Shown here piece after piece: positions 1 to 64,000 of a DNA stretch of 64,000 nucleotides. The stretch is from NCBI GenBank assembly GCA_016189905.1, contig JACPRP010000098.1, positions 1 to 64,000 on the forward strand. Reading direction: 5' to 3'. Numbering within the stretch: position 1 is the stretch's first letter; each line of letters opens with the position of its first letter. The stretch is from Chloroflexota bacterium. Lineage in GTDB: Bacteria; Chloroflexota; UBA6077; FW602-bin22; JACPRP01. The notes under the pieces were generated by a model. It worked only from the letters and a program-made list of their open reading frames with translations. It ran no database searches and was not told the origin of the DNA. A program made the position numbers and the translations under genes.

Positions 1-164
1 CCGTTAGGGATGGCTCACAAGAGGCGGTAGATAGGGTAAAAGCATAATTGGCGGTCCCGTGGGCGAGCGCCGCCCGCCTTCACAATTCATGACCATATTT
101 CTGAACATGCCTGTTGCACAGTGCGCCTGAGGAAAAGCTCCCTCGATTGTCGTGGAACAGCTGG

Positions 165-2069
165 TCAACGGACCAGAGGGGTCGGTGGTGGTGGATTCGC
201 GGGGTCATAGCGGCCCATCAGATCAAGAATCGACGTTCCACCTAGATCGAATGACTCCCATCCAGAGGTTGTAAAAATGCCAAAGACGGCGAAGCCGAGA
301 ATGTAATCATCCTTAGCCATCTCGTCGGCGAGCCAGGCTAGGTCGGCTACAACCTGCTCGCTATTCTGGCCCATCTGCCGCCATCCCTTGGCCAGCCCAA
401 CCTCGGTGAGGACGATCGGCCCGCTCAGGATCCCCGCGTCTTTGAGCGCCTGATGTATCTTGCGGTAGCGCAGGGCGTACCAGAGCGCCTGTGGTTCTCT
501 CAACGCGGTGCCCTCAGGGCTGCTGTAGGAGTGAAGGCCAAAGAACTTGCTGATGCGAATGGCCTCGCCAAAGTATGTGGGATACTCGGTGATGTCTACG
601 GCGCCAGGCGGGTCGTTGCCAGCCACGGCGCCGATGCCGTAGGTGCCCTGTAGTCGCTTAGCGAAGGCAACCTGAAACGTGTTGTAGGCTTGAAACCCGG
701 CGATGTCTCCACGGCCGACTGGCTCGTTATAGCTCATCCAGCCATCCACCACGCCTTTGAGCGGAACCGCCAGCTCCGCAACGTAATCGGCAAAAGCCGC
801 GCCTCGGACCTCCGGATTGTCCAATGGCTGTTGCGCCGCGAAGCGCCGGCCAATGATGAACGCCTTGGGCAGTTGCCTTCGAACTTCGCGGGCGAACTCT
901 GGCTTGGGATCCATCAGGACGACCACCCCAGGGCGCATTCTCAACAGCTCGTTCAAGGCGTATCCGCCACCATCGGCGTACACACCGATCCCGATCTTGC
1001 TTTGCCTGTCTAAGGAGCGTGGTTGCTGTTGTTTGGTCCATTGAACGATATCGTATGGAGAACCAGCCGGCACAACATTGGTCGGTATGGCCGTCGGCGC
1101 TGGGGTGGCCGTCGGCGTTGGCGTGGCGGTGGGAGTGGGCGTCTGGCGTCCGATATTCCGGACGAGCGGAAAAAAGACCTGGTATGTCAAGGTCGTTGGA
1201 CTTTTGGACCGGATCGGTGGAAGAGAATTGACCAGGCCACTTAATAATCCAGACACGCCGCCCGTGGCGTCGGTAGCGCCGTTGCCGATAGGAACAACCG
1301 TTGCCTGGTTGACGGCCAGCGTCGATGACGAGGCAATCGATGTCGGCGCGACGGTTGGCATTGGGGTTGGCGACGGGACTGCGGCCGACGGTGAAGTGGC
1401 TGCCGTTGGGGTCGGTGACGGCAACAGCAGGTCTGCGCCCGGCGTAGGTTCGGATAGGAGCCCGAGCGGCAAGGACGGCGAATGTGCGGCTCCTTCGGGT
1501 GTGGGTGGCGGTCGATGAGACCAGATAGCCGGCGCTGACGTCGGATTCGACGTGGACAGGGCGGCGGGCATTTCGGTTGGGCCCGTGATTGGGGTGATGG
1601 CAGGTTGGCCGGTCACCGTTGTCATCGACTGCGTCGCTGAGGCTTCCGCCTGGATTGCCGAGGGCGTTAGGGTTGGCGCGGCCGTGGATATGGGTTGGCC
1701 GGCAGATTGCGGCGCGTCTGCGCGGTCAGTAACATCACTTTCTGACGATAAGTGTGGCTGGCTGATATGCGAAGGGTTATTCGTTATTCGGCTTGCGACG
1801 GCGTTGCGCTCCGCCATTTCCTGGGCAATCATAGCGACAGCTAGCACGAGCGCTGTAACCGCTAACCTGCCAAGTATGCCCCGAAAAGCCGATGGTTTGG
1901 ATCCGCCGGTATCGTGATGTTTTGAGGTATCTGCTGCCTGGCAGGAAACAGCGACTGGCTTTGGTTGGACACGGATTGCCCTGGCCCAAGCCAGCGTCAG
2001 AGTCACCAACGGAGTTCGTTTTGCGCGCCCCGCAACAGCCGACCTTATGAGGGCAGCCTTGTCTTGCAT
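165..2069 (-). CDS. Membrane-anchored glycosidase-like TIM-barrel protein with long Pro/Thr/Ser linker
   Basis: A 634-residue protein in three parts. A membrane segment lies near residues 65-85. A low-complexity Pro/Ser/Thr/Ala stretch runs from about 85 to 335 and ends in TPTPT-type repeats, a common wall-spanning linker style in Chloroflexota. A globular domain follows from about 340. That domain resembles clan GH-A TIM barrels: YNEP places a Glu near 449 where the acid/base sits, and LTEVG places a Glu near 556 where the nucleophile sits. This suggests retaining hydrolysis of a polysaccharide outside the cell, but family and substrate cannot be named. The start is the ATG at 2069; the Shine-Dalgarno is weak, so the cytoplasmic N-terminus (about 60 residues) is uncertain. 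It is transcribed away from the histidine kinase at 2255 and looks monocistronic. Confidence 0.75.
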   Translation of the reverse strand: MQDKAALIRSAVAGRAKRTPLVTLTLAWARAIRVQPKPVAVSCQAADTSKHHDTGGSKPSAFRGILGRLAVTALVLAVAMIAQEMAERNAVASRITNNPSHISQPHLSSESDVTDRADAPQSAGQPISTAAPTLTPSAIQAEASATQSMTTVTGQPAITPITGPTEMPAALSTSNPTSAPAIWSHRPPPTPEGAAHSPSLPLGLLSEPTPGADLLLPSPTPTAATSPSAAVPSPTPMPTVAPTSIASSSTLAVNQATVVPIGNGATDATGGVSGLLSGLVNSLPPIRSKSPTTLTYQVFFPLVRNIGRQTPTPTATPTPTATPAPTAIPTNVVPAGSPYDIVQWTKQQQPRSLDRQSKIGIGVYADGGGYALNELLRMRPGVVVLMDPKPEFAREVRRQLPKAFIIGRRFAAQQPLDNPEVRGAAFADYVAELAVPLKGVVDGWMSYNEPVGRGDIAGFQAYNTFQVAFAKRLQGTYGIGAVAGNDPPGAVDITEYPTYFGEAIRISKFFGLHSYSSPEGTALREPQALWYALRYRKIHQALKDAGILSGPIVLTEVGLAKGWRQMGQNSEQVVADLAWLADEMAKDDYILGFAVFGIFTTSGWESFDLGGTSILDLMGRYDPANPPPPTPLVR

Positions 2070-2254
2070 GTGCCTATGCTAACACATTATCTGGCTAGGC
2101 TCAAGAACTACACGGCCAGGTGGTAGCTGCCTGTATGTTCTCGCCGCCGCTCCGCCCAGGGTTCCAGGAGGGTGCCTGGAATGAAAAGTGCAGCGGATTT
2201 CGATGGCTCGGAGCCAAACCGTGTGCGTGTTTGCTGTATTTTGGAGGCGAGGAC

Positions 2255-3781
2255 GTGTCCGGGATCAGCGATCTGTTTGTGGAGAACATCGTCTTCATCT
2301 TCTTTATCTATGGCCTTTCTTTCTTCGCACTAGGGTTTACCCTCCTCCTGCAATCGCTGAGCCCTATTCGCCTCGCAGGCTTGAATCATCTTTGGCTCCT
2401 CGCCGTGTTTGGGCTTCTGCACGGTGCGCACGAATGGCTTGTGATGGGCGTGCTGATCGCGTCTTCTATTCCAGGGCGGGGTAATAGCCTCGGCCCGATG
2501 GTCAACCTCGAATTGCCACTCCTGCTTGTTTCTTTCACTGCCCTTTTACAGTTCGGAGGGTCGACGCTAGTCGATAGGCGAAGATGGTGGCGCGGGCTTC
2601 ACGCCGCTTCACTGGTCTTACTGGCTATCATCGTGGCCTTCCTACTGGCGATTGCGTCGGCTGTTGGTGGCGTACGGTCTTCGGCCTGGATTGAAACGGG
2701 CCAAATCGTGGCGCGCTATGGACTCGGCCTGACGGGGTCTCTACTCACCGGATGGGTTTTCTGGCAGATAGGGCGGTCCTGGCCGAGAATGGAAGCGTCG
2801 AGAGTGACCGCGCTCTTCACGGGTGCGGCGATCAGCTTCTTCCTTTACGGCGTACTTGCCGGTCTGGTTGGGCCGCCCGCTCCTTTCTTTCCGGCCTCGA
2901 TCCTCAATACCGTCACGTTTCTCGCCACCTTTGGCATCCCAGTCCAGGCTGTCCGTGCCTTGTGTGCTATAAGCGTTACGTATTTTCTGATCCGTTTGTA
3001 TTTTCTCGAGGCCGCACGATATATGACCACCGCCTACGAAGCGGAGAAGCGAACAGTTAGAGAGTTACAAGATCTGGACCGGCTCAAGAACGAGTTCATC
3101 TCCTTTGTTAGCCACGAGTTTCGCCAGCCGTTGAGCGTGATCAAAGGATGGGCGCAATACCTTCTCAGACCATCGTCGGCCAGCCTGCAGGATGAATCGG
3201 TCAGGCGCGCCCTCGACGCGATCTACAGACAGGCCAGCCGTCTTACGGACCTGGTGGAAAACGTCCTGAACGTGTCGCGCATCGAGACCGGGGCCTTGCC
3301 TTTCAATCCCAGGGCCATCCGCCTGGCCGACATAATCGACGCTGTGGCCGAAGATATGTCCGTCCAGGCGCAGGCACGAGGGATCAAGATCGAGGTCAGG
3401 GTGGACAAGGCTGTCGAGGCGTACGCCGACCCCGACCTCACCAGGCAGATTCTGGTCAATCTGGTCAGCAACGCGATCAAATACACGTTCGAAAACACGA
3501 CGGTGTTCGTGCGGGCCCGCGCTGAGGACGGGGTGGCGCTCGTATCAGTCCGTGACCAGGGGCAGGGCATCCCTCCCGATCAGCTTTCAAGGCTATTTGG
3601 CCGGTTCGTTCGTCTCGCCCGTCCCGGTGAGCTAGGACAGCCTGGCGCCGGACTGGGTCTTTACATCACGAGAAGGCTGGTCGAAATGCAGGGTGGGAAG
3701 ATCTGGGTAGAGAGCGAGCCAGGGAAGGGCAGCACTTTCTATTTCACCTTGCCAGGCGACGGCAGGCTTACGAAGACATAA
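2255..3781 (+). CDS. Membrane sensor histidine kinase
   Basis: A histidine kinase of about 508 residues. The open frame reaches back to 2120, but the GTG at 2255 has GGAGG seven bases upstream and is followed at once by the first membrane segment, so I place the start there. The first 260 residues carry about seven or eight hydrophobic helices, including an HGAHEWL motif seen in a family of polytopic sensor kinases. A short linker leads to the HisKA domain with SHEFRQPL; His is the phosphoacceptor, and the usual Thr after Arg is Gln. A HATPase_c domain follows with N (NLVSNAIKY), G1 (DQGQGIP), F and G2 (GAGLGLYI) boxes. The next regulator gene is the response regulator-PAS protein at 4356, a possible partner; that pairing is inferred from proximity only. 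Confidence 0.9.
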   Translation: MSGISDLFVENIVFIFFIYGLSFFALGFTLLLQSLSPIRLAGLNHLWLLAVFGLLHGAHEWLVMGVLIASSIPGRGNSLGPMVNLELPLLLVSFTALLQFGGSTLVDRRRWWRGLHAASLVLLAIIVAFLLAIASAVGGVRSSAWIETGQIVARYGLGLTGSLLTGWVFWQIGRSWPRMEASRVTALFTGAAISFFLYGVLAGLVGPPAPFFPASILNTVTFLATFGIPVQAVRALCAISVTYFLIRLYFLEAARYMTTAYEAEKRTVRELQDLDRLKNEFISFVSHEFRQPLSVIKGWAQYLLRPSSASLQDESVRRALDAIYRQASRLTDLVENVLNVSRIETGALPFNPRAIRLADIIDAVAEDMSVQAQARGIKIEVRVDKAVEAYADPDLTRQILVNLVSNAIKYTFENTTVFVRARAEDGVALVSVRDQGQGIPPDQLSRLFGRFVRLARPGELGQPGAGLGLYITRRLVEMQGGKIWVESEPGKGSTFYFTLPGDGRLTKT

Positions 3782-3868
3782 GTCTGGGGATGCTGGCACG
3801 CATTTTGCATCGATATGGTCGGCGTCTTGCACTTCTAGGCGAGGGAGGCGGTCATCATAGCCCTGATC

Positions 3869-4285
3869 TTGCACAGGCTCGTAATGCTTTTCGAGGCTGT
3901 CTACTATATTGTCACCGGCGTGTGGCCGTTCCTACATCTCCAAAGCTTTGAAGCGGTCACGGGGAAAAAGGCTGATAGGTTCACGCTCCGGAGCACTGCC
4001 GCGCTCATCCTTGTGGTCGGAGCTATCCTGTTGCTCGGCTCGCTCAGAAGGCGACCTGACCCTGGATACACAGCCCTCGGCGTAGGGGCCGCGGTTGGGC
4101 TCAGTATGATTGAACTCGCTCACGGTCGCACGATAAGGCCGGTTTATCTCTTAGACGCGATTGGGGAAATCGTGCTGGCGGCCATGCTACTCGGGACAAA
4201 AATAATATCCGGTCTGCGATCCACACGACGAAAGCCAGATTGTGAATTTTCTTTCGCTCCCCAGCCTGATATAATGCAATTCTGA
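3869..4285 (+). CDS. Small integral membrane protein, unknown function
   Basis: About 138 residues with three to four hydrophobic helices and the motif VTGVWPFLHLQSFEAVTG near the N-terminus. That motif recurs in short uncharacterised bacterial membrane proteins. The C-terminal 25 residues are polar and may be cytoplasmic. The start is unclear: TTG at 3869 extends the frame, and ATG at 3884 would remove five residues. A purine-rich GAGGGAGG at 3841-3848 lies too far from either to decide. It sits between a histidine kinase and a response regulator on the same strand, 87 bp after the kinase. The promoter proposed for the next gene lies inside its last codons. I cannot assign a function. Confidence 0.6.
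   Translation: MHRLVMLFEAVYYIVTGVWPFLHLQSFEAVTGKKADRFTLRSTAALILVVGAILLLGSLRRRPDPGYTALGVGAAVGLSMIELAHGRTIRPVYLLDAIGEIVLAAMLLGTKIISGLRSTRRKPDCEFSFAPQPDIMQF
4267..4275 (+). promoter_or_regulatory. Extended -10 promoter upstream of the response regulator-PAS gene
   Basis: TGATATAAT is a perfect extended -10 element (TGn followed by TATAAT at 4270-4275). No good -35 lies 17 bases upstream, as is usual for extended -10 promoters. It precedes the ATG at 4356 by about 80 bases and overlaps the end of the preceding gene, so the downstream gene may be transcribed independently. Confidence 0.5.
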
Positions 4286-4355
4286 TACAATCGCATTTGT
4301 ATAGTTGGAGGCGCGATTTATGTTAATTGCTCCTGCATTGTGAGAGGAGGGCGAA

Positions 4356-5246
4356 ATGGGTAAGCCACTTCGCGTGCTGATCGTCGAGGATTCGAGGGCC
4401 GATGCCGACTTATTGCTGGAGGAACTGCGGCGAGGCGGCCGCGAACCCATCTTCCAGCGTGTCGAGACTGCTGAAGCTATGAATGAGGCTCTCGACAGGC
4501 AGAGTTGGGATATCGTTCTCTCTGACTATGTGATGCCGCGCTTCGATGGGTTGGCCGCGCTGGAGTTATTGAAGGTAAAGGGGATCGACACCCCGTTCAT
4601 CATAGTATCCGGCGTCATTGGCGAGGACGTTGCCGTGAAAGCCATGAAGGCCGGCGCCGGCGACTACGTCATAAAAGGAAATCTGACTCGCCTCGTACCG
4701 GCGGTCGAGCGGGAGCTTCGTGAAGCGGAAGTGCGACGAGAGCGTCGGAAGGCCGAAGAAGAGCGCGACCGTCTGATGGAGCAACTGCGAAACGTCAACG
4801 AGCAACTCGTCCTGAGCAGCATGCGGGATGATGAGCAGGCTTCCGAGCTAGAAGCGGTTATTTCGGCTATTGCCGAGGCGGTGGTGGTGTACGGCCCGGC
4901 AGGGGGAATCATCCACATCAACCCTGCTGCCGCCGATTTGCTCGACTATTCTTCAGCTTCGCGCAAAGAAACCATATTTGAGCAATTAGCGCGGCTTCCC
5001 CTGGAGACGCGCGATGGCGAGCGATTTCAAATCGAAGATTCCCCGACGTCGCGCGCGCTGCGGGGTGAGACAGTGCGCGGCGTGGTGGCGATAATTCGTC
5101 CTGGCCCTGGTTCGAAGCCCCTTTGGGTCTCTATGAGCGCAGCCCCAATTCGCTCGCCCAAGGGCAACACAGGGGGTGGTGTAACCATTTTCACCGATGT
5201 CACCGCTCTGTGCGAAGAGCAACATCCTGCTGAGTCGAGAGAGTAA
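4356..5246 (+). CDS. Response regulator receiver-PAS protein without output kinase
   Basis: 296 residues, with ATG preceded by GAGGAGGG. Residues 4-125 form a receiver domain: acidic residues in IVEDSRADA, phosphoacceptor Asp in VLSDYVMP, and the conserved Lys in DYVIKGN. A coiled-coil linker (about 125-165) leads to a PAS domain at about 168-285. The protein then stops about 12 residues after the PAS core. The PAS is of the same type as that in the kinase at 7307; both have an SRALRGE motif and end in a DVTAL/DITPL-like strand. In the 7307 protein a HisKA domain begins at this point, so here the kinase half is absent. It may act as a single-domain signalling adaptor or be a truncated hybrid kinase. 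A partner kinase could be the one at 2255. Confidence 0.85.
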   Translation: MGKPLRVLIVEDSRADADLLLEELRRGGREPIFQRVETAEAMNEALDRQSWDIVLSDYVMPRFDGLAALELLKVKGIDTPFIIVSGVIGEDVAVKAMKAGAGDYVIKGNLTRLVPAVERELREAEVRRERRKAEEERDRLMEQLRNVNEQLVLSSMRDDEQASELEAVISAIAEAVVVYGPAGGIIHINPAAADLLDYSSASRKETIFEQLARLPLETRDGERFQIEDSPTSRALRGETVRGVVAIIRPGPGSKPLWVSMSAAPIRSPKGNTGGGVTIFTDVTALCEEQHPAESRE

Positions 5247-5288
5247 GCTGCGTCATCTGGAAGGGAAGTAGGTTTAGGAGAAGCAACG

Positions 5289-5963
5289 ATGGCAAAGCGA
5301 CGATGGCTTATCGCGCTCGCGGTAGGCGGCGCACTGATCTACGAGGGCTGGCGGCGCGGCGTCTTTGAGCCAAGCCTGGAGAACATGCGGCGGTTCGGCC
5401 TGCCCAGCACCAGTCTCTACGATGTGTTCGCCAGTGCTCTTTTCGCCGGATTCTTCACGCGCGTTGCCGAGGAAATCGCCGCTGCACAGCCATCAGGCGC
5501 CGCGCTTGATGCTGGCTCCGGGCCAGGGCACTTGTCCGTGCGCCTAGGCCAGATTGCCCAAGGTCTTACGATCACAGGCGTAGACATCGACGCGTCGATG
5601 GTGGAGCTTGCGATCCGTCGCGCGCGCGAAGCGCGTGTTGCCGATAGGGTGCACTTCGAGGTTGGCGATGTGGGGGCGTTGCCATTTCCAGATCGCCAGT
5701 TCGATATCGTGTTCAGCACTTTTTCCCTTCATCACTGGCCCGACCCAGCGCAGGCGCTCGCCGAGGTCTACAGGGTTCTTCGCCCGGGTGGTTGCGCCTA
5801 CATCTATGATGTCGCGCATTGGCTGCAACATGTGGAGCGTCACGGCCTGGATGTGGCGCAATTGCTCGCAGGCAGCGCGTTTCAACAAGAGGCCTGCGAG
5901 ACGATCGTCAGGATGGGACCGGTGCCGCTTGTGAAGCGGAATATCTTGCGGAAGGTTGGCTAA
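5289..5963 (+). CDS. Class I SAM-dependent methyltransferase
   Basis: 224 residues, start ATG with TAGGAG upstream. A short hydrophobic N-terminus (about 6-20) may associate with the membrane. The Methyltransf_11-type Rossmann core is clear: motif I LDAGSGPGHLSVRLG binds S-adenosylmethionine, GVDIDASMVELA supplies the acidic residue at the end of strand 2, and VGDVGALPFPDRQFD with STFSLHHW forms motifs III-IV. LRPGGCAYIYD follows. The substrate cannot be told; relatives include small-molecule and lipid or quinone methylases. It lies 42 bp after the response regulator-PAS gene on the same strand and is followed by a strong hairpin with a T-run at 6010-6054, so it probably ends that transcript. 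Confidence 0.9.
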   Translation: MAKRRWLIALAVGGALIYEGWRRGVFEPSLENMRRFGLPSTSLYDVFASALFAGFFTRVAEEIAAAQPSGAALDAGSGPGHLSVRLGQIAQGLTITGVDIDASMVELAIRRAREARVADRVHFEVGDVGALPFPDRQFDIVFSTFSLHHWPDPAQALAEVYRVLRPGGCAYIYDVAHWLQHVERHGLDVAQLLAGSAFQQEACETIVRMGPVPLVKRNILRKVG

Positions 5964-6009
5964 TTGGATGCCGATTGAGGTGACACTTCTCACTACTATC
6001 AGGGGCAGA

Positions 6010-6054
6010 CGTTGGAGTGGCGAGACCACGCAGCCTCGCCGCTCCAACGCTTTT
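6010..6054 (+). terminator. Rho-independent terminator after the methyltransferase
   Basis: A 15-bp stem with one G-T pair (arms 6010-6024 and 6035-6049, 10-base loop) is followed after one base by TTTT at 6051-6054. It lies between convergent genes ending at 5963 and 6139. The T-run is on the plus side, so it best serves the methyltransferase transcript. Confidence 0.75.
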
Positions 6055-6138
6055 CCGTGTAGGATGTCTCGCGCAAGTGTGAATCGAGCCGCGTTTGAAT
6101 CGTTCACGACGCCGTGCGAGCCACTAACGGTGCAGGAT

Positions 6139-7056
6139 CTAGCGAGGTGCGGGCCGATCCCAAGGCATTGACTCGACCTTGCTGCAAGGTATGTTGATGA
6201 AGACCCTGCCCGGTTCGGCGAATTCGATGGCGCTCGCCGGAATGTAGAGATCCGTGGTGAAGAGGAACCCCTTCCGAATGTGGATATAGTCGCGTGTCAC
6301 GTCTTCGATGTCGCCGATCTTCTTGTTATCCGAGCAGTAGACCTCCCAGCCTTTCTGGATCTGGTCGTATCTTACACGCTCACCGCCACGGAGTCCAGTT
6401 CCGGTCGCGCTCTCGAATCGCCCCTCGGCGCTATGCCGCTCTACCCTGGGGTGTTCTTTCCTGACGGTCTCGGTGACCCGCTCCTCTTCGACCACCGGGT
6501 GTTTCTTCACCACTAGCTCTTCCTTGACCGTTGGACGCTTCTCGACGTGTACCTCTTCCTCTCGGATGGGCACTCTCATCGTTTCACTTGTCCCGACGGG
6601 GCGCTCGGCGGGCCGCTCGACCCTCTCGCGCTCAACCGAAACTTCTTCGTGCATACGGGGAACACTGGTCGTTCTCTTCTCCTCGGTCACTTCCTTACCG
6701 ATCTCGACCTCGCCGGCTTTTCTCACTCGCTTGCCGACTTCCAGCTCCTCTTCGCGGACCGGCACCCTCATCTCCCCTTCCCTTGCTCCGGTATAGCGGC
6801 CAGCGGGTGGCTCGTTCCAGTGCATTGATTCAATCCGGTCAGACGGGGTGTTGACAAAGACACGTCCTGCCTCGACGCGGCTTACGGCGTCCTTTGGGAT
6901 GTATTGCTCGGTCTTGAAAAGGAAGCCCCTGCCGATGCGTATGTAGTCGGGCGTGACGTCGTCGACTTCGCCGATCTTCCTGTTGTCGGCGGCGAAGACC
7001 TCGGCTCCCTTTCTGATGTCGGTGAATCCCATTTTGTGATATTCGTGACTTGTCAT
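6139..7056 (-). CDS. Double PRC-barrel protein with DUF2382 (YsnF/AvaK-type) centre
   Basis: 305 residues from the ATG at 7056, chosen because GGAGGGAGG lies directly upstream; the frame extends 11 codons further to 7089. Residues 1-80 and about 220-305 are two PRC-barrel domains that resemble each other (ADNRKIGEVDDVTPDYI against SDNKKIGDIEDVTRDYI; both end in a VESMPW/IESMHW strand). The middle is a highly charged DUF2382-type stretch with repeated VPIREEE and VEKRP-like motifs. Such proteins (YsnF, AvaK) are linked to general stress responses in other bacteria; the biochemical role is not known. It is divergent from the GAF-PAS kinase at 7307. A GATAAT-like -10 (minus strand, 7088-7093) could drive it. 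Confidence 0.9.
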   Translation of the reverse strand: MTSHEYHKMGFTDIRKGAEVFAADNRKIGEVDDVTPDYIRIGRGFLFKTEQYIPKDAVSRVEAGRVFVNTPSDRIESMHWNEPPAGRYTGAREGEMRVPVREEELEVGKRVRKAGEVEIGKEVTEEKRTTSVPRMHEEVSVERERVERPAERPVGTSETMRVPIREEEVHVEKRPTVKEELVVKKHPVVEEERVTETVRKEHPRVERHSAEGRFESATGTGLRGGERVRYDQIQKGWEVYCSDNKKIGDIEDVTRDYIHIRKGFLFTTDLYIPASAIEFAEPGRVFINIPCSKVESMPWDRPAPR

Positions 7057-7251
7057 ATTTCCTCCCTCCAACACCGTAACTGGGGACATTATCTCCAGCT
7101 TCAGGTTGTTAAGTTTGAGTCGGCCTTTGAGGCCACATCCTCAGTGCAGCAATCTCCGTGCCCGATAAGGGAGTGTTTATCGCGTTCGGGCTCTACCTTC
7201 TGCGCGTAAGCCGTAATCCGACTGGGCGTGTGTGAGGTTCGTCGTCTCGAA

Positions 7252-7260
7252 TGGTATAAT
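7252..7260 (+). promoter_or_regulatory. Extended -10 promoter of the GAF-PAS histidine kinase
   Basis: TGGTATAAT is a perfect extended -10 element 46 bases before the ATG at 7307. No convincing -35 lies 17 bases upstream. It has the same form as the element at 4267. Confidence 0.55.
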
Positions 7261-7306
7261 TGATTAGTATGAACTCTGTCGTACAGCCAGGGCTTGAGGC
7301 CAGAAG

Positions 7307-8914
7307 ATGAGTGCAGGAACAGGGGCAAAAAAGACACCGATGAACGATCGGCAGGCTTACGCCATCCTGGAGGCGGTGAACGCGGCTACCCTGGCTATCG
7401 CCGCGGAGGTATCGCCTGAGCGAGTCCTGCTGACCATCGTAGAACAGGCGCGCAAGCTCGCTAATGCAAGATATGCCGCCCTGGGGATAGGCTGGGACCC
7501 GACGCGCACTTTCCATCCGTGGGTGTTTTCGGGCATGAGCGAGGCTGAGGCTCGTCTCCTGCCACACTTTCCTCGCCCGGTAGGGCTGTTGGGAGCGGTG
7601 GTCCGGGAGGGCCACGCGATTCGGCTGCGTGATATCAGTAAAGACCCTCGCTTCCACGGGTTTCCACCCCACCATCCGAAAATGACCAGTTTTATGGGCG
7701 TGCCCATCCGTTATAAAGATGAGACCATAGGCAATTTGTATCTCACGGAAAAGATTGGCGCCGAGGAGTTCAGCGAAGAGGACGAAAGGGCCGTGAAGAT
7801 GCTGGCGGCCCATGCGGCCATCGCGTACAGGCAGGCGCAGCTTTATGAGCAACTGCAGGTTGAGCGTGCCCGTTTAGAGACCGTCTTCGAAAACTCGCCG
7901 GCGGCTATCGTTTTCGTCGAGGCAACAACCGACCGGGTCTATGAGAACAAAGCGGCGGAGACCTTGTTCGGTCTCCCCCTGCGACCGGACATCGGGCGGC
8001 AGCAGTATCTGGGCCTGATTCGCTCGCCGGATGGGGTGCCCCTGTCGCTTGAGGACCTGCCTTCTTCCCGAGCGCTACGTGGGGAAGTGGTAATAGGGGC
8101 GGAACTGGTCGTACGAAGCGCCGAGGGCCGGGATGTTCCCGTGCTGGTTAACGCTGCTCCTGTGCGAGGGGGCGATGGCACCGTCACCGGCGCCGTGACG
8201 ATCTTGCAGGACATCACCCCGCTCAAGCTGGAACGTTTACGCGAGGAGTTTATCTCTGCCGTGTCCCACGACCTGCGAACGCCTATTGGCGTCATCAGCG
8301 GCTTCGGCGACCTCCTTGGTCGCTGGATGTCAAAGGAAGGGGCGCCAGAAAACGAAAAGCGCGCGGTCGAGGCCATCAAGACTTCTGCCCGAAGGTTGAA
8401 TCGTATGGTCCAGGACCTGCTGGATGCCTCACGCCTAGAGGCTCACCGCCTTACTTTGGAGAAGCAGGCGGTCGATGTGGCAGCTCTGGTGCGGGAAGTG
8501 GTCGACCGTTTGGGCACCGTTTTGGCGCCGCATCCGGTTCGCGTGGAGGCGCCCGAAGCTATGCCTCCCGTGATGGCGGATCCGGGACGCATCGAACAGG
8601 TGTTGACGAATCTGCTGACCAATGCTGCTAAGTACTCCGGACCTGAGTCTGAGATTCTGGTCAGAGCGCAGGCGAGGCCGAAGGAGGTCGTGGTCGCCGT
8701 GACAGACCACGGCCCTGGCATCCCGCCGGAGGATATCCCCAAGCTGTTCACTCGCTTCTACAGAACAGAGGCAGCGCGAGCGGCCAGCCCAGAGGGCCTG
8801 GGCATAGGTCTATACATCAGCAGGGGATTGATCGAGGCGCACGGTGGGCGTATCTGGGTCGAGAGCGAGCCAGGCAAGGGAAGCACTTTTTGCTTCACGT
8901 TGCCGGTCCAGTGA
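7307..8914 (+). CDS. GAF-PAS sensor histidine kinase (soluble)
   Basis: 535 residues with no membrane segment. A GAF domain spans about 30-180 (LTIVEQARKLANARYAALGI at its start, TSFMGVPIRYKDETIGNLYL near its end). A PAS domain spans about 185-305. HisKA follows with SHDLRTPIGVISGF, whose His is the phosphoacceptor. HATPase_c has N box (NLLTNAAKY), G1 (DHGPGIP), and G2 (EGLGIGLYIS and GKGSTF). The start at ATG 7307 has only a weak Shine-Dalgarno; ATG 7340 is an alternative that would remove 11 residues before the GAF domain. Histidine kinases of this build usually sense small ligands or redox state in the cytoplasm. No response regulator is adjacent; the gene is divergent from the PRC-barrel protein. 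Confidence 0.9.
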   Translation: MSAGTGAKKTPMNDRQAYAILEAVNAATLAIAAEVSPERVLLTIVEQARKLANARYAALGIGWDPTRTFHPWVFSGMSEAEARLLPHFPRPVGLLGAVVREGHAIRLRDISKDPRFHGFPPHHPKMTSFMGVPIRYKDETIGNLYLTEKIGAEEFSEEDERAVKMLAAHAAIAYRQAQLYEQLQVERARLETVFENSPAAIVFVEATTDRVYENKAAETLFGLPLRPDIGRQQYLGLIRSPDGVPLSLEDLPSSRALRGEVVIGAELVVRSAEGRDVPVLVNAAPVRGGDGTVTGAVTILQDITPLKLERLREEFISAVSHDLRTPIGVISGFGDLLGRWMSKEGAPENEKRAVEAIKTSARRLNRMVQDLLDASRLEAHRLTLEKQAVDVAALVREVVDRLGTVLAPHPVRVEAPEAMPPVMADPGRIEQVLTNLLTNAAKYSGPESEILVRAQARPKEVVVAVTDHGPGIPPEDIPKLFTRFYRTEAARAASPEGLGIGLYISRGLIEAHGGRIWVESEPGKGSTFCFTLPVQ

Positions 8915-8921
8915 GATGACA

Positions 8922-9683
8922 TCATTGGAGTAGTTCCAGGAAAAGGGCCTCTGTTTCGGCGGAGGGATCGGTGCCAAGCTCCTCGGCCAATAGCCGCCTG
9001 AGATGGTGATAGGTCTTTATTGCCGTAGCCCTGTTCCCACAGGCTATGTGCGCGCGGATCAGGAACCGACAGCTACTTTCTCGATATGGATCAACCTCTA
9101 TCGCCCGCATCGCGGTTTCTATGGCAAGGGTAGGCTGACCCGTGGATAGCCAGATCTGTGAAAGACAATCGAGCGAGCGCAAGAATTGCCTTTCTAAGGT
9201 TCTGCGCTGCGCTTCCACCCATTCTCCGTCATCTCCCGAGAGAAATGGGCGATTCGCGATGGCGTACACCACGCCGGCGTGGCCGAACGCCGCCTGTGGG
9301 CGCCCGAGCCTGAGTTCGCTCTCTGCCTCATCAATCGCGGCGGACGCCGCTTCGAGGTCCACCCACGTGTCGGCTGGGAGCGAAAGCTGATACTGGCCAA
9401 AGCCCCCGATTAGCGAGACGCCGCCGGCCTTCAAGTTGTCCCACGCCAGCAACGTTCGAATCCTGCTGATAAGAGCGCTCAGGGCCGCGCGCCACGCTTG
9501 GGGCGTTTCTTCCGGCCACACCAGTTGAGCTAGCTCCGCGCGTGACACGGGCCGGCCGTGGCAGTAAACGAGGTAGGCAAACGCGCGCCGTCCCTGTCGA
9601 TCTCGAAACTGTCGCTCGGTGACGACCATCTTACTTCCAACCGCTATTCCAACACGCCCCGTAAGGTAAACTCGGATGCTCAT
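8922..9683 (-). CDS. Small AfsR/SARP-type transcriptional activator (winged helix plus BTAD)
   Basis: 253 residues counted from the ATG at 9683. The frame runs further to 9845, but that extension covers the intergenic repeats and reads as noise. Residues 1-95 look like an OmpR-type winged helix (RQGRRAFAYLVYCHGRPVSR, then the LVWPEE wing). Residues about 100-250 form a BTAD helical-repeat domain typical of AfsR/SARP regulators (VDLEAASAAIDEAES, DPYRESSCRFLIRAHIACGN, EELGTDPSAET). Length matches small SARPs without an NTPase module. It is divergent from a DUF1059 gene, and the 85-bp gap between them holds three TGCCAAT-type direct repeats at 11-bp spacing, the operator layout of this family. 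Autoregulation and control of the DUF1059 gene are inferred. Confidence 0.85.
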   Translation of the reverse strand: MSIRVYLTGRVGIAVGSKMVVTERQFRDRQGRRAFAYLVYCHGRPVSRAELAQLVWPEETPQAWRAALSALISRIRTLLAWDNLKAGGVSLIGGFGQYQLSLPADTWVDLEAASAAIDEAESELRLGRPQAAFGHAGVVYAIANRPFLSGDDGEWVEAQRRTLERQFLRSLDCLSQIWLSTGQPTLAIETAMRAIEVDPYRESSCRFLIRAHIACGNRATAIKTYHHLRRLLAEELGTDPSAETEALFLELLQ

Positions 9684-9696
9684 CGCGTCAAAACCC

Positions 9697-9729
9697 TGCC
9701 AATCATTTGCCAATGATCTGCCATGAATC
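9697..9729 (+). promoter_or_regulatory. Three 11-bp-phased direct repeats: candidate SARP operator
   Basis: TGCCAATCATT (9697-9707), TGCCAATGATC (9708-9718) and TGCCATGAATC (9719-9729) follow each other with no gap. SARP activators are known to bind tandem heptamer repeats with 11-bp periodicity just upstream of a -10 element. Here the last repeat ends six bases before a TGn-extended -10 (9733-9741), and the adjacent gene encodes a SARP-type protein. Binding itself is inferred. Confidence 0.7.
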
Positions 9730-9732
9730 GCT

Positions 9733-9741
9733 TGGTAGCAT
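9733..9741 (+). promoter_or_regulatory. Candidate activator-dependent -10 of the DUF1059 gene
   Basis: TGGTAGCAT is a TGn-extended but imperfect -10 (TAGCAT at 9736-9741) immediately after the 11-bp repeats and about 28 bases before the ATG at 9769. A weak -10 with operator repeats in place of a -35 fits a promoter that needs an activator. Confidence 0.45.
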
Positions 9742-9768
9742 ACGTCCATCTTTTTGAGGAGGTGTTTC

Positions 9769-9921
9769 ATGACGCTGGTTATCGCATGCCCTTGCGGCCA
9801 AACGGTCCGGTCTGAAAGTGAGGATGAGCTGGTAAGCCTGGCCACCAGGCACGCGCAAGAGGTTCACAACCAGACCCCCACACGGGAACAGATTCTGTCG
9901 ATGGCGAAGCCTGAGGACTAG
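9769..9921 (+). CDS. DUF1059-type small protein
   Basis: A 50-residue gene too short for most ORF calls. The ATG at 9769 follows a strong GAGGAGGTG at 9756-9764. The product has an N-terminal CPCG motif, a polar middle (ESEDELVSLATRHAQEVH) and TPTREQILSMAKPED at the end. This matches the DUF1059 pattern: a paired-Cys strand, a helix with Glu-Asp-Glu, a conserved His, and a C-terminal REQ helix. Function is unknown. It is the divergent partner of the SARP-type regulator at 8922 and sits behind its proposed operator, so it may be that regulator's main local target. Confidence 0.8.
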   Translation: MTLVIACPCGQTVRSESEDELVSLATRHAQEVHNQTPTREQILSMAKPED

Positions 9922-10261
9922 TAACCTGCCATCAACGCTCTACCGAGAGGTGATTGGCAACGGGGTAAGAATAACATGGCGCGCCCAGGTTCACAACAAG
10001 CAGGCGTAGTGTCACATCTCGATGGAGTTGGGCCTTAGCTTCTGGAAGTTCAGCGCGGGCCGCAGGCATGTCTCCCTTACGGTGCAGGCCAACGGGGTCC
10101 TGCGGCCCCATCACAACATCGTGCTAACCTGCCTACATCTGAAGGTTCGTATTTTCGTCAGAGGCAAGCACCTCAGTGCCCTTCGTATCACACCCACGAC
10201 GTGTCTTTCTCGAATGATCACGTGCTAAATAGAGCGGTATAGCACTTACTCCCTACTGGTC

Positions 10262-10305
10262 TGGCAGTGGCAGTTTTCAAACCTGCCACTGCCATAGACA
10301 TTTTT
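10262..10305 (+). terminator. Strong hairpin with T-run
   Basis: A perfect 12-bp stem (TGGCAGTGGCAG at 10262-10273 against 10283-10294, 9-base loop) is followed six bases later by TTTTT (10301-10305). It lies 340 bases past the DUF1059 gene. The long distance means it could also end a leader or an unrecognised short RNA. Confidence 0.5.
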
Positions 10306-10373
10306 CGTGTCGGATCATTTGGCGACGATCCTATGGCAGGCTATCAGTGAAGTGAGCGGCGATTCGTTATATG

Positions 10374-10382
10374 TGCTAAAAT
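10374..10382 (+). promoter_or_regulatory. Extended -10 promoter of the MFS gene
   Basis: TGCTAAAAT is a TGn-extended -10 (TAAAAT at 10377-10382) about 55 bases before the TTG start at 10437. No clear -35 is visible. Confidence 0.4.
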
Positions 10383-10436
10383 GGGGTCGACTGGCGTGCC
10401 TCCGCTAAGTCGCTGGACGGAAAGGAGATTCATCCA

Positions 10437-11756
10437 TTGTTGACTGAGGATACGGATGGCCAGGCGACCTCAGGGACGGTATTGGAGATTCCGTGGATCG
10501 TGAAGCGCAACACGATCCTGCTCGCCTTGTCTCAGGCACTGGTGGGCACTGGAACGCACATGGTTCCGGCTTTGGGTCCGTTGTTGTCGGTAGAGCTGAT
10601 CGGATCGGCGGCTCTCGCCGGGGCGGCAGTCAGCATCGTCGGGGTGAGTCGGTTTATCGTGGCATACCCGCTGGGTAAGATAATGGACGTTTACGGCAGG
10701 CGTGCCGGACTGATGCTCGGGCTAGCCGTTGCCATCGTCGGCACCGTAGTGACAGGTACCTCCGTTATCTCGCACTCTTTCCCGATCTTCGTCATTGGGA
10801 TGTTGATCTTTGGGCTTGGAATGGGGGCGGCGCAGCAGATCCGCTTGGCCGCAGCGGATATGTACCCGCCCAGCCGGCGGGCCGAGGGGCTGGGGTTCGT
10901 GCTTACAGGATCGCTCATCGGCGCGTTCGGCGGACCAGTGATCATAAGCGTTGCGCAGTCTCTCTCGCCGGGACTCGGCCTGCCACCGTTGGCAACTCCC
11001 TGGCTGCTCGTGCCGGCGATGATCGTGCCGACTATCGTGCTCGTTTCGCGTATGCGGCCGGATCCCAAAGAAATCGCGACACACCTGGACCGATACTATC
11101 CTGGCCATAAGGCCGCTGATTCGGCAGCCTCCATGAAGCAGGGGCGTGCTGGAATCGGCGCTTTTATTAAGCACTATCCGAAGCGAGTGGCCTTCGTCGC
11201 CAGTTTCGGCGCCCAAGGCACTATGACTATGGTGATGGCGATGACCTCGCTGGCCCTGGCGGGCCAGGGTCATCCGCTGCCGGCGATCTCTCTTTCCGTT
11301 ACGATCCACGTCCTGGGCATGTTTGCCTTCTCTCTGCCGTTGGGTAAGCTAAGCGATGCCGTGGGCCGGCGTAGCGTGCTGGCCGCTGGTGCCGTTATCA
11401 CCATTCTGGGTGCCTTGCTGGTACCTGCCAGCCCCGACTACTGGGTGATCACCCTTGGAACGTTCTTGGTTGGCTTAGGATGGTCATGCATCAACGTGGC
11501 GTCGACGGCCGTGATCGCCGACACGACGAGGCCGCATGAAAGGGGACGGGCAATCGGTGTGAACGACGTCTTTTCCAGCGCGTCGGGAATCGTCCTTCCG
11601 ATGGTTGCTGGGCCACTGGTGGATAACTTCAGTCTCAACTCTATCGGCATATTGGGCGCACTGGTGATGATCGCGCCGCTATTGTTGTTGATTCGGCTAC
11701 GTGAACCAGCACCGGGGAAATACGAAGACGTGAGCGTCCTGCAACAGAAGCTCTGA
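10437..11756 (+). CDS. MFS transporter
   Basis: 439 residues with twelve predicted membrane helices in two six-helix halves. Each half has a motif-A-like loop between helices 2 and 3: GKIMDVYGRRAG in the first and GKLSDAVGRRSV in the second. This is the signature of the major facilitator superfamily. It is probably a drug or metabolite exporter of the DHA type; the substrate is not readable. The start is TTG at 10437 (a second TTG follows at 10440) with AAAGGAG at 10421-10427. About 20 polar residues precede the first helix. The gene stands alone: its own extended -10 lies upstream, and the next gene begins about 250 bp downstream. Confidence 0.9.
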   Translation: MLTEDTDGQATSGTVLEIPWIVKRNTILLALSQALVGTGTHMVPALGPLLSVELIGSAALAGAAVSIVGVSRFIVAYPLGKIMDVYGRRAGLMLGLAVAIVGTVVTGTSVISHSFPIFVIGMLIFGLGMGAAQQIRLAAADMYPPSRRAEGLGFVLTGSLIGAFGGPVIISVAQSLSPGLGLPPLATPWLLVPAMIVPTIVLVSRMRPDPKEIATHLDRYYPGHKAADSAASMKQGRAGIGAFIKHYPKRVAFVASFGAQGTMTMVMAMTSLALAGQGHPLPAISLSVTIHVLGMFAFSLPLGKLSDAVGRRSVLAAGAVITILGALLVPASPDYWVITLGTFLVGLGWSCINVASTAVIADTTRPHERGRAIGVNDVFSSASGIVLPMVAGPLVDNFSLNSIGILGALVMIAPLLLLIRLREPAPGKYEDVSVLQQKL

Positions 11757-12002
11757 TTGCGGCGGCGCTTCGGCAACGCTGCTCCAGGCCATCATCGCGG
11801 GCTGGAGCTTGCAGCGCGTTCGCAAACTATGATAAGCTTGGATGTGTTTTAGATGGCGCTTTGAGACGCAGAGAGAGTCTTGCGGCAAAACGATTCTTTG
11901 CGCCTTCCGTCAGCACGGTTTGCGAGCGCACTCTCAGTGTACTGTTTCCCTTCCAATCAAATGCCGTCAGAATGGAATACCAATTGTACGAGAGGTGAGC
12001 TA

Positions 12003-14495
12003 TTGGGCGCTGTCAGAGGGGTGGTTCGCAGGTTTGGGAACTATGGTTGGCTACGCGATCTCTCCGTTGTGCTTCTGCTACTTCTGGTATCTGTGTTCCT
12101 GTTCAGCACGGACTTGACGGAGGGGCGTATCTACTACGAATCGGACACGGCCACGTATTATTATCCTGTTATGTCAGCGGTAGACCGGGCGATCGACCGA
12201 AGCACACTGCCTCTGTGGACACCCCATATATTCGGCGGATACCCGCTCTTTGCGGATGGCGAGGGTGGCGCGCTCTACCCCCCGAATCTGCTGTTGCTCT
12301 GGCTCTTTCCAATTCAGAATGTGTTCCTCTTATTCAGCGTGGTGCGCTTTTTCTTGGCGAGCGTTTTTCAATACGCGTTTTGCCGTACCCTCGGTATTGG
12401 GCGGAGTGGCTCGCTCCTCGGGGGGCTCATCTTCGCTTACAGCAGCTTTATGATTGGGCAACTGCAGCACACTAATCTGGGCAATAGCGCCATCTGGCTG
12501 CCTTTAGTCCTTCTATTTGCCGAGCGCGCGATGCGATATTCAGGGCGGAAGCGCTACCTTTATTTGCTGCTCGGGGGCGGGTCTGTGGGTATGCAAAGCG
12601 TTGCGGTGCACGTTCAGCCGGTGATTCTAACCCTTTTCGCGTTGGCGCTTTACGTCGTTTTTCGAACTATGCTGTGTCGTTCGCTGGACGTGTGGCAGGC
12701 AAGAGGCGACTCCTCGCGTGTGGGCACTATTCTAACCGCCACGAGGAAGATGTGCGTGCAGGCTCCTTTCGCGGGCGCGGTGATCGGGTCAATCACTGTC
12801 CTGGGCATCGGGCTCGCGGCCGTGCAGCTTTTGCCGCTCTATGAGCTGGCGCAATTCGCCGAAAGGGGCACGAGGCCGACTTACCTGTTTGGCGCGTCGT
12901 ACGCGCTGCCGGTCACGAGCCTGGCGACGCTGGTGTTTCCTTATTTCTTCATTGGCCCTAACGACTATTACTGGTCGCTGTGGAACCGCTGGGAAACGAC
13001 TGTCTACGCGGCAATCGCCCCATCGATTCTCGCCTCGCTCGCGATTATCTTTGTCAGGCGTAGAACGGTGCTCTTCTTTGGTTTCCTGGCAGCATTGAGC
13101 CTGTACCTGGCGTTGGGGGATTACCCGCCGCTGAAGCTATACTGGCTTTTGTGGCAGCTACCAGGATTTCACTCTCTCCGTGATCCCGGTCGCTTTTCGT
13201 TTCTTTTCGTTTTCTCCGTGGCGGTTCTGGCGCCGATGGGATTGGATTGGCTCACGCGCACTCTGGGAAGGCGCGCGAGCGGGCCCGAGAAGTATGCCAC
13301 AAGAGTCACGCTGTTCGGCGTGGCGATGGTCGTCTTGTCTGTAACCCTTCTCGCCGGTGTGTTGGCGTTCCGTGAGATAGTCTTGAGCAATAAGGACGCA
13401 GCCCTCGACGTCATTCGAGGGCAGTATCTGAAAACGAACTACGGCGGCTTCGGCCTTGACCCTGAGAGGGTGTACCAGTCGCTTCTGTATTCGCTGGATG
13501 TTTGGAATCCAAAGACAATGAGACCGTTCATCTTTTTGATCGGGGTGGCGGCGCTCCTCCTCTTGTGGGTGCGTTTTCGACGGCTCACGTCGGTACTGGT
13601 GATCGCCGTGTTGATGGTGAGCCTGGTCGATCTGATGACCTTTGCGGTCGATTTCCACCCTCGAATGCCTTTTAGATCGCTGTCGATACCTTCGGGGGTG
13701 GCCAAGTTCCTTGTCGATAATAATGGATTGCAGCGAGTATATAACAGAGGGTTCGTGAATCTTACCGATGCCAATAAGCTTATGACCTGGAGGATATCGA
13801 AAGTAGGCGGCTATAGCTCTTTAAGCCCGAGCAGGAACAGTGATTTCAACCGTGCGATAGAGAGCGGGAGCTTCCGACTGCTCGACCTGTGGAACGTGCG
13901 CTACATCGTGACCCGCGGCGGTCAGGCGATGCCGCCAGAGTACACGACGGTGTACCAGGAAGACGATGTAGCCGTTTATGAGAACCCCCACCCGCTGCCG
14001 CGCGCGTTTCTTGTTAGCGCGGCAACCTTTACGCAGGGTGAGAGGGCCGTGCTGAGTGTAATCAATGAGGGTGCGTTCGATCCTTCGCGAGTCGTGGTGC
14101 TAGAAGAGAGCTTCGACCAGTCGCTGCTGGCTTCGAACAGAGAGGTAGCAGGTGCTGACCCTGCCGCCGTAACGCGACGGTCGGGAGAGGCGCGAATTGT
14201 GGAGTATGACAATGAATTGGTAGGAATAGATACTACCTCGTCCGATAACGCGTTCTTGCTTCTGTCGGACTCTTATTATCCTGGATGGAAGGCGTACGTC
14301 GACGGCCAGGAAACGAAGATCTACCGTGCCAATTACCTGTTTCGAGGGGTGTTCCTCCCCGCTGGCTCGCACCAGGTGATTTTTCGCTATGAGCCGACCT
14401 CGTTTTACGTGGGCCGAATCGTTTCTCTCGCAACTTTGTTCTTTGTGGTGGTAGCAGCAGGAATCTTGGCGCTTGCTCCCCGTCGCTTGCGATGA
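12003..14495 (+). CDS. YfhO-family polytopic membrane protein
   Basis: About 830 residues. The open frame reaches 11880, but the TTG at 12003 has GAGAGGTGAG just upstream, so I place the start there; ATG 11961 is the other candidate. About 12 membrane helices fill residues 20-590. The first outer loop carries YESDTATYYYPV and PLWTPHIFGGYPLFADGEGG, typical of the YfhO family (GT-C-like fold). The C-terminal 250 residues form an extracytoplasmic domain with DSYYPGWKAYVDGQET and a final membrane helix, also typical. YfhO of Gram-positives is implicated in glycosylating wall or lipoteichoic polymers with lipid-linked sugar. It overlaps the next GT-C-like gene by four bases, which suggests joint work in surface glycan assembly. 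Confidence 0.85.
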   Translation: MGAVRGVVRRFGNYGWLRDLSVVLLLLLVSVFLFSTDLTEGRIYYESDTATYYYPVMSAVDRAIDRSTLPLWTPHIFGGYPLFADGEGGALYPPNLLLLWLFPIQNVFLLFSVVRFFLASVFQYAFCRTLGIGRSGSLLGGLIFAYSSFMIGQLQHTNLGNSAIWLPLVLLFAERAMRYSGRKRYLYLLLGGGSVGMQSVAVHVQPVILTLFALALYVVFRTMLCRSLDVWQARGDSSRVGTILTATRKMCVQAPFAGAVIGSITVLGIGLAAVQLLPLYELAQFAERGTRPTYLFGASYALPVTSLATLVFPYFFIGPNDYYWSLWNRWETTVYAAIAPSILASLAIIFVRRRTVLFFGFLAALSLYLALGDYPPLKLYWLLWQLPGFHSLRDPGRFSFLFVFSVAVLAPMGLDWLTRTLGRRASGPEKYATRVTLFGVAMVVLSVTLLAGVLAFREIVLSNKDAALDVIRGQYLKTNYGGFGLDPERVYQSLLYSLDVWNPKTMRPFIFLIGVAALLLLWVRFRRLTSVLVIAVLMVSLVDLMTFAVDFHPRMPFRSLSIPSGVAKFLVDNNGLQRVYNRGFVNLTDANKLMTWRISKVGGYSSLSPSRNSDFNRAIESGSFRLLDLWNVRYIVTRGGQAMPPEYTTVYQEDDVAVYENPHPLPRAFLVSAATFTQGERAVLSVINEGAFDPSRVVVLEESFDQSLLASNREVAGADPAAVTRRSGEARIVEYDNELVGIDTTSSDNAFLLLSDSYYPGWKAYVDGQETKIYRANYLFRGVFLPAGSHQVIFRYEPTSFYVGRIVSLATLFFVVVAAGILALAPRRLR

Positions 14496-16087
14496 ACCTG
14501 CCTTCTCTTCAACTCATCCCAAGAAACCGCACCTTTTGGTGGCTCTTTGCTCTTGGGTCGGCGACGGAGATAACATACGTCCTGTTTTTCGTGATTCCCT
14601 TCTATCTGCCTCGGTATTACGAAACCCCACTTCTCGATCTCGGGAAGATAACCGAGTACCAGCGTGATGCGGCTTGGAGGTTCTTCGCAGTCTTTTTCGT
14701 TCTCTTCGTGCTGTACTACGCGGGCTATCGTTTTTGCGGCGCAGGTTCCCGGAGGGCAACCGCAACAGAGCGTGGTCAGAACGCCTGCCTTTACATCGAT
14801 GATAGGAATGGTGACGCCCTGGACATCCCGAGTCAGAGCCACGCCAATCGGGCCAGTATCGCGCTCGTGATTGCGTTCGGCCTGATATTCAGCGGCTCAT
14901 TGCTCTTGATTTACCCGATCACGGCAATAGATATTTTCGACTACATATTTCACGGGCGAATCCTGATAACCTATCATCAGAATCCTTTCACTGCGGTTGT
15001 CGCGGATTTCCCAAACGATCCGTTCTACCCGTATCCTGCCTGGAAGTATGCGCCCTCCAATTACGGCCCCACGTGGGCAATCCTCAGCGTCCTGCCGAGC
15101 GCTCTTGGAGGAGACAGCCTTCTGCTCAATCTTCTTTTCTACAAGATCCTGGCGGTCGGGTTTTTCTTGCTGGCCGTGTGGCTAACCTATCTTGTGCTCG
15201 ATCGGCTGGCTCCCCACTATGCGCTGGCTGGCACACTCCTGCTTGCCTGGAATCCATTGGCCATATTTGAAACCGCTGGGAACGGCCATAACGATTCCGT
15301 TATGGCATTCTTCCTCGTTTTGAGCATCTACTTCCTGGTGGCCAACCACCGAAAGATGTCCGTAGTTGCGCTAACGGTTTCTAGCCTGGTCAAGTTCATT
15401 ACAGGCTTCTTGCTGCCTCTGTTTATTATTGGCACCAGTAAAGGGCTGATCGGGTGGCGCAGCAGGTTTGCCTTCGTAGCCAGCGGCATTCTTATTCCCC
15501 TCACGCTTACAGCAGCCATGTTCGCGCCCTTTTGGAATGGACCAGAGACGCTGGGAATCGAACGTCGTGAGGAGATGTTTACATCTTCGATACCTACCTT
15601 GCTTACGTTGTTGCTGGAGCCGTACGTGGGTGAGCAGGAGTCGTTGAACTTGGTCTCCAAGGGCAGCGCCATCCTGTTCGGTGTGATAGTCATCTGGTTT
15701 GCGGTTCGTACCATGCCTCAATATCCAAAGATAATCGAGGCAAGCTTCGAGCTGCTTTTCGTCTATTTGATGTTCTTCTGCCTCTGGTTCCAGCCGTGGT
15801 ATCTCATCTGGATAATGCCGTTGGCCGCGCTGATCCCTAGGGGAGACGTGGCAAATCGAATGGTGGTGTTCTCGGCGACGGCGACGTTGGCCTACCTCGT
15901 GTTAGATTACCTCTGGCCGTGGCACATTGATGATTTTGATACTCTTGCCGTTCAAGGGCGTCTGGTCGCCGTAGTGTTTCCTTTGCCGTTTTTGCTAACG
16001 GTCCACGGCATGCTGAGGAATCGCATCGACCCCTTTGCAGCCTTAGAAGCCGTCAGGAAGATGATTTGGAGAGGGTTGGCTACGTAG
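14492..16087 (+). CDS. GT-C-type membrane glycosyltransferase, mannosyltransferase-like
   Basis: 531 residues with about 11-13 membrane helices. The first large outer loop has DIFDYIFHGRILITYHQNPFT, here split as DIFDYIFHGR and YHQNPFT, followed by YAPSNYGPTWA. This pattern is seen in polyprenol-phosphate-mannose-dependent alpha-mannosyltransferases and related DUF2029/GT87-type proteins, where the acidic residue of the first loop is catalytic. ETAGNGHNDS lies in a later loop, as in that group. The ATG at 14492 overlaps the stop of the YfhO-like gene (ATGA), so the two are translationally coupled. It probably transfers a lipid-linked hexose outside the membrane; the acceptor is unknown. Confidence 0.8.
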   Translation: MNLPSLQLIPRNRTFWWLFALGSATEITYVLFFVIPFYLPRYYETPLLDLGKITEYQRDAAWRFFAVFFVLFVLYYAGYRFCGAGSRRATATERGQNACLYIDDRNGDALDIPSQSHANRASIALVIAFGLIFSGSLLLIYPITAIDIFDYIFHGRILITYHQNPFTAVVADFPNDPFYPYPAWKYAPSNYGPTWAILSVLPSALGGDSLLLNLLFYKILAVGFFLLAVWLTYLVLDRLAPHYALAGTLLLAWNPLAIFETAGNGHNDSVMAFFLVLSIYFLVANHRKMSVVALTVSSLVKFITGFLLPLFIIGTSKGLIGWRSRFAFVASGILIPLTLTAAMFAPFWNGPETLGIERREEMFTSSIPTLLTLLLEPYVGEQESLNLVSKGSAILFGVIVIWFAVRTMPQYPKIIEASFELLFVYLMFFCLWFQPWYLIWIMPLAALIPRGDVANRMVVFSATATLAYLVLDYLWPWHIDDFDTLAVQGRLVAVVFPLPFLLTVHGMLRNRIDPFAALEAVRKMIWRGLAT

Positions 16088-16229
16088 TTTTTGGTGCGAG
16101 ATGCCAGAGCCGGTAGGAATTGCTGCCAAACTTCTTGGCATTACTCTTGCCGAAGAAAAGGAATTGCCAGCTTCCACGCCATGAGCGTTTTTAGGTTAAC
16201 GGTGGCACATAATCGGCCGGAGGAGTGTC

Positions 16230-17012
16230 ATGCGTTTTCTGCTTGCCCTATCCTTTCTTGTATCGGCATTGGTACTCACGTCGAAGGCACCGGTTTGGGC
16301 CAACGCAGGTGATTGCGAGTTCGTTTTAGGGTTCAAGACGTTGCACGATCAAATTCCAAACGTCGTTGGCGAGTGTCTGGACAACGCGCACTTCGATGCA
16401 GATCTGGGCGAAACCCTCCAGGCCACCACTGGCAGTCGTACAGATGGAGCTCTTGGTGGGCTCCTGGTTTGGCGCAAGGTCGACAACTTAACCTGGTTCT
16501 CCGACGGGGTCAATACTTGGATAAACGGGCCGCAAGGATTGCAGCAGCGGCTTAACACCGAGCGCTTCCCCTGGGAGCTTGAAACGCTCGAAAACGCGGC
16601 GTACACGCTTCAGGATATGCCATTCGTGCTGAACGTGGGGAAGGCCGAACTCATAACAGACTCACCGCAAGTCATTCGGCTGTTCGCAAACCTGCATCAG
16701 AATAACGTCGCCTACGGCGACCTGAATGGAGATGGGATAGCGGACGCGGCTGTTCGAATCGTGCTCAATACAGGGGGGAGTGGCGACTTCAACCATTTGG
16801 CGGCGATGGTCAGTAATGGGGGAGTGATTCAACAAGCGGCCTCCGCTTTTCTTGGCGACCGAGTGAGGGTCAACGCGGTATCAATTGCCGACGGTGTGAT
16901 CACCGTTGACGAGATTGTCCACGGAGCATCAGACCTACTCTGTTGCCCGACTGTGCCGAAAACGGTGAAGCTTCGGCTGTTAGACGGAGAATTGGAGGAA
17001 GTCGCTCAATAG
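16230..17012 (+). CDS. Secreted protein, unknown function
   Basis: 260 residues with a clear signal peptide (residues 1-25, cleavage after VWANA). The mature part has GGLLVWRKVDNLTWFSDGVN and INGPQGLQQRLN, a motif shared by many secreted proteins of Chloroflexota and Cyanobacteria. Further on, DLNGDGIADAAV looks like a calcium-binding FG-GAP/dockerin-type loop within a domain that ends near 250. Two Cys (CC) are near the C-terminus. No catalytic residues can be named. ATG follows GGAGGAG. A short hairpin with T-run is directly downstream, so it is likely a single-gene transcript. Confidence 0.7.
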   Translation: MRFLLALSFLVSALVLTSKAPVWANAGDCEFVLGFKTLHDQIPNVVGECLDNAHFDADLGETLQATTGSRTDGALGGLLVWRKVDNLTWFSDGVNTWINGPQGLQQRLNTERFPWELETLENAAYTLQDMPFVLNVGKAELITDSPQVIRLFANLHQNNVAYGDLNGDGIADAAVRIVLNTGGSGDFNHLAAMVSNGGVIQQAASAFLGDRVRVNAVSIADGVITVDEIVHGASDLLCCPTVPKTVKLRLLDGELEEVAQ

Positions 17013-17023
17013 GCTAGAGTCTG

Positions 17024-17041
17024 ACTGCCTACGGCAGTTTT
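17024..17041 (+). terminator. Short hairpin terminator after the secreted protein gene
   Basis: ACTGCC (17024-17029), loop TAC, GGCAGT (17033-17038), then T at 17038-17041. The stem is only six pairs, so it is weak, but it begins just 12 bases after the stop codon. Confidence 0.45.
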
Positions 17042-17156
17042 GGCGTTTAATCGCAAACACCTGCACGGCATAGCACTTGCTGTCACTGGAGTCAGGTTGC
17101 TCATGATGCGCCCGCGCGTGGGTGCGGAGACGCTTGGCTCCAGAGGGCAGTAGAGA

Positions 17157-17699
17157 ATGCTGGACTGGCTTATCTCAATCGATCTGGTTGAGATATTTGC
17201 CCCTACGATGTCACCCCTCGAAGCGGTGTTGCGGATTTCTGTCGTCTACCTTTTTCTCTTTTCGCTGCTTCGTGTTGTGCTGAAGCGCGAAGCAGCGGCT
17301 ATCGGCATCACCGATTTGCTGGTGGTGGTGCTGATCGCCGATGCTGTGCAAAACGCGATGGCTGACGAGTATAGGAGTGTTACCGATGGACTGGTCCTAG
17401 GCGCGACTCTCGTCTTCTGGGACTGGGCTCTTTCATATGCTGCCGCGCGGTGGCGTCGCTTTGGCAGGGTGATCCGTCCAGCTCCCCTGTTATTGGTGCG
17501 TAACGGCGAACCGATCTGGGACAATTTGCGGAAGGAGCATCTCACTGAAGAGGAGCTGGCAAGCCACGTGCGCCTACAAGGGTTGGAAAGAATCGAAGAC
17601 GTGAAATACGCGTTTATGGAAACCGACGGGCGCATAAGTGTCATTCCGAAAGAAGGGAATCAGTCCCAAGGGAGCAGAGACAAGAACAAGGCGATATGA
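17157..17699 (+). CDS. YetF/YcaP-family (DUF421) membrane protein
   Basis: 180 residues with three N-terminal helices (about 25-45, 52-70, 80-100) and a soluble C-terminal domain. That domain carries LLLVRNGEPIWDNLRKE, EELASHVRLQGL and the two-strand end EDVKYAFMETDGRISVIPK. This is the DUF421/YetF layout, in which the C-terminal domain lies in the cytoplasm and forms oligomers. Function is not established in the family. ATG is preceded by an AGAGGGCAG stretch. The last 15 residues are Lys/Asp/Gln rich. It stands alone between a secreted protein gene and the repeat-rich gap before the convergent anti-sigma gene. Confidence 0.85.
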   Translation: MLDWLISIDLVEIFAPTMSPLEAVLRISVVYLFLFSLLRVVLKREAAAIGITDLLVVVLIADAVQNAMADEYRSVTDGLVLGATLVFWDWALSYAAARWRRFGRVIRPAPLLLVRNGEPIWDNLRKEHLTEEELASHVRLQGLERIEDVKYAFMETDGRISVIPKEGNQSQGSRDKNKAI

Positions 17700-17823
17700 A
17701 GTTAGCACGCAGCCGTCTTGATGTCAACGGCTCGAAACGAGGACGTTTAGAGAAGGCGGTCAGCGCAGCGCGCTCCTATGGGGGACAGGGATCGGATTGA
17801 ATTGGCGCACCCCGCACGCCAGT

Positions 17824-17886
17824 GGGACGCGATGAATCGCGCCCCTACAAATTGTCGGCGATCCAATGCTTTCGCAGAATGCTCTA
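17824..17886. repeat. Intergenic repeat with palindrome; second copy at 47168
   Basis: GGGACGCGATGAATCGCG (from 17824) contains the hairpin CGCGAT-GA-ATCGCG. It is followed by a 35-bp segment (17852-17886) that matches 47168-47202 at about 29 of 35 positions, with the core AATGCTTTCGCAGAATG. It overlaps the stop codon of the anti-sigma gene. The palindrome style is typical of dispersed intergenic repeats. Confidence 0.6.
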
Positions 17887-20280
17887 TTGGATCGATGCCA
17901 CAATCTTTCTCAGATCATCGCACGAGTACTTTGGCTGACCAGGTGGATCGTAGGGGTTGGTCAGGGTGAGCGCGACATCGCCCTGCATCCAGGAAAGCGC
18001 GATGCAGTTGTCTCCGCGATGAACAATCGTTACATCACGTCCTCCGATTGTCTCGTGTGTCTCCTGCGGGTCGGGGTTACCCCTGCGCCCGACCTGCGCT
18101 TTCGGCATCTCGCGCAACGTGAGCACGTCGTGGGGTTGCGTATCTTCTGGTCGTGGATCGAAGCCCAGCACCACGCTCGATCCGTGTTCTGGCATACCGG
18201 GTTCGTATTGCTCGCCCACGGTCATTCGCGCGGGTAGCCATGTCGGACGCAAGATAGTGAACTTCGGTGTTGGGACCGGCGTCGGCTTAGGGCGAGCGGC
18301 CGGGGTCTCGGGCCTGCCCAGGTCCGCTATGTTCGACATCGAGCCGGCAATCTTTATCAGATCGTCTTTCGACAGATGTGGCCCTGAGAGCGCGACGTAG
18401 GCGCCATCCTGTTGCCACCAAAGGATCGGCCCCCCGTACTGCGGCTGCATATCAAAGAAGTGCGCCGTGATGGCGTTCGGCAGAGCAATCGGTTGCCCGC
18501 TCTTACGTTGATCGGCGTCCATGCCACTCCCTGCGGGAGCATTGAAGACGGTAAGCTGGATGCCGCCGTCGGCGGCGTGGTAGTTGATGCGAACCCCCGA
18601 GATGGACCGTTCACCACCAATTGGCGGCTCAGGCGTCAATCCAGCGGGAACATCAGTTGGGACGAAGACAGGAAACGATACTCTCCCGCGTATCTCAGCC
18701 AGCGTTTGAGGACCTGGGTTGGGCAAGGGTGCGTGACTGCCCGGCGCCTGTTGCAGCGATTCAGCTACCTCGAGCAGTTCCTCGGGGGATAGCGCAAAGC
18801 TGCCGATTGAGACGAGCGTGCCATCGCGCAACACTAGGACAGATGAATTCGACCCTGTGCCATCCGCGTTGCGTACGCCACGCCGCAGCCAGCCCCTGGC
18901 GTTCCCGATGCTCACTGTCTCGGCCATTTGTGTCCACCGGTTGATCATGTCTGACGTGGCGCGCTGCTGCACGATGCCGATGCCGATAAGCCGGTCGGGC
19001 GAGCTCTTTTCCACCTCGTCGGGCGGCACGTAGGCCAACTGAATACCCAGCGTCGGATTGAGGCGTGGCTGGCGTGGCTTCAGACCCCGCGGCACGTATT
19101 GTGGGATGAAAACTGGAAAATCGGCCTGTTTGGCGATCTGCTCTATTTGGTACTGAAACTCGTCGGCGCTCGGGGCCGGTTTTGGTCGGTAGTCTTGAAC
19201 CGTCGCGTCGGCTGCAGGCGTGAAGGTGAAAAGCTGCGGATCCATGTCCCCGTTGAACCGTATGCTGGTCACCTCGCTGGTCACTATTATCCCCTGGCTG
19301 GGATCGACCCCGTACTGCTCGCTCTTCAGTTGGAAGAAGGTCTCTTTGTCCACCCAGATGATGCGCCGGCCGTTCATAGAGGCGGCCGATGCCGAAGGGC
19401 ATTTGGTTGGGCCGAGGTCGACGACGTAAGCTGCCCGTCCAGCAACGCTTTCCTCAGGCAGCAGCTCAGGGTCGTAGCACACCCGAAGATCGTGGAATAA
19501 CGATTCCAGGTCATTCATAGCATCCGCAGTCGAGCCAACCTTGAAGGCCTCGAAAGCTGGGAGGCTGTGCAGGATGTCCATCTGTGGCTCCCACGCATTG
19601 ATCGTTACACCTTTGCCACCCGCCTGGGTATCCCAGACGCTCTGCCCATCGCTCACACTGACGTCTGGCTCCGCCATTGCCTCCTCCGGTGGGGCAGTCT
19701 GCTTCAACTCTCTCCGCCAGCGATTAGGAGTCTGCCACCAGGTGTGGGTTTCGCTCCGCATTTCCGTCCCTACGCGTCCGAATCGGGGCTCAACCCGCTT
19801 TGCCCAATAAGCGCTCGTCATTTCCAGACTATGGATCCCGGAAGCGGCAGGCGTGCGGGCAACTTTCGCCGCCTTTTCCAGTATCTCTTGAGCCTGCACC
19901 GCTGGCACAAACTGGCTGGTGCCAGGGAAGTAGCTTGAGGCGACGAGGGCCAGACCGAGGATAATGACTATGGCTACGGCTACTCCGACTAGCCTGGGCA
20001 TCGAAAAGCGGTTCACTTCTGTAACCGAGTCTCTGGCCGCAGATCTAACGCTCTTGCGGTTCGAATGAGCGATGTTAGCCTGTCGTAACCGTGGCGACGG
20101 AATCGCGGCCACATACCGATACAGACCAACTTGCAGTTTCTGGTATTCGGCGAGCCTGGCAGCACACGAAGGACAATCGCGCAGGTGGGCCTCAACGAGC
20201 GCTCGCTCCTCCGTCGTCAACTCGTCATCCATGTATGCCGAGACCGCCTCGGTGATTCCTCCGCACTTTCGCTTATTCAT
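17884..20280 (-). CDS. Anti-sigma factor with zinc finger and large extracytoplasmic sensor (three DUF4367-like repeats)
   Basis: 798 residues from ATG 20280, which has GGGAGGA upstream. Residues 1-45 are a zf-HC2/ZAS anti-sigma domain: HLRDCPSCA gives His-x3-Cys-x2-Cys. One membrane helix lies near 90-112. Outside, an LolA/RseB-like region follows (about 130-370; ILEKAAKVARTPAASGIHSL at its start). Then come three units resembling DUF4367, each opening with a similar strand: FPVFIPQYVPRGL, FPVFVPTDVPAGL and FTILRPTWLPARM. A Pro/Thr linker precedes the last. It overlaps the upstream sigma gene by 8 bp, so the pair is coupled. It should hold that sigma factor inactive until the outer domain senses a signal, probably envelope lipid or lipoprotein state. 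Confidence 0.85.
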   Translation of the reverse strand: MNKRKCGGITEAVSAYMDDELTTEERALVEAHLRDCPSCAARLAEYQKLQVGLYRYVAAIPSPRLRQANIAHSNRKSVRSAARDSVTEVNRFSMPRLVGVAVAIVIILGLALVASSYFPGTSQFVPAVQAQEILEKAAKVARTPAASGIHSLEMTSAYWAKRVEPRFGRVGTEMRSETHTWWQTPNRWRRELKQTAPPEEAMAEPDVSVSDGQSVWDTQAGGKGVTINAWEPQMDILHSLPAFEAFKVGSTADAMNDLESLFHDLRVCYDPELLPEESVAGRAAYVVDLGPTKCPSASAASMNGRRIIWVDKETFFQLKSEQYGVDPSQGIIVTSEVTSIRFNGDMDPQLFTFTPAADATVQDYRPKPAPSADEFQYQIEQIAKQADFPVFIPQYVPRGLKPRQPRLNPTLGIQLAYVPPDEVEKSSPDRLIGIGIVQQRATSDMINRWTQMAETVSIGNARGWLRRGVRNADGTGSNSSVLVLRDGTLVSIGSFALSPEELLEVAESLQQAPGSHAPLPNPGPQTLAEIRGRVSFPVFVPTDVPAGLTPEPPIGGERSISGVRINYHAADGGIQLTVFNAPAGSGMDADQRKSGQPIALPNAITAHFFDMQPQYGGPILWWQQDGAYVALSGPHLSKDDLIKIAGSMSNIADLGRPETPAARPKPTPVPTPKFTILRPTWLPARMTVGEQYEPGMPEHGSSVVLGFDPRPEDTQPHDVLTLREMPKAQVGRRGNPDPQETHETIGGRDVTIVHRGDNCIALSWMQGDVALTLTNPYDPPGQPKYSCDDLRKIVASIQ

Positions 20281-20836
20281 ACTGGTCCTCCCAATTTCGG
20301 CGGAGCTCCCCCAGGCGCTCACGCGCCCTGAATATCCGCTGACGGACCGCTGGTACGGTGAGACCCATCATCTGCCCGATTTCAACATAGGAGAAGCCCT
20401 CCACCGTTAGAAGCAACATCGTGCGGCTCTCCGTGTCCAGCTTCGCCAACGCCTCTCGCAGCATCTGTCTCGTTACGAGGTCATCGGCCGGGCCTGCCGT
20501 GCTCCGCAACGCTAGCTCCTCCACTTCTTCTTTTGCCTTGCCCCTCGGCCTGAACAGAGGTAGCCACGAGATCAGCCGTTTTCGCCGCAGCTCGGAGAAG
20601 GCGTGGTTCTTGGCGATGGTGTAGAGCCAGGCACTGAGCTTGAGATTGCCATCGGTCTTCTGTATGGCAGAGAAAGCCGACGCGAACGTCTCCTGGGTAA
20701 GATCCTGGGCCAATTCACGGTCGCGCACTATGCCATATAGGAACCGATAGATGCGAGGCTCATAGCAGACTACGATGGATTGAAAGGCTTCACCGTCACC
20801 GTCCACGGCCCGTGCCACAATTACGTCGCTCACCAT
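20273..20836 (-). CDS. ECF sigma factor
   Basis: 187 residues. Region 2 is clear (YRFLYGIVRDRELAQDLTQE, then ASAFSAIQ and SAWLYTIAKNHAFSELRRKR). Region 4 ends the protein (LLTVEGFSYVEIGQMMGLTV, then RQRIFRARERL). No extra C-terminal domain is present. Its gene overlaps the anti-sigma gene by 8 bp and comes first, the usual order. ATG 20836 is the first start; the Shine-Dalgarno is weak. It should direct RNA polymerase to a small envelope-stress regulon, likely including its own operon; no matching promoter pair was identified by eye. Confidence 0.9.
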   Translation of the reverse strand: MVSDVIVARAVDGDGEAFQSIVVCYEPRIYRFLYGIVRDRELAQDLTQETFASAFSAIQKTDGNLKLSAWLYTIAKNHAFSELRRKRLISWLPLFRPRGKAKEEVEELALRSTAGPADDLVTRQMLREALAKLDTESRTMLLLTVEGFSYVEIGQMMGLTVPAVRQRIFRARERLGELRRNWEDQYE

Positions 20837-21017
20837 CTGCGGGTACCCTCGATTGGTGTCTCTATTAGATTAACGCGCGAGTGGACCAAGAATAACGTTT
20901 CTGTAGCGGGAATTTCAGTGTCGATCGAGAGATCGTTATCTGCTATCGCCCTGATTCCCCAATGAAAGAAATCGCCCTCAGCCGCACCGTTTGCGAAAAG
21001 ATCTATGGCCAAGGGTG

Positions 21018-21659
21018 TCACTGGTTCTGGGTCTCTAAGTCCACTGGCTCACCGAGAAAGCGGGGCAAAGGATGGATGATGTTGATCTCGTACCAGGTGA
21101 CGACATTGGCGGCCGCTTCGCGGAGGTTATAATACTCCTGACGGGGATAACGATCCTGGCCGGCCTTCAGCCCCACAGCTTCGATGCCCAACGAGTTGGC
21201 CAGGTACAGAGCGCGGGGAAGATGGTACGCCTGGGTGACGAGCACCGCCTTCTCGATACCGAAGATGGCTTTCGCTCGGTAGGCGCTGTCATAGGTGCGC
21301 AAACCGGCGTGGTCCAGGTTGACCCTGTCGGCAGGCACTCCCTGTTCCACCGCATATCGTTTCATCGCCGTGACCTCGTCGTAATCCGGGCTGCTGTTAT
21401 CGCCGGTCATCAATATACGTTGCACCTTGCCAGCCTTGTAAAGCTCGACCGCGGCGTCGACCCGGTGGGCCAGCATCCAACTGGGCTCACCATCTGGCCT
21501 GACCGCGGCGCCAAACACGATGGCCACGGGCGCCGGGGGAACGAGCTCAGCGGTAGAGTAGACCACTCCCTGATAGCGAGTGTAAACCCATGCGCCTGGA
21601 GCAGCTATGGCGATGATCGCACATAGGCCGAGGAGACCAACGATTCTCAACCACAACAT
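21018..21659 (-). CDS. SanA/YdcF-like DUF218 membrane protein
   Basis: 213 residues with an N-terminal membrane helix (about 5-27) and a soluble DUF218 domain outside. Visible motifs are VAIVFGAAVRPDGEPS, AVELYKAGKVQRILMTGD, the acidic EVTAMKRYAVEQGVP and VTQAYHLPRAL. This matches the SanA branch (vancomycin exclusion in enterobacteria; ElyC/YdcF relatives act in envelope polymer metabolism). It is the last gene of a minus-strand set starting with the histidine kinase at 25256, eight bases after the small membrane gene. Control by that two-component system is inferred from the arrangement. Confidence 0.85.
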   Translation of the reverse strand: MLWLRIVGLLGLCAIIAIAAPGAWVYTRYQGVVYSTAELVPPAPVAIVFGAAVRPDGEPSWMLAHRVDAAVELYKAGKVQRILMTGDNSSPDYDEVTAMKRYAVEQGVPADRVNLDHAGLRTYDSAYRAKAIFGIEKAVLVTQAYHLPRALYLANSLGIEAVGLKAGQDRYPRQEYYNLREAAANVVTWYEINIIHPLPRFLGEPVDLETQNQ

Positions 21660-21667
21660 CGGAAACC

Positions 21668-21874
21668 CTACATATTTCTGAGAAGGATGGCTAACAGGGC
21701 TATGTATCCTCCACCGAATATGACAGCGGCGAGGAGAGAGGCGGCGAAAGCGGGTAATATACCTCGACCCCGATTGACCACGAAGAAGATGGCCGCGACG
21801 GTTAACAATGTTATCGCCATATAAATCGGTGTCAGGCCTATCACGAATCCTGGCCCCCTCGATCCTTCAACCAT
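21668..21874 (-). CDS. Small two-helix membrane protein
   Basis: 68 residues with two hydrophobic helices (about 15-34 and 42-64) joined by NRGRG. It overlaps the upstream response regulator gene by 34 bp and is followed eight bases later by the SanA-like gene. That supports it as a real coupled gene, not a chance frame. Short proteins of this type (like YwiC or small DUF membrane proteins) are common; I cannot name the family. Confidence 0.65.
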   Translation of the reverse strand: MVEGSRGPGFVIGLTPIYMAITLLTVAAIFFVVNRGRGILPAFAASLLAAVIFGGGYIALLAILLRNM

Positions 21875-22500
21875 ATGGCTGCCTCCACACGCGACGCGAC
21901 GCCTAGCTTGCTCAGAATATTGCCCACGTGAAATTCTATGGTTCTTTCAGTTACGTTCAGCGCATAGGCGATCTCTTTGTTGGCCTTGCCCTTTGCCACC
22001 AGTCGCAGGACTTCCAGTTCCCGCTCGGTCAGATCAGGCTGCTCAGACAGCTCGCCACGTTGCCAGGCCGCCACTCTGGCCGCTACCTCTGGGCTGAACC
22101 AACTCTCGCCCCTCGCGGCTGCTTGCACAGCGGCGGCTATCACCTTTGGGGCTTCATCCTTGAGCAGGTATCCTACCGCACCCGCCTTCATCATCCCTCG
22201 GACGTACTTTTCATCTCTGTAGGCGCTGAGAGCCAGCACACGCGTCGCCAGCCCTCGCCGCCGTATTTCGGCGGCCACCTCGGTGCCCGGTATCTCCGGC
22301 AACTGGCAGTCCAACACCGCTACATCAGGCCGCAATTTCTGGACCTGATCCAGCGCCGCTCTGCCGTCTCCGGCCTCGCCGACAACTTCCACATCCGGTG
22401 CCTGTTCCAGGAGAACGCGTAGGCCCACGCGCAGGGCTGGATGATCGTCGGCCAGCAAAACGCGAATCCGCGGAAGAATCGTATCGGTCGGATCAGTCAT
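21841..22500 (-). CDS. NarL/FixJ-family response regulator
   Basis: 219 residues. The receiver domain (6-125) has the acidic pair LLADDHPAL, phosphoacceptor Asp in AVLDCQLPE, and the Lys of YLLKDEAP. The LuxR-type helix-turn-helix (about 150-212) has LTERELEVLRLVAKGKANKE and VTERTIEFHVGNIL. It should bind DNA as a phosphorylated dimer. The histidine kinase two genes upstream is the obvious partner; the unusual point is that a TIM-barrel protein gene is inserted between them. Confidence 0.9.
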   Translation of the reverse strand: MTDPTDTILPRIRVLLADDHPALRVGLRVLLEQAPDVEVVGEAGDGRAALDQVQKLRPDVAVLDCQLPEIPGTEVAAEIRRRGLATRVLALSAYRDEKYVRGMMKAGAVGYLLKDEAPKVIAAAVQAAARGESWFSPEVAARVAAWQRGELSEQPDLTERELEVLRLVAKGKANKEIAYALNVTERTIEFHVGNILSKLGVASRVEAAIWLKDRGGQDS

Positions 22501-22542
22501 CTAAATCCACTCCTAGGGTCCGAGTTCAACCTAGCATGCCTC

Positions 22543-24081
22543 TCAATGCCTGCCCTGCAACAATACGTCAAACTCCTCGGCGGCGTCGATCATTCTGCCC
22601 GAGCGTCGGCTGAGGCTGAACCACTCCCACTGGCTATCTCCTAGCGGCCCATCCTCAAACCAGGCTAACGCCAGTATCTGGGGTTCTTCATCGATCGTCT
22701 GAAGCGCCGTGGTCAGCCAGCCTCGCGGGTAGTTTTGCGCCGGGGGCGTGCCGTCGTCGGGGGCGAATGTGTTGGCGGACGTGATGTATACCGGCAGTCC
22801 GTGGGTGGTCTGGTGGCCATTGATGACATCCAGCCAGTCCTGGTAGATACGAAAGCCGGCCTGGGCTCCGTCCCACGCCGTGCGCTTCAAGTCCAAACGC
22901 GGTTCTTCGGCGCCGCTACGCCCGGCTAACTCGACGGCGTCTGGCCGTCCAGCGGCCTGGATCGCAAAGCCGTCTGGCCCGGCCATCGGAATGCCGGCCG
23001 CGACCTTCGCCCGTGTCCCCTCGTCAATGGCCGCCACAAGGCTGTTCATATAGTTCAGCCACGGAACGTCGATAAGCCCCCGCTCACCGTCCTGATCTCT
23101 GTTCCAGGGGCGCACGGGACCCACCAGCACTCTGACGCCCGGATTCTGCGCGCGAAGCGTCTGCACGACGTTATCGGTGCGAGAGGCCGCTTCGCCGTAA
23201 CCGTTGAAGAGGCGGGCGTACCAGGCAGGTGACACTGGCCGGTCTGGCGCCTGAGAGTTGCTATCCAGGGCATTGAAGTTACTCCCAATGATGTAGCCGT
23301 ACACCGCGCGTAACCGGTCGTCGCGGGCCAGACGTTGCACGTAGCGCAGGTACTCGGTCTGGGCCAGGTAGTCGTCGGCGGGGGGCAAGCTCTGGCCTCG
23401 GTCGTAGTCCACTCGCACCAGGACGCGGAGCCCTTTACTGGCAGCCCCATAGACACGCGCCGCCAGATCATCTATGCCCCAGTGATCCTCCTCGGCCAAC
23501 CGCGTGTAGGTGAGCTCCACGTCCCATCCGCCGCGCCCGTGCCAATCACGGTCGGGATTGGCAAAGACTACTCCTAGCTTGGTAGGAACGGCTGTCGCGG
23601 GGCGAGGGGGAGAAACCACTGGCCCCCGGTCTCGGACGCCAACGGTCAGCCGTCCGCGCTCGATACAACCAGTATCGCAATCGTGGTAGAAAGTGATGGC
23701 AGCGTCCTCCGCTTGAGATGCCGGGCTATTCTTCGTGGGAGTGATCGCCCATTTCCAAGTCCAGGTGCCGCCAGGAACGCTAGACCAATCTACCATGTCC
23801 GCTGGCTGGCCGTCTACCGTTACGAGTACGTTGGCCCAGGGCGCTACATCCGTCACCTGGATGGCGAGCTTCTTACCGTCGCCGAGCGAGTTGGCGTCGA
23901 TCCGCATCTGAGGCCAGAGCAAGGCCGGAGACTTATTTTCCGGTACCACCACCACTTGTCCTGAAATAGGCGTTAGCCAGTAGCCTCCCAGGATGGCGAG
24001 GACCACTACAACCAGGTAAAGTTGCCCACGTCTTCGATTTCGCCGGCCTGAAACTATCCCATCTCCTCTCGCACGTATCAA
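22543..24081 (-). CDS. Membrane-anchored TIM-barrel protein, catalytically degenerate glycosidase-like
   Basis: 512 residues from a TTG whose TTGA overlaps the stop of the upstream kinase gene. One N-terminal helix (about 20-38) anchors it. A beta-sandwich-like region follows (45-150), then a domain from about 165 that resembles GH-A TIM barrels in layout (VLVRVDYDRGQSLPPADDYL, YGYIIGSN, VYITSAN, LALAWFEDG). Where an active enzyme would have Asn-Glu near strand 4 it has GSNFN (266-270). Where the strand 7 nucleophile Glu would be it has ITSAN (433-437). Compare YNEP and LTEVG in the protein at 165-2069. It is therefore probably a glycan-binding or sensing protein, not an enzyme. Its position between kinase and regulator suggests a sensor partner. 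Confidence 0.65.
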   Translation of the reverse strand: MIRARGDGIVSGRRNRRRGQLYLVVVVLAILGGYWLTPISGQVVVVPENKSPALLWPQMRIDANSLGDGKKLAIQVTDVAPWANVLVTVDGQPADMVDWSSVPGGTWTWKWAITPTKNSPASQAEDAAITFYHDCDTGCIERGRLTVGVRDRGPVVSPPRPATAVPTKLGVVFANPDRDWHGRGGWDVELTYTRLAEEDHWGIDDLAARVYGAASKGLRVLVRVDYDRGQSLPPADDYLAQTEYLRYVQRLARDDRLRAVYGYIIGSNFNALDSNSQAPDRPVSPAWYARLFNGYGEAASRTDNVVQTLRAQNPGVRVLVGPVRPWNRDQDGERGLIDVPWLNYMNSLVAAIDEGTRAKVAAGIPMAGPDGFAIQAAGRPDAVELAGRSGAEEPRLDLKRTAWDGAQAGFRIYQDWLDVINGHQTTHGLPVYITSANTFAPDDGTPPAQNYPRGWLTTALQTIDEEPQILALAWFEDGPLGDSQWEWFSLSRRSGRMIDAAEEFDVLLQGRH

Positions 24082-25256
24082 GCGTTCACCATTACGTTTT
24101 GAGCTGGCAGCACGAACCGAACGCTGGTTCCCGCGTTCTTGTCTTCGGTACAGCTCTCGATTTCCAGGCTACTCTGATGGCGACGCAGAATCTCCTCCAC
24201 CAGGGCCAGTCCGAGGCCACTCCCCTCGATCTCCTGAGGCGCGGCGCGATAGAAGCGTCGAGTGATGTTAGGAAGATGGCGGGCCGGAACGCCAGGCCCG
24301 GTGTCGCGAACCGTGCAGCGGATGCCTTCCTCTTCCAGTCCAAGCGATATCACTGCTCGGTCGCCAGGCCGGGCATACTTGAGGGCGTTATCCAGTAGAT
24401 TCAGGAAAACCTGTCTCAGCCGATCGCCATCTCCCAGCACCATGGGCAGTGGCGCATTCGCTTCGACAGAGAGGATGATTCCTCGCCCCTCGGCCTGGGG
24501 GTTGAGCTGGGCCGCGAGTTCCTCCACCAGCGCCAGAATATCAACTGGCCGTCGTTCGATCTCCAGGCTGGTCTCCAGCCGGCCCAATTCCAGCATCATG
24601 CTGACCATGCGGGACATCCTCTGCGCCTCCGCTTTCAACAGTTGGATGGATTGGCCCCTGATCTCCTGCGAAACCCTCGGCAAGCTCAACACTTCGAGGT
24701 GGGTCAGGATCGTGGCCAGGGGTGTGCGCAGCTCGTGGGACAGATCATTGATCAGAGAGCGAGCGGCCTCCTCTGCCCGTTGCTGGGCGGTGACATCCAA
24801 CAAGAAGACAAAATCCAGATCACCCAGAGGCGAGACCCACCAGCGGATGAAATGCGTAGAGGCATTAGCCTGACCGTGCTCGGCGGATCTGTCAGCAGAG
24901 ATAGGCACGCTGCGGTAGCGCCCGACCGTGCTCTTCTCTTGCCGCACAGCCGCGCGATCGGCGTCCAGGAGGCGGGCCCACGCCACATCCGGTAGGTGGT
25001 GTTCTGCCGTGGTCGAGATTCCAAGGAGACGGCGCGCGAAAGGATTAGCGTAATGAAATGTTCTCGGCCCTTCGAGCAGCAGCAATCCGAAGGGTACGTG
25101 TTCCAACAACGGATCTAGCTCCCCCAGACTCGGCGCCAGCATGTGCCCACTCGTCTTGTTTCGCAACCGTCGATCCACCCAGATGGCTGCAAACGGAGCG
25201 GCGATTAGAATCAGGAGAATGCCGAAAACCAGCGATTTCAGGTCAAGAACGAACAC
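24078..25256 (-). CDS. Membrane PAS sensor histidine kinase
   Basis: About 392 residues from the GTG at 25256 (AGGAGG about 12 bases upstream); the frame is open to 25349 and the exact start is uncertain. One membrane helix (about 5-27) is followed by a cytoplasmic PAS domain (about 45-165; FGLLLLEGPRTFHYANPFAR). HisKA follows with LSHELRTPLATILTH, then HATPase_c with N box (NLLDNALKY), G1 (DTGPGVP) and G2 (GSGLGLALVEEIL, then GTSVRF). There is no sizeable outer domain, so any external signal must come through a partner. The next gene, a membrane-anchored TIM-barrel protein overlapping by four bases, is the candidate. The cognate regulator is at 21841. Confidence 0.88.
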   Translation of the reverse strand: MFVLDLKSLVFGILLILIAAPFAAIWVDRRLRNKTSGHMLAPSLGELDPLLEHVPFGLLLLEGPRTFHYANPFARRLLGISTTAEHHLPDVAWARLLDADRAAVRQEKSTVGRYRSVPISADRSAEHGQANASTHFIRWWVSPLGDLDFVFLLDVTAQQRAEEAARSLINDLSHELRTPLATILTHLEVLSLPRVSQEIRGQSIQLLKAEAQRMSRMVSMMLELGRLETSLEIERRPVDILALVEELAAQLNPQAEGRGIILSVEANAPLPMVLGDGDRLRQVFLNLLDNALKYARPGDRAVISLGLEEEGIRCTVRDTGPGVPARHLPNITRRFYRAAPQEIEGSGLGLALVEEILRRHQSSLEIESCTEDKNAGTSVRFVLPAQNVMVNA

Positions 25257-25339
25257 CGCGCTCCGATTCCTCCTCAATATCCATCCGCCGGAACAGTGTA
25301 ACACAGAATACCGGCAGACTCCAGCGCACGGCGCATAAC

Positions 25340-25355
25340 CTGTGGACATCCACAG
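25340..25355. promoter_or_regulatory. Palindrome CTGTGGACATCCACAG, operator-like
   Basis: A 7-bp inverted repeat with two central bases in the divergent gap between the kinase (25256) and the DUF4173-like gene (25428). A close relative, CCTGTGGATATCCACAGG, is at 51145-51162. Looser copies are at 30712 and 30773. The arms resemble DnaA boxes facing each other, but a repressor operator fits equally well. Confidence 0.45.
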
Positions 25356-25427
25356 TTTACAGCAATGATGCCCAGTGATAGTATTGCGTCACCGTTTCTT
25401 TGCTGTGTCATTTTGAGGAGGTCCTCT

Positions 25428-26909
25428 TTGGAAGAGAAAACACGACTCGGGCTGGCTATTCTCTGCGTCGCGCTACTCGTGGGTATCATAGGTGATTCAC
25501 TGTTACGCGCGACGCCGTTGGGTCTCAATCTGGTTCTTTGGGTCGGGTTACTGTCTCTTGTCGGGTTCGCGATTGCCCGATGGCAGGGCGTGAAGCTGCT
25601 TGGCGGCGGGCGGTGGGCGGTCTTGCCCGCCATCTTTTTCGCCGGTACCATCGCCTGGCACGACTCCGTCACGCTGGGCACTGTGAACTTCGTCGCTCTT
25701 CTGGCTGCGCTCACCATATTGGCATCACGCGCTCGCTGCGGCAGGGTGCAAATCGCCGGCATCAGCAGATACGTCGGCGACTCGCTGTTCGTGGCGATCT
25801 TCAGCGCCTTTGGTGCCCTGCTATTACTGGCTGGCGACGTGCGGTGGGGACAGGTTCCCCGTGGAGGAATGGCGGGGAATGCCGCGGCCGTGAGCCGCGG
25901 CCTATTCATCGCTATCCCACTCGTATTGATCTTCGGCGGCTTATTCATGGCCGCCGATGCCGTTTTCGAGGACATGATCAGGAATGTATTCGACTGGAGT
26001 ATTCCTGATCTGATCGGCCACATCATTGTTTCCCTGACGTTCGCCTGGGTCGTCGCCGGGTTTCTCCGACTGATGCTAATCGGTCCGGATTGGAAAGCCC
26101 CTGGCGGCACCGGTCCCCGCTTCATGTCGCTTGGCATCATCGAAATGGGCACCATTCTTGGCGCGCTCGATGCCCTCTTTCTGGCGTTCGTGATGGTGCA
26201 GTCTCGCTACCTGTTTGGCGGCACCGCTTTCATAAATGCCACAAATATCAGCTATTCCGACTACGCGCGGCGTGGGTTCTTCGAGCTGGTCACTGTGGCT
26301 GTTCTGGTGCTTCCGGTGTTGCTGTTCGCCGACTGGGCGATGCGCAAAGAAAATCCAGGACACGTACGCATCTTCCGGACGCTGGCCACCGCGCTCGTGC
26401 TTCTCCTGTTCGTCGTCATCGCCTCTGCGGTACAGCGCATGTATCTGTATTATGCCGAGTACGGCCTGACCGAGCTGCGGCTGTATACGATGGTCTTCAT
26501 GGGCTGGATAGCCTTCGTGTTCTGTTGGTTTATCGCTACCGTGCAGCGTGGCCAGCGTGAGCGCTTCGCATTTGGAATGGTGGTGACCGGATTCCTGGCT
26601 CTCGCTGCTCTGAATCTAATAAGTCCTGAGGCTATCATCGTCAAAGAAAACGTGGGGCGAGCCAGGGCCGAACAGCCAATGGATGCGCGAAACGTGGCCA
26701 AGCTCAGCGCCGACGCCGTGCCAACGCTGATAGACGAGCTGAGCTCCATCGCCCCCTCCGATAGGCGACCAATAATCGAGAATCTTCTCAGGAAATGGTC
26801 CGAGGAAGATGGCGACTGGCGCACTTGGAACTGGAGCCGCTCCCGTGCGGTTCGATCCGTCAAGGCGAATCGAGATTATCTGTGGGAGCTGCAATCCTCT
26901 AAGGATTGA
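25428..26909 (+). CDS. DUF4173/DUF4153-like polytopic membrane protein
   Basis: About 493 residues. I place the start at the TTG at 25428 because GAGGAGG ends six bases upstream; the frame extends to an ATG at 25365 that has no such site and adds 21 odd residues. Twelve to thirteen helices fill residues 5-395, with FVMVQSRYLFGG and NISYSDYARRGFFELVTVA, a pattern seen in DUF4173 proteins. The last 90 residues are soluble and polar (ARAEQPMDARNVAKLSADAV, IAPSDRRPIIENLLRKW). Function unknown. It shares a divergent promoter gap with the histidine kinase at 25256 and ends 31 bases from a convergent gene. Confidence 0.8.
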   Translation: MEEKTRLGLAILCVALLVGIIGDSLLRATPLGLNLVLWVGLLSLVGFAIARWQGVKLLGGGRWAVLPAIFFAGTIAWHDSVTLGTVNFVALLAALTILASRARCGRVQIAGISRYVGDSLFVAIFSAFGALLLLAGDVRWGQVPRGGMAGNAAAVSRGLFIAIPLVLIFGGLFMAADAVFEDMIRNVFDWSIPDLIGHIIVSLTFAWVVAGFLRLMLIGPDWKAPGGTGPRFMSLGIIEMGTILGALDALFLAFVMVQSRYLFGGTAFINATNISYSDYARRGFFELVTVAVLVLPVLLFADWAMRKENPGHVRIFRTLATALVLLLFVVIASAVQRMYLYYAEYGLTELRLYTMVFMGWIAFVFCWFIATVQRGQRERFAFGMVVTGFLALAALNLISPEAIIVKENVGRARAEQPMDARNVAKLSADAVPTLIDELSSIAPSDRRPIIENLLRKWSEEDGDWRTWNWSRSRAVRSVKANRDYLWELQSSKD

Positions 26910-26940
26910 TCGCGCAAGACTTCCTTCTTCACGACTCCCC

Positions 26941-29019
26941 TCAAGGCACAGCGGCCGGGCGGGCCGGGGTAGGTTTGGGGCCTGGCCCGGGGAGAGGTGT
27001 GACTTCGGGCGAGGGTCCGGCATCTGTGAAAAAAGAAAAGCGGTAGCTGCGGGTGTTAGGGCCGCAGCAGACCTCGACATCGACCTCCGCGTTGGGGCGC
27101 CAGCCTCCCTCTGGCGTGAACACCGTCTGTTGGCCTCCGCCTAAACCGAAGCCGCCGGTCGTTCCCCTGATGTACTCGCCGGTCTCGGCGTAGACCGCCC
27201 GGATGCCCGGTCCCCAGTTGCGCGGGCCAGGCTTCAGGCGCACGATGATGGGCGCGTTGGTGGGGACGTCGGTCGCACCATCCCGGGGGAAGGTCTCCGC
27301 TACCGGTAGAGCGGTGAGATGCCAGAAAGCGAAGGCTCCAGCCGCCAGGACCCCGCCGCCAAGGGCGGACCCGCGCAGCAGGGCCGGCATAGAGAGCGCG
27401 GCCGTGCCGGGTGTCCGCAGCGCCCGTATGCCTCCGAAAACCACCAGCCAACCAACGATCGCGAAGGCGACGTTGAGTGGCAGGCCCAGCGCCAGTTGAA
27501 TCTGGGAGGCCAGGCGGTACTCCGGGAGGGTGAGCTGGCCCTGGCTGTGTAGAGCCAGCGCTGTGCCGGCGATCAAGCCGGCGCTCAATATGGCTGCTGC
27601 TATGATGGCAATGGCTGTGGCCGCGAAGTTGAGCCAGGCACGCCTGCGAACTATGCTGCCACGCAGCAGTACGGCCAGCCCGACCAGTGATAGACCGAGC
27701 AATGGGTAGCCGAGATCGACCAGAGGCCACTGTCCGCGCTCCCCAAGCGCCCTCGGGAGCGCCCCGGCCATACCCCGGGTGGGGAGCCAGATTGGACCCG
27801 GGCCAGCGAAGAACAAGGGGGTCAAGAAGTATAGGCCAAGCGGACTCTGATAGATCATCGCCAGACCGAGTGCCACCAGTCCGCCCCTGAAGCCCAGACG
27901 GCGGGCGGCTCCGCGGATTCCCAGACCCCACCCGAATCGCGCAATCGCTGCCATCCAGGCCAGGCAGGCCGCGCCGAGCATCCAGGGATAGATGAGCTTC
28001 AGCCCTAGTAGGGCATCGCCGGCCGGTCCGTAGACATCTGCGGGCACGGTCTTGCCGATCCAACCCATCGTCCTGCCCTCTGGCGGCAGGTAACCGTCGC
28101 CAAGCGCGCCCTCCGGGCCGAGGTAACGCCAGGAGAGCATCGCCACTAAGGCCAAGAGGGCCAGGCTCGCACCTGCTGCGGCAATTCGACCCGGTGGCTC
28201 ATCACTCCCCGCCCCGGCTCGTAGTCGCCAGGGCAGAAATAGGAGGGTGGGGATGGCGGCCCAGAGGGCAGCGCTCGCCAGATTCCATTGAACCAGGATG
28301 GCCGCCGCCAGCGCCCCAATAACTACGGGCAGAATGAGAAGGCAATGGCGGGACAGCGGATGCCAGCCCAGGGCGAAAGCCCCGGCCGCGTAGAGCAGTG
28401 GCAAGGCAATGAGCGCCTCTCCCCGTGGATAGAGCCCGTGGACCCAGCTCTGCGGCAACTGCAGCAGGCCGGCCGGCAGGAGGGCAGGGTTGAGAAGCAG
28501 TGCGAATCCTTGAGCAGCCATCCCCGCGACCAATAGCCTGCGCCAGCGCACGATCAGCGCCAGCAGGGTCACGCCGAAAGCCAGCACGACGTTCACCCAG
28601 GCGAACTGCCCATCATCGTCGAGGTAAGGGGGGTAGGTAGTGTGCAGGCCGAACTGTGCCAGGGGCTCCCCGGGGAATCTCTCGGTGGCAAAGAAGACAC
28701 CGGCCAGACTCAGCGCCAGGAAGATGGGCATGGCCAGCAGCGGCAGGAGGCGATCGCGGTCTGTCTCTTCGCTGCTCCGGATGCTGCGCCACAGCGCCCC
28801 CAGAGTTGCGACGGCGGCCAGGAGCCCATAGAGGATGAGGGTCAATGGCTCGAGCGGATAGCCACCTGCACGCTGGCCGAATGTAATGATCGCGGCGATG
28901 AGCAGCAGATGGATGAGCCCATAGGTGATGCCGAGAATTGCGGTGGCCCGTAGCGCCGCCCGTTCATATGCAAGTGTTCTCAATGCCGAATTGGCCTCCA
29001 GTCGTAGTGTTTCAATCAC
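26941..29019 (-). CDS. Polytopic membrane protein with C-terminal Ig-like (Big_5) domain
   Basis: 692 residues from the GTG at 29019, with GGAGA five bases upstream. About 14 helices occupy residues 25-585. The C-terminal 100 residues form an outer domain that opens with FPRDGATDVPTNAPIIVRL, typical of SbsA/Big_5-type Ig-like domains. It ends in a Pro-rich tail. It overlaps the upstream DUF4350-like gene by 8 bp and forms a two-gene unit with it. The pair follows, across a 0.5 kb gap, the ABC/MoxR/VWA operon on the same strand, so a related role in the envelope is possible but unproved. Confidence 0.65.
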   Translation of the reverse strand: MIETLRLEANSALRTLAYERAALRATAILGITYGLIHLLLIAAIITFGQRAGGYPLEPLTLILYGLLAAVATLGALWRSIRSSEETDRDRLLPLLAMPIFLALSLAGVFFATERFPGEPLAQFGLHTTYPPYLDDDGQFAWVNVVLAFGVTLLALIVRWRRLLVAGMAAQGFALLLNPALLPAGLLQLPQSWVHGLYPRGEALIALPLLYAAGAFALGWHPLSRHCLLILPVVIGALAAAILVQWNLASAALWAAIPTLLFLPWRLRAGAGSDEPPGRIAAAGASLALLALVAMLSWRYLGPEGALGDGYLPPEGRTMGWIGKTVPADVYGPAGDALLGLKLIYPWMLGAACLAWMAAIARFGWGLGIRGAARRLGFRGGLVALGLAMIYQSPLGLYFLTPLFFAGPGPIWLPTRGMAGALPRALGERGQWPLVDLGYPLLGLSLVGLAVLLRGSIVRRRAWLNFAATAIAIIAAAILSAGLIAGTALALHSQGQLTLPEYRLASQIQLALGLPLNVAFAIVGWLVVFGGIRALRTPGTAALSMPALLRGSALGGGVLAAGAFAFWHLTALPVAETFPRDGATDVPTNAPIIVRLKPGPRNWGPGIRAVYAETGEYIRGTTGGFGLGGGQQTVFTPEGGWRPNAEVDVEVCCGPNTRSYRFSFFTDAGPSPEVTPLPGPGPKPTPARPAAVP

Positions 29020-30385
29020 CGGTTCTCCGTCGACGAATCAGCCGTCGTCCGCCGACTACCAGCGCTCCAATCACGACACAGCCGCCGAGCGTTGAGCCAA
29101 GCAGCGTCAGGTCGATAGGCAGCCGATTGTATTGGCTTCGTCCGATGGGGTCGTAGCGATCACGTACCCGGCCTACGCTCGCGAGCGCGTTCTCTGCTTG
29201 TTTGGTCGACTCCTCGTAGGCGCGTTCGACTCCGCTGTAGTCCCGCTGTCCAAGATCCTCCTCGGCTTGATCCAACGCGGCCAGCGCTGCGTCGGTAAAC
29301 TTTATGGCGTGCTCCAAGTCGCTGCGTGCTGCCTGGTCGATCGTAAACGGGACGCAACCGGGCCCCAGGTCACAGCGCTCGCCGCGGTCGGCCGACGCGA
29401 GCAGTTTCTTCGCGTCGGCGAAGTCGCTGCCTTCTGGTGAGCGCGGGCGGTAATTCATCACGTCCGTCTGGGCCATGGTAGCCGACAGAGCCATCAGCTT
29501 GACATCCCAGCCGAGGTGCTGGCGCTCCGCGGTGGATAATAGCGGCTGACCGGCGAGGAGGTTGATCAGTTCGACCAGAAATATTATGTTCTCGCCAAGA
29601 TCAAACCCGGCGAAGGGTGGTCGACTCAATACGCTCCCGCGCTCGAAGACCTGGCCGTTGCCGAGGTAAGCCACTTGCCCCTGGGCATTCTTGGCAACGC
29701 TCCCCACTGTGCGGTCACCGGCCGTGGCGATGGGCTCGCCACCCGTGACGGACCACGTCCAAGTTGGCAGGAGCAGCGCGTAGTCGCTCTGGCCGATACG
29801 GCCGCGAGCAGGCACGGGCGTTTCGTTCGACCTGCCTGAGCCGTAATCAAAGCCGAGACCAAAGCCCGCGAGCAACGTGGGGAGGTTGTTCTCGTCGGTC
29901 CGCCCTACCGCCCGCGCAATGACGAGTAGGCTGCCGCCCGATCGGACCCAATGCGTGAGCGTCGCCATCTCGGTCTGCGAGAGATTGTTACTTACCTGAC
30001 GGGCACCCGCAGGACTGCCGAGCGTCGTGACTCTCCAGTTCGGTAGCACCAACACGTCGACGTCGGCAAGCACCTCAGGCGTCAACTCGCTCGCTGGGGC
30101 ATCCATTGCCGTCTGCAAGGGACTCTTGCCGGTCTCGATGCGCATATACCCGGCTGACTGACCGCGTCGTTCCGATCGCAGTGTGAAGAAGCGCTCGATC
30201 ACCGTCGTCAGGAGCACTTCGTGGCGCACGAACCCGACGCTGAAGTCCGACTCTGCGATCAGCACGACGGCGTTGCGGCGCTCATAGGGTTTCTCTGCAA
30301 AGGCCGGCGTGGTCGAGGCGAGGGCCAACAGCGCAGCTAACGTAATCAAGAACCATCCTCTTGCCTGCCGCAGCGACCAGGTCAA
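29012..30385 (-). CDS. Exported DUF4350-like protein with C-terminal membrane anchor
   Basis: 457 residues from a TTG at 30385 with GGAGGG upstream. A signal peptide (1-30) leads to an outer domain with alpha/beta character: AVVLIAESDFSVGFVRHE, VLADVDVLVLPNWRV, LTHWVRSGGSLLVIARAVG and FLVELINLLAGQPLLS. This resembles the glutamine-amidotransferase-like fold of DUF4350/GldG-type proteins, without a visible catalytic triad. A helical stretch (about 350-410) precedes a membrane helix near 425-445 and a basic tail (RRLIRRRR). It is coupled to the polytopic gene downstream. Confidence 0.65.
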   Translation of the reverse strand: MTWSLRQARGWFLITLAALLALASTTPAFAEKPYERRNAVVLIAESDFSVGFVRHEVLLTTVIERFFTLRSERRGQSAGYMRIETGKSPLQTAMDAPASELTPEVLADVDVLVLPNWRVTTLGSPAGARQVSNNLSQTEMATLTHWVRSGGSLLVIARAVGRTDENNLPTLLAGFGLGFDYGSGRSNETPVPARGRIGQSDYALLLPTWTWSVTGGEPIATAGDRTVGSVAKNAQGQVAYLGNGQVFERGSVLSRPPFAGFDLGENIIFLVELINLLAGQPLLSTAERQHLGWDVKLMALSATMAQTDVMNYRPRSPEGSDFADAKKLLASADRGERCDLGPGCVPFTIDQAARSDLEHAIKFTDAALAALDQAEEDLGQRDYSGVERAYEESTKQAENALASVGRVRDRYDPIGRSQYNRLPIDLTLLGSTLGGCVVIGALVVGGRRLIRRRRTGD

Positions 30386-30891
30386 ACAAATACCCTCCTC
30401 AAACTGTACGACCGTGGTTTTCGATGTACACTCACTATTCGCCCGTGCTGTTCCTTTCCGCGGTGATCAGATGAAGGAGAGACAGACAGAGCAGCGAACA
30501 GCCCATACCGCCAATCTGTATCGCTGATTTCTACCTTACTACTTCTCCCTTGGCGTTTGCATCTTGATGTGGCAATCTGTAGCGTGGTCCGATGCATCGG
30601 ACTGCTGGGCTGGGTGGGGGGTGAGCCCCCACGCTACCTTTGAGACACTCGACCTATGCATAGTTGCCTCGCTGGCTCAATCCTTCCGCAAACTGCCATG
30701 GTCTCTAGAACGTGTGGATATTCCCCAATGTAACAGCGTGGCAACTGTATCACGCCTGCCGCAACCCGTAAACTGTGGATTTCCTCAGGTAGCCTGCCTG
30801 TCTGAAGTCGACTGCCTGAATACGGCTACATCGATCCACTATTCGAGTGGGCTGATGGGGATGCCGCTGGTAGGAATCGTCTGATCGATAT
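30386..30891. other. Intergenic stretch of about 506 bp with nested palindromes
   Basis: No gene is visible. It separates the VWA gene ending at 30892 from the DUF4350-like gene starting at 30385, both on the minus strand. It holds a compound inverted repeat (30579-30637) and two degenerate copies of the TGTGGATATCCACA palindrome (about 30712-30727 and 30773-30788). It may contain the promoter of the downstream pair. Confidence 0.55.
30579..30637. repeat. Compound inverted repeat (REP-like element)
   Basis: Outer arms GTAGCGTGG (30579-30587) and CCACGCTAC (30629-30637) enclose a perfect 14-bp palindrome TCCGATGCATCGGA (30588-30601). They also enclose a second hairpin of GTGGGGG and CCCCCAC. 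The nested layout resembles dispersed intergenic palindromic elements. Confidence 0.6.
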
Positions 30892-33615
30892 CTATCGCTG
30901 AGAGTCCTGCTTCTCTCGGAACGCGCGCTTCCGCTCGAGCAGGCGATCCGTCATCCTGATAGCATGCTCGTCCATCATACTGACCGCCGATGGCCGATGG
31001 CTGACGGCTCCACGCGCTAGCACTGGCGCTCGCGATCGTGCTCTGGCCAGCCAGGTGGTGGCTTCCGGCACAGCCAGGCGGCGGAAAGCGATCTCCAGCG
31101 GCCAGAAGAGGCCAGCCAACACCAGCAGCAGAGGCCAGACTGGCCACCGGGCAACGGCCGTCCTGGGCACGGCTGCCAGGGTCTGGGCCGCATCCTCTAG
31201 CACCCTGCCACCGCCTGCGGCTGCGACCTGGGCAAGGAGCGATTGGTCGATCCCTATCTCCCTGTACTCCGCCGGGTATGGCGCCACCCAGCCCGACTCT
31301 CCTCGCAGCTCGGCGCCGCCCACATCCTGTGTCACCTGCACAACGTAGGCTCCCGGCTTTGGCGCCGCCAACTGTGCCCTGTAGCGACCTGGGCCCGCTG
31401 GCGCCAGCGCCAAATCCTGCCGACTGCTGTCCGTCCCCAGCAGGGTCGCGTTGGTCGGGCGAACCTCTTCCCAGCCAACTTGATTCTCAGCCACGATGGA
31501 GAACCCGGCCTCGCCGTCGGATTCTACTCGCACGCGCAAATCGCCGCTCTCCCGCGCCGGGAGTAGCCAGGAGATCACGTTTCCCCAGAGAAGCGTCGTG
31601 GCCGGGGAACTGGCCCATGCGCTGCTCCAGCGACCCGCCACATCGGGGGTCCAGACGATGGCTCTCCCTAGCCCGTACTGCCAGGCCGACAGGATGGGGT
31701 CCCCATCGGGCGACACCAGAGTCACCTCCGCCCGCTCCTTTGGTGAAGTAGCCACATAGCCATCCAGTGGCGGGACGGCTGTAAGGCCACGCAGCAATGG
31801 CCCGTTGGAAGCGGCGGCGGGGTAAAAGCGCTCGTCTACTAGCACAGTCCGTGTCGCCATGATCGTCTCCTTGCTGAAGATCTCCGGGATATCCGCGGGC
31901 TCGGCAGTGAAGTGGTAGCGCCCTCGCCCTGCCCGGGCCATGGCCTCCAGCAGACTCGCATCGGCATCGTCACCAACCGCCACCGTAGAGAGGGTCACTC
32001 TGGCATCTCGCATCTGCCGGGTCAGCGTCCCATAATCCCCCGTAGAGCCGGAGCGTCCGTCCGTTAGTAGGATGACGTGTTTCACGTCGGCCTCTACCCA
32101 ACGAACCGCCTCGAACCCAGCCAGGAGGGCCGGGTAGACCTCGGTGCCACCGTCGGCGTAGATGCCGCCAATCGCTTTCTCCAGCCGGTCCCGGTCCGTA
32201 AGCGGCGTCAGCGGCGCCACCCACTGAGGCACCGAGTCGAAGGCGAGGACCGCCGCGCGATCCCCGTCTTGCAGCAACCGGATACTGCGAGCCGCCGCTT
32301 CCTTGGCCATTTCCACTTTGGCCCCACTCATACTGCCGGACTTATCGATGACCAGCGCCAATGCCACCTTCGGCTGACGACCCCGGCCCCGCAGGTCCAT
32401 ATACACCGGCAGCGCCCGTTCTGCCGCCGTGCCCGCATAGCCTCCGGGACCGAAGCTGTCGGGCCCGCCGGTCATCACCAGTCCGCGGCCCAGGTCCCGC
32501 ACGTATCGCTCCAGAAGGTCCATCGATCCAGGTGGCAGCGCCTCCGCGGGTACATCAATCAGGATTGCCCCATCGTATCGTGCCCAGCCGGCCAGATCTC
32601 CTGGAATGCCGGATGGGGGGGCAACGATGACTTCCACTCCACCGGCAGATAGGGAGGCCGGTAGCCAGCCGGGGGCATCGGGACTTGAAGTGATCGCCAG
32701 CACCTTTGGCGGGCCCAGCACGCGCTGGATCGCTCCAATCGCATCGTTGGCGTGGATGCCATCCGCGCTGGGGTCCACGGCAGACACATCCACCTGATAA
32801 CGATGAAGGCCCGGATCCGCCACAGCAAGCGGTAGGGCCACCTCCTGGTGGCCGTTTCGGAGATCGACCTCCCGCTCCAGTACCATCTGGTCATCGCGAT
32901 AGACACGAACGGTTGCGCCGGTCGCCTGGTCCGCGTATATGCGAGCCGTGAGGGTGGAGACCTCGTGCTGATAAGCGGTCTCCGCGAGATCCACGGCCTC
33001 CAGCCGAAGGTCCGGGACGGAGGCCCCGCCCAGTGGGAGAACGTTCACCTCGACACCTCGGGCGGCCAGCTCCCTGGCGGCTGCCACAGCGTTGCCTTGG
33101 GTCTGTCGTCCGTCCGAGACAAGCACCACTCTGGCGACGTAATCATCCGACAGCAATGCGCCCGCCAATCGGAGGCCAGAGGCGAGGTCGGTGCCTCCGT
33201 TGGGAAGCGCCGCCGAGAGGCGTGTGAAGAGAGGGACTACAGAAGGCGCCTCCTCCACCCTGGCTCCCGCGGCCACGGCCACCACGCCCAGCCGGTCCCC
33301 TTCGCGAAGCTTCTCTGCTGCGGACCGTGCGACGGCCTCGGCCTGATCTCGGAGGGGGGCAACGCTGGCAGAGACGTCCATGACAAAGACCGTGGCCTGG
33401 CGATTCAGAGGTCGGGTGATGGTGAGACCGGAGAGCGCCAGCACCACCATAGAGACCCAGATCAGACGGAGTGCCAACCGTCGGCCCTCGATCCACATCG
33501 CTTTCCGGCCGGCCTTCCGAGCTGCCGTCCACCACGGCCAGCGTCCTGCCACCAGGAAGGCAACAAGCAGCGGCAGCGCCAGCAGCCACCAGGGATTGTC
33601 GAACTCAGCGCCCAC
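30892..33615 (-). CDS. Large BatA/BatB-like membrane protein with two VWA domains and a GATase1-like domain
   Basis: 907 residues from GTG 33615; 11-bp overlap with the upstream VWA gene. Two N-terminal helices (8-25, about 50-68) anchor it. A first VWA-like domain follows with the MIDAS start DVSAS (about 80). Next comes an amidotransferase-like domain (about 300-400; ITSSPDAPGWLP, LVMTGGPDSFGPGGYAG). A second VWA domain (about 415-590) has a full-looking MIDAS: VIDKSGSMSG and LLTDGRSG. A beta-rich region and a membrane helix near 850 end the protein, with a basic tail. It is the last gene of the ABC/MoxR/DUF58/VWA operon. VWA proteins with MoxR ATPases act as metal-dependent, chaperone-like assembly partners. 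Confidence 0.85.
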   Translation of the reverse strand: MGAEFDNPWWLLALPLLVAFLVAGRWPWWTAARKAGRKAMWIEGRRLALRLIWVSMVVLALSGLTITRPLNRQATVFVMDVSASVAPLRDQAEAVARSAAEKLREGDRLGVVAVAAGARVEEAPSVVPLFTRLSAALPNGGTDLASGLRLAGALLSDDYVARVVLVSDGRQTQGNAVAAARELAARGVEVNVLPLGGASVPDLRLEAVDLAETAYQHEVSTLTARIYADQATGATVRVYRDDQMVLEREVDLRNGHQEVALPLAVADPGLHRYQVDVSAVDPSADGIHANDAIGAIQRVLGPPKVLAITSSPDAPGWLPASLSAGGVEVIVAPPSGIPGDLAGWARYDGAILIDVPAEALPPGSMDLLERYVRDLGRGLVMTGGPDSFGPGGYAGTAAERALPVYMDLRGRGRQPKVALALVIDKSGSMSGAKVEMAKEAAARSIRLLQDGDRAAVLAFDSVPQWVAPLTPLTDRDRLEKAIGGIYADGGTEVYPALLAGFEAVRWVEADVKHVILLTDGRSGSTGDYGTLTRQMRDARVTLSTVAVGDDADASLLEAMARAGRGRYHFTAEPADIPEIFSKETIMATRTVLVDERFYPAAASNGPLLRGLTAVPPLDGYVATSPKERAEVTLVSPDGDPILSAWQYGLGRAIVWTPDVAGRWSSAWASSPATTLLWGNVISWLLPARESGDLRVRVESDGEAGFSIVAENQVGWEEVRPTNATLLGTDSSRQDLALAPAGPGRYRAQLAAPKPGAYVVQVTQDVGGAELRGESGWVAPYPAEYREIGIDQSLLAQVAAAGGGRVLEDAAQTLAAVPRTAVARWPVWPLLLVLAGLFWPLEIAFRRLAVPEATTWLARARSRAPVLARGAVSHRPSAVSMMDEHAIRMTDRLLERKRAFREKQDSQR

Positions 33616-35425
33616 GAGCGTCCACCCACCATTCCACCAGAGATATCAGCAACACGGCCGCTGCGAGCCAGGGCCATAAAGTGATGGAGCCACGCGCCGA
33701 GAGAGCCGCAGCGCCATCGATTGCTGGGATGTCCACCGCACGCGCGGTAGGGTTCGCCTCCCGGGAATCGTACCCGCCGGCGATCAGGAAGGACTCCTGC
33801 TGCCCGCCATCCCCTCTTTGGACGACGCGGTAGAGGCCGGGGACAGGTGCTCGAAACGGCATGGGAGGCCACGGCGGCGCCAGGTCGATGCGGGAACCAT
33901 CAGGTCCCTCCACCCACATCCGCTGAGTAAGCGGAGCGGCTTCCAGGGCAATGGCCGAGCCGATGGCTACCGTCCTGGGGGCATCCCCAGGCCTCGGCAG
34001 CAGCCAGTCCAGCAGATTGGCCATCAGGACCGGAAAGGCCGGCCGCAGGGGCAGGTCAGACTGGCTCAGCTCGAAAGCGAGCACCGCCTGCCGCTGGTCG
34101 CCCTCGGTGCGCACGGCCAGCAACGGGCCGCCATCGGAGTCGATCACCTTCTCCCATCTCCCATCCAGGGCCAGCTTCCGAGCCTTCGCCACGCCGACCT
34201 CCGACCAGTCGACGTGTTTCAGCAACGGGTGATCCGCCTTGGGCCACATCTGCCGGGGGCGGAACTCCTCGCCGTTGGGCGGCCCCACTAACAGCGCGCT
34301 GCCGTCGGGCATCGGATCGGGCCAGAGTCGGTCTAGCACCGTGAGGGGATATGCCGCGCGCTGTTTCGAGGCGAGACCGGGCCAATCCGTGGGGTTGGCC
34401 TTGAAGGAACGCAGGTTGCCCTCCACGCTCAGGATTCGCTCCAGGAAGCTGTTGCCGAAGGTGACCAGGAGCACTCGATCCTCGTTTTGATCTGCCACCA
34501 CCGCCCAGGCTCGATCGTCCTGATCGAGGGCGTTGGCATTGAGCGGGACCCCTGAGAGGCGCGCCTCGTACCATCTGGAGCCTGGCGGCAGGTGAGACCA
34601 GGTAACGTAGCCATCGGCCCCGGGCTGTAGTTGCCACTCCTGGACACCGACCAGCCGACCCTCGGACAGAAGCTGGAGACGGCCGGAGACGGTGGCTGTG
34701 CCGGTATTCTTGATGCCCGCCTGCAGCGTGATTTCGCCGTCGCCCGCGCGCAGGGCAAGGGTAGTCACCGCCACATTGTCCACCTGGCCGCCGATGGGGA
34801 TAAAGCGGAAGCTGGAGCCGGCGGGACGGCGAGCACCTTCGGGCAGCGTCACGCCGCCGTCACCTATCAATACCCATTCTGCCGGACCTCTGGTGAGGCC
34901 GGCGGCAAGGGCCATGGCCGCAGTTGTGTCTGGCGACCCATAGGAGGCTTGCTCCTGTCCAACGGCCGGTTCTACTTGTCCGACTCGGCGCGCTCCAGCT
35001 ACCAGCACTCTCGGCTGCTCGTCCAGGCGCACCACAGTCATCTCCTGGTCCGGTCCGAGTCCGCGGGCCAGATCCAGCACGGCCGCTCTGGCGGCGGCGA
35101 AGCGGTCTGGCTCCACATCCCGGGCCCGCATGCTGCCGGAGGCATCCAGTAGCACGATCAGGTGGCGTCCAGCAGCCTCGGCCGGTAGAAAAGGCTGGGC
35201 CGCGGCGAGGGCGAGCAAAGCGGCGATGGCTATCTGGAGCCACAGCAGTGGATGGCTTCGCAGCCGCTGCCATGGATGTGACGACTGCCTCTCGGCAGGT
35301 GACGACGGCCACAGCATCAGGCTTGGGACGCGAAGGCTCGGGCGCCTCGGCTTCAACATCCAAAGCGCCAGGATGGCCGGTATGACGGCAGCCAGCCCGA
35401 GCGCGAGCGGTGCTTCCCAGCTCAC
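33605..35425 (-). CDS. BatA-like membrane VWA protein
   Basis: 606 residues. The N-terminus has the aerotolerance-regulator (BatA) pattern: a helix at 5-25, MLKPRRPSLRVPSLMLWPSS, and a second helix near 60-80. A VWA domain (about 88-215) has the MIDAS motif LLDASGSM followed by Arg-rich sequence. A CARDB-like beta domain (about 225-300) and a glutamine-amidotransferase-like region (about 310-480) follow, and a membrane helix ends the protein (about 580-600). It starts two bases after the DUF58 stop and overlaps the next VWA gene by 11 bp. It probably partners the MoxR ATPase at 36333. Confidence 0.85.
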   Translation of the reverse strand: MSWEAPLALGLAAVIPAILALWMLKPRRPSLRVPSLMLWPSSPAERQSSHPWQRLRSHPLLWLQIAIAALLALAAAQPFLPAEAAGRHLIVLLDASGSMRARDVEPDRFAAARAAVLDLARGLGPDQEMTVVRLDEQPRVLVAGARRVGQVEPAVGQEQASYGSPDTTAAMALAAGLTRGPAEWVLIGDGGVTLPEGARRPAGSSFRFIPIGGQVDNVAVTTLALRAGDGEITLQAGIKNTGTATVSGRLQLLSEGRLVGVQEWQLQPGADGYVTWSHLPPGSRWYEARLSGVPLNANALDQDDRAWAVVADQNEDRVLLVTFGNSFLERILSVEGNLRSFKANPTDWPGLASKQRAAYPLTVLDRLWPDPMPDGSALLVGPPNGEEFRPRQMWPKADHPLLKHVDWSEVGVAKARKLALDGRWEKVIDSDGGPLLAVRTEGDQRQAVLAFELSQSDLPLRPAFPVLMANLLDWLLPRPGDAPRTVAIGSAIALEAAPLTQRMWVEGPDGSRIDLAPPWPPMPFRAPVPGLYRVVQRGDGGQQESFLIAGGYDSREANPTARAVDIPAIDGAAALSARGSITLWPWLAAAVLLISLVEWWVDARGR

Positions 35426-35427
35426 CG

Positions 35428-36336
35428 TTATCGTCCTGTCAACACGCCGGCGGTCGGCAATTGCTTCAAGACTGTCTCGTGGAGTGGAATCCCGGTGTTG
35501 ATGGCAAGGTGCACGACGCCGAGGCGATGGCAGTGGGAGTTTACCTCGGCCAAAAAAGCCCTCAGCCGTTGGCGATATGCCCCCAACTCGACGGGGCCGA
35601 GCCGCGTGGGACGCAACTCACCAGACTCGGAGTCCACCAGCTCAACCTCCTGGCCCAGGGGTGGCTCCCACTCATCAGGCGCCAGGAGCTGCAGCACCAC
35701 CGCCTCGCCGGAGGGCGCGAGGCTGTCCAGTGCGGAGCGCCAGGTCGGGTCCAGCAGGTCCGTCAGCAGAAAAACTGGACCGCGTCCTTTCCTCGAAGGA
35801 CCACGCGCCACCCTTCGCACCGCGTCGGCGAGCAGAGTCCGCCCCGACTCGCGAACAGCGCCCAACTCCCGAAAAACCACGACCGTCGTCGCCCGGCTAG
35901 AGACCGACGGCAGCGGCAAGGCCTCGCCATCTCGCACCAGGAAGACCTGCACCGTCTCGTGATGGCTGACGCCGATCCAGGCCAGGCCTGCGGCCAGCCT
36001 GCGGGCATACAACCCCTTGTGAGAATCCCCCTCGCTCCAATCCATAGAGGTGCTGGCGTCCACGAGAAGCGTGATGGTACGAGAGCGCTCCTCCTCGTAC
36101 TGCTTCAGGTAGAGCCTGCCAAGCCGCGCGTACGCTCGCCAGTCCACGAGCTTTGGGTCGTCGCCGGGAGCGTAGGCGCGATAGTCAGCGAACTCCAGGG
36201 CGCGGCCGCGTGTTCGGGAGCGCACCGAGCTAGGATGCTGGCCCCGTGCAGGGCTTCGCGCGGCGATGGAGAGCCGCTCGATAGCAGCGCCGAAGGCGGG
36301 ACCCCAGCCGGGGAAAGAGTAATGAGTAATCATCAC
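35428..36336 (-). CDS. DUF58 protein
   Basis: 302 residues without a membrane segment. It has the DUF58 hallmark RGRALEFADYRAYAPGDD followed by LVDWRAYARLGRLYLKQYEE. A VWA-like fold follows with the MIDAS-type start LLVDASTSMDW, DGEALPLPSV and FLLTDLLDP. DUF58 proteins occur with MoxR ATPases and VWA proteins across bacteria; the exact job is unknown. ATG 36336 overlaps the MoxR stop (ATGA), and its stop is two bases from the BatA-like gene, so it lies in the centre of the operon. Confidence 0.92.
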   Translation of the reverse strand: MMITHYSFPGWGPAFGAAIERLSIAARSPARGQHPSSVRSRTRGRALEFADYRAYAPGDDPKLVDWRAYARLGRLYLKQYEEERSRTITLLVDASTSMDWSEGDSHKGLYARRLAAGLAWIGVSHHETVQVFLVRDGEALPLPSVSSRATTVVVFRELGAVRESGRTLLADAVRRVARGPSRKGRGPVFLLTDLLDPTWRSALDSLAPSGEAVVLQLLAPDEWEPPLGQEVELVDSESGELRPTRLGPVELGAYRQRLRAFLAEVNSHCHRLGVVHLAINTGIPLHETVLKQLPTAGVLTGR

Positions 36337-37328
36337 TCGCGACTCACACAGGATAGGATGCGGCCGATGAGCGCGTCGGGGGTGACGCCTTCGGCTACGG
36401 CCTCGAACTGGAGGATCATCCGGTGGCGCAGGGCCGGCATTGCCATCCGCTCCAGGTCAGCGAAGGCGACGTTCCAACGGGCGGCTCGTAGCGCTGCCAC
36501 CTTGGCTCCAAGCACCAAGGCCTGGAGCCCCCGGGGGCTGGAGCCATACCGGACAAAGCGCTGCACCTCGGGCACAGGCGAGCGGTCGGGATGCGTAGCG
36601 CCCACCAGCCGCACTGCATAGCGCATCACGTGAGGTGCAATCACGATTTGCCGCGCAAGCTCCATCGCCTGCGCCAACTCCTCCGGTCGCAGCACCTTAG
36701 GCGGAGCTTCTTGAGGGACGCCTGTGGTGCGCTCCGCGATCTGGGCCAGGTCGTCGTCCGATGGGAAGGGAACCAACACCTTGAAGAGGAAGCGGTCAAG
36801 CTGCGCCTCGGGCAGAGGATAGGTGCCCTCCATCTCCAGCGGGTTTTGAGTAGCCAGGACGAAGAAAGGCTCCGGCAGCAAGTGGGTCTGACCACCGGCC
36901 GTGACGGTGTGCTCCTGCATCGCTTCCAGGAGCGCAGACTGCGTGCGTGGGGTGGCACGGTTGATCTCGTCTGCCAGCAGCAGGTTGGCGAAGATCGGGC
37001 CGGCGGCGAAGGTAAGGCCACCCGTCTCGCGGTCGAATAGCTGGGTGCCGGTGATGTCCCCGGGCATGAGATCCGGGGTGAACTGGACTCGCCCGAATGT
37101 GAGACCCGTAACCTGGCCGAGGGTGCGGACCAATAACGTCTTGCCTAGTCCGGGCACTCCCTCCAATAGAATGTGGCCGCCTGCCACCAACGCCGTCAGG
37201 ACCTGATCCACCACCTCGGATTGGCCGACGATGGTCTGGCTGAGAGCTTGAGCTACTATGGACAGCTTCTCGCGGCTTTCCGTCGCGGCGGATTCGGTGA
37301 GTCCTTCTGAATTTTCGCTCATCAACAT
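36333..37328 (-). CDS. MoxR-family AAA+ ATPase
   Basis: 331 residues. Walker A is GVPGLGKT (about 60), Walker B LLADEINRA (about 120), and sensor 1 ATQNPLEMEGTYPLPEAQLD, the MoxR hallmark. An arginine-finger region and the C-terminal lid (SPRGLQALVLGAKVAAL) follow. MoxR ATPases are chaperone-like and work with VWA-domain proteins to activate or assemble complexes. Here DUF58 and two VWA membrane proteins follow immediately, and an ABC-2 transporter precedes on the same transcript. ATG 37328 lies four bases after the stop of the Gly/Ser-rich protein. Confidence 0.95.
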   Translation of the reverse strand: MLMSENSEGLTESAATESREKLSIVAQALSQTIVGQSEVVDQVLTALVAGGHILLEGVPGLGKTLLVRTLGQVTGLTFGRVQFTPDLMPGDITGTQLFDRETGGLTFAAGPIFANLLLADEINRATPRTQSALLEAMQEHTVTAGGQTHLLPEPFFVLATQNPLEMEGTYPLPEAQLDRFLFKVLVPFPSDDDLAQIAERTTGVPQEAPPKVLRPEELAQAMELARQIVIAPHVMRYAVRLVGATHPDRSPVPEVQRFVRYGSSPRGLQALVLGAKVAALRAARWNVAFADLERMAMPALRHRMILQFEAVAEGVTPDALIGRILSCVSRE

Positions 37329-37332
37329 CTAA

Positions 37333-39087
37333 TCACCTCTGTTGCGGCGCGATCGCCGAGAAGTAGCGCTGCACCATACTCTGGAGGGACGAGGGCAGGG
37401 GTTGGCGCGAAAGGGATGGCCGCGCGGCGGCCTCGTACTGGCCATACACCTCGTTGTAGGGCCGGACCGAGCCGAGCTCCAAAGGCGAGTCGGGCAGCTC
37501 GACCGTCTCACCGCTCGCCCCCTGCGCTCCGCCGTACGCTCCCACCTGCGGCCCATCGCCGCCCATCAGATTCGGTGCATACACGGGGTCGTAACCGGTG
37601 GTGCCGCGCATGCTAGGATCAGCTCTGCCGCCAGCCAGAGTGGCTCCAGCGCTACCGCTTCCAGGGCGTCCCGACGAAGCCTCACCTCCGGCCCCAGATC
37701 CGTCGCCCGCGCCACCACCCGAGCCACCAATCGCCCCGGAGCCGGTGCCACTTCCTGATCCGGCACCCGTCCCAGATCCCGAGCCGCTGCCCGAGCCAGA
37801 ACCCGAACCCGTCTCCGAGCCGCTTACGGAGCCGCTTCCTCTCTGAGCGCCGCTCCCGCTCGCCGCCTGGCCACCGGATGCGCTCCCGGAGGCTGGCCCG
37901 GCCGCCACAGCCTGACCTGAGCCTGCCGAAGGTGCATTGGCCCCTCCAGGGCTACCGGCCATCGCTCCCAGGCCAGCCCGTGCCTGCCCCACCCCGGCCA
38001 TTGCCTGCTGCACCGCTCCTAAGCCGGATGAGCGAGATATCCCCTGTGCGAGAAGTGACGCGACATCGCCCATGGCGGCGCCCTCACCGGGTGCATTGGA
38101 GCCAATGGCCTTTCCAATCTGGCCGGCCGCCTGTCGGAGGGCTCCCGCTAACACGGGGACGTCCCTGGCAGCATTGGCACCGGCCTGGAGCGCCAGTGTT
38201 AACCTCTGCCTGTCCTCTGGTGTCATGGCTTCCGCCCGCTTCGCCAGATCGGCCATTGCCTGTTGTACGGCCTGCTGATCGCCGGCCCTGATGGCCCTGG
38301 ACAGGGACCCCAGATCAGGGTTGTCCTGCCAGATTGAGGACAATCCCTCCATAGCCCGCTGCCAGACGTAGTGATCCGTATTCGCCTGGCTGGCCAGCTG
38401 CTCCTGGGTGTGCTCCAGGATTCGCGCGGCTTCCTCGGCGGTTCTGGCCTCTGCCAGTTGCCGCTCCGAAGCCCTCAGAGCCTCTGCCGCAGACTGGGCC
38501 AGGGGTTCGGGCAGCACCGCGAGCCCGGCCTCTATGCTTTTCAGAGCCCTTATGGTCGCCACCACCGATTGCGCTTCGGCAGCCTGACGGCCGGCATCGC
38601 CAATATCTGGCACTGGCAGCAGGACCGCCAGCGCGAGAGCCAGCGCTGCGATCACCTCCACCCGCCGCGCTCGATCTGGCATCAGCAAGGGATAGCTGGA
38701 TGGGTCGATCCGGGCCAGTGCCTTGGCGGCGTCCGCGGCCAATAATGGTGCCGCTGGATGGTTGGCACGGGCAGCGTAGAGGGCACTGGATACCCGCTCC
38801 GACAAGCCTAGGCCGTCGGCCGCCAGGGCAACTATCCAGGTATTCGGCCAGCGTCGAAGGGCAAGCGCCACCGATGCCGCCAGAGCCAGGGCTGCCCAGG
38901 CAAGGGCTGCCAGAGACCAATCGGGGTAGCTCATTACCCGCCCGCCCGCCGCGAGAAGAACGGCACCAGCCACTGCCCACAGCAGCCCCGAGCGCACGCA
39001 CTCCAGCAGCCAGCGACCGCGCACCCGGCGAGCGAGAGTGATGAGAGATGGGTGATGGATGATGGGTGATGAGTGATCAGTACTCAT
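37333..39087 (-). CDS. Membrane protein with helical domain and long Gly/Ser/Ala-rich segment
   Basis: 584 residues. The first 20 residues are His/Ser/Ile-rich and arise from a TGATGGG simple repeat, so the true start may be later. Helices lie at about 30-50, 55-75 and 150-167. A helical, Ala/Gln-rich stretch follows (about 170-360). Residues about 365-490 are low complexity Gly/Ser/Ala (GSGSGSGSGSG and similar). The C-terminal 95 residues are ordered-looking (LSRQPLPSSLQSMVQRYFSA). I recognise no family. It lies three bases after the ABC-2 permease and four before MoxR, so it is a fixed part of the operon, perhaps an adaptor or stalk. Confidence 0.7.
   Translation of the reverse strand: MSTDHSSPIIHHPSLITLARRVRGRWLLECVRSGLLWAVAGAVLLAAGGRVMSYPDWSLAALAWAALALAASVALALRRWPNTWIVALAADGLGLSERVSSALYAARANHPAAPLLAADAAKALARIDPSSYPLLMPDRARRVEVIAALALALAVLLPVPDIGDAGRQAAEAQSVVATIRALKSIEAGLAVLPEPLAQSAAEALRASERQLAEARTAEEAARILEHTQEQLASQANTDHYVWQRAMEGLSSIWQDNPDLGSLSRAIRAGDQQAVQQAMADLAKRAEAMTPEDRQRLTLALQAGANAARDVPVLAGALRQAAGQIGKAIGSNAPGEGAAMGDVASLLAQGISRSSGLGAVQQAMAGVGQARAGLGAMAGSPGGANAPSAGSGQAVAAGPASGSASGGQAASGSGAQRGSGSVSGSETGSGSGSGSGSGSGTGAGSGSGTGSGAIGGSGGGAGDGSGAGGEASSGRPGSGSAGATLAGGRADPSMRGTTGYDPVYAPNLMGGDGPQVGAYGGAQGASGETVELPDSPLELGSVRPYNEVYGQYEAAARPSLSRQPLPSSLQSMVQRYFSAIAPQQR
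39035..39079. repeat. TGATGGG/TGATGAG simple repeat at a gene start
   Basis: About 45 bases of imperfect GTGATGAG/GTGATGGG units supply the first 15-20 codons of the Gly/Ser-rich protein gene. Related runs occur at 40269-40300 (the mirrored TCATC form) and 36318-36340, all at operon junctions. Confidence 0.55.
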
Positions 39088-39090
39088 GAA

Positions 39091-40212
39091 TCATCGCTTC
39101 GGTCGGCGTCGCCATGGCTTTACGGGCGCTAGTAACAGGGCAGTGAATCCCAGGCAGAACGCCGCCAGCAGGCCACTGAAGGCGAAATGGTACACCCAGG
39201 GCGCCAGCTGCGTCACCATCCGCGGCTGGCCCGTGTTCTGGTCGACGGCCACGACGTATACAGCGCGGGTGATGTCAGGACTGGGCTGGGACGGGGCGCC
39301 ATACCCGTAGGCCCCACCCGTCGTGAGGGCACGCATCAGGTCACCGATCAGCGGAACTCCCATTCCCGAGGAGCCAGCCGGCAGCACCGAACTGACCGAG
39401 ACCAGGGGGCTGGCGTACAAATAGGCCGGCGGCACCCCCGGCGGTCCGCCCTGCCCCGTTTGCTGACGGGCCACCATAGCCACCGCAGATACGAAGGGCA
39501 GCCCGAATACCAGGAGCAGCACCAGCAGGTAGGCGATGACCGACGCCACTATTGTCCGCCTGAGCAGCGCGCTCAGCAGCAATCCAAGAGACGCATTCGC
39601 CAGAGCAGTGACGGCAGCAACGGCCAGCACCATAATCAAGTATATAGCCGGCACCCCGCCGAACAGGTAGACCAGGGCAAAAACCGGCAACGACGCCACC
39701 AGCAGGAAGAGCACATAGGAAAGTGAGCCCGTCAGCTTGCCCGCGGCCAAGCCGAAAGGAGATGCCCTGGTGACTAGCAGCAAATCCAGAGTGCGCCTCT
39801 CACGCTCACCGCTAACCGTCCCTGCTGTCAGAGCAGGGGTGATGAAAGTCAGCAACAGCACGGCGCCGGTTCCCAGAGCAGAGAAGAGCTGGGTGCCCAC
39901 CATTGGAGAAACAGTTCCCCCGACCGCACCCACAAGGCCCAAGAAGCCGACTACGGCGAGAGTTAGCAGTCCGAGGTAGCCGGTAAGCAGCAACACCGGC
40001 CTCCACCCTCTGTTGCGGGAGCGAAGATCTTTGCCAACCAGGCCCCGCACGCCTAGCGCTACGCCGGCTCGGGACTCGGCCGAAGCATGTCCCCTTCCCA
40101 GGAAGTAGAAGATTGTGGCCACCAGCAGAAAGACTGCTACCACGACCAACGTCCAGTCCATCGTGGAGAAAATCTCCACTGTCTCCAGTGGAGCGCCCGC
40201 AGCAACAGACAT
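39091..40212 (-). CDS. ABC-2 type transporter permease
   Basis: 373 residues with ATG 40212 after AAAGGAGGGG. A first helix (12-35) is followed by a polar loop, then helices at about 70-90 and 95-120. The motif GERERRTLDLLLVTRASP after helix 3 is typical of ABC-2 permeases. Four more helices follow, with a large loop (about 250-340) that holds PPGVPPAYLYASPLVSVSS, and a last helix near 345-365. It pairs with the ATPase encoded 82 bp upstream. ABC-2 systems move lipids, polysaccharides, drugs or act in cell-surface machinery (for example GldF). Here the direct link to MoxR/VWA genes is unusual. Confidence 0.9.
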   Translation of the reverse strand: MSVAAGAPLETVEIFSTMDWTLVVVAVFLLVATIFYFLGRGHASAESRAGVALGVRGLVGKDLRSRNRGWRPVLLLTGYLGLLTLAVVGFLGLVGAVGGTVSPMVGTQLFSALGTGAVLLLTFITPALTAGTVSGERERRTLDLLLVTRASPFGLAAGKLTGSLSYVLFLLVASLPVFALVYLFGGVPAIYLIMVLAVAAVTALANASLGLLLSALLRRTIVASVIAYLLVLLLVFGLPFVSAVAMVARQQTGQGGPPGVPPAYLYASPLVSVSSVLPAGSSGMGVPLIGDLMRALTTGGAYGYGAPSQPSPDITRAVYVVAVDQNTGQPRMVTQLAPWVYHFAFSGLLAAFCLGFTALLLAPVKPWRRRPKR

Positions 40213-40294
40213 TAACCCCTCCTTTCCACGGCAGCTTCCTCAGCCATCGGTAACAAAGCGAGCTGCCTACTCATCACTCATCATCCATCACTAA

Positions 40295-41212
40295 TTACTC
40301 GTTCCGCGCCAACCGCAAGAAGGTCGCCTCGAGGCTGCTCTCGATCTCGGCGAAGCGCACCACGGGAATTCCACTTCGGACCACTGCAGCAAGGGCCTCG
40401 GCCGCCGATTCAGCTCCCCCGTCACAGTGGAAGCGGATATCGCCATCTGATACCGACACGGCGCCGATGCCCTCGGTGGACTCCAGCATCGCAACGGCTC
40501 GTTCAACATCCCGCAGCACTTTGAGCTGGTAGGCCGGGCGCTCCGCCGCCCACAATACATCCTTCACGGTTCCTTCCCTAAGCAGCCTGCCCGAGGCGAT
40601 GATTCCGATGTGGGTGCAGAGGTCGGCCAGCTCGGAGAGGATGTGGGAGCTGATCAGGATGGTTTTGCCTATCCGTCCCAGTTCCTTCAGCAACTCTCGC
40701 ATCTCCACCCGGGCAATCGGGTCGAGGCCGCTGGCAGGCTCGTCCAGCAGCAGCACCTGCGGGTCGTGGATCAAGGCTCGCGCCAGGCAGAGCCTCTGCT
40801 GCATTCCTCGGGAGAGTCCTTCCACGTACTCGTCCCGCTTGTGCGCCAGGTCCACCAGTTCCAGCAGGCTGTCTCGAAGTGAGATCGCCGCCCAGCCCCG
40901 CATCCCCTGAAGAGAGGCGTAGAACTCCAGGTACTCTCCCACCTTCAAGTCATCGTATACGCCGAAGAAGTCCGGCATATAGCCAACGAGTTTCTTGATC
41001 TCGTAGGGCTGCCTCAGCACATCCACTCCGGCTACCTCGGCGCTACCGCCATCTGGAAGCAGCAGGGTCGCCAGCACTCGCAACGTGGTGGTCTTGCCGG
41101 CGCCATTCTGTCCGATGAAGCCGTAGATCGAGCCGTCCGGGACTGTGATAGAGAGGCCATCCAGGGCGTTTACGCGCCCGTATCGTTTGGAGAGGGAGTC
41201 GGTGCGGATCAT
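40295..41212 (-). CDS. ABC-2 type transporter ATP-binding protein
   Basis: 305 residues from ATG 41212; the frame extends to 41371 but that part lies inside the preceding gene. Walker A is GQNGAGKTTT, the signature is LSRGMQQRLCLARAL, Walker B is VLLLDEPASGLDP, and the switch His is in SSHILSEL. A C-terminal domain (about 220-305) is of the DUF4162 type common in ABC-2 ATPases. The closest style is GldA/CcmA/NatA-like. The ATG overlaps the stop of the exported protein gene by four bases. It supplies ATP hydrolysis for the permease at 39091. Confidence 0.93.
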   Translation of the reverse strand: MIRTDSLSKRYGRVNALDGLSITVPDGSIYGFIGQNGAGKTTTLRVLATLLLPDGGSAEVAGVDVLRQPYEIKKLVGYMPDFFGVYDDLKVGEYLEFYASLQGMRGWAAISLRDSLLELVDLAHKRDEYVEGLSRGMQQRLCLARALIHDPQVLLLDEPASGLDPIARVEMRELLKELGRIGKTILISSHILSELADLCTHIGIIASGRLLREGTVKDVLWAAERPAYQLKVLRDVERAVAMLESTEGIGAVSVSDGDIRFHCDGGAESAAEALAAVVRSGIPVVRFAEIESSLEATFLRLARNE

Positions 41213-43965
41213 TTCGACACCGTCCCTTCCACCGTCAGCTCGGGCTGCAGGAACATGACTACCCGATCGGGGCCAGACGACACCTGGAGCTTGACCGAGC
41301 CGTCGGAGCCCACGTAGGCCGGAGCCGGCTGCAGCCGTACCTCTTCTGCACCACCAGGTAGCTGTTCCCACGTCGCCGATTGCCAGTCGTAAATGGAGAA
41401 CACGCCTGCTTCGGCCGGCAAGGGGATGGCGCTCGGGGGTGGCGTCGCCATCCCCTTGCCGGGGCTGAAGGATGTGGACTGTCCCATTTGCCTGGTGCCG
41501 ATGACCAGCGCATCCACCTTGGACGTTATGGGCAAGGGCGGGCGGAACTGGTAAACCATGGAGCTACCCTGGATCTGAATCCAACCGATAGTGCCATTGC
41601 TGCCACCCCCAAAGCCGCCGCCTTGCGAGACCACCTCTGCCGGAATCATTGCTGGGGGTATAGTGAAACGACCCGGGGGCAGGTCCAGGCTGAGTGGCTG
41701 GTCCAGGAGGGTCAGGTAGAAGGTGGGATGGCTGCCGGCGGCCGGAAGCCTCTCTCCCACTGATGCCCTGGTGAAGGCCAGGAAGGTAAGCGGCATGGAC
41801 TGGCTGTTGGGGCCGGGCTGTGGGATGTTCACGATGGAATCCATCAGCCGGATGCGGCGCTGCACTTCAGGATCCTGGGATACCTCATACTGCTCCGGCA
41901 TACCCCCTGGCCCCCCATAGTACCTCATTGTCGATGATGCTGCCAGAGGGGGGGGAGGGGCAGGAACCGCGATGGCAACTCCGGCTGTTCCAGAAGTCCG
42001 CGCACCTCGTGGCTTTCCGAATAATCGCCAGGATATGGGGTAGCGGTTGCCGAAGGCAGCGGCAGGCGGACCGGGATCCAGCGCCACGGAGGCTGTTTGA
42101 CCCGGCGCGAGACTCCCCAGCTTCGCCGCGCTCTGGCCCACCAGCACGCCCGCATCTTCGAGCAGGTAGGGGGTATCGTTCCGAACGGTGCCCTTGATCA
42201 GGCCTTCTTCGATCTGCAGCTTAGCGGTGATCCTGCCGGTGTTGTCCAGCAAGCGAGAGATGGCCAAGCTTCGCACGCCCCACTGGCCGGAGTTGAACTC
42301 CACCCTCGTGTCGCGGCCGGCGACCACGTGGAAGGGAGGCTCAGTGGAACCCGAGGCCGCTGGACCGCCGAAGGTCGAGTACGGCTGGAAGCCCGTGTTG
42401 GTGCTGGGCTGCACGGGGATATCTCCGGGCACGTCTACCGTCAGGGTGGAGTGGGTCGGTGCGAAGAAGCCGGCTATCACCGCCTGCATGGCCTGCTCCC
42501 CGTTTGGATCGAGCCGTACGTGAGAGACCACGTTGACCAGGACGTCCCTGCCGTCTCGCCCCACCCCGAGGTAGTACATGCCGCCTGCTACCAGCAAGGC
42601 CGCGACCGGCACGATAGCCCAGGACCAGATCCGCCTATCCACGCGCCATAGCACGAGGTGCAGCCCTGGGCCAACCACCAATACGAAGCCACCTAGCAGC
42701 AGCGCCATGATCTGCCAGCCCGGGAAGGCCTCGGGAGGTAGCGCTTGCACCGCGCCCTGGAGGAGGATGGATGGGTTCCTCTGTTGCATCTGGATGTACT
42801 GGAGCTTCTCGTTAATCTCCCCGGTGGCTGGCAAAGCCGGTTCAAGCCCTTTGCGCAGCAGGGCCGGTGTGCCGGGCCAATCCATCAACGGCTCCAATCC
42901 GGGATCTGCCGCCAGCAGGGTGATGGTGCCCTGGCCGAGGCCGATACGCCAGGCGAGAGGAAAGTTCGAGCTCCCAGCCAGGGGCGATCCCTTCTCAGGA
43001 CGGAACCGGACCGCTGGACCGGTCGCGAGGGCTCGACCTTTGAAGTCCGCCCACACGCCCAGAGGGGAGAGATCGGCTGAGCCATCGGCGCCAGAGAAGG
43101 TCACCGGTAGCGCACCGTCGGGGAGGACCGAGGCGGCACGCGGCGCATCTGGCCCTCCAGACACCAGCAGGTGTCCACCCGCAACCACCCACTGCTGCAG
43201 CGCCTCCCGCTGCTCACCGGTCAGTGCTATAGCGGCATTCCCCTGCACCGCCAGTGCACTGAGCGCGCTCAGCCGCTCGGCCGAGGGAGGGAGGTCCGCC
43301 GCGGCCAAGCTAGCGACGCTGAGGGGGACCGGGAGTCCCTGCACAGGTAGCTCTACCTGCCGTAGGGCCCGCGCGATGGCGGGTGAGTCGGCCAGGACCC
43401 CAATAAGGGGCCACAAAGGTGTCTTGGCGCTACGGAACTCCACCTTCTCTTCCGCAACGGTACCACCGTTTACCACGAGCCTGACGGAACCAGGTGAACC
43501 CACATTACTACCCATAGCGGGAATGCCAGGCACCCACAACGTCACCTCTTTGGCGACTCCGGCTGGCAGCGCTACCTCTTGACCATAAGCGGCAATGGCA
43601 TACTCGATGGGAGTGGCTTGCGGTCCGGTCTGAACGCGCGCCTTGCTGACCACCTCCACTCGGCCCGCCACGTCGGAGTTGCCGCCCGTCAGCCGGACGC
43701 GGACCGGACTCCAGCTCCCCGGCACCACCTGCCCGTCCCACCCCACCTGGAGTACCTCCAGGACTGAGGTCTCGGCGGAGACGGTCGTAGGCAGGAGAAT
43801 GCCGGCAATCACGGTTAGCAGGCCTATCACCAACAAGCTGGCACGGCTTTGGATATGAGGTACCGTCGTCGCCGGCTTCTTCACTCCGGGGCCGTTTGTG
43901 CCGCACTTGGCGTAGACAAACCGTTTTGCCAGTATCCTTCTTGTGAGCATCAACTTGGCTTCCAT
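41209..43965 (-). CDS. Large exported membrane protein, first gene of the ABC/MoxR/VWA operon
   Basis: About 918 residues from ATG 43965; TTG 43986 and ATG 43950 are alternatives. A basic N-terminus leads to a signal or anchor helix (near 45-65 in this numbering, ending TTVSAET). An outer beta-rich domain follows, then an amidotransferase-like stretch (about 180-380; LTGEQREALQQWVVAGGHLLVSGG in parts, LTLLAADPG-like strands). Two helices lie near 410-435 and 445-465. A second, beta-rich outer region ends the protein, with Pro-rich loops and RYYGGPGGMPEQYEVS. The GATase-like part recalls the VWA proteins and DUF4350. I cannot name the family. The coupled ABC-2 genes suggest it is a periplasmic-side partner. 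Confidence 0.7.
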   Translation of the reverse strand: MEAKLMLTRRILAKRFVYAKCGTNGPGVKKPATTVPHIQSRASLLVIGLLTVIAGILLPTTVSAETSVLEVLQVGWDGQVVPGSWSPVRVRLTGGNSDVAGRVEVVSKARVQTGPQATPIEYAIAAYGQEVALPAGVAKEVTLWVPGIPAMGSNVGSPGSVRLVVNGGTVAEEKVEFRSAKTPLWPLIGVLADSPAIARALRQVELPVQGLPVPLSVASLAAADLPPSAERLSALSALAVQGNAAIALTGEQREALQQWVVAGGHLLVSGGPDAPRAASVLPDGALPVTFSGADGSADLSPLGVWADFKGRALATGPAVRFRPEKGSPLAGSSNFPLAWRIGLGQGTITLLAADPGLEPLMDWPGTPALLRKGLEPALPATGEINEKLQYIQMQQRNPSILLQGAVQALPPEAFPGWQIMALLLGGFVLVVGPGLHLVLWRVDRRIWSWAIVPVAALLVAGGMYYLGVGRDGRDVLVNVVSHVRLDPNGEQAMQAVIAGFFAPTHSTLTVDVPGDIPVQPSTNTGFQPYSTFGGPAASGSTEPPFHVVAGRDTRVEFNSGQWGVRSLAISRLLDNTGRITAKLQIEEGLIKGTVRNDTPYLLEDAGVLVGQSAAKLGSLAPGQTASVALDPGPPAAAFGNRYPISWRLFGKPRGARTSGTAGVAIAVPAPPPPLAASSTMRYYGGPGGMPEQYEVSQDPEVQRRIRLMDSIVNIPQPGPNSQSMPLTFLAFTRASVGERLPAAGSHPTFYLTLLDQPLSLDLPPGRFTIPPAMIPAEVVSQGGGFGGGSNGTIGWIQIQGSSMVYQFRPPLPITSKVDALVIGTRQMGQSTSFSPGKGMATPPPSAIPLPAEAGVFSIYDWQSATWEQLPGGAEEVRLQPAPAYVGSDGSVKLQVSSGPDRVVMFLQPELTVEGTVSK

Positions 43966-44406
43966 TAGCCGTTCCGTTGCCTCCAATCCTCAATCTTGCG
44001 GACACGGATGAGTGTAGCCTGCCCCCGTTGCAGTCTCCCCATACTCAAAACGCTGCATGCTGAGAAAGGTCTCGCTGTCATCCAGTGCAAACCAATAGCG
44101 GCAATAGTGTCCGAAAAAAGAATGCCAGAGCACCTTCCAAATTTTTGAACCGTTGCGAATCAGCCGATTTGGATCCCGCCTGTTCGCGTATGGCTGCCAA
44201 GAATTTGTCTACGGATCGTGCTTCGACCCCGGTTCGGGTCCGTGGATTCTTCCTCCATTAACGTGGAGAAAATGGTTATTGCCCTCCCTATGCGCGAACC
44301 GTGCCTTGGATTGCACCTATATAATACAACAGAACTGGCCCTTCATACAGCAACGTCGGCGTCAAGAGTGGCCACAATGAAAAGAAGCAATTGATCTTGG
44401 TACGCC
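43966..44406. other. Intergenic stretch of about 440 bp
   Basis: No gene is visible. It lies between the start of the long minus-strand operon (43965) and the end of the beta-lactamase-like gene (44407), both on the minus strand. It therefore should hold the operon promoter, which I could not identify. A TATAAT at 44320-44325 faces plus and leads nowhere obvious. Confidence 0.45.
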
Positions 44407-45660
44407 TTATCTTCCGCTTTGCCTCTCGAAGTGTTCGTACACCAGCCGTGATAGCTCGGCGATCGGTTTGGTCTCCCAGGCTTTATCGGACAGGACGGCG
44501 ATGACGTAGGCGCCTCGTGGCGCGTAGACCACGCCGACATCGTGCGTCGCGTTATCCCAGTTGCCGGTCTTGTGTGCCACTCTTGTCCCTGCCGGCAGGA
44601 GCGACGGTAGTCGGTCGTTGATCTTTTGGCGGGCGAGCAGGTCGATCATCTCCTGGCCCGATCTCTCATCGACCGCCTTGCCGTGGGCGATCATCTCCAG
44701 CCACAGAGCCATATCTCCAGCCGATGTGGGGAACTCGTCGCTGGCGATATCCGTGTGTTTGAGGCCGATGGCTCTGTAATCGGCGATAATGTTCCAGCCG
44801 CCGGTTCTGTCGTGCAGCATCATAGCGGCGACGTTATCGCTCTCGGTAATCATCGCTTCGACCAGGTCGCGAACCGATATCTGGCTCCAGACAGGCCAGC
44901 GCGGTGGGCCCAATTCGTAGTCAAGGTAAGGTGGCGTGAAGGTAAGCATCTCGTCGAAGCTCAGCAACTGCAGCTCTCGCTGTTTGAAGACCTCGAACAT
45001 CACCAGGATTTTGAACAGACTGGCCGCGTAGAACTCCTGGTCGGCGTTGATGGCAACCCCAGCGCCATCCGACAGTCGTTTCACTACCACTCCATAGCTG
45101 TCGATATCTTTGCCAAGGTAGACCCTGATCTGATTTTCCAGGCGCTCGTCTGGTCGCAGCGGCAAAGGCTCATATCGTGGCGAAGGCGGCACAGCCCTTG
45201 TTCCCGCTATCCGTGTGGCGATGGGCGTCGGCGTACCGTTGGGAGAGGAAGTCTGCGATATCCCGCCGTCAGTGGTTGCGGTCGGTCGCGGGGTAGACGT
45301 GCTTGCGGCACTAGGCGTTGGTGTTGGCTGTTTCGCCGCTGTCGGTGAGGGTGCTCTTGTCGGCGAGGGTGGGTTGATCCTGGTCGGGGAGGGAGCCGTC
45401 TGGGACCGTGTTGCGATTGGATTTGATGCTGGCGGCTCACGGTCCAAGGTCGGCGTCGCGCCACGGGTAATCTGAGGCGGGGAAATCGCCGCCGCCGTTG
45501 GCAACGCAGCCTGTGTAGTCTCAAATGGCGCCGCAGGCAGCCCTGGAGCAGGCGTCGGAGTCGGCGCTGGCGCGAAGCCGCAAGCGGCAGATAAGAGTAA
45601 GACGATTGCAGAGCCAACAGCGGCCAGTATATGAGATCTAGAAAGTCTAGCGCTCCACAT
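44407..45660 (-). CDS. Class A beta-lactamase-like lipoprotein
   Basis: 417 residues from ATG 45660, which has GGGGTGG just upstream; ATG 45684 is the alternative. The lipobox LSAAC puts the lipidated Cys at 27. A Pro/Thr/Ser linker (about 30-170) leads to a serine beta-lactamase/PBP-like domain: SLFK (Ser 214, Lys 217), SDN (274-276) and KTG (364-366). The first two follow in the order and distances of class A enzymes. I see no clear ExxxN omega-loop Glu166 motif, so it may be a D,D-peptidase-like or beta-lactam-binding protein instead of a true lactamase. It is anchored outside the membrane and appears to stand alone. Confidence 0.85.
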   Translation of the reverse strand: MWSARLSRSHILAAVGSAIVLLLSAACGFAPAPTPTPAPGLPAAPFETTQAALPTAAAISPPQITRGATPTLDREPPASNPIATRSQTAPSPTRINPPSPTRAPSPTAAKQPTPTPSAASTSTPRPTATTDGGISQTSSPNGTPTPIATRIAGTRAVPPSPRYEPLPLRPDERLENQIRVYLGKDIDSYGVVVKRLSDGAGVAINADQEFYAASLFKILVMFEVFKQRELQLLSFDEMLTFTPPYLDYELGPPRWPVWSQISVRDLVEAMITESDNVAAMMLHDRTGGWNIIADYRAIGLKHTDIASDEFPTSAGDMALWLEMIAHGKAVDERSGQEMIDLLARQKINDRLPSLLPAGTRVAHKTGNWDNATHDVGVVYAPRGAYVIAVLSDKAWETKPIAELSRLVYEHFERQSGR

Positions 45661-46013
45661 TCTGCCACCCCAGATTATCATCACGTACGTAGCGTAGCTT
45701 TGTCCCCATAGTATATAACGTAGGTCAACCCCAAAAGGTTCCTGAAAGCTGCCGAATTCAAGACTGGATGGAGCCCATGCGAGTCTGCTTGTTCTGTTGC
45801 ATTATGCTTGTCATACAAGTTACTCGGTTCGGTGGCATGCGAATTGCTGCCGGCAGGACGTGGAATGCTAAAAGCGCAGTTTGCGCTGGTATATGACACG
45901 CCGCCCCAGGGCAACCACATCGGGATTGCCCTTACTCCGCCCGGGCGATTGCTAAAAACCTGAAGCAAACCGCCGTAGATGGGGTTAATTGACGCCGATC
46001 GAAGGAGAAAGCT
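45661..46013. other. Divergent intergenic stretch of about 350 bp
   Basis: It lies between the divergent lipoprotein and hemerythrin genes and should hold promoters for both. I found a TTGACC on the minus strand near 45720 but no matching -10. The plus side has a strong AAGGAG at 45999-46005 before the ATG at 46014. No gene is visible. Confidence 0.4.
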
Positions 46014-47033
46014 ATGCGCACATTGATGATTGTCGCCAGCATTGCCACCATTCTTGGCCTGCTGGCAGGTTCTATCCTCTTCCAGAATATGATAGCTCCA
46101 CAGAGCCAGGGGCCAACGCCCACGCTAGGAAAAGCTATTTCACCGGCTGAAACCCCAACACCTCTACCTGAGTTCCGTCCTCCAGCCGAAATACCACTAG
46201 GTCCCATTTCCGATAACGAACTTCGTACGCAATTGATTGCGCAGAGACAGGGGCTCTGTGAAGAGCTGGAGTTCATTGCCGGAATCATCATCAGCACGGG
46301 GATTCTGCGGCAGGTTCCATCCACGATCTCGGAAATGGCGGGCATGCCCATCGATGAGTTAGAGGCGAAAGAGACCCGAGCCTGCCAGACGGTGGAAGGG
46401 GAGCTGCCAGACGAACAGAAGACGACCTCAGAATTGCTGAATGAGGCTCGTAGCACTGAATGGCTGGTCCGCATGCACCTAGCAGCGATGGATCGAGTGC
46501 TGATGGAGAACCCGACGTTCCGACCCATCGACGCCGAGGGATCCTTCAGGGCTTTCTTCGAGATGCACAACATCAACGTTCAAGTCATGCGAGAGCGCTA
46601 TCGGGACCTGAGCGATACCCCAACGCTCGAAGAAGCCGGCGCGCTTGCATCGTTCTGGCAGGATGTGCTGTTACCCCACGCCAAAGCCGAAGATGAAACC
46701 TTGTGGCCACTGGCTAGATCGGTTGGCGGCGAGGAGATCGCACGTGCAGCAGATTTGCTCGAGGCCGAGCACCGAACGATCGATGAGGGGGTCGCGCGAT
46801 ATATGGAGACGCTGCAGGCAGTGGAGCGCGGGCAGGCGCAGTTAGGTGATCTGGTATCAATCGGGCGGGACGTGAGAATACGAACCGAGCTTCATTTCGG
46901 CAAGGAGGAAGAATCGGTTGTGAGACCGCTTCAAGAGATGATCACGAGCGAACAGTTCCGACCGGTGGTCGAGGAGATCGATAGGGCTTTTGGGCCATGG
47001 TTGCGAGAGCACGGATGGCAGTGGCCACAATAG
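46014..47033 (+). CDS. Membrane-anchored hemerythrin-domain protein
   Basis: 339 residues; ATG preceded by AAGGAG. An N-terminal helix (5-25) acts as signal anchor, followed by a Pro/Thr-rich linker (30-60). A helical region (65-145) of unknown type contains two Cys (82, 124). A hemerythrin-like four-helix bundle covers about 150-330, with candidate ligands His154, His185, His222/Glu226 (HAKAE), His253 (EAEH) and His294/Glu298 (HFGKE). Such bundles bind a diiron site and sense or carry oxygen or protect against reactive species; here it would lie outside the membrane. The next gene is a VIT1/CCC1-type metal transporter, which suggests iron-related pairing. Confidence 0.85.
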   Translation: MRTLMIVASIATILGLLAGSILFQNMIAPQSQGPTPTLGKAISPAETPTPLPEFRPPAEIPLGPISDNELRTQLIAQRQGLCEELEFIAGIIISTGILRQVPSTISEMAGMPIDELEAKETRACQTVEGELPDEQKTTSELLNEARSTEWLVRMHLAAMDRVLMENPTFRPIDAEGSFRAFFEMHNINVQVMRERYRDLSDTPTLEEAGALASFWQDVLLPHAKAEDETLWPLARSVGGEEIARAADLLEAEHRTIDEGVARYMETLQAVERGQAQLGDLVSIGRDVRIRTELHFGKEEESVVRPLQEMITSEQFRPVVEEIDRAFGPWLREHGWQWPQ

Positions 47034-47034
47034 T

Positions 47035-47202
47035 GTTTCGGGTGCTCGCTGCTCGTGGGGGGGGACCAGCGTGGTGCCAGCGTTGGTGTGCGTGGCGCAG
47101 CAGGGTTTCGGACGCTCGCTGCTCGGGTGGGGACAGCTATGCTAAGGCATCGAGACATATCCGGAGTTTGTCGGTCGACCAATGCCTTCGCAGAATGTTC
47201 TA
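47035..47202. repeat. Direct repeats and copy of the 17852 element
   Basis: GTTTCGGGTGCTCGCTGCTCG (47035-47055) recurs as 47105-47125 with two mismatches, 70 bp apart; each is followed by a G-run. Just after, 47168-47202 matches 17852-17886 at about 29 of 35 positions, with core AATGCCTTCGCAGAATG. The block fills the gap between the hemerythrin and VIT genes. Confidence 0.6.
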
Positions 47203-47215
47203 GGCGGATAGCAGA

Positions 47216-47935
47216 TTGTCATCTAATCATCTCCAGCGATTAGGGCAATCCTTGAGTGAAGCCCTACGCGAGATCGTGTTCGGAGTCGAGGACGGTTTAA
47301 TATCGGTCTTCGGCCTGGTGATCGGTATGGCTGCCGGCGCCAACAGCAGTTTTATCGTCCTGCTGGCAGGGGCAACCGGCGCCATCGCCAGTGCGGTGTC
47401 TATGTCGGCCGGCACGTACCTTTCTGTGAAGTCCGAACGTGACCTGGCGCAGAGGGAGCTTGCCGAAGAGGCCGAGGAGATTAGGGAAAGGCCTGAGCAG
47501 GAGGAACAGGAAGTCATCGATTTCCTGCGCGCGCGAGGGTTCAGCAACGAGCAGATCGCGACGGTGCTGAGTGGTACGCGACATAACCACAGCTTACTGC
47601 TGGAGTTCATGGCCGCGCACGAGCTCCAAATCGGGCGTGCGGAGCGCGCCGACCCGCTAAGTCGGGCAGGCTGGATGTTTGTAGCAGACCTTTTCGCTGC
47701 GTTGTTCCCGGTGGCTCCCTTTGCGCTGCTTCCTCTCACGGAAGCACAGATCGTCTCCATAGGAGTTACCGCGCTTGCACTGGTCGCGCTCGGCGTGGGG
47801 CGAGGTCTTGTGACCCACCGGAGTGTGCCGGTAGCAGTGGTGGAGACGTTGGGCATAGCTGCCCTGGCGGCTGGAGCGGGCTTTGCTATAGCCCGGGTGA
47901 TCTCGTCCTGGGTTGGCGTGCAAGTGCCTGTGTGA
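47216..47935 (+). CDS. VIT1/CCC1-family metal transporter
   Basis: 239 residues from TTG 47216, with no good Shine-Dalgarno, so the start is tentative. VEDGLISVFGLVIGMAAGAN is the family's first-helix motif (DGL...FGL..G). ATGAIASAVSMSAGTYLSVK forms helix 2. The middle (about 80-150) is a charged, Glu-rich helical domain (AEEAEEIRERPEQEEQEV) that in VIT1 binds metal in the cytoplasm. Three helices end the protein (about 155-235). The family moves Fe2+ or Mn2+ out of the cytoplasm by proton antiport. It follows the membrane hemerythrin gene; a shared iron role is inferred. Confidence 0.85.
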   Translation: MSSNHLQRLGQSLSEALREIVFGVEDGLISVFGLVIGMAAGANSSFIVLLAGATGAIASAVSMSAGTYLSVKSERDLAQRELAEEAEEIRERPEQEEQEVIDFLRARGFSNEQIATVLSGTRHNHSLLLEFMAAHELQIGRAERADPLSRAGWMFVADLFAALFPVAPFALLPLTEAQIVSIGVTALALVALGVGRGLVTHRSVPVAVVETLGIAALAAGAGFAIARVISSWVGVQVPV

Positions 47936-48050
47936 GCTAGATGAGCCAGAACCTTTTGTACTTCGTCCAAAATAGAGGGAGAAGCAAGTACTTCGACACC
48001 CTCGTGCAATCATGCCCTTTTCTTTCGAAACTTTCGTCCAGTCCGCGTTC

Positions 48051-48083
48051 AGACCGCCTCGGTCTCCAAGACCGAGGCGGTCT
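48051..48083. terminator. 15-bp perfect hairpin between convergent genes
   Basis: AGACCGCCTCGGTCT (48051-48065), loop CCA, and its exact complement AGACCGAGGCGGTCT (48069-48083). A further partial repeat, GAAGACCGAG, follows. It lies between the VIT gene (ends 47935) and the anti-sigma gene (ends 48137). There is no T-run, so it may stop transcripts by another route or be a dispersed palindrome. Confidence 0.55.
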
Positions 48084-48136
48084 TGAAGACCGAGGGCATC
48101 GACGTTATCTGTCTACACGCCCTCCATTGACCTGGT

Positions 48137-50380
48137 CTACCTCTGTATCGGGATGGTGGTCGTCGGAGGGGACGACGCAAACAGCAGTGTCCCCGCGATG
48201 GCCTCGATGTGGTCCTTGTCGGCCCACAGGACCAGGTACTTGTAGCTGGTGCCGACTATCTGGATTGGCCTGGGGGAAAGAATGATCAGCGCTGCCTGGT
48301 TATCCATCTCCGCTGGCTGATCGTTTGAAGGCATAATCAGGCGGGCATCTTGTCCCTGCACCTGCGTCTTCGCAACAGTCGGCTTAGAGCCGTACGGACG
48401 CAACTTGTGGTTCGCTTCGGCCTCTGCGGCCTGGTCGATGGTGTTGGCGTTGCTGGCGGACAGCGTGAAAAATCCATCTATGCCCCTATACCTGAAGCTA
48501 GCCGGCCCAAACGTGTAACGTGGATCAGACTCCCAGGAGAGCGGGTAGCGCAGGGTGACGCCATAATCCGAGCTGGAAAAGGTCTTCCAGTTGTCCATCT
48601 GACCCTGAGCCGGCGCGGGTGTGGGTTTGCGGGTTGACGTGGTCGGCGTGGGCGCAGGCGCTTTTCCCAGAACCCGCGTGGGCGTGGGGGTGCTGGGAAT
48701 TGGCTCAGGTGAGCTGCTCACCAACGGCTGATTCGACGTCGTGGGCACGATCCTGATCTCATCTTCAAGCTGCGTTGCGAGGAACCTGCCATCGGTAGAC
48801 CAGCTTATCGCTCTCACCGGCATATCATTTGAAAGCTGCCAGCGGAGCTTCCCATCGGCGGCAACCGCGAAGGCGTTCCCTCCTTCATCCAAATACGCCA
48901 CGCGTGAGCCATCTCTCGTCCAACTGGGCGCGTGCGTTTCGAACCAGCGGATAGCATCGCTCGGGCTATCGAACTTGAGCGACCTGGCCATCGGGATGAG
49001 CACGTTCGGTCGACCTGAAGTCACGTCGAGGATGCCCATATACACTGGAAATGGCTGGCCGGGCTGGAAGTCGGTGGACTTGATGCGCCCCTGCTCGTCG
49101 GCGGCATGGTTCCCGAGGAGCAGGAAGGCGATCTGCTTGCCATCGGGGGACCATACGGCCAGGTAGGCGTTGGGGATGAGGACTTCGCCAATTTCCGTGC
49201 CAATCTCTCGGCGGTTCGCGTCTACTTTTCGCATATCCCACAGGTAGAGCGTGGGCGACTGATCCAATATGGGCCACGGCTTATCGGCCTCCGGCCACTG
49301 AGCGTAGACGAAGGACTGTGAGTCCGGTGCCCAACTGCGGAACTGTTGGAAGAAACGTTGGTAGTCGGGAGTTGGTCCGCCCAAGCTGGTCAGTGGGGAG
49401 CCAGTTCCATTGGACAGGTCCAGCAGCGTTGATGTCGGTAGCCCTCGCCCCCAGGCATCCGCCACGACGAAGCGTCGGTTAGGCGACCAGTTGTACTGGC
49501 TGGCAGCAACCTTGGGAAACTGGGACTCCGGATAAGGCCGGGCGGTGATCGCCTTCACCTCGCCGTTCTGCACGTCGACCGTCGCCAGCGCCGCCACCCC
49601 TGTCCCTATGCCCTCGGCGTAGCTGAGCGTGCGCTCATCGACCCAGGCCACCAGTAACTTGTTCGTGCTGACCGAGAGTTTAGCCTTGTCGCCAGGCAGC
49701 AGGTCGCGCACCGACGAGCCATCTGCCGCAGCCAGCCATACTGTGCCTACTCCCGCATCGCCGTCTTGGCAGAAGCCGCTGAAGGCTACAAACTTGCCAT
49801 CGGTGGACCACAGCGGCGTGGTACCGATTTGCTGCGCTAGGCGCACTGGCGTGAAGTCGGGCGCGCGGGCGATGAAAACGCCATCCTTTGAAGCGTAAGC
49901 GAGCGCCTGCGCTCCGGGCGACCAGTCCAACGACCAGCGTCCTATGTCAGGCGGCTGAACATCAGACGCGGGAAGACGGACGGCCGATGCGCCCTCCTGC
50001 GTCACCGGATTCTTCGTTGGCTGCACCTGGGACAGAACCGATGACAGTAGGAGCGCCATCGCGCCGATGAGTAGAACGGAAGCTATCGACCCGGCAGCCT
50101 TCAAGGTACCGCTCAGTAGGCGCAAGTGAGGAAAGAGGAAACGTCTTTGCCGAATTTGGCCACGCACTCCCTCATCGATCCTGGACAGCGCCGGCTGCAT
50201 GCGCTCAGGCACTACCGGTAGCCTGGCGATGGCGGCATTCAGGCGCCATACGCGGTCCTGCATGCGTCGGCATGCCTCGCACTTGCCGAGATGGTCCTCG
50301 ACCAGCTTTCGCTCATCCGACGAAGCGTCGCCGTCGATAAAGAGCGGAAGCAGCTCTTCCATTTGCTCACAGGTGATCAT
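48137..50380 (-). CDS. Anti-sigma factor with zinc finger, beta-propeller and C-terminal PsbP-like domain
   Basis: 747 residues from ATG 50380. The frame runs back into the sigma gene, but ATGA at 50377-50380 overlaps its stop. Residues 1-45 hold the ZAS domain with HLGKCEACRR (His-x3-Cys-x2-Cys). A membrane helix is at about 90-115. The outer part is a TolB/WD40-like beta-propeller (about 140-520), with repeated WSPGAQALAYA, WSPDGKQIAFLLL and WTRDGSRVAYL strands. A Pro/Thr linker (about 570-610) follows. A final domain (610-747) opens SSDYGVTLRYPLSWE, as in PsbP-like proteins. It should restrain the sigma factor encoded upstream and read an outside signal. Confidence 0.87.
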   Translation of the reverse strand: MITCEQMEELLPLFIDGDASSDERKLVEDHLGKCEACRRMQDRVWRLNAAIARLPVVPERMQPALSRIDEGVRGQIRQRRFLFPHLRLLSGTLKAAGSIASVLLIGAMALLLSSVLSQVQPTKNPVTQEGASAVRLPASDVQPPDIGRWSLDWSPGAQALAYASKDGVFIARAPDFTPVRLAQQIGTTPLWSTDGKFVAFSGFCQDGDAGVGTVWLAAADGSSVRDLLPGDKAKLSVSTNKLLVAWVDERTLSYAEGIGTGVAALATVDVQNGEVKAITARPYPESQFPKVAASQYNWSPNRRFVVADAWGRGLPTSTLLDLSNGTGSPLTSLGGPTPDYQRFFQQFRSWAPDSQSFVYAQWPEADKPWPILDQSPTLYLWDMRKVDANRREIGTEIGEVLIPNAYLAVWSPDGKQIAFLLLGNHAADEQGRIKSTDFQPGQPFPVYMGILDVTSGRPNVLIPMARSLKFDSPSDAIRWFETHAPSWTRDGSRVAYLDEGGNAFAVAADGKLRWQLSNDMPVRAISWSTDGRFLATQLEDEIRIVPTTSNQPLVSSSPEPIPSTPTPTRVLGKAPAPTPTTSTRKPTPAPAQGQMDNWKTFSSSDYGVTLRYPLSWESDPRYTFGPASFRYRGIDGFFTLSASNANTIDQAAEAEANHKLRPYGSKPTVAKTQVQGQDARLIMPSNDQPAEMDNQAALIILSPRPIQIVGTSYKYLVLWADKDHIEAIAGTLLFASSPPTTTIPIQR

Positions 50381-50949
50381 CGTGTGTCCTCCTGTCGCCC
50401 TTCCCCAGGAACGGATGTATCCTTCTGTTGGAAGGACAGAGTGCGCGCGAGTGCCCATCGTGCCCTGTAAGCGCGTGTCTTCGCGGCTCCGGCGGTAATA
50501 CTGAGCATCGCCCCAATCTCTTCGAACGAAAACCCGTCTCGTGCCTGAAGCAACAGGCACGCCAGTTGATCCTTCGGTAGCTCAGCCAGCGCAGCCTGCA
50601 GTTCCTCTTTGGCCGGGACGCGATCTTGAGGATCGCCCCCCATCCTCACAGCATAGCGAACGCCGAGCGGGAGCCACTTCAGCAGGCGATGGCGGCGATG
50701 GTGATCGAAGGCAGCGTTGGTGGCGATGGTGAAGAGCCACGCCTTCACGTTGAGGCCTGGCTTCGTTTGGCCGATGGCGCGATACGCCTTGACGAACACG
50801 TCCTGCGTCAGGTCAGCGGCAACGTCGGGGTCCCCGACCATGCGGCAGAGATAGCCCGCGATCCGCGGCTGACATAGAGTGTAAATTGTCTCGAAGTCCA
50901 TCGTGTCGTCAGTCTGTCGCACGCCCTCGAAGCCTACCTCACGAGCCAT
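50377..50949 (-). CDS. ECF sigma factor
   Basis: 190 residues. Region 2 is clear: RIAGYLCRMVGDPDVAADLTQDVFVKAY, seen as CRMVGDPDVAADLTQD and FVKAYRAIGQ, then KAWLFTIATNAAFDHHRRHR. Region 4 shows LLQARDGFSFEEIGAMLSIT and AKTRAYRARWAL. The tail is short and polar. Its stop overlaps the start of the anti-sigma gene by four bases. ATG 50949 follows GGGGGATGTGA; ATG 50901 is a possible shorter start. It should be released when its anti-sigma partner receives a signal. Confidence 0.9.
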   Translation of the reverse strand: MAREVGFEGVRQTDDTMDFETIYTLCQPRIAGYLCRMVGDPDVAADLTQDVFVKAYRAIGQTKPGLNVKAWLFTIATNAAFDHHRRHRLLKWLPLGVRYAVRMGGDPQDRVPAKEELQAALAELPKDQLACLLLQARDGFSFEEIGAMLSITAGAAKTRAYRARWALARTLSFQQKDTSVPGEGRQEDTR

Positions 50950-51144
50950 TCACATCCCCCAAGGAATGCCGGCCATTCTTCCCCAATTATTAGAACGATT
51001 GAGATGCCACAAAAGTCACAGATCGGGTACAGGTCCTGGTATTTTGTGGTTTGAAGGCAGGATACGCCGGTTGTCGGAATTTCGCAAGCAATCTGGAAAG
51101 GTGAAGACATCCGTGAGCGTGACTTTGAGCGCGATCTCCTTCAA

Positions 51145-51162
51145 CCTGTGGATATCCACAGG
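51145..51162. promoter_or_regulatory. Perfect 18-bp palindrome CCTGTGGATATCCACAGG
   Basis: An exact palindrome about 97 bases before the TTG start of the ECF sigma gene at 51259. It shares AACCTGTGGA-N-ATCCACAG with 25337-25355 upstream of the DUF4173-like gene. It could be an operator or a pair of DnaA-box-like sites (ATATCCACA). Confidence 0.5.
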
Positions 51163-51258
51163 TCTCAGTTTCCGTGTATGGTGGTAGGATGATGAGGCTA
51201 CAGGTAGGTCGATTCGAACAGTCGCCATAAGGCTATCGAACTGAACAAAGGGGAGGAG

Positions 51259-51915
51259 TTGCGGGAATATATCTGGGGCGCTCCGGTGAACACGCTGGAG
51301 GGCCAGTTCAAGGGCGAGCGCGCGCTGGTGGATGCCGCGAAGGCTTCGCGCGAGGGCTTTGGGCTGCTCTACGATCGCTACGTAGCGCAGGTATACCGCT
51401 ACGCCTACGCCCGCACTGGCTCGCACCAGGATGCCGAGGACGTGACCTCCGAAACCTTCCGCCGGGCTTTGGAGCATATCGAGAGCTACGAATGGCACGG
51501 TAGTCCCTTTCTGGCCTGGCTCTACCGCATCGCCGGCAACACGATCGTGGACCGTCATCGCAAAGAGCGTCCCCAGGAGCCCCTCGATCAGGCAATAAGA
51601 TTGGCTGATGGGGCGTCGCCGCCCGATGAGGTGGCGGTGGCTCGTGACGAGGCCGGCTACCTCTGGTCGGCAGTTGCGGCGCTGCCACGGGATCAGCGAC
51701 GAGCAGTGGTATTGCGCTTCAGCTACGGGCTCAAAGGCAAAGAGATCGCCAGGGTAATGGGGCGGACCGAGGCATCGGTGAAGCAACTGCTGTACAGGGC
51801 AACGGTGTCGCTGAGAGAAAAGATCGCGAAGGCTCAATTGGCACGTTCCTTGCAGCCAGCATCTCGATCTGGTTGTTTCGTTACCTCAGAGAACAGACGA
51901 TTATTCGACGGATAG
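51259..51915 (+). CDS. ECF-like sigma factor without an adjacent anti-sigma gene
   Basis: 218 residues. Region 2 has LLYDRYVAQVYRYAYARTGS, DAEDVTSETFRRALEHI and SPFLAWLYRIAGNTIVDRHR. Region 4 has LPRDQRRAVVLRFSYGLKGK, then EIARVMGRTEASVKQLLYRA. The N-terminal 25 and C-terminal 25 residues are extra. The TTG at 51259 directly abuts GGGAGGAG, which is too close; a GTG some 27 bases later could be the real start. It is followed 10 bp later by an ABM-like gene and has no zinc-finger partner nearby. Confidence 0.85.
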   Translation: MREYIWGAPVNTLEGQFKGERALVDAAKASREGFGLLYDRYVAQVYRYAYARTGSHQDAEDVTSETFRRALEHIESYEWHGSPFLAWLYRIAGNTIVDRHRKERPQEPLDQAIRLADGASPPDEVAVARDEAGYLWSAVAALPRDQRRAVVLRFSYGLKGKEIARVMGRTEASVKQLLYRATVSLREKIAKAQLARSLQPASRSGCFVTSENRRLFDG

Positions 51916-51925
51916 GGAGAGAGGA

Positions 51926-52258
51926 ATGTTTGCACGGGTGATAACTTTCAAAATCAAGCCGGGGACTGCCGATGACTTCCGAAAGCGAACCGAGAAAGAA
52001 GCTGTGCCCTGGCTGCGAGGACACAAAGAATTCCACGGCCTTCATCTGATCAGGATCGGTGACACGGAGATGATGGCATTCGAAATGTGGGAGAGCAAGG
52101 CGTCTGCCGAGGCCGCAAGACAGGAAACCGAGAAGCGCATCCAACAGATTGCTGGAGATTTGCTGGCTGCTCGGCCTACATTCACTGAAGGGGAACAGAT
52201 ATTGCACGCGGCCGGGCAAGAACCTCATCACCGGCCGGGAATGCACACGATGAAGTAA
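51926..52258 (+). CDS. Antibiotic biosynthesis monooxygenase (ABM)-like protein
   Basis: 110 residues; ATG with GAGAGAGG upstream. The pattern is that of a dimeric alpha/beta-barrel ABM domain: strand FARVITFKIKPG, helix ADDFRKRTEKEAVPWLRGHK, strand GLHLIRIGDTEMMAFEMWES, then helix SAEAARQETEKRI. The C-terminus is His-rich (EPHHRPGMH). Such proteins range from monooxygenases to heme-handling or structural proteins; no cofactor site can be read. It is likely co-transcribed with the sigma gene 10 bp upstream. Its stop codon lies in a 19-bp tandem duplication. Confidence 0.8.
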   Translation: MFARVITFKIKPGTADDFRKRTEKEAVPWLRGHKEFHGLHLIRIGDTEMMAFEMWESKASAEAARQETEKRIQQIAGDLLAARPTFTEGEQILHAAGQEPHHRPGMHTMK

Positions 52259-52286
52259 GTTCTTGGTGATGAAGTAAGTTCTTGGT
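52249..52286 (+). repeat. Perfect 19-bp tandem duplication at a stop codon
   Basis: GATGAAGTAAGTTCTTGGT occurs at 52249-52267 and again at 52268-52286. The first copy contains the TAA of the ABM-like gene. The second copy abuts the -35 of the next promoter. Confidence 0.85.
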
Positions 52287-52287
52287 A

Positions 52288-52316
52288 TTGACTCATTGGC
52301 ACGCGGGCATTAATAT
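52288..52316 (+). promoter_or_regulatory. Near-consensus sigma70-type promoter for the Cache histidine kinase
   Basis: TTGACT (52288-52293), a 17-base spacer, then TAATAT (52311-52316). It leaves a leader of about 255 bases before the GTG at 52576; the leader has no gene that I can see, and no known riboswitch. Confidence 0.65.
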
Positions 52317-52575
52317 AGCCTCTGGCTGCCTATCGGCATCAGTTAGCGATAATCTGCAGACCGATTGCACTTTGATATCTCAGTGCTAAGCTTGCTGGAG
52401 CTGGTGCGACAGAAGGTAGTGATGAAGACTCAGGTTTTCTTTCGTCCTCTTCTGGCATACAGCAGATATTGACTGGCGAAGTGGTGATGTCAGGGCCGCA
52501 GGCAGGTCATCAGCAGGGTGCAACCGAAAACGGATGCCAGTCGGGTGTGCTGCTCAAGAGGGGTTTTGATAGCCT

Positions 52576-54831
52576 GTGAGCGCTGTATCTTCCGGTGACC
52601 AGTGGAATACCTCTAGCCCCAACTCCAATCGCTGGCCGTCGGGGGCACCGCGAAACGTTTTCACGCGGTTGTCTCCACGCACCATCCGTGGTACTCTGTT
52701 GTCCCTCTTGCTCATAGTGGTCGTGCCGGTTCTGCTCGCGCAGGTGGTGATGTTCTACAGCGAGTTCGAGACGCGACGAAGCCAGGAGGTCAAGGCCAAT
52801 CTCGAACTCGCCCGAGCGGTGAGCAGCATATTTGATTCTTACATCCGCGACCTCATCCTTTACGAGTCCTCGCTGGGCTTGTCCATCGAATCGTCTTTGC
52901 AACCCGAGCGAGTGAAGGCGCTTATCATACAAAGCGCCCGAGAGTACCCTGCGATCGAAAGATTTAGCTGGGTTGATCCACAAGGACGGACCGTCGCCGA
53001 CAGTCGGCACGATGCTGTCGGCGTGGATATCAGCGATCGCCTCGATTTTAAGGAGATCGTCAATGGCCGTGAGTGGTTTGTAAGCCATCTCCAGCAGGCA
53101 ATAGTGGGCGGCGAGCCCAGATTCTTTGTCGCCCGCGGCATCCGCGACGATAACGGAAGCCTGAAAGGTGTAGTGTCGGCGGTAGTGGACCCGACACGGC
53201 TAGGCGAGGTGCTCAAAGTACAACGAGTTGGGCGGGCGGCCATAGGGATAAACGACAGCGGGGGCCGGCTCGTTTATCGATTCCCGGAGATGGAGCTTTC
53301 CTGGGAGGATAGAAACCTAATCGCAGACGATGCAGAGCTTTCTCGGGCTCTGTCAGGTGCGGAGGTTAGTGGTGTCTTTGTCTGGCCGGTCGATCGAAGA
53401 GAGTACATACGCGCGCGTGTGCCCCTGTCCTCCGTCGGCTGGGTCGTTTCCTCTGGCCGTCCTGTGGATGAGGTGCTGGGTCCCGTCGTCATCGTTCTCT
53501 TCCGCAGCTTCGTATTCATCGTTTTCGTTGCCGCGGTGTCTTTCGCCATCGCTATGATGATGAGCCGCAACATCACCACCCCGGTGCGCCGTCTGAGAAA
53601 GCATATGAAGGCTTTACCCGAGGGCGGCCTTGGCCACCCGGTTGAGGTCAATGGGCCAGTTGAACTGGTCGAACTGGGTGATTCCTTCAACAGGATGGCC
53701 GAGGCTATGGAGGTGAAAACGAGAGCGATCGCCCAGGAGAGGGAGCGCCTTGAGGCCATTATTCGCAACACCTCCGATGGAATAGTCCTTATCGATGGGC
53801 AGAGAAGAGTGATGTCTATGAACCCGGCGCTAGAGGCTCTCACTGGCTGGACCACCGAAGATGTAAAGGGCCGTCCCTGCTGCGAGGTTTTCCGTAGCCG
53901 AGATCAGCACGGCATCAGTCTGTGTGAAACTGCCTGCCCTGTGCTGAGGACGATGTCCAGTGGGGTGCCGGTGCCCTACGCCGAGGTGACGATTACCACC
54001 AGGGATGGCCGTTCGAGAGATCTGTCTGTGAGCTACGTCTACATCTCCCCGCCTTCATCACCAGATGGCTATTGCGTGGCCATCGGGCGCGATATCAGCG
54101 TTATGAAAGAGGTTGAGAAGCTCAAAGATGAGTTCGTGTCTTTGCTCTCCCACGACTTGCGAACTCCGCTAACGATAATCCGAGGTCAGGCTCAGATGGT
54201 CCAGCGTTATTCCGATAGATTGGACGTTGTGCGCAGTAGCTCCGATGCGATCATCGACAGTGGACGGCGGATGGAAGCGATGATAGCCGATCTGGTCGAT
54301 TCGGCGCGCCTGGAAACGGGACAACTGCGCATTGAGAGACAGTCTGTCGACCTGATGGGCTTCACGTCCGCAATGTTGGAGCGGGCCGGACCGATGGTGG
54401 AGGTTGGGCGGATCCTGCTGGAAATGCCCTCCGACCTACCGCCGATTAACGCCGATCCAGACCGCCTGGAGCGTGTTCTGATGAACCTGCTGACGAACGC
54501 TCTGAAGTATTCGCCGCCCGAGGCCTCTGTACTGGTTAGCGCCAGGAGGCTGGGCGGCGAAGTAGCGGTCTCTGTAACCGACCACGGCGTAGGTATAGCC
54601 CGAGAGGATCTGCCCCGCATTTTCGAGCGCTATTTTCGAGCCGATACAATGCGGAGGGCCGATGGTCTGGGCTTGGGCCTCTACATCTCGAAGATGCTGG
54701 TGAACGCGCACGGAGGGCAAGTGTGGGCCGAGAGCGAACCGGGCAGGGGCAGCACATTCTACTTTACCTTGCCTTTTGCGGCTGACACACCTGATGCAGA
54801 CGCTTCGAGGATGCCAGAGAGTAAGAATTAA
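52576..54831 (+). CDS. Cache-HAMP-PAS sensor histidine kinase
   Basis: 751 residues. A helix at 40-62 leads to an outer double-Cache domain (about 63-300; FSWVDPQGRTVADS, DISDRLDFKEIVNGREWFVS, PRFFVARGIRDDNG). A second helix (about 303-328) precedes HAMP (NITTPVRRLRKHMKALPEGG). A PAS domain follows at about 395-510, with two Cys-containing loops (PCCEVF, CETACP). HisKA is SHDLRTPLTIIRGQ; HATPase_c has NLLTNALKY, DHGVGI and GLGLGLYISKML. The Cache domain probably binds a small organic molecule. The start at GTG 52576 is the first in frame. A consensus promoter lies upstream. No response regulator is adjacent. Confidence 0.9.
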   Translation: MSAVSSGDQWNTSSPNSNRWPSGAPRNVFTRLSPRTIRGTLLSLLLIVVVPVLLAQVVMFYSEFETRRSQEVKANLELARAVSSIFDSYIRDLILYESSLGLSIESSLQPERVKALIIQSAREYPAIERFSWVDPQGRTVADSRHDAVGVDISDRLDFKEIVNGREWFVSHLQQAIVGGEPRFFVARGIRDDNGSLKGVVSAVVDPTRLGEVLKVQRVGRAAIGINDSGGRLVYRFPEMELSWEDRNLIADDAELSRALSGAEVSGVFVWPVDRREYIRARVPLSSVGWVVSSGRPVDEVLGPVVIVLFRSFVFIVFVAAVSFAIAMMMSRNITTPVRRLRKHMKALPEGGLGHPVEVNGPVELVELGDSFNRMAEAMEVKTRAIAQERERLEAIIRNTSDGIVLIDGQRRVMSMNPALEALTGWTTEDVKGRPCCEVFRSRDQHGISLCETACPVLRTMSSGVPVPYAEVTITTRDGRSRDLSVSYVYISPPSSPDGYCVAIGRDISVMKEVEKLKDEFVSLLSHDLRTPLTIIRGQAQMVQRYSDRLDVVRSSSDAIIDSGRRMEAMIADLVDSARLETGQLRIERQSVDLMGFTSAMLERAGPMVEVGRILLEMPSDLPPINADPDRLERVLMNLLTNALKYSPPEASVLVSARRLGGEVAVSVTDHGVGIAREDLPRIFERYFRADTMRRADGLGLGLYISKMLVNAHGGQVWAESEPGRGSTFYFTLPFAADTPDADASRMPESKN

Positions 54832-54957
54832 TCGTTCGCAGAAGACTCCATCAAACCCACACAACTTTGCCACGGCTCCTACAGATCAGCCTGTTAAGAT
54901 TGCTTGTGAGGACCAGGGAAGAAACTGGTCGAACATCAAATCTTAGGAGGTCGTAGG

Positions 54958-55229
54958 ATGAACAGGTTGACCAAATTCGTGGTGGCGCCGGCGCTTGGGA
55001 GGAGCTTCCTCACGTCTTCGACCGTTTCTATCGCACGGATAAGTCCAGGGCCAGGAGCAGCGGTGGGTCTGGACTTGGACTGGCTATTGCCAAACAGCTC
55101 GTCGAGGCCCATGGCGGACGCATCTGGGTTGAAAGCGAGCCTGGACAAGGCAGTACCTTCTACTTGAGCCTACCTTGCGGTGCAGAACACCACGCAACGT
55201 CAGTTCGGATCGGGCATTACAACAAATGA
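54958..55229 (+). pseudogene. Histidine kinase 3' remnant fused to a foreign gene start
   Basis: From 54999 to 55229 one frame encodes the last part of a HATPase_c domain: [14 protein letters not shown], then [18 protein letters not shown] and [11 protein letters not shown], ending at TGA 55227-55229. Everything before the F box is missing. A good ribosome binding site (TTAGGAGG, 54944-54951) and ATG at 54958 lie just upstream, but in another frame; they begin a 69-codon chimera ([14 protein letters not shown], then out-of-frame kinase sequence). This looks like a deletion that joined the start of one gene to the end of a kinase gene. The remnant is not a copy of the adjacent kinase. Confidence 0.75.
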
Positions 55230-55266
55230 GGGCCAACGACACCCACCGCTGGCCCTCGTGGAAGCG

Positions 55267-55734
55267 TTAGCGTTTGATCGTGAACGGGTTCGTCGCAGGG
55301 TGCTTGCCATCGGGGCCCATGAAGATACTGTCGGTGGCGGTCAGTTGGCCGTCCAAATTGAGCCTCAGACGCAGGTACTCGCCACCTTCGATGCGGAAAT
55401 TGACGCCGTCAGTCGCACCGTAAGTGCGAAAGCGCAGTACCAGCTCGTGGCCACCGTTAAGCACCGCGAAGTTGTCACGATTCTCCAAACGAACCGCGTC
55501 GACGTCTTTGAACTCGCCATCGGTCAAAAGGCGGGCCACGAAGTAATGATCCTCACCAGGGCCGTGCGTGCGGAGGTGGAAGCCATTAGCATCGTGCCAG
55601 AGGTAGTAGCCTTCCGGGTTTGCTTCGGTTATCTCAGGGCTCCCTTCTATCGGGGACGACCAGGCCAGCGCGGAAGTCGCAAACAGAGCCAACGCGGTCA
55701 ATGCAGCGGCAATGGCCAAAAGTACGCGAATCAT
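55267..55734 (-). CDS. Small secreted protein
   Basis: 155 residues with a signal peptide (1-24, ending SALAW). ATG follows AAAGGAG and AAGGAA. The mature part is beta-rich, with EGYYLWHDANGFHLRTHGPG, then VRLENRDNFAVLNGGHELVL and a final GPDGKHPATNPFTIKR. The WHDANGFHLR pattern occurs in short exported proteins of Chloroflexota and Actinobacteria without known function. It is convergent with the kinase remnant and preceded by a long gene-free region. Confidence 0.7.
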   Translation of the reverse strand: MIRVLLAIAAALTALALFATSALAWSSPIEGSPEITEANPEGYYLWHDANGFHLRTHGPGEDHYFVARLLTDGEFKDVDAVRLENRDNFAVLNGGHELVLRFRTYGATDGVNFRIEGGEYLRLRLNLDGQLTATDSIFMGPDGKHPATNPFTIKR

Positions 55735-56398
55735 TTCCTTGGTTCTCCTTTTTTCTTCAACTCAGCCTCCAACCTCCAGAGGAGGAACCTGTCCCCATTC
55801 AGAGGTGGAAACACTTTCAGGGCGTTGGCGGCCGGCTCACTGTCCCTTCAATAATAGAAGTCGCTGAGAAGCGATAGAATGTACGGGCGATTGCCGCAAA
55901 TTTTCGCCGGTTGGGTCGTTGGAAATGTGGGTCTGGCAGATGGCTTCGAGCCATCGCTGACGGCGGGGCGAGGGTGCGCAGGTAACCTAGAACCTTCGCA
56001 CAGTACTCCGCAGGGGCCTTCAAAGAGGGACCCCTGGCCGCCAGGGTCGGCAGGGACTTCGACCCGTACGGCTAATGAGCCGACGCTCCAGTGGTTCTCC
56101 ACACGTGCTTTGGTACGTGCCATTTCAAGCGTCCAGGGTTTCAGGAACACTGAGATACTCGGAACACTGAGATACTCGAAATGACAGATCGAAGAAACGG
56201 TGACACAACTACTCGATCCTTGAACCGGCAAAGTGTAGTGAGTATAATGTCGGCGTGGCTGGAGAGGTTCGACCGTACCCCTATTCGCTCTACTGCTGAG
56301 CGCTCAATCGGTCGCTGGAGTGTCGAGTCAGTTGTCGTCGAGCAGCATCCTGTCACGGGTACTGAACGGGACTATGACGGCTAAAGGGAGGATGAATT
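55735..56398. other. Gene-free stretch of about 660 bp with a 17-bp tandem repeat
   Basis: Open frames exist on both strands (for example about 55880-56184) but lack ribosome binding sites and recognisable protein features. GGAACACTGAGATACTC is repeated in tandem at 56144-56160 and 56161-56177. A consensus promoter (56220-56248) near the right end serves the lipoprotein gene. The 55880-56130 part looks like decayed or non-coding sequence. Confidence 0.5.
56220..56248 (+). promoter_or_regulatory. Near-consensus sigma70-type promoter for the lipoprotein gene
   Basis: TTGAAC (56220-56225), a 17-base spacer, then a perfect TATAAT (56243-56248). It leaves a leader of about 145 bases before ATG 56399. 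GTCGGCGTGG and palindromic GAGCGCTC follow in the leader. Confidence 0.65.
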
Positions 56399-57007
56399 AT
56401 GAGATGGTTAACCCTCTTGTTGGTCGGTGTTATGGCCGTCTCCGGCTGCGCCGCGTCAACTTCTACGTCAACTTCTGCGCCGACCTCTGCGTCAACTTCT
56501 GCGCCAGCCTCTAAATCGACGAACGTCGAGCCGCCGGCTAAGCCTGCCAATGAGGCCGCGGTGAGCAGCGCATCAGACCGTCCGGCTCCGTCTATCGTCG
56601 AAGGTATCCGGGTGACGGTTGATGGGCAAACGCTTGACATCCCGGGCGATGTCAAGGTATCTCGCGAACGGGGAAGCGGCGTCGAGATACTCTACATAGG
56701 GAGGAACCCTCGCCCGTCCGCCCTCGTGGGCGGCAACGGCGTGCTGTTGGAGATATCACCCACGTCACAAAAGGATGGCTTCCAGGAGGGAATGTCGGCC
56801 AGTGACGTTGCGGTCGTAACCTTCACAGTGTGGAAGGGTGTCGAGTTCTCTTATGTTTCCACGGGGGCCATATCTGGGCAGCCACTAAAAGGCCTCGTCA
56901 TTTCGCAGAAATCGGGGAAATTGTCGGGGTCCTTTGAGGCCGACCTTAACGGTACGCTGGGCAAGCTTCGAGCGCGTGTGGACTTCGGCGTAGTCTTGCC
57001 CAAGTAG
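56399..57007 (+). CDS. Lipoprotein, unknown function
   Basis: 202 residues; ATG follows AAAGGGAGGATG. The lipobox VSGC lies at about 14-17. Residues 18-60 are a Ser/Thr/Ala/Pro linker with STSTSTSAPTSAS-like repeats. The remainder (about 65-202) is beta-rich: RVTVDGQTLDIPGDVKVSR, VEFSYVSTGAISG, ending GTLGKLRARVDFGVVLPK. No family is recognised. It would sit on the outer face of the membrane. The remnant of a PadR-like gene follows on the same strand. Confidence 0.75.
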   Translation: MRWLTLLLVGVMAVSGCAASTSTSTSAPTSASTSAPASKSTNVEPPAKPANEAAVSSASDRPAPSIVEGIRVTVDGQTLDIPGDVKVSRERGSGVEILYIGRNPRPSALVGGNGVLLEISPTSQKDGFQEGMSASDVAVVTFTVWKGVEFSYVSTGAISGQPLKGLVISQKSGKLSGSFEADLNGTLGKLRARVDFGVVLPK

Positions 57008-57560
57008 GTTTCGCCGCCTCTTACGCCGGCGGTATTTCATATCCTTCTGGCTCTCGCTGCGAGAGAACTCCACGGGTACGCGATCATGCAGCTAGGGTTG
57101 GCGACGGCCGTTCTGATTGGGGCCAACCTGGTCGCGGTGGCGATTATGGAGATCATTGCCCACGCGCGGGGAACGGCGATCATCCCCGTAGGAATACTGG
57201 TCACCTCGGCCCTGCTCCCGCTGCTCTGGGTGAAAGATGCCCAGGGCTGGCTGAAAGACAACCCGATCAATTCTATCGTGATTCTGATCGCAGCTTACGG
57301 GTATACGTCCGGGCGCGGAAGGCCAGGCTGGCCGTCATATGGGATAGGTGTGATGCTGGCAACGGCAGAGATAGTCACGTCCGGCTCTGGAGGATTTGCG
57401 GGAGGAGTGGCTGTTTACGCTCGGGCAGACCGGGGTACATCTGGGCGCCTCGCGTGTGACCGCGCTCCAGGCACAGTGGGAGCGGGAGGAACGTGAGTTG
57501 TTCGAACGGATCGCGGCCCTGTCTGCCCTCCTCACACCGGAGGCACAATCGCAGGAATGA
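57008..57560 (+). pseudogene. Decayed locus: PadR-like N-terminus, membrane segment and frameshifted tail
   Basis: After the lipoprotein stop the same frame reads LTPAVFHILLALAARELHGY, then AIMQ. This is the start of a PadR-type winged helix but without any start codon or ribosome binding site. It runs directly into hydrophobic sequence (57086-57370: LATAVLIGANLVAVAIMEII, SALLPLLWVKD). Near 57375 the frame turns Gly/Arg-rich, while the frame two bases on becomes protein-like: EDLREEWLFTLGQTG, RVTALQAQWEREERELFERI, to TGA 57558-57560. This tail overlaps the lactate permease stop by 29 bases. It may also contain a real small membrane protein starting at ATG 57086. Confidence 0.6.
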
Positions 57561-59202
57561 GGAATGCCTGGATGAGGGCGAGCAGCCCCACGAAGGAGAC
57601 GAGGAGGAGGCTCCAAAGAAAAGTTCTTCGGAATATCTGTCCCTCCTCACCGTGAACTCCCACGGCGGCGGCGCCGATGGATAGGTTCTGTGGTGAAATC
57701 ATCTTGCCGCAGACCCCGCCGCTGCTGTTGGTTGCGCTTGTCAGAATTGGCGACACGCCGGTTTGCTGCGCCGCCGTCACCTGCAGCCCCCCGAACAGGT
57801 TATTGGAGGCGGTGTCACTTCCGGTGAGGAAGACCCCGATCCAACCGATGAAAGCCGAGAAGAATGGAAACAGCAGGCCGGTGAAAGTCAGCACCAGCCC
57901 GAGCACGATGGTCAGCCCACTGTAGTTCATCACCCACGCCACGCCAAGCACGCTGGTGACCGTCACGATTGTCCCCCGTAGTCCGGCGATGGTGTGGACG
58001 TAGATCTCTACAGCCCGCCGCGGGGCGACTCCCAGAACTCGAGCGCTCAACAAGCCAGCGAAGAGCGTGAGCGTGCCGGCAGACTTTAGCCAGTCGAAGG
58101 TGAAGACGGCGGGCAATGATGCGGCCAAAGCATCGGCTGCTTCTGGGACAACCAGGGGTGGCGCTTTCAGCACCTGATTGTGGAGCCCCGGCCACGGGAA
58201 TCGGATCGTCGCCTGATCGAGCACCCCTGCCACTTCGGGAATGCTCCCGATCACGATGACTACCACGAGTATGATGAACGGCAACCAGGCCAGCACTATG
58301 AGGGAGTATGCCGTGGTGTCCAGTTCCAGCCCTTGGGCCGGGCGATGCGTCAGCACCAGGGTTTCCTTCGGATGCCAGACCCGCAACAGGGCTAGAAGGG
58401 CTGCTAAGCCGATAAGGGCGGCGGCTACGTCGGCCAGAACTGGACCGAGAAGGTTTGACACTGCCAGTTGAGTTGTGGCGAAGCCGCCGCCGGCAACCAG
58501 CACCGCCGGCAGTACCTCCAGCATCCTTCGCCATCCAGCCAGGATGACGATCAGGAATCCTGGGATTGCGAAAGATAGGAGAGGAATCTGCCGTCCCACC
58601 ATCGCCGACAAAGGCTGCACCAGTTGTTCCCGCGGCACCCCCAGGAAAGGGTCTATTACCCCTGCTAAACTGATTATCGGAATGCCCAGGTTCCCGAACG
58701 CAACCGGTGCCGTGTTTGCCAGGAGCGCCATCATCACAGCCGCTCGGGGGGCGAATCCAAGACCCACCAGCATAGCGGCGCTGAGCGCCACCGGCGTTCC
58801 GAAGCCCGCAATGCCTTCGATCAGCGCCCCGAAACAGAAAGCAATCAAGAGGACCTGAATCCTCTGGTCCACGCTAACCGAAGCGATGGACTGACGCACG
58901 ATATCAAACTTACCGGTTTCTACCGTGAGATCATAGATGAACAGGGCGTTCAAAACGATCCACAATATAGGAAATAGTCCAAATACTACTCCCATCGTTG
59001 CCGACGATAGCGCCAGAGGCACCGGCATCCCAAATAGCAGAACCGCGACCAGTAGAGCGATGGAGAGCGCCGAAAGGGCCGCCCAGTGCGCCTTCCACTG
59101 TTTGATCGCCAGCAGACAAAAGAGAACGTAAAGAGGTAAGCCGGCGACGATGGCCGACAAGATTACGCTGCCCAACACTGGCTGATAATTCTGAACCCAC
59201 AT
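57532..59202 (-). CDS. lldP: L-lactate permease family transporter
   Basis: 556 residues, ATG 59202. About 13-14 helices. Family motifs are visible: GFGTPVALSAAMLVGLGFAP in the first half, LLANTAPVAFGNLGIPI just after, and TGSDTASNNLFGGLQVTAAQ in the second half with SSGGVCGKMISPQN. These are hallmarks of LldP/GlcA-type lactate or glycolate permeases (proton symport). Length matches the family. No lactate dehydrogenase gene is adjacent, so the carboxylate used is not certain. The gene is followed by only decayed sequence, and preceded by a hairpin after the DUF1540 gene. Confidence 0.93.
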   Translation of the reverse strand: MWVQNYQPVLGSVILSAIVAGLPLYVLFCLLAIKQWKAHWAALSALSIALLVAVLLFGMPVPLALSSATMGVVFGLFPILWIVLNALFIYDLTVETGKFDIVRQSIASVSVDQRIQVLLIAFCFGALIEGIAGFGTPVALSAAMLVGLGFAPRAAVMMALLANTAPVAFGNLGIPIISLAGVIDPFLGVPREQLVQPLSAMVGRQIPLLSFAIPGFLIVILAGWRRMLEVLPAVLVAGGGFATTQLAVSNLLGPVLADVAAALIGLAALLALLRVWHPKETLVLTHRPAQGLELDTTAYSLIVLAWLPFIILVVVIVIGSIPEVAGVLDQATIRFPWPGLHNQVLKAPPLVVPEAADALAASLPAVFTFDWLKSAGTLTLFAGLLSARVLGVAPRRAVEIYVHTIAGLRGTIVTVTSVLGVAWVMNYSGLTIVLGLVLTFTGLLFPFFSAFIGWIGVFLTGSDTASNNLFGGLQVTAAQQTGVSPILTSATNSSGGVCGKMISPQNLSIGAAAVGVHGEEGQIFRRTFLWSLLLVSFVGLLALIQAFLIPAIVPPV

Positions 59203-59348
59203 AACTGGCTACAGTTCCACCTGGTGAACGTTTTCGAACCGGCTTCGGGGAGTATTACTATTTTTTCTGCAAGGAGTGTACCAGGAGTGAATTTTGCCCG
59301 GGTCGGCAAAAGATGATTACCAAGCTTGTCAGAAAAGTTGGCGAGTGG

Positions 59349-59382
59349 CAGGAAGCGGGCTGTTCACAGAGCCCACTTCCTG
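59349..59382 (-). terminator. Hairpin downstream of the DUF1540 gene
   Basis: CAGGAAGCGGGCT (59349-59361) pairs with 59370-59382 at 12 of 13 positions, with an 8-base loop. On the minus strand a TTTT comes about 12 bases later. It lies between the DUF1540 gene and the lactate permease, which are in the same direction. Confidence 0.4.
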
Positions 59383-59429
59383 TCGTGTTTGATTCAAACG
59401 TGCCCGAAGCAAAATACGGAGACGAACCC

Positions 59430-59651
59430 CTAAGTTCGCTTTGGCTCGAAAGTGTAGCAGAGGGAATCCTGGGCATCCATGACCGGGGTCGTCGATAGCC
59501 GTTCCGCTCCTGCTCCGTGCTTGTCGGCGGACGGGAGCGGAGACTTGGGAGCGGTAACAAGAATCTGGTCTGCGATGCAGAAGTTGTTCTCGCCCCAGTA
59601 CTTACAGTTACTCACGGTGCATCTGACAGTCTCACAACGTTGTCTCTGCAT
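59430..59651 (-). CDS. DUF1540-like small Cys-rich protein
   Basis: 73 residues from ATG 59651, where AAGGAGG lies five bases upstream; a start at 59669 would add six residues and has no such site. The core VRCTVSNCKYWGENNFCIAD and the late CYTFEPK match the DUF1540 pattern of four conserved Cys, likely a metal site (CxxxxxC...C...C). Between them is a longer polar stretch than usual (SADKHGAGAERLST). Function is unknown; in spore formers the family is often of low molecular weight and metal-bound. It lies between Hsp20 and lactate permease genes. Confidence 0.8.
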   Translation of the reverse strand: MQRQRCETVRCTVSNCKYWGENNFCIADQILVTAPKSPLPSADKHGAGAERLSTTPVMDAQDSLCYTFEPKRT

Positions 59652-59741
59652 TAGTGCCTCCTTGTGCATAAAAATTGAATTGCTGGTGTCACAAAATCAG
59701 GTCGTCAATGGCAAGTTGTCAATCGATAATCAGGGCTGAAA

Positions 59742-60266
59742 TCAGGACTTCGCGACTGCCTTCACCTGAAGTCGTTTGGGCTTCGCCGCTGCTGCCTTGG
59801 GCAAGTGCAACATGAGCATTCCGTTATCGAACTCTGCGCTGGCCTTGTCCGCGTCTATTTGTGTTGGAAGCGTCACACGTCGGGTGAAACTGCCGTAGAG
59901 TATCTCGCTGAACAGGCATTCGGCGCTTCTTCCTCTTGGGCCCTGCTGTTGCCCTTGTTGCTGCTGAGAACCGGTCTGCTGCTCCATCTGCTGCCCCATC
60001 TGCCGCTGCCACCCTGGTTGCTTTAGCTCGCCAGTTATGGTGAGCGTATCCTGGGCAATCGTGATGTCGACGTCCTCTGGCTTGAGTCCTGGAAGACACA
60101 TCCGAAAGATAAACTCGTCGTCCTTCTCGCAAAGCTCCATCGGATGCTGGTAGGCGATTCCCGTCAGCAATCGCTCAGGATGAACGAAGCTCTCCTCGAA
60201 AAGCCTGTTCATCAAGTCGCGGATTGACATGGCCCCGCCGAAGGGCCGGTAGATGTTGATGCTCAC
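59742..60266 (-). CDS. Hsp20 family small heat shock protein with Gln-rich insertion
   Basis: 174 residues from GTG 60266, with AGGAGG eight bases upstream; the frame runs to 60410 but the extra part looks unlike Hsp20. An N-terminal arm (1-42) is followed by an alpha-crystallin domain (about 43-157): CLPGLKPEDVDITIAQDTLT, ITGEL, then YGSFTRRVTLPTQIDADKAS and FDNGMLMLHLPK. In most homologues ITGE is followed by a short ERxYGxF loop. Here residues 83-112 are a Gln/Gly-rich insert (QQQQGQQQG and similar). The loop is the dimer-swap loop of bacterial sHsps, so the insert could change assembly or client binding. No CIRCE element was seen. Confidence 0.9.
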   Translation of the reverse strand: MSINIYRPFGGAMSIRDLMNRLFEESFVHPERLLTGIAYQHPMELCEKDDEFIFRMCLPGLKPEDVDITIAQDTLTITGELKQPGWQRQMGQQMEQQTGSQQQQGQQQGPRGRSAECLFSEILYGSFTRRVTLPTQIDADKASAEFDNGMLMLHLPKAAAAKPKRLQVKAVAKS

Positions 60267-60444
60267 GAAGGCTACCTCCTGTTTCTTCAGAATCCACGTT
60301 TCCAACGCTGCAAGTATCGAGCCAGATAGTATGTGAAACGTGTCAAACTCGCCTATGGCACAGTAATTGCACCCTCGCCATAGCAAGGGAGTCTGCACAT
60401 AGCTGTCCAAACGCTCACTTGATCCCCAACACTATGCGCGAAGA

Positions 60445-60762
60445 GTGGCACTCTTGGAAGACATCCTTCGGTCGGTACTGGAAATCGAGGATCAGGCTCG
60501 GGCTATCATTGCCGAGGCCGAAAGGGAAGCAAAGGAGATCGTGCTCCGTGCGCAAGCACAGGCGACTGAACTTCGGGCCGAGGTGGAACGTGAAGCGGCG
60601 CAAAAGGCGGAACAGATTCGGGCCACAGCCCGAAGAGATGCCGAAGCATTGAATGACCAAATCCTCACTGACTCCAACAGGGAAGCCACGAGGCTAGAAG
60701 AGCTATCTGCGCCGAGGATGGAGGAAGCCGTTGCACTCGTGGTCAAGCGTATTCTTGACTGA
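60445..60762 (+). CDS. V-type ATPase subunit H/G-like coiled coil
   Basis: 105 residues, almost entirely a charged helix with heptads: SVLEIEDQARAIIAEAEREA, VLRAQAQATELRAEVEREAA, EQIRATARRDAEAL. This matches the small peripheral-stalk subunit (NtpH/AtpH, or G) of V/A-type ATPases. The start is GTG 60445 without a clear ribosome binding site. It opens the V-type operon and lies 11 bp before the subunit C gene. It would form the peripheral stalk together with subunit E, which is not in view. Confidence 0.8.
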   Translation: MALLEDILRSVLEIEDQARAIIAEAEREAKEIVLRAQAQATELRAEVEREAAQKAEQIRATARRDAEALNDQILTDSNREATRLEELSAPRMEEAVALVVKRILD

Positions 60763-60773
60763 TCAGGCGTGAA

Positions 60774-61829
60774 ATGAGCGTCAACGCGGTGCGCTATGCT
60801 AAACCGCACGCGAGGGTCAGAGCCATGGTTTCTGAGCTGCTTTCGCCGCAGCAGAAGTGGGGTCTCGTCACGTCGTCGGGCGTCGAAGACGCGGTGCGCC
60901 AACTGGACTTAACCACGTACGCCGCCGAGCTGGCCGTCTTGTTGAAAGGAGACATCGCACTGTTGCCCGTGGAGAAGGCACTCGAGCGTAACCTCGTGAA
61001 TGCCTACGACCGTGTCATTCGCAGCCTTGACGGTCCGCCGCGGGCGCTGGTGGAGTGGATGCTGCGCCGTTTCGAGGTGGACAACCTGAAGGCCGTCTTG
61101 CGCGGCGTGGCTACCGAAGCTAGTCAAGAGGAAGTGAGACGGAATCTCCTGCCCCTCGGCCGCCACTCTCGACTGCCTCTGGGTGAGCTGCTGGCGGCGC
61201 GAAGTGTGGCGGAGGTGATCGACAGCCTTGGCAACCTCCACTATGCCAGAACAGTGCGAGAAGCATCAGATCGCTACGAACGCGAGCAGTCGCTCTTCCC
61301 TATGGAGGTTGCCCTCGATCTCGATCACTTTCGGCACCTGTGGTCGGCTGTAGAGGCCTTATCCTCATCAGACCGGGCTATCGCTCGTCGAGTAATGGGA
61401 ACACGATTCGATGTCATTAACGTGGACTGGATGCTGCGTTATAAGGCGATCTACCATCTCTCGCCCGAAGAAATATTTAACTACACGTTGCCGCACGGCC
61501 ACAAGATCGATGATGAGGTGATCCGTCGGGCAGGAAGCGCTCCTGACCTCCCCGTCCTCGTGGCGGATCTTCCCGACCCCTATCGCCAGTTGCTGCAGCC
61601 GCTGACTAAGGAATCGGCGAACGTCTGGCAGTTAGAGGTTGCCCTGAATCGATACTGGTGGCAGCAGGCAAAAGCGGGTCTGTCTGGTTATCCTTTCCAG
61701 ATCGGCATCATCCTGGCTTATCTGTTCTTGAAGGAGGCCGAGATCCACGATCTCGAGGCTATTCTCGAGGGCAAACGCTACAACCGTTCCCCGGACGAAA
61801 TAGAGGCGTTTGTGTGGGGTGAATTATGA
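60774..61829 (+). CDS. ntpC: V-type ATPase subunit C (AtpC/NtpC; d-like)
   Basis: 351 residues. The protein has the three-fold, helical style of archaeal/V-type subunit C. Visible motifs include YAKPHARVRAMVSELLSPQQ at the N-terminus, RRFEVDNLKAVLRGVATE in the first third, VDWMLRYKAIYHLSPEEIFN in the centre, and FLKEAEIHDLEAILEGKRYN at the C-terminus. The last is a strong family signature. It caps the membrane rotor and links it to the central stalk. Its stop lies 57 bp before the subunit I gene; that gap holds a 13-bp tandem repeat. Confidence 0.92.
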   Translation: MSVNAVRYAKPHARVRAMVSELLSPQQKWGLVTSSGVEDAVRQLDLTTYAAELAVLLKGDIALLPVEKALERNLVNAYDRVIRSLDGPPRALVEWMLRRFEVDNLKAVLRGVATEASQEEVRRNLLPLGRHSRLPLGELLAARSVAEVIDSLGNLHYARTVREASDRYEREQSLFPMEVALDLDHFRHLWSAVEALSSSDRAIARRVMGTRFDVINVDWMLRYKAIYHLSPEEIFNYTLPHGHKIDDEVIRRAGSAPDLPVLVADLPDPYRQLLQPLTKESANVWQLEVALNRYWWQQAKAGLSGYPFQIGIILAYLFLKEAEIHDLEAILEGKRYNRSPDEIEAFVWGEL

Positions 61830-61831
61830 GC

Positions 61832-61858
61832 GTAGAGGGTTGAGGGTAGAGGGTTGAG
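61832..61858 (+). repeat. Two GTAGAGGGTTGAG units between subunits C and I
   Basis: GTAGAGGGTTGAG at 61832-61844 and again at 61846-61858, one base apart. They begin two bases after the subunit C stop. Confidence 0.7.
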
Positions 61859-61886
61859 CTGCGTTAGAGCGGGGTGAATCGTAACG

Positions 61887-63887
61887 ATGTGGACGCCTGC
61901 ACGGATGAAACGGGTCTCGATGGTGATACTCGACGGCGATCTGCCAGTGGCGACTGAAGAAATGGGTCGCTATGGGGTCGTGCATCTCATAAATATCGAG
62001 GAGATAGGCGATTGGGCGACGGGGCTCGACTGGAAGGAAGCGGATGAGATGTCGTCGGCGTACGATAGCTACCGCAGGCGGATGCAAGCTGTGATGCAGA
62101 ATCTAGCCATCGAAGGTGTCGCGGTTAGGGAAGAATTAAACCTGATAGCACCAAAGATGGTGGCGTCTCGTGTGGCGGAGAGGTTGCTGGTCATAGAGGC
62201 GAAGGTTAAGCGCGTGGTCGATCGGGAGCAACGGCTGCAGGAGGAAGCGAGGAGACTGGATCTGTTGGGCGAGCAACTGGAGTTGCTCGCTCCACTGGGC
62301 ATCGATGTAGCCGAGCTCAGGGGCTTGAGCTTCCTGTATTTCGTATCGGTCCTCGTGCCTACAGAGAATCTAGACCGATTACGCGGGAGCTTGGCTAGAA
62401 CCCCAAATGTGATTCTCCCAGTCAAGCGGAAAGACGACAGATCTCTCGTCCTGGCCTTTTCGATGAGAAAAGACGCCGAGGTGCTGGAACGGGCACTCCG
62501 GAGCGCGTACGCTCAGCACCAGGATATCCCTGAGGAGCTTGTTGGCACCCCAGTGCAAGCCTTGTGTCAGATCAGGACGAGGCGGATGGCGCTGGCCAGG
62601 CGGAATGAGGAGATAGAGAAGTCAAAGCAGGCCCTGGCAATAGAATACCGGGATGAGCTGTTACGAATGCACGGGCAGCTCACGGTCAATGGCGTTGTGG
62701 TGGACGCGTGGAGACATTTCGGCGCCACCCATGAGACGCGCCTGGTGTCTGGGTGGCTCCCCGCGAAGGGCGAAAGCGAGTTCCTGGCCGCATTATCCAG
62801 GGTGGTGGGAGGACGGGTGGTTGTTCACACCGAGGAGCCACTGTCTCCCACCGCGTCACACCGCTCTCCTGCTCTGCCTGTCCCTACGCGCCTCGACAAC
62901 CCGGCTCTCATGAAGCCTTTCGAAACGCTGGTCAAGACGTATGGCATACCGAATTACCGCGAGATCGACCCAACCCCGTTGGCCGGGCTCCTTTTCGTGC
63001 TGATGTTTGGCATGATGTTTGGCGACGTGGGGCAGGGGGCAATTCTCGCGCTTGGGGGTTTACTGCTGGCGAAAGAAGCTGTAATCAAGGGGAACAGTGC
63101 GCTTGGATGGATGCTCTTTGACTGCGGTCTGACGGCCGTGATCTTCGGCTTTCTCTATGGAAGCGTGTTCCTTTTGGAAGAAATGATCCCTGCTCTCTGG
63201 TTCCAACCGATCCGCAACGCCGAATTCTTCATCTCGCTGGCGATCGTTTTCGGCGTGGCGGTGAACAGCCTCGGTTTGACGATCAACGTCGTGGACGCCG
63301 TGTGGAACAGGGATTATCCGCGACTGTTCCTGGACCGAAACGGCCTGGCTGGCATCTGGTTTTATTGGGGCGCCGTCTTCGTGGCAACCCAGTTCATTAC
63401 TGGCAGGGGCGTAGCCTTGCCAGTCGTCGCGGCTCTCCTGGGCCTTCCACTCCTTTTGATCTTCGCACACGATCCGTTGACCCATATGCTGAAGGATAAT
63501 GGCACCATGAGAGCGTTTGCCGATCCACTGCTTCTCTTCCAATCGGGGATCGAGGTTTTCGATGCGGCGATAAGGTACATGACCAATACCCTCTCCTACA
63601 TCCGAGTGGCAGCGTTCGCCATCAGTCACGCGGGCATGGGGTTGATGGTAATCGCTTTCGCCGCGATGGTGCATCAAGCGCCGCTGGCTGAGCCAGTTGT
63701 ATATGCGATAGGCAACGTTTTTGTAATCGCACTCGAAGGACTGGTGGTGGCTATACAGGCTTTGCGTCTCGACTACTACGAGTTCTTCACGAAATTCTTC
63801 AAAGGCGATGGGATCGCCTACCACCCGTTCGTGATACCCCGCATCCCAGGGTCGATCAAGAACACTTCAGGGTCGATCAAGAAATAG
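61887..63887 (+). CDS. ntpI: V-type ATPase subunit I
   Basis: 666 residues; ATG with GGGGTGA upstream. The cytoplasmic half (1-360) has long coiled-coil helices (VREEQ-like stretches, LLVIEAKVKRVVDREQRLQE) and ends LDNPALMKPFETLVKTYGIP, NYREIDPTPLAGLLFVLMFG. The membrane half (about 370-645) has seven or eight helices, with MMFGDVGQGAILALGG and FLYGSVFLLEE. The C-terminal SYIRVAAFAISHAGMGLMVI carries the Arg of the half-channel that faces the rotor Glu. It is the stator membrane subunit. C-I-K order follows here, with the next gene starting 14 bp downstream. Confidence 0.95.
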   Translation: MWTPARMKRVSMVILDGDLPVATEEMGRYGVVHLINIEEIGDWATGLDWKEADEMSSAYDSYRRRMQAVMQNLAIEGVAVREELNLIAPKMVASRVAERLLVIEAKVKRVVDREQRLQEEARRLDLLGEQLELLAPLGIDVAELRGLSFLYFVSVLVPTENLDRLRGSLARTPNVILPVKRKDDRSLVLAFSMRKDAEVLERALRSAYAQHQDIPEELVGTPVQALCQIRTRRMALARRNEEIEKSKQALAIEYRDELLRMHGQLTVNGVVVDAWRHFGATHETRLVSGWLPAKGESEFLAALSRVVGGRVVVHTEEPLSPTASHRSPALPVPTRLDNPALMKPFETLVKTYGIPNYREIDPTPLAGLLFVLMFGMMFGDVGQGAILALGGLLLAKEAVIKGNSALGWMLFDCGLTAVIFGFLYGSVFLLEEMIPALWFQPIRNAEFFISLAIVFGVAVNSLGLTINVVDAVWNRDYPRLFLDRNGLAGIWFYWGAVFVATQFITGRGVALPVVAALLGLPLLLIFAHDPLTHMLKDNGTMRAFADPLLLFQSGIEVFDAAIRYMTNTLSYIRVAAFAISHAGMGLMVIAFAAMVHQAPLAEPVVYAIGNVFVIALEGLVVAIQALRLDYYEFFTKFFKGDGIAYHPFVIPRIPGSIKNTSGSIKK

Positions 63888-63901
63888 GGAGATGTGACGA
63901 A

Positions 63902-64000
63902 ATGTTGGAATTCCTGTTACCGGGCACTATTATCTTGCTTTGCGCCACGATCATTGTGAGACTGGTTGCTAAAGCAAGAAGGCGAGGCTGGTTCTCAAGA
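63902..64000 (+). CDS. Partial gene, next subunit of the V-type ATPase operon (probably rotor subunit K or its leader)
   Basis: 33 codons to the window edge, from ATG 63902 after GGGAGATG. It begins MLEFLLPGTIILLCATIIVR, a membrane helix, then LVAKARRRGWFS. Position 14 bp after subunit I suggests a proteolipid-type subunit K with an extra N-terminal helix, or a small linker protein; the visible part cannot decide. Confidence 0.5.
   Translation, partial: MLEFLLPGTIILLCATIIVRLVAKARRRGWFSR

Follow-up and report, generated by a model that had tools for sequence, protein, structure and literature searches.

Eight genes on the minus strand of a Chloroflexota contig probably build a single cell-envelope machine (we put this at about 90%), a conclusion drawn from a gene order that is kept across many Chloroflexota and Bacillota. 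The genes encode an ABC-2 transporter pair, a MoxR AAA+ ATPase with a DUF58 protein, two VWA proteins (BATA and VWAG), a membrane protein with a Gly/Ser linker (GS), and a large protein with a signal helix (EXP). The initial annotation had read the tight coupling of these genes as a sign of one machine, and this reading holds up in conserved synteny, in co-occurrence of the two halves when they are split, in the agreement of their trees, and in a motif of the VWAG tail whose presence follows that of the ABC genes.

Operon organization

In the window (the whole stretch of 64,000 nucleotides analyzed), the genes span 30892 to 43986 in the order EXP-ATPase-permease-GS-MoxR-DUF58-BATA-VWAG (Table 1). 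Six of the seven junctions lie between -11 and +4 bp: EXP/ATPase at -4 bp, where the ATPase start codon (ATG at 41212) overlaps the EXP stop, permease/GS at +3, GS/MoxR at +4, MoxR/DUF58 at -4, DUF58/BATA at +2, and BATA/VWAG at -11. The remaining junction, ATPase/permease, is a gap of 82 bp and the one exception to the tight packing claimed for these eight same-strand genes, whose order was as first described. The start of EXP is ambiguous (TTG at 43986 or ATG at 43965). An internal transcription break was considered and rejected, as a sequence scan found no minus-strand promoter-like site inside the operon and none of the terminator-like matches (13 against 7.3 expected) was convincing.

Table 1. 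Coordinates and sequence features of the operon members in the window
Feature	Positions	Strand	Description
EXP	41209..43986	-	signal helix, Ig-like sandwich, GATase-like alpha/beta domain, two TM helices, beta-rich extracytoplasmic C-terminus; DUF7408/DUF4350-related
ABC ATPase, DrrA/GldA-like	40295..41212	-	Walker A, signature, and Walker B all intact
ABC-2 permease, weakly GldF-like	39091..40212	-	from Pfam and family-model scores
GS	37333..39087	-	three TM helices, coiled coil, Gly/Ser linker, conserved C-terminal segment
GS C-terminal segment PYNEVYGQYEAAARPSLSRQPLPSSLQSMVQRYFSAIAPQQR	37336..37461	-	YF kept in 112/123 complete homologues
MoxR AAA+ ATPase	36333..37328	-	Walker A/B and sensor 1 intact
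DUF58 protein	35428..36336	-	VWA-like MIDAS motif DASTS; no TM helix (cytosolic)
BATA	33605..35425	-	two N-terminal TM helices; extracytoplasmic VWA, Ig, GATase-like, and Ig domains; C-terminal TM
VWAG	30892..33615	-	N-terminal TM helices, two VWA domains with MIDAS motifs, GATase1_like, C-terminal TM, cytosolic tail
VWAG cytosolic tail	30895..31083	-	holds RLLERKR (30925-30945), the window copy of the RLLxAK+R motif

Domains and predicted topology

Pfam recognizes ABC_tran, ABC2_membrane_2, AAA_3 (MoxR), DUF58, BatA with VWA_2, and VWA with GATase1_like among the operon proteins, and most genes are what they had been named. The protein first called exported proved to have two internal TM helices besides its signal helix, and the Gly/Ser-rich protein does have a low-complexity linker but also three TM helices, a coiled coil, and a conserved C-terminus; it matches no recognized Pfam family. 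On inspection, the ATPase motifs and all four MIDAS-type motifs (DxSxS) are intact.

The presence of GATase-like domains in three members was borne out, by Pfam for VWAG (PF07090, 3.8e-10), by fold for BATA, and by weak family matches and a loose fold resemblance for EXP. A structure search with the predicted BATA model (pLDDT 87) matched STM3548 (2gk3, E 2.8e-5) and also BatB (3ibs), pointing to a VWA plus a GATase-like domain. EXP homologues give weak DUF4350, DUF7408, and GH42M matches, and the AlphaFold model of EXP (43 sequences, pLDDT 79) matches mostly multidomain glycosidases in the PDB with low TM-scores. These matches agree loosely with the likeness of DUF4350 to the beta-galactosidase trimerization domain pointed out by Makarova et al. 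(PMC5898192). Since BATA and VWAG contain no cysteine and the only one in EXP is C28, in the leader, a catalytic amidotransferase of the Cys type can be ruled out. The positive-inside rule predicts an outside location for the C-terminus of GS and for the VWA domains of both BATA and VWAG, and an inside location for the VWAG tail, MoxR, DUF58, and the ATPase.

Conservation and natural variants

We found long BATA genes in 82 of 201 Chloroflexota genomes and EXP in 64, with both in 61, BATA alone in 21, and EXP alone in 3 (Fisher P = 2e-29, kinship ignored). In 28 of the 61 genomes with both, from 17 families, EXP and BATA lie within 15 kb of each other, and profiles built from the window genes show the same gene order; in the other 33 the two are not this close, some of these cases being contig ends. 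Separation of the halves in relatives, which had been named as evidence against coupling, does occur in some families (f26 and f34 among them), but there the operon divides into EXP-ATPase-permease and GS-MoxR-DUF58-BATA(-VWAG) blocks that stay intact at two places in one genome. At most split loci EXP is immediately 5' of the ATPase, and GS mostly goes with the MoxR half.

Among named genomes, a scan with a VWAG alignment gave 80 loci, most of the uncut ones in full order, with hosts that include Bacillus, Lederbergia, Brevibacillus, Aneurinibacillus, Thermincola, Syntrophomonas, Desulfoscipio, Mahella, Dictyobacter, and Caldilineaceae. As this set was picked by VWAG, Bacillota were also sampled by EXP, which matched in 23 of 150 and 33 of 200 genomes (two overlapping samples). 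The 28 uncut loci comprised 20 full operons, 7 with EXP-ATPase-permease alone, and 1 without the ABC pair. Verrucomicrobiota had EXP in only 3 of 96 genomes. One locus, L146, was counted as Bacillota, because the Armatimonadetes search that yielded it picked up the genomes that the Bacillota searches had also found; an Armatimonadetes home was therefore dropped. The joined operon is a standard form in two phyla, which does not support the premise of the initial annotation that MoxR-DUF58-VWA and ABC-2 sets are usually separate. Judged by sequence comparison, the arrangement is far beyond chance, given that the identical gene order recurs in dozens of distant genomes.

Several variants depart from this order. 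In Anaerotignum and Lachnospiraceae the ABC genes, GS, BATA, and VWAG are together and MoxR-DUF58, the genome's only strong MoxR match, is elsewhere. At three loci (L106, L273, and L276), EXP lies with the MoxR half and the ATPase and permease are missing, and in L273 and L276 a polytopic protein of ~250 amino acids occupies the ABC position. MoxR-DUF58-VWA modules without ABC genes also occur.

Co-inheritance of the two halves

Trees were built from 69 complete operons, with the concatenated ABC half set against the other five genes. Distances in the two halves correlate with a Spearman coefficient of 0.75, a value reached by none of 500 permutations, and the trees have 53 of 66 bipartitions in common. 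Supported clades of the ABC half were found again in the other half in 47 of 52 cases, a count slightly inflated by two same-genome locus pairs. Distance correlations with BATA are weaker for the single genes (ATPase, 0.23; permease, 0.45).

All eight window genes have their nearest relative in one genome (G089), and after it most are nearest to a small Desulfotomaculum-type clade of Bacillota (L147, L219, L245, and L145). In both half trees the window and G089 are sister to this clade, apart from the other Chloroflexota. Because the half trees agree and the eight genes have these relatives in common, the simplest reading is that the whole operon would have been transferred between phyla as a block.

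Terminal motifs of VWAG and GS

The cytosolic tail of VWAG has a median length of 105 residues and closes with RLLxAK+R or near variants. Of 96 VWAGs that accompany ABC genes (88 linked to them and 8 split from them), 92 have a tail that carries the motif and is 40 residues or longer; of the 14 ABC-less VWAGs 2 do, and both look spurious on inspection. These counts are exploratory, since the motif was defined post hoc from the data and its regular expression loosened stepwise, and the ABC-less contrast amounts to about five lineages on the VWAG tree, four short-tailed and the fifth (L070) with a long tail and no clear motif. The same contrast is seen within one genome with two operons (G357), in which the VWAG beside ABC genes (L275) has the tail and that without them (L276) has none.

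GS ends in PYxEVYxxY...VPxxLxxxVxxYFSxL after a variable Gly/Gln/Ser linker, with YF within the last 30 residues in 112 of 123 complete copies. The VPx..YF part is retained without ABC genes, and the upstream PYxEVY part mostly accompanies them.

Comparison with known systems

No described operon of this type was found in the open-access literature. The nearest idea is an archaeal complex of DUF4350 (arCOG01314, GldG-like), MoxR, and vWA proteins, predicted to act in secretion or membrane remodeling (Makarova, Galperin and Koonin 2015, PMC5898192). In each case a single operon encodes MoxR, VWA proteins (predicted to be extracytoplasmic in the window operon), and a GATase/flavodoxin-like protein that is anchored in the membrane and faces the extracytoplasmic side. 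The archaeal list lacks an ABC ATPase and permease, however, and the window operon adds DUF58, GS, a BatA-type protein, and a full ABC-2 pair. The archaeal DUF4350 protein has a signal peptide and one C-terminal TM helix, whereas in EXP two TM helices are internal and are followed by another extracytoplasmic domain at the C-terminus; its score against the DUF4350 model is 19.7 bits, below the 30.4 cut-off.

The ABC-2 ATPase, the permease, and an extracytoplasmic GATase-like subunit recall GldA/GldF/GldG, but the window ATPase and permease fall far under the GldA and GldF cut-offs (220 bits against 402.6 for TIGR03522 and 24.5 against 288.5 for TIGR03518). EXP has no GldG match (PF09822/TIGR03521) in Pfam or NCBIfam models, and its alignment with three PF09822 proteins in hhalign covers 98 columns of the GATase-like part only (E 0.009, probability 4.6). 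The same genome carries a separate GldF/GldG-type pair (G000 contig C57, L254; PF09822, 109 bits).

Adjacent MoxR, DUF58, and BatA-type genes, the BatA N-terminal domain, and the VWA folds are shared with the Bat (aerotolerance) operon, in which BatC/D/E stand instead of the ABC-2 genes, EXP, and GS; no BatC/BatE TPR or BatD domain was found by Pfam in the ten window genes scanned. NorQ/NorD, a MoxR-VWA pair in which the NorD C-terminus contacts NorQ, was proposed to twist a membrane enzyme (PMC13036017). The operon resembles such pairs in its MoxR ring and VWA partner, and remodeling of a membrane client is predicted here from intact motifs, but the NorQ/NorD client is a metalloenzyme and comes without ABC genes. 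MoxR-vWA ternary conflict systems (eLife 2020, PMC7159879) have VMAP, iSTAND, FtsH, or a beta-propeller as their third component, none of which is among the Pfam matches of the operon.

Proposed mechanism and alternatives

Our full model, in which we have about as much belief as doubt, is a GldAF-like exporter with a collar, driven by MoxR-DUF58, with the VWAG tail contacting the ABC part. The sequences directly show the operon, how it is conserved and co-inherited, the association of the tail motif with ABC genes, and the intact ATPase and MIDAS motifs; from them we infer the physical complex and its topology, which way transport runs, what MoxR does, and what the tail contacts. The ATPase and permease would be an ABC-2 transporter, with EXP as its own extracytoplasmic subunit. 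Around it on the outer face, a collar may be built from BATA, VWAG, and the part of GS that lies outside, in which VWA, Ig, and non-catalytic GATase-like domains abound. The cytosolic MoxR ring and its VWA partner DUF58 would spend ATP remodeling this membrane complex, either in its assembly or in switching its gate, and the disordered VWAG tail ending in RLLxAK+R is a likely contact with the ABC part. With NorQ/NorD as the mechanistic precedent, we give even odds to MoxR-DUF58 assembling or gating the exporter. More tentatively, and on balance doubtfully, the operon may represent an exporter of a new class, in which an ABC ATPase and a MoxR AAA+ ring act together as motors for membrane assembly or for the gate and are coupled through the disordered VWAG tail (RLLxAK+R) and an extracytoplasmic GS tether (VPxxLxxxVxxYF).

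It is unlikely, in our judgment, that the ABC-2 pair exports nothing and, in the manner of FtsEX, relays an ATP-driven conformational change to a VWA/GATase-like collar acting on cell-wall or surface polymers. The large extracytoplasmic domains of EXP, BATA, and VWAG would suit such a relay, as would the ~250-amino-acid polytopic protein found exactly at the ABC position in two ABC-less variants, but the permease is of the ABC-2 type, a class that consists mostly of exporters, and flank clustering shows no recurring hydrolase gene beside the operon. The operon could also hold two separate envelope functions for co-regulation only, the MoxR-VWA part serving other clients and the ABC-2 pair being an ordinary exporter. 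This is rather improbable: the halves are apart in several Chloroflexota families, and ABC-only and ABC-less versions exist, yet co-occurrence is strong even in split genomes, the trees are congruent and point to block transfer, and the VWAG tail motif is present only with ABC genes.

A role in resistance, with the exporter removing a membrane-active antimicrobial that the MoxR-VWA part senses, is very improbable. The ATPase is DrrA-like, and an ECF sigma factor gene is near some loci, with a PD40 protein at ABC-only loci of Bacillota; against this, inheritance is broad and mostly congruent, unlike that of patchy defense islands, and no operon member except the generic ABC ATPase matches the PADLOC defense library, so that a defense system is unsupported.

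To our knowledge, MoxR-DUF58-VWA modules are widespread AAA+ systems whose client is mostly not known. Under the exporter model the operon itself points to a likely client, the ABC-2 transporter, and it supplies two short conserved peptides, the VWAG tail and the GS end, that are open to deletion tests. EXP homologues are present in about one-third of the sampled Chloroflexota and one-sixth of the sampled Bacillota, and an assigned function would therefore extend to many genes that at present carry names such as DUF58, DUF7408, or VWA protein.

Neighboring genes

The same-strand DUF4350-like gene noted downstream does follow, after a measured gap of 506 bp, but it has no homologue at other operon loci and is not a conserved part of the operon. 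Its sole close relative among 100 other genomes (47%) is in a genome (G081) with no BATA or EXP match. Together with a polytopic gene of ~12 TM helices it makes up an overlapping pair (-8 bp) that occupies 26941-30385, and both genes were rejected as operon parts since they are not conserved beside the operon. A common cargo gene was likewise rejected: clustering of the flanks gave mainly housekeeping neighbors, some lineages also having genes for a zinc-ribbon protein and for ECF sigma factors. In one Chloroflexota group (L071, L075, L077, L083, L085, and L086), a small zinc-ribbon protein is encoded just upstream of the split GS-MoxR half. At four ABC-only loci of Bacillota (L242, L246, L247, and L249), an ECF sigma factor and a PD40 (WD40-like) protein precede the genes, possibly as an envelope-stress regulator. 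Upstream of the operon, the window encodes a beta-lactamase-family protein (44407-45684) and a hemerythrin-domain protein (46014-47033). N-terminal zinc fingers of the anti-sigma type (zf-HC2) are present in two large proteins encoded at 17884-20322 and 48137-50560, the second also with PD40 repeats.
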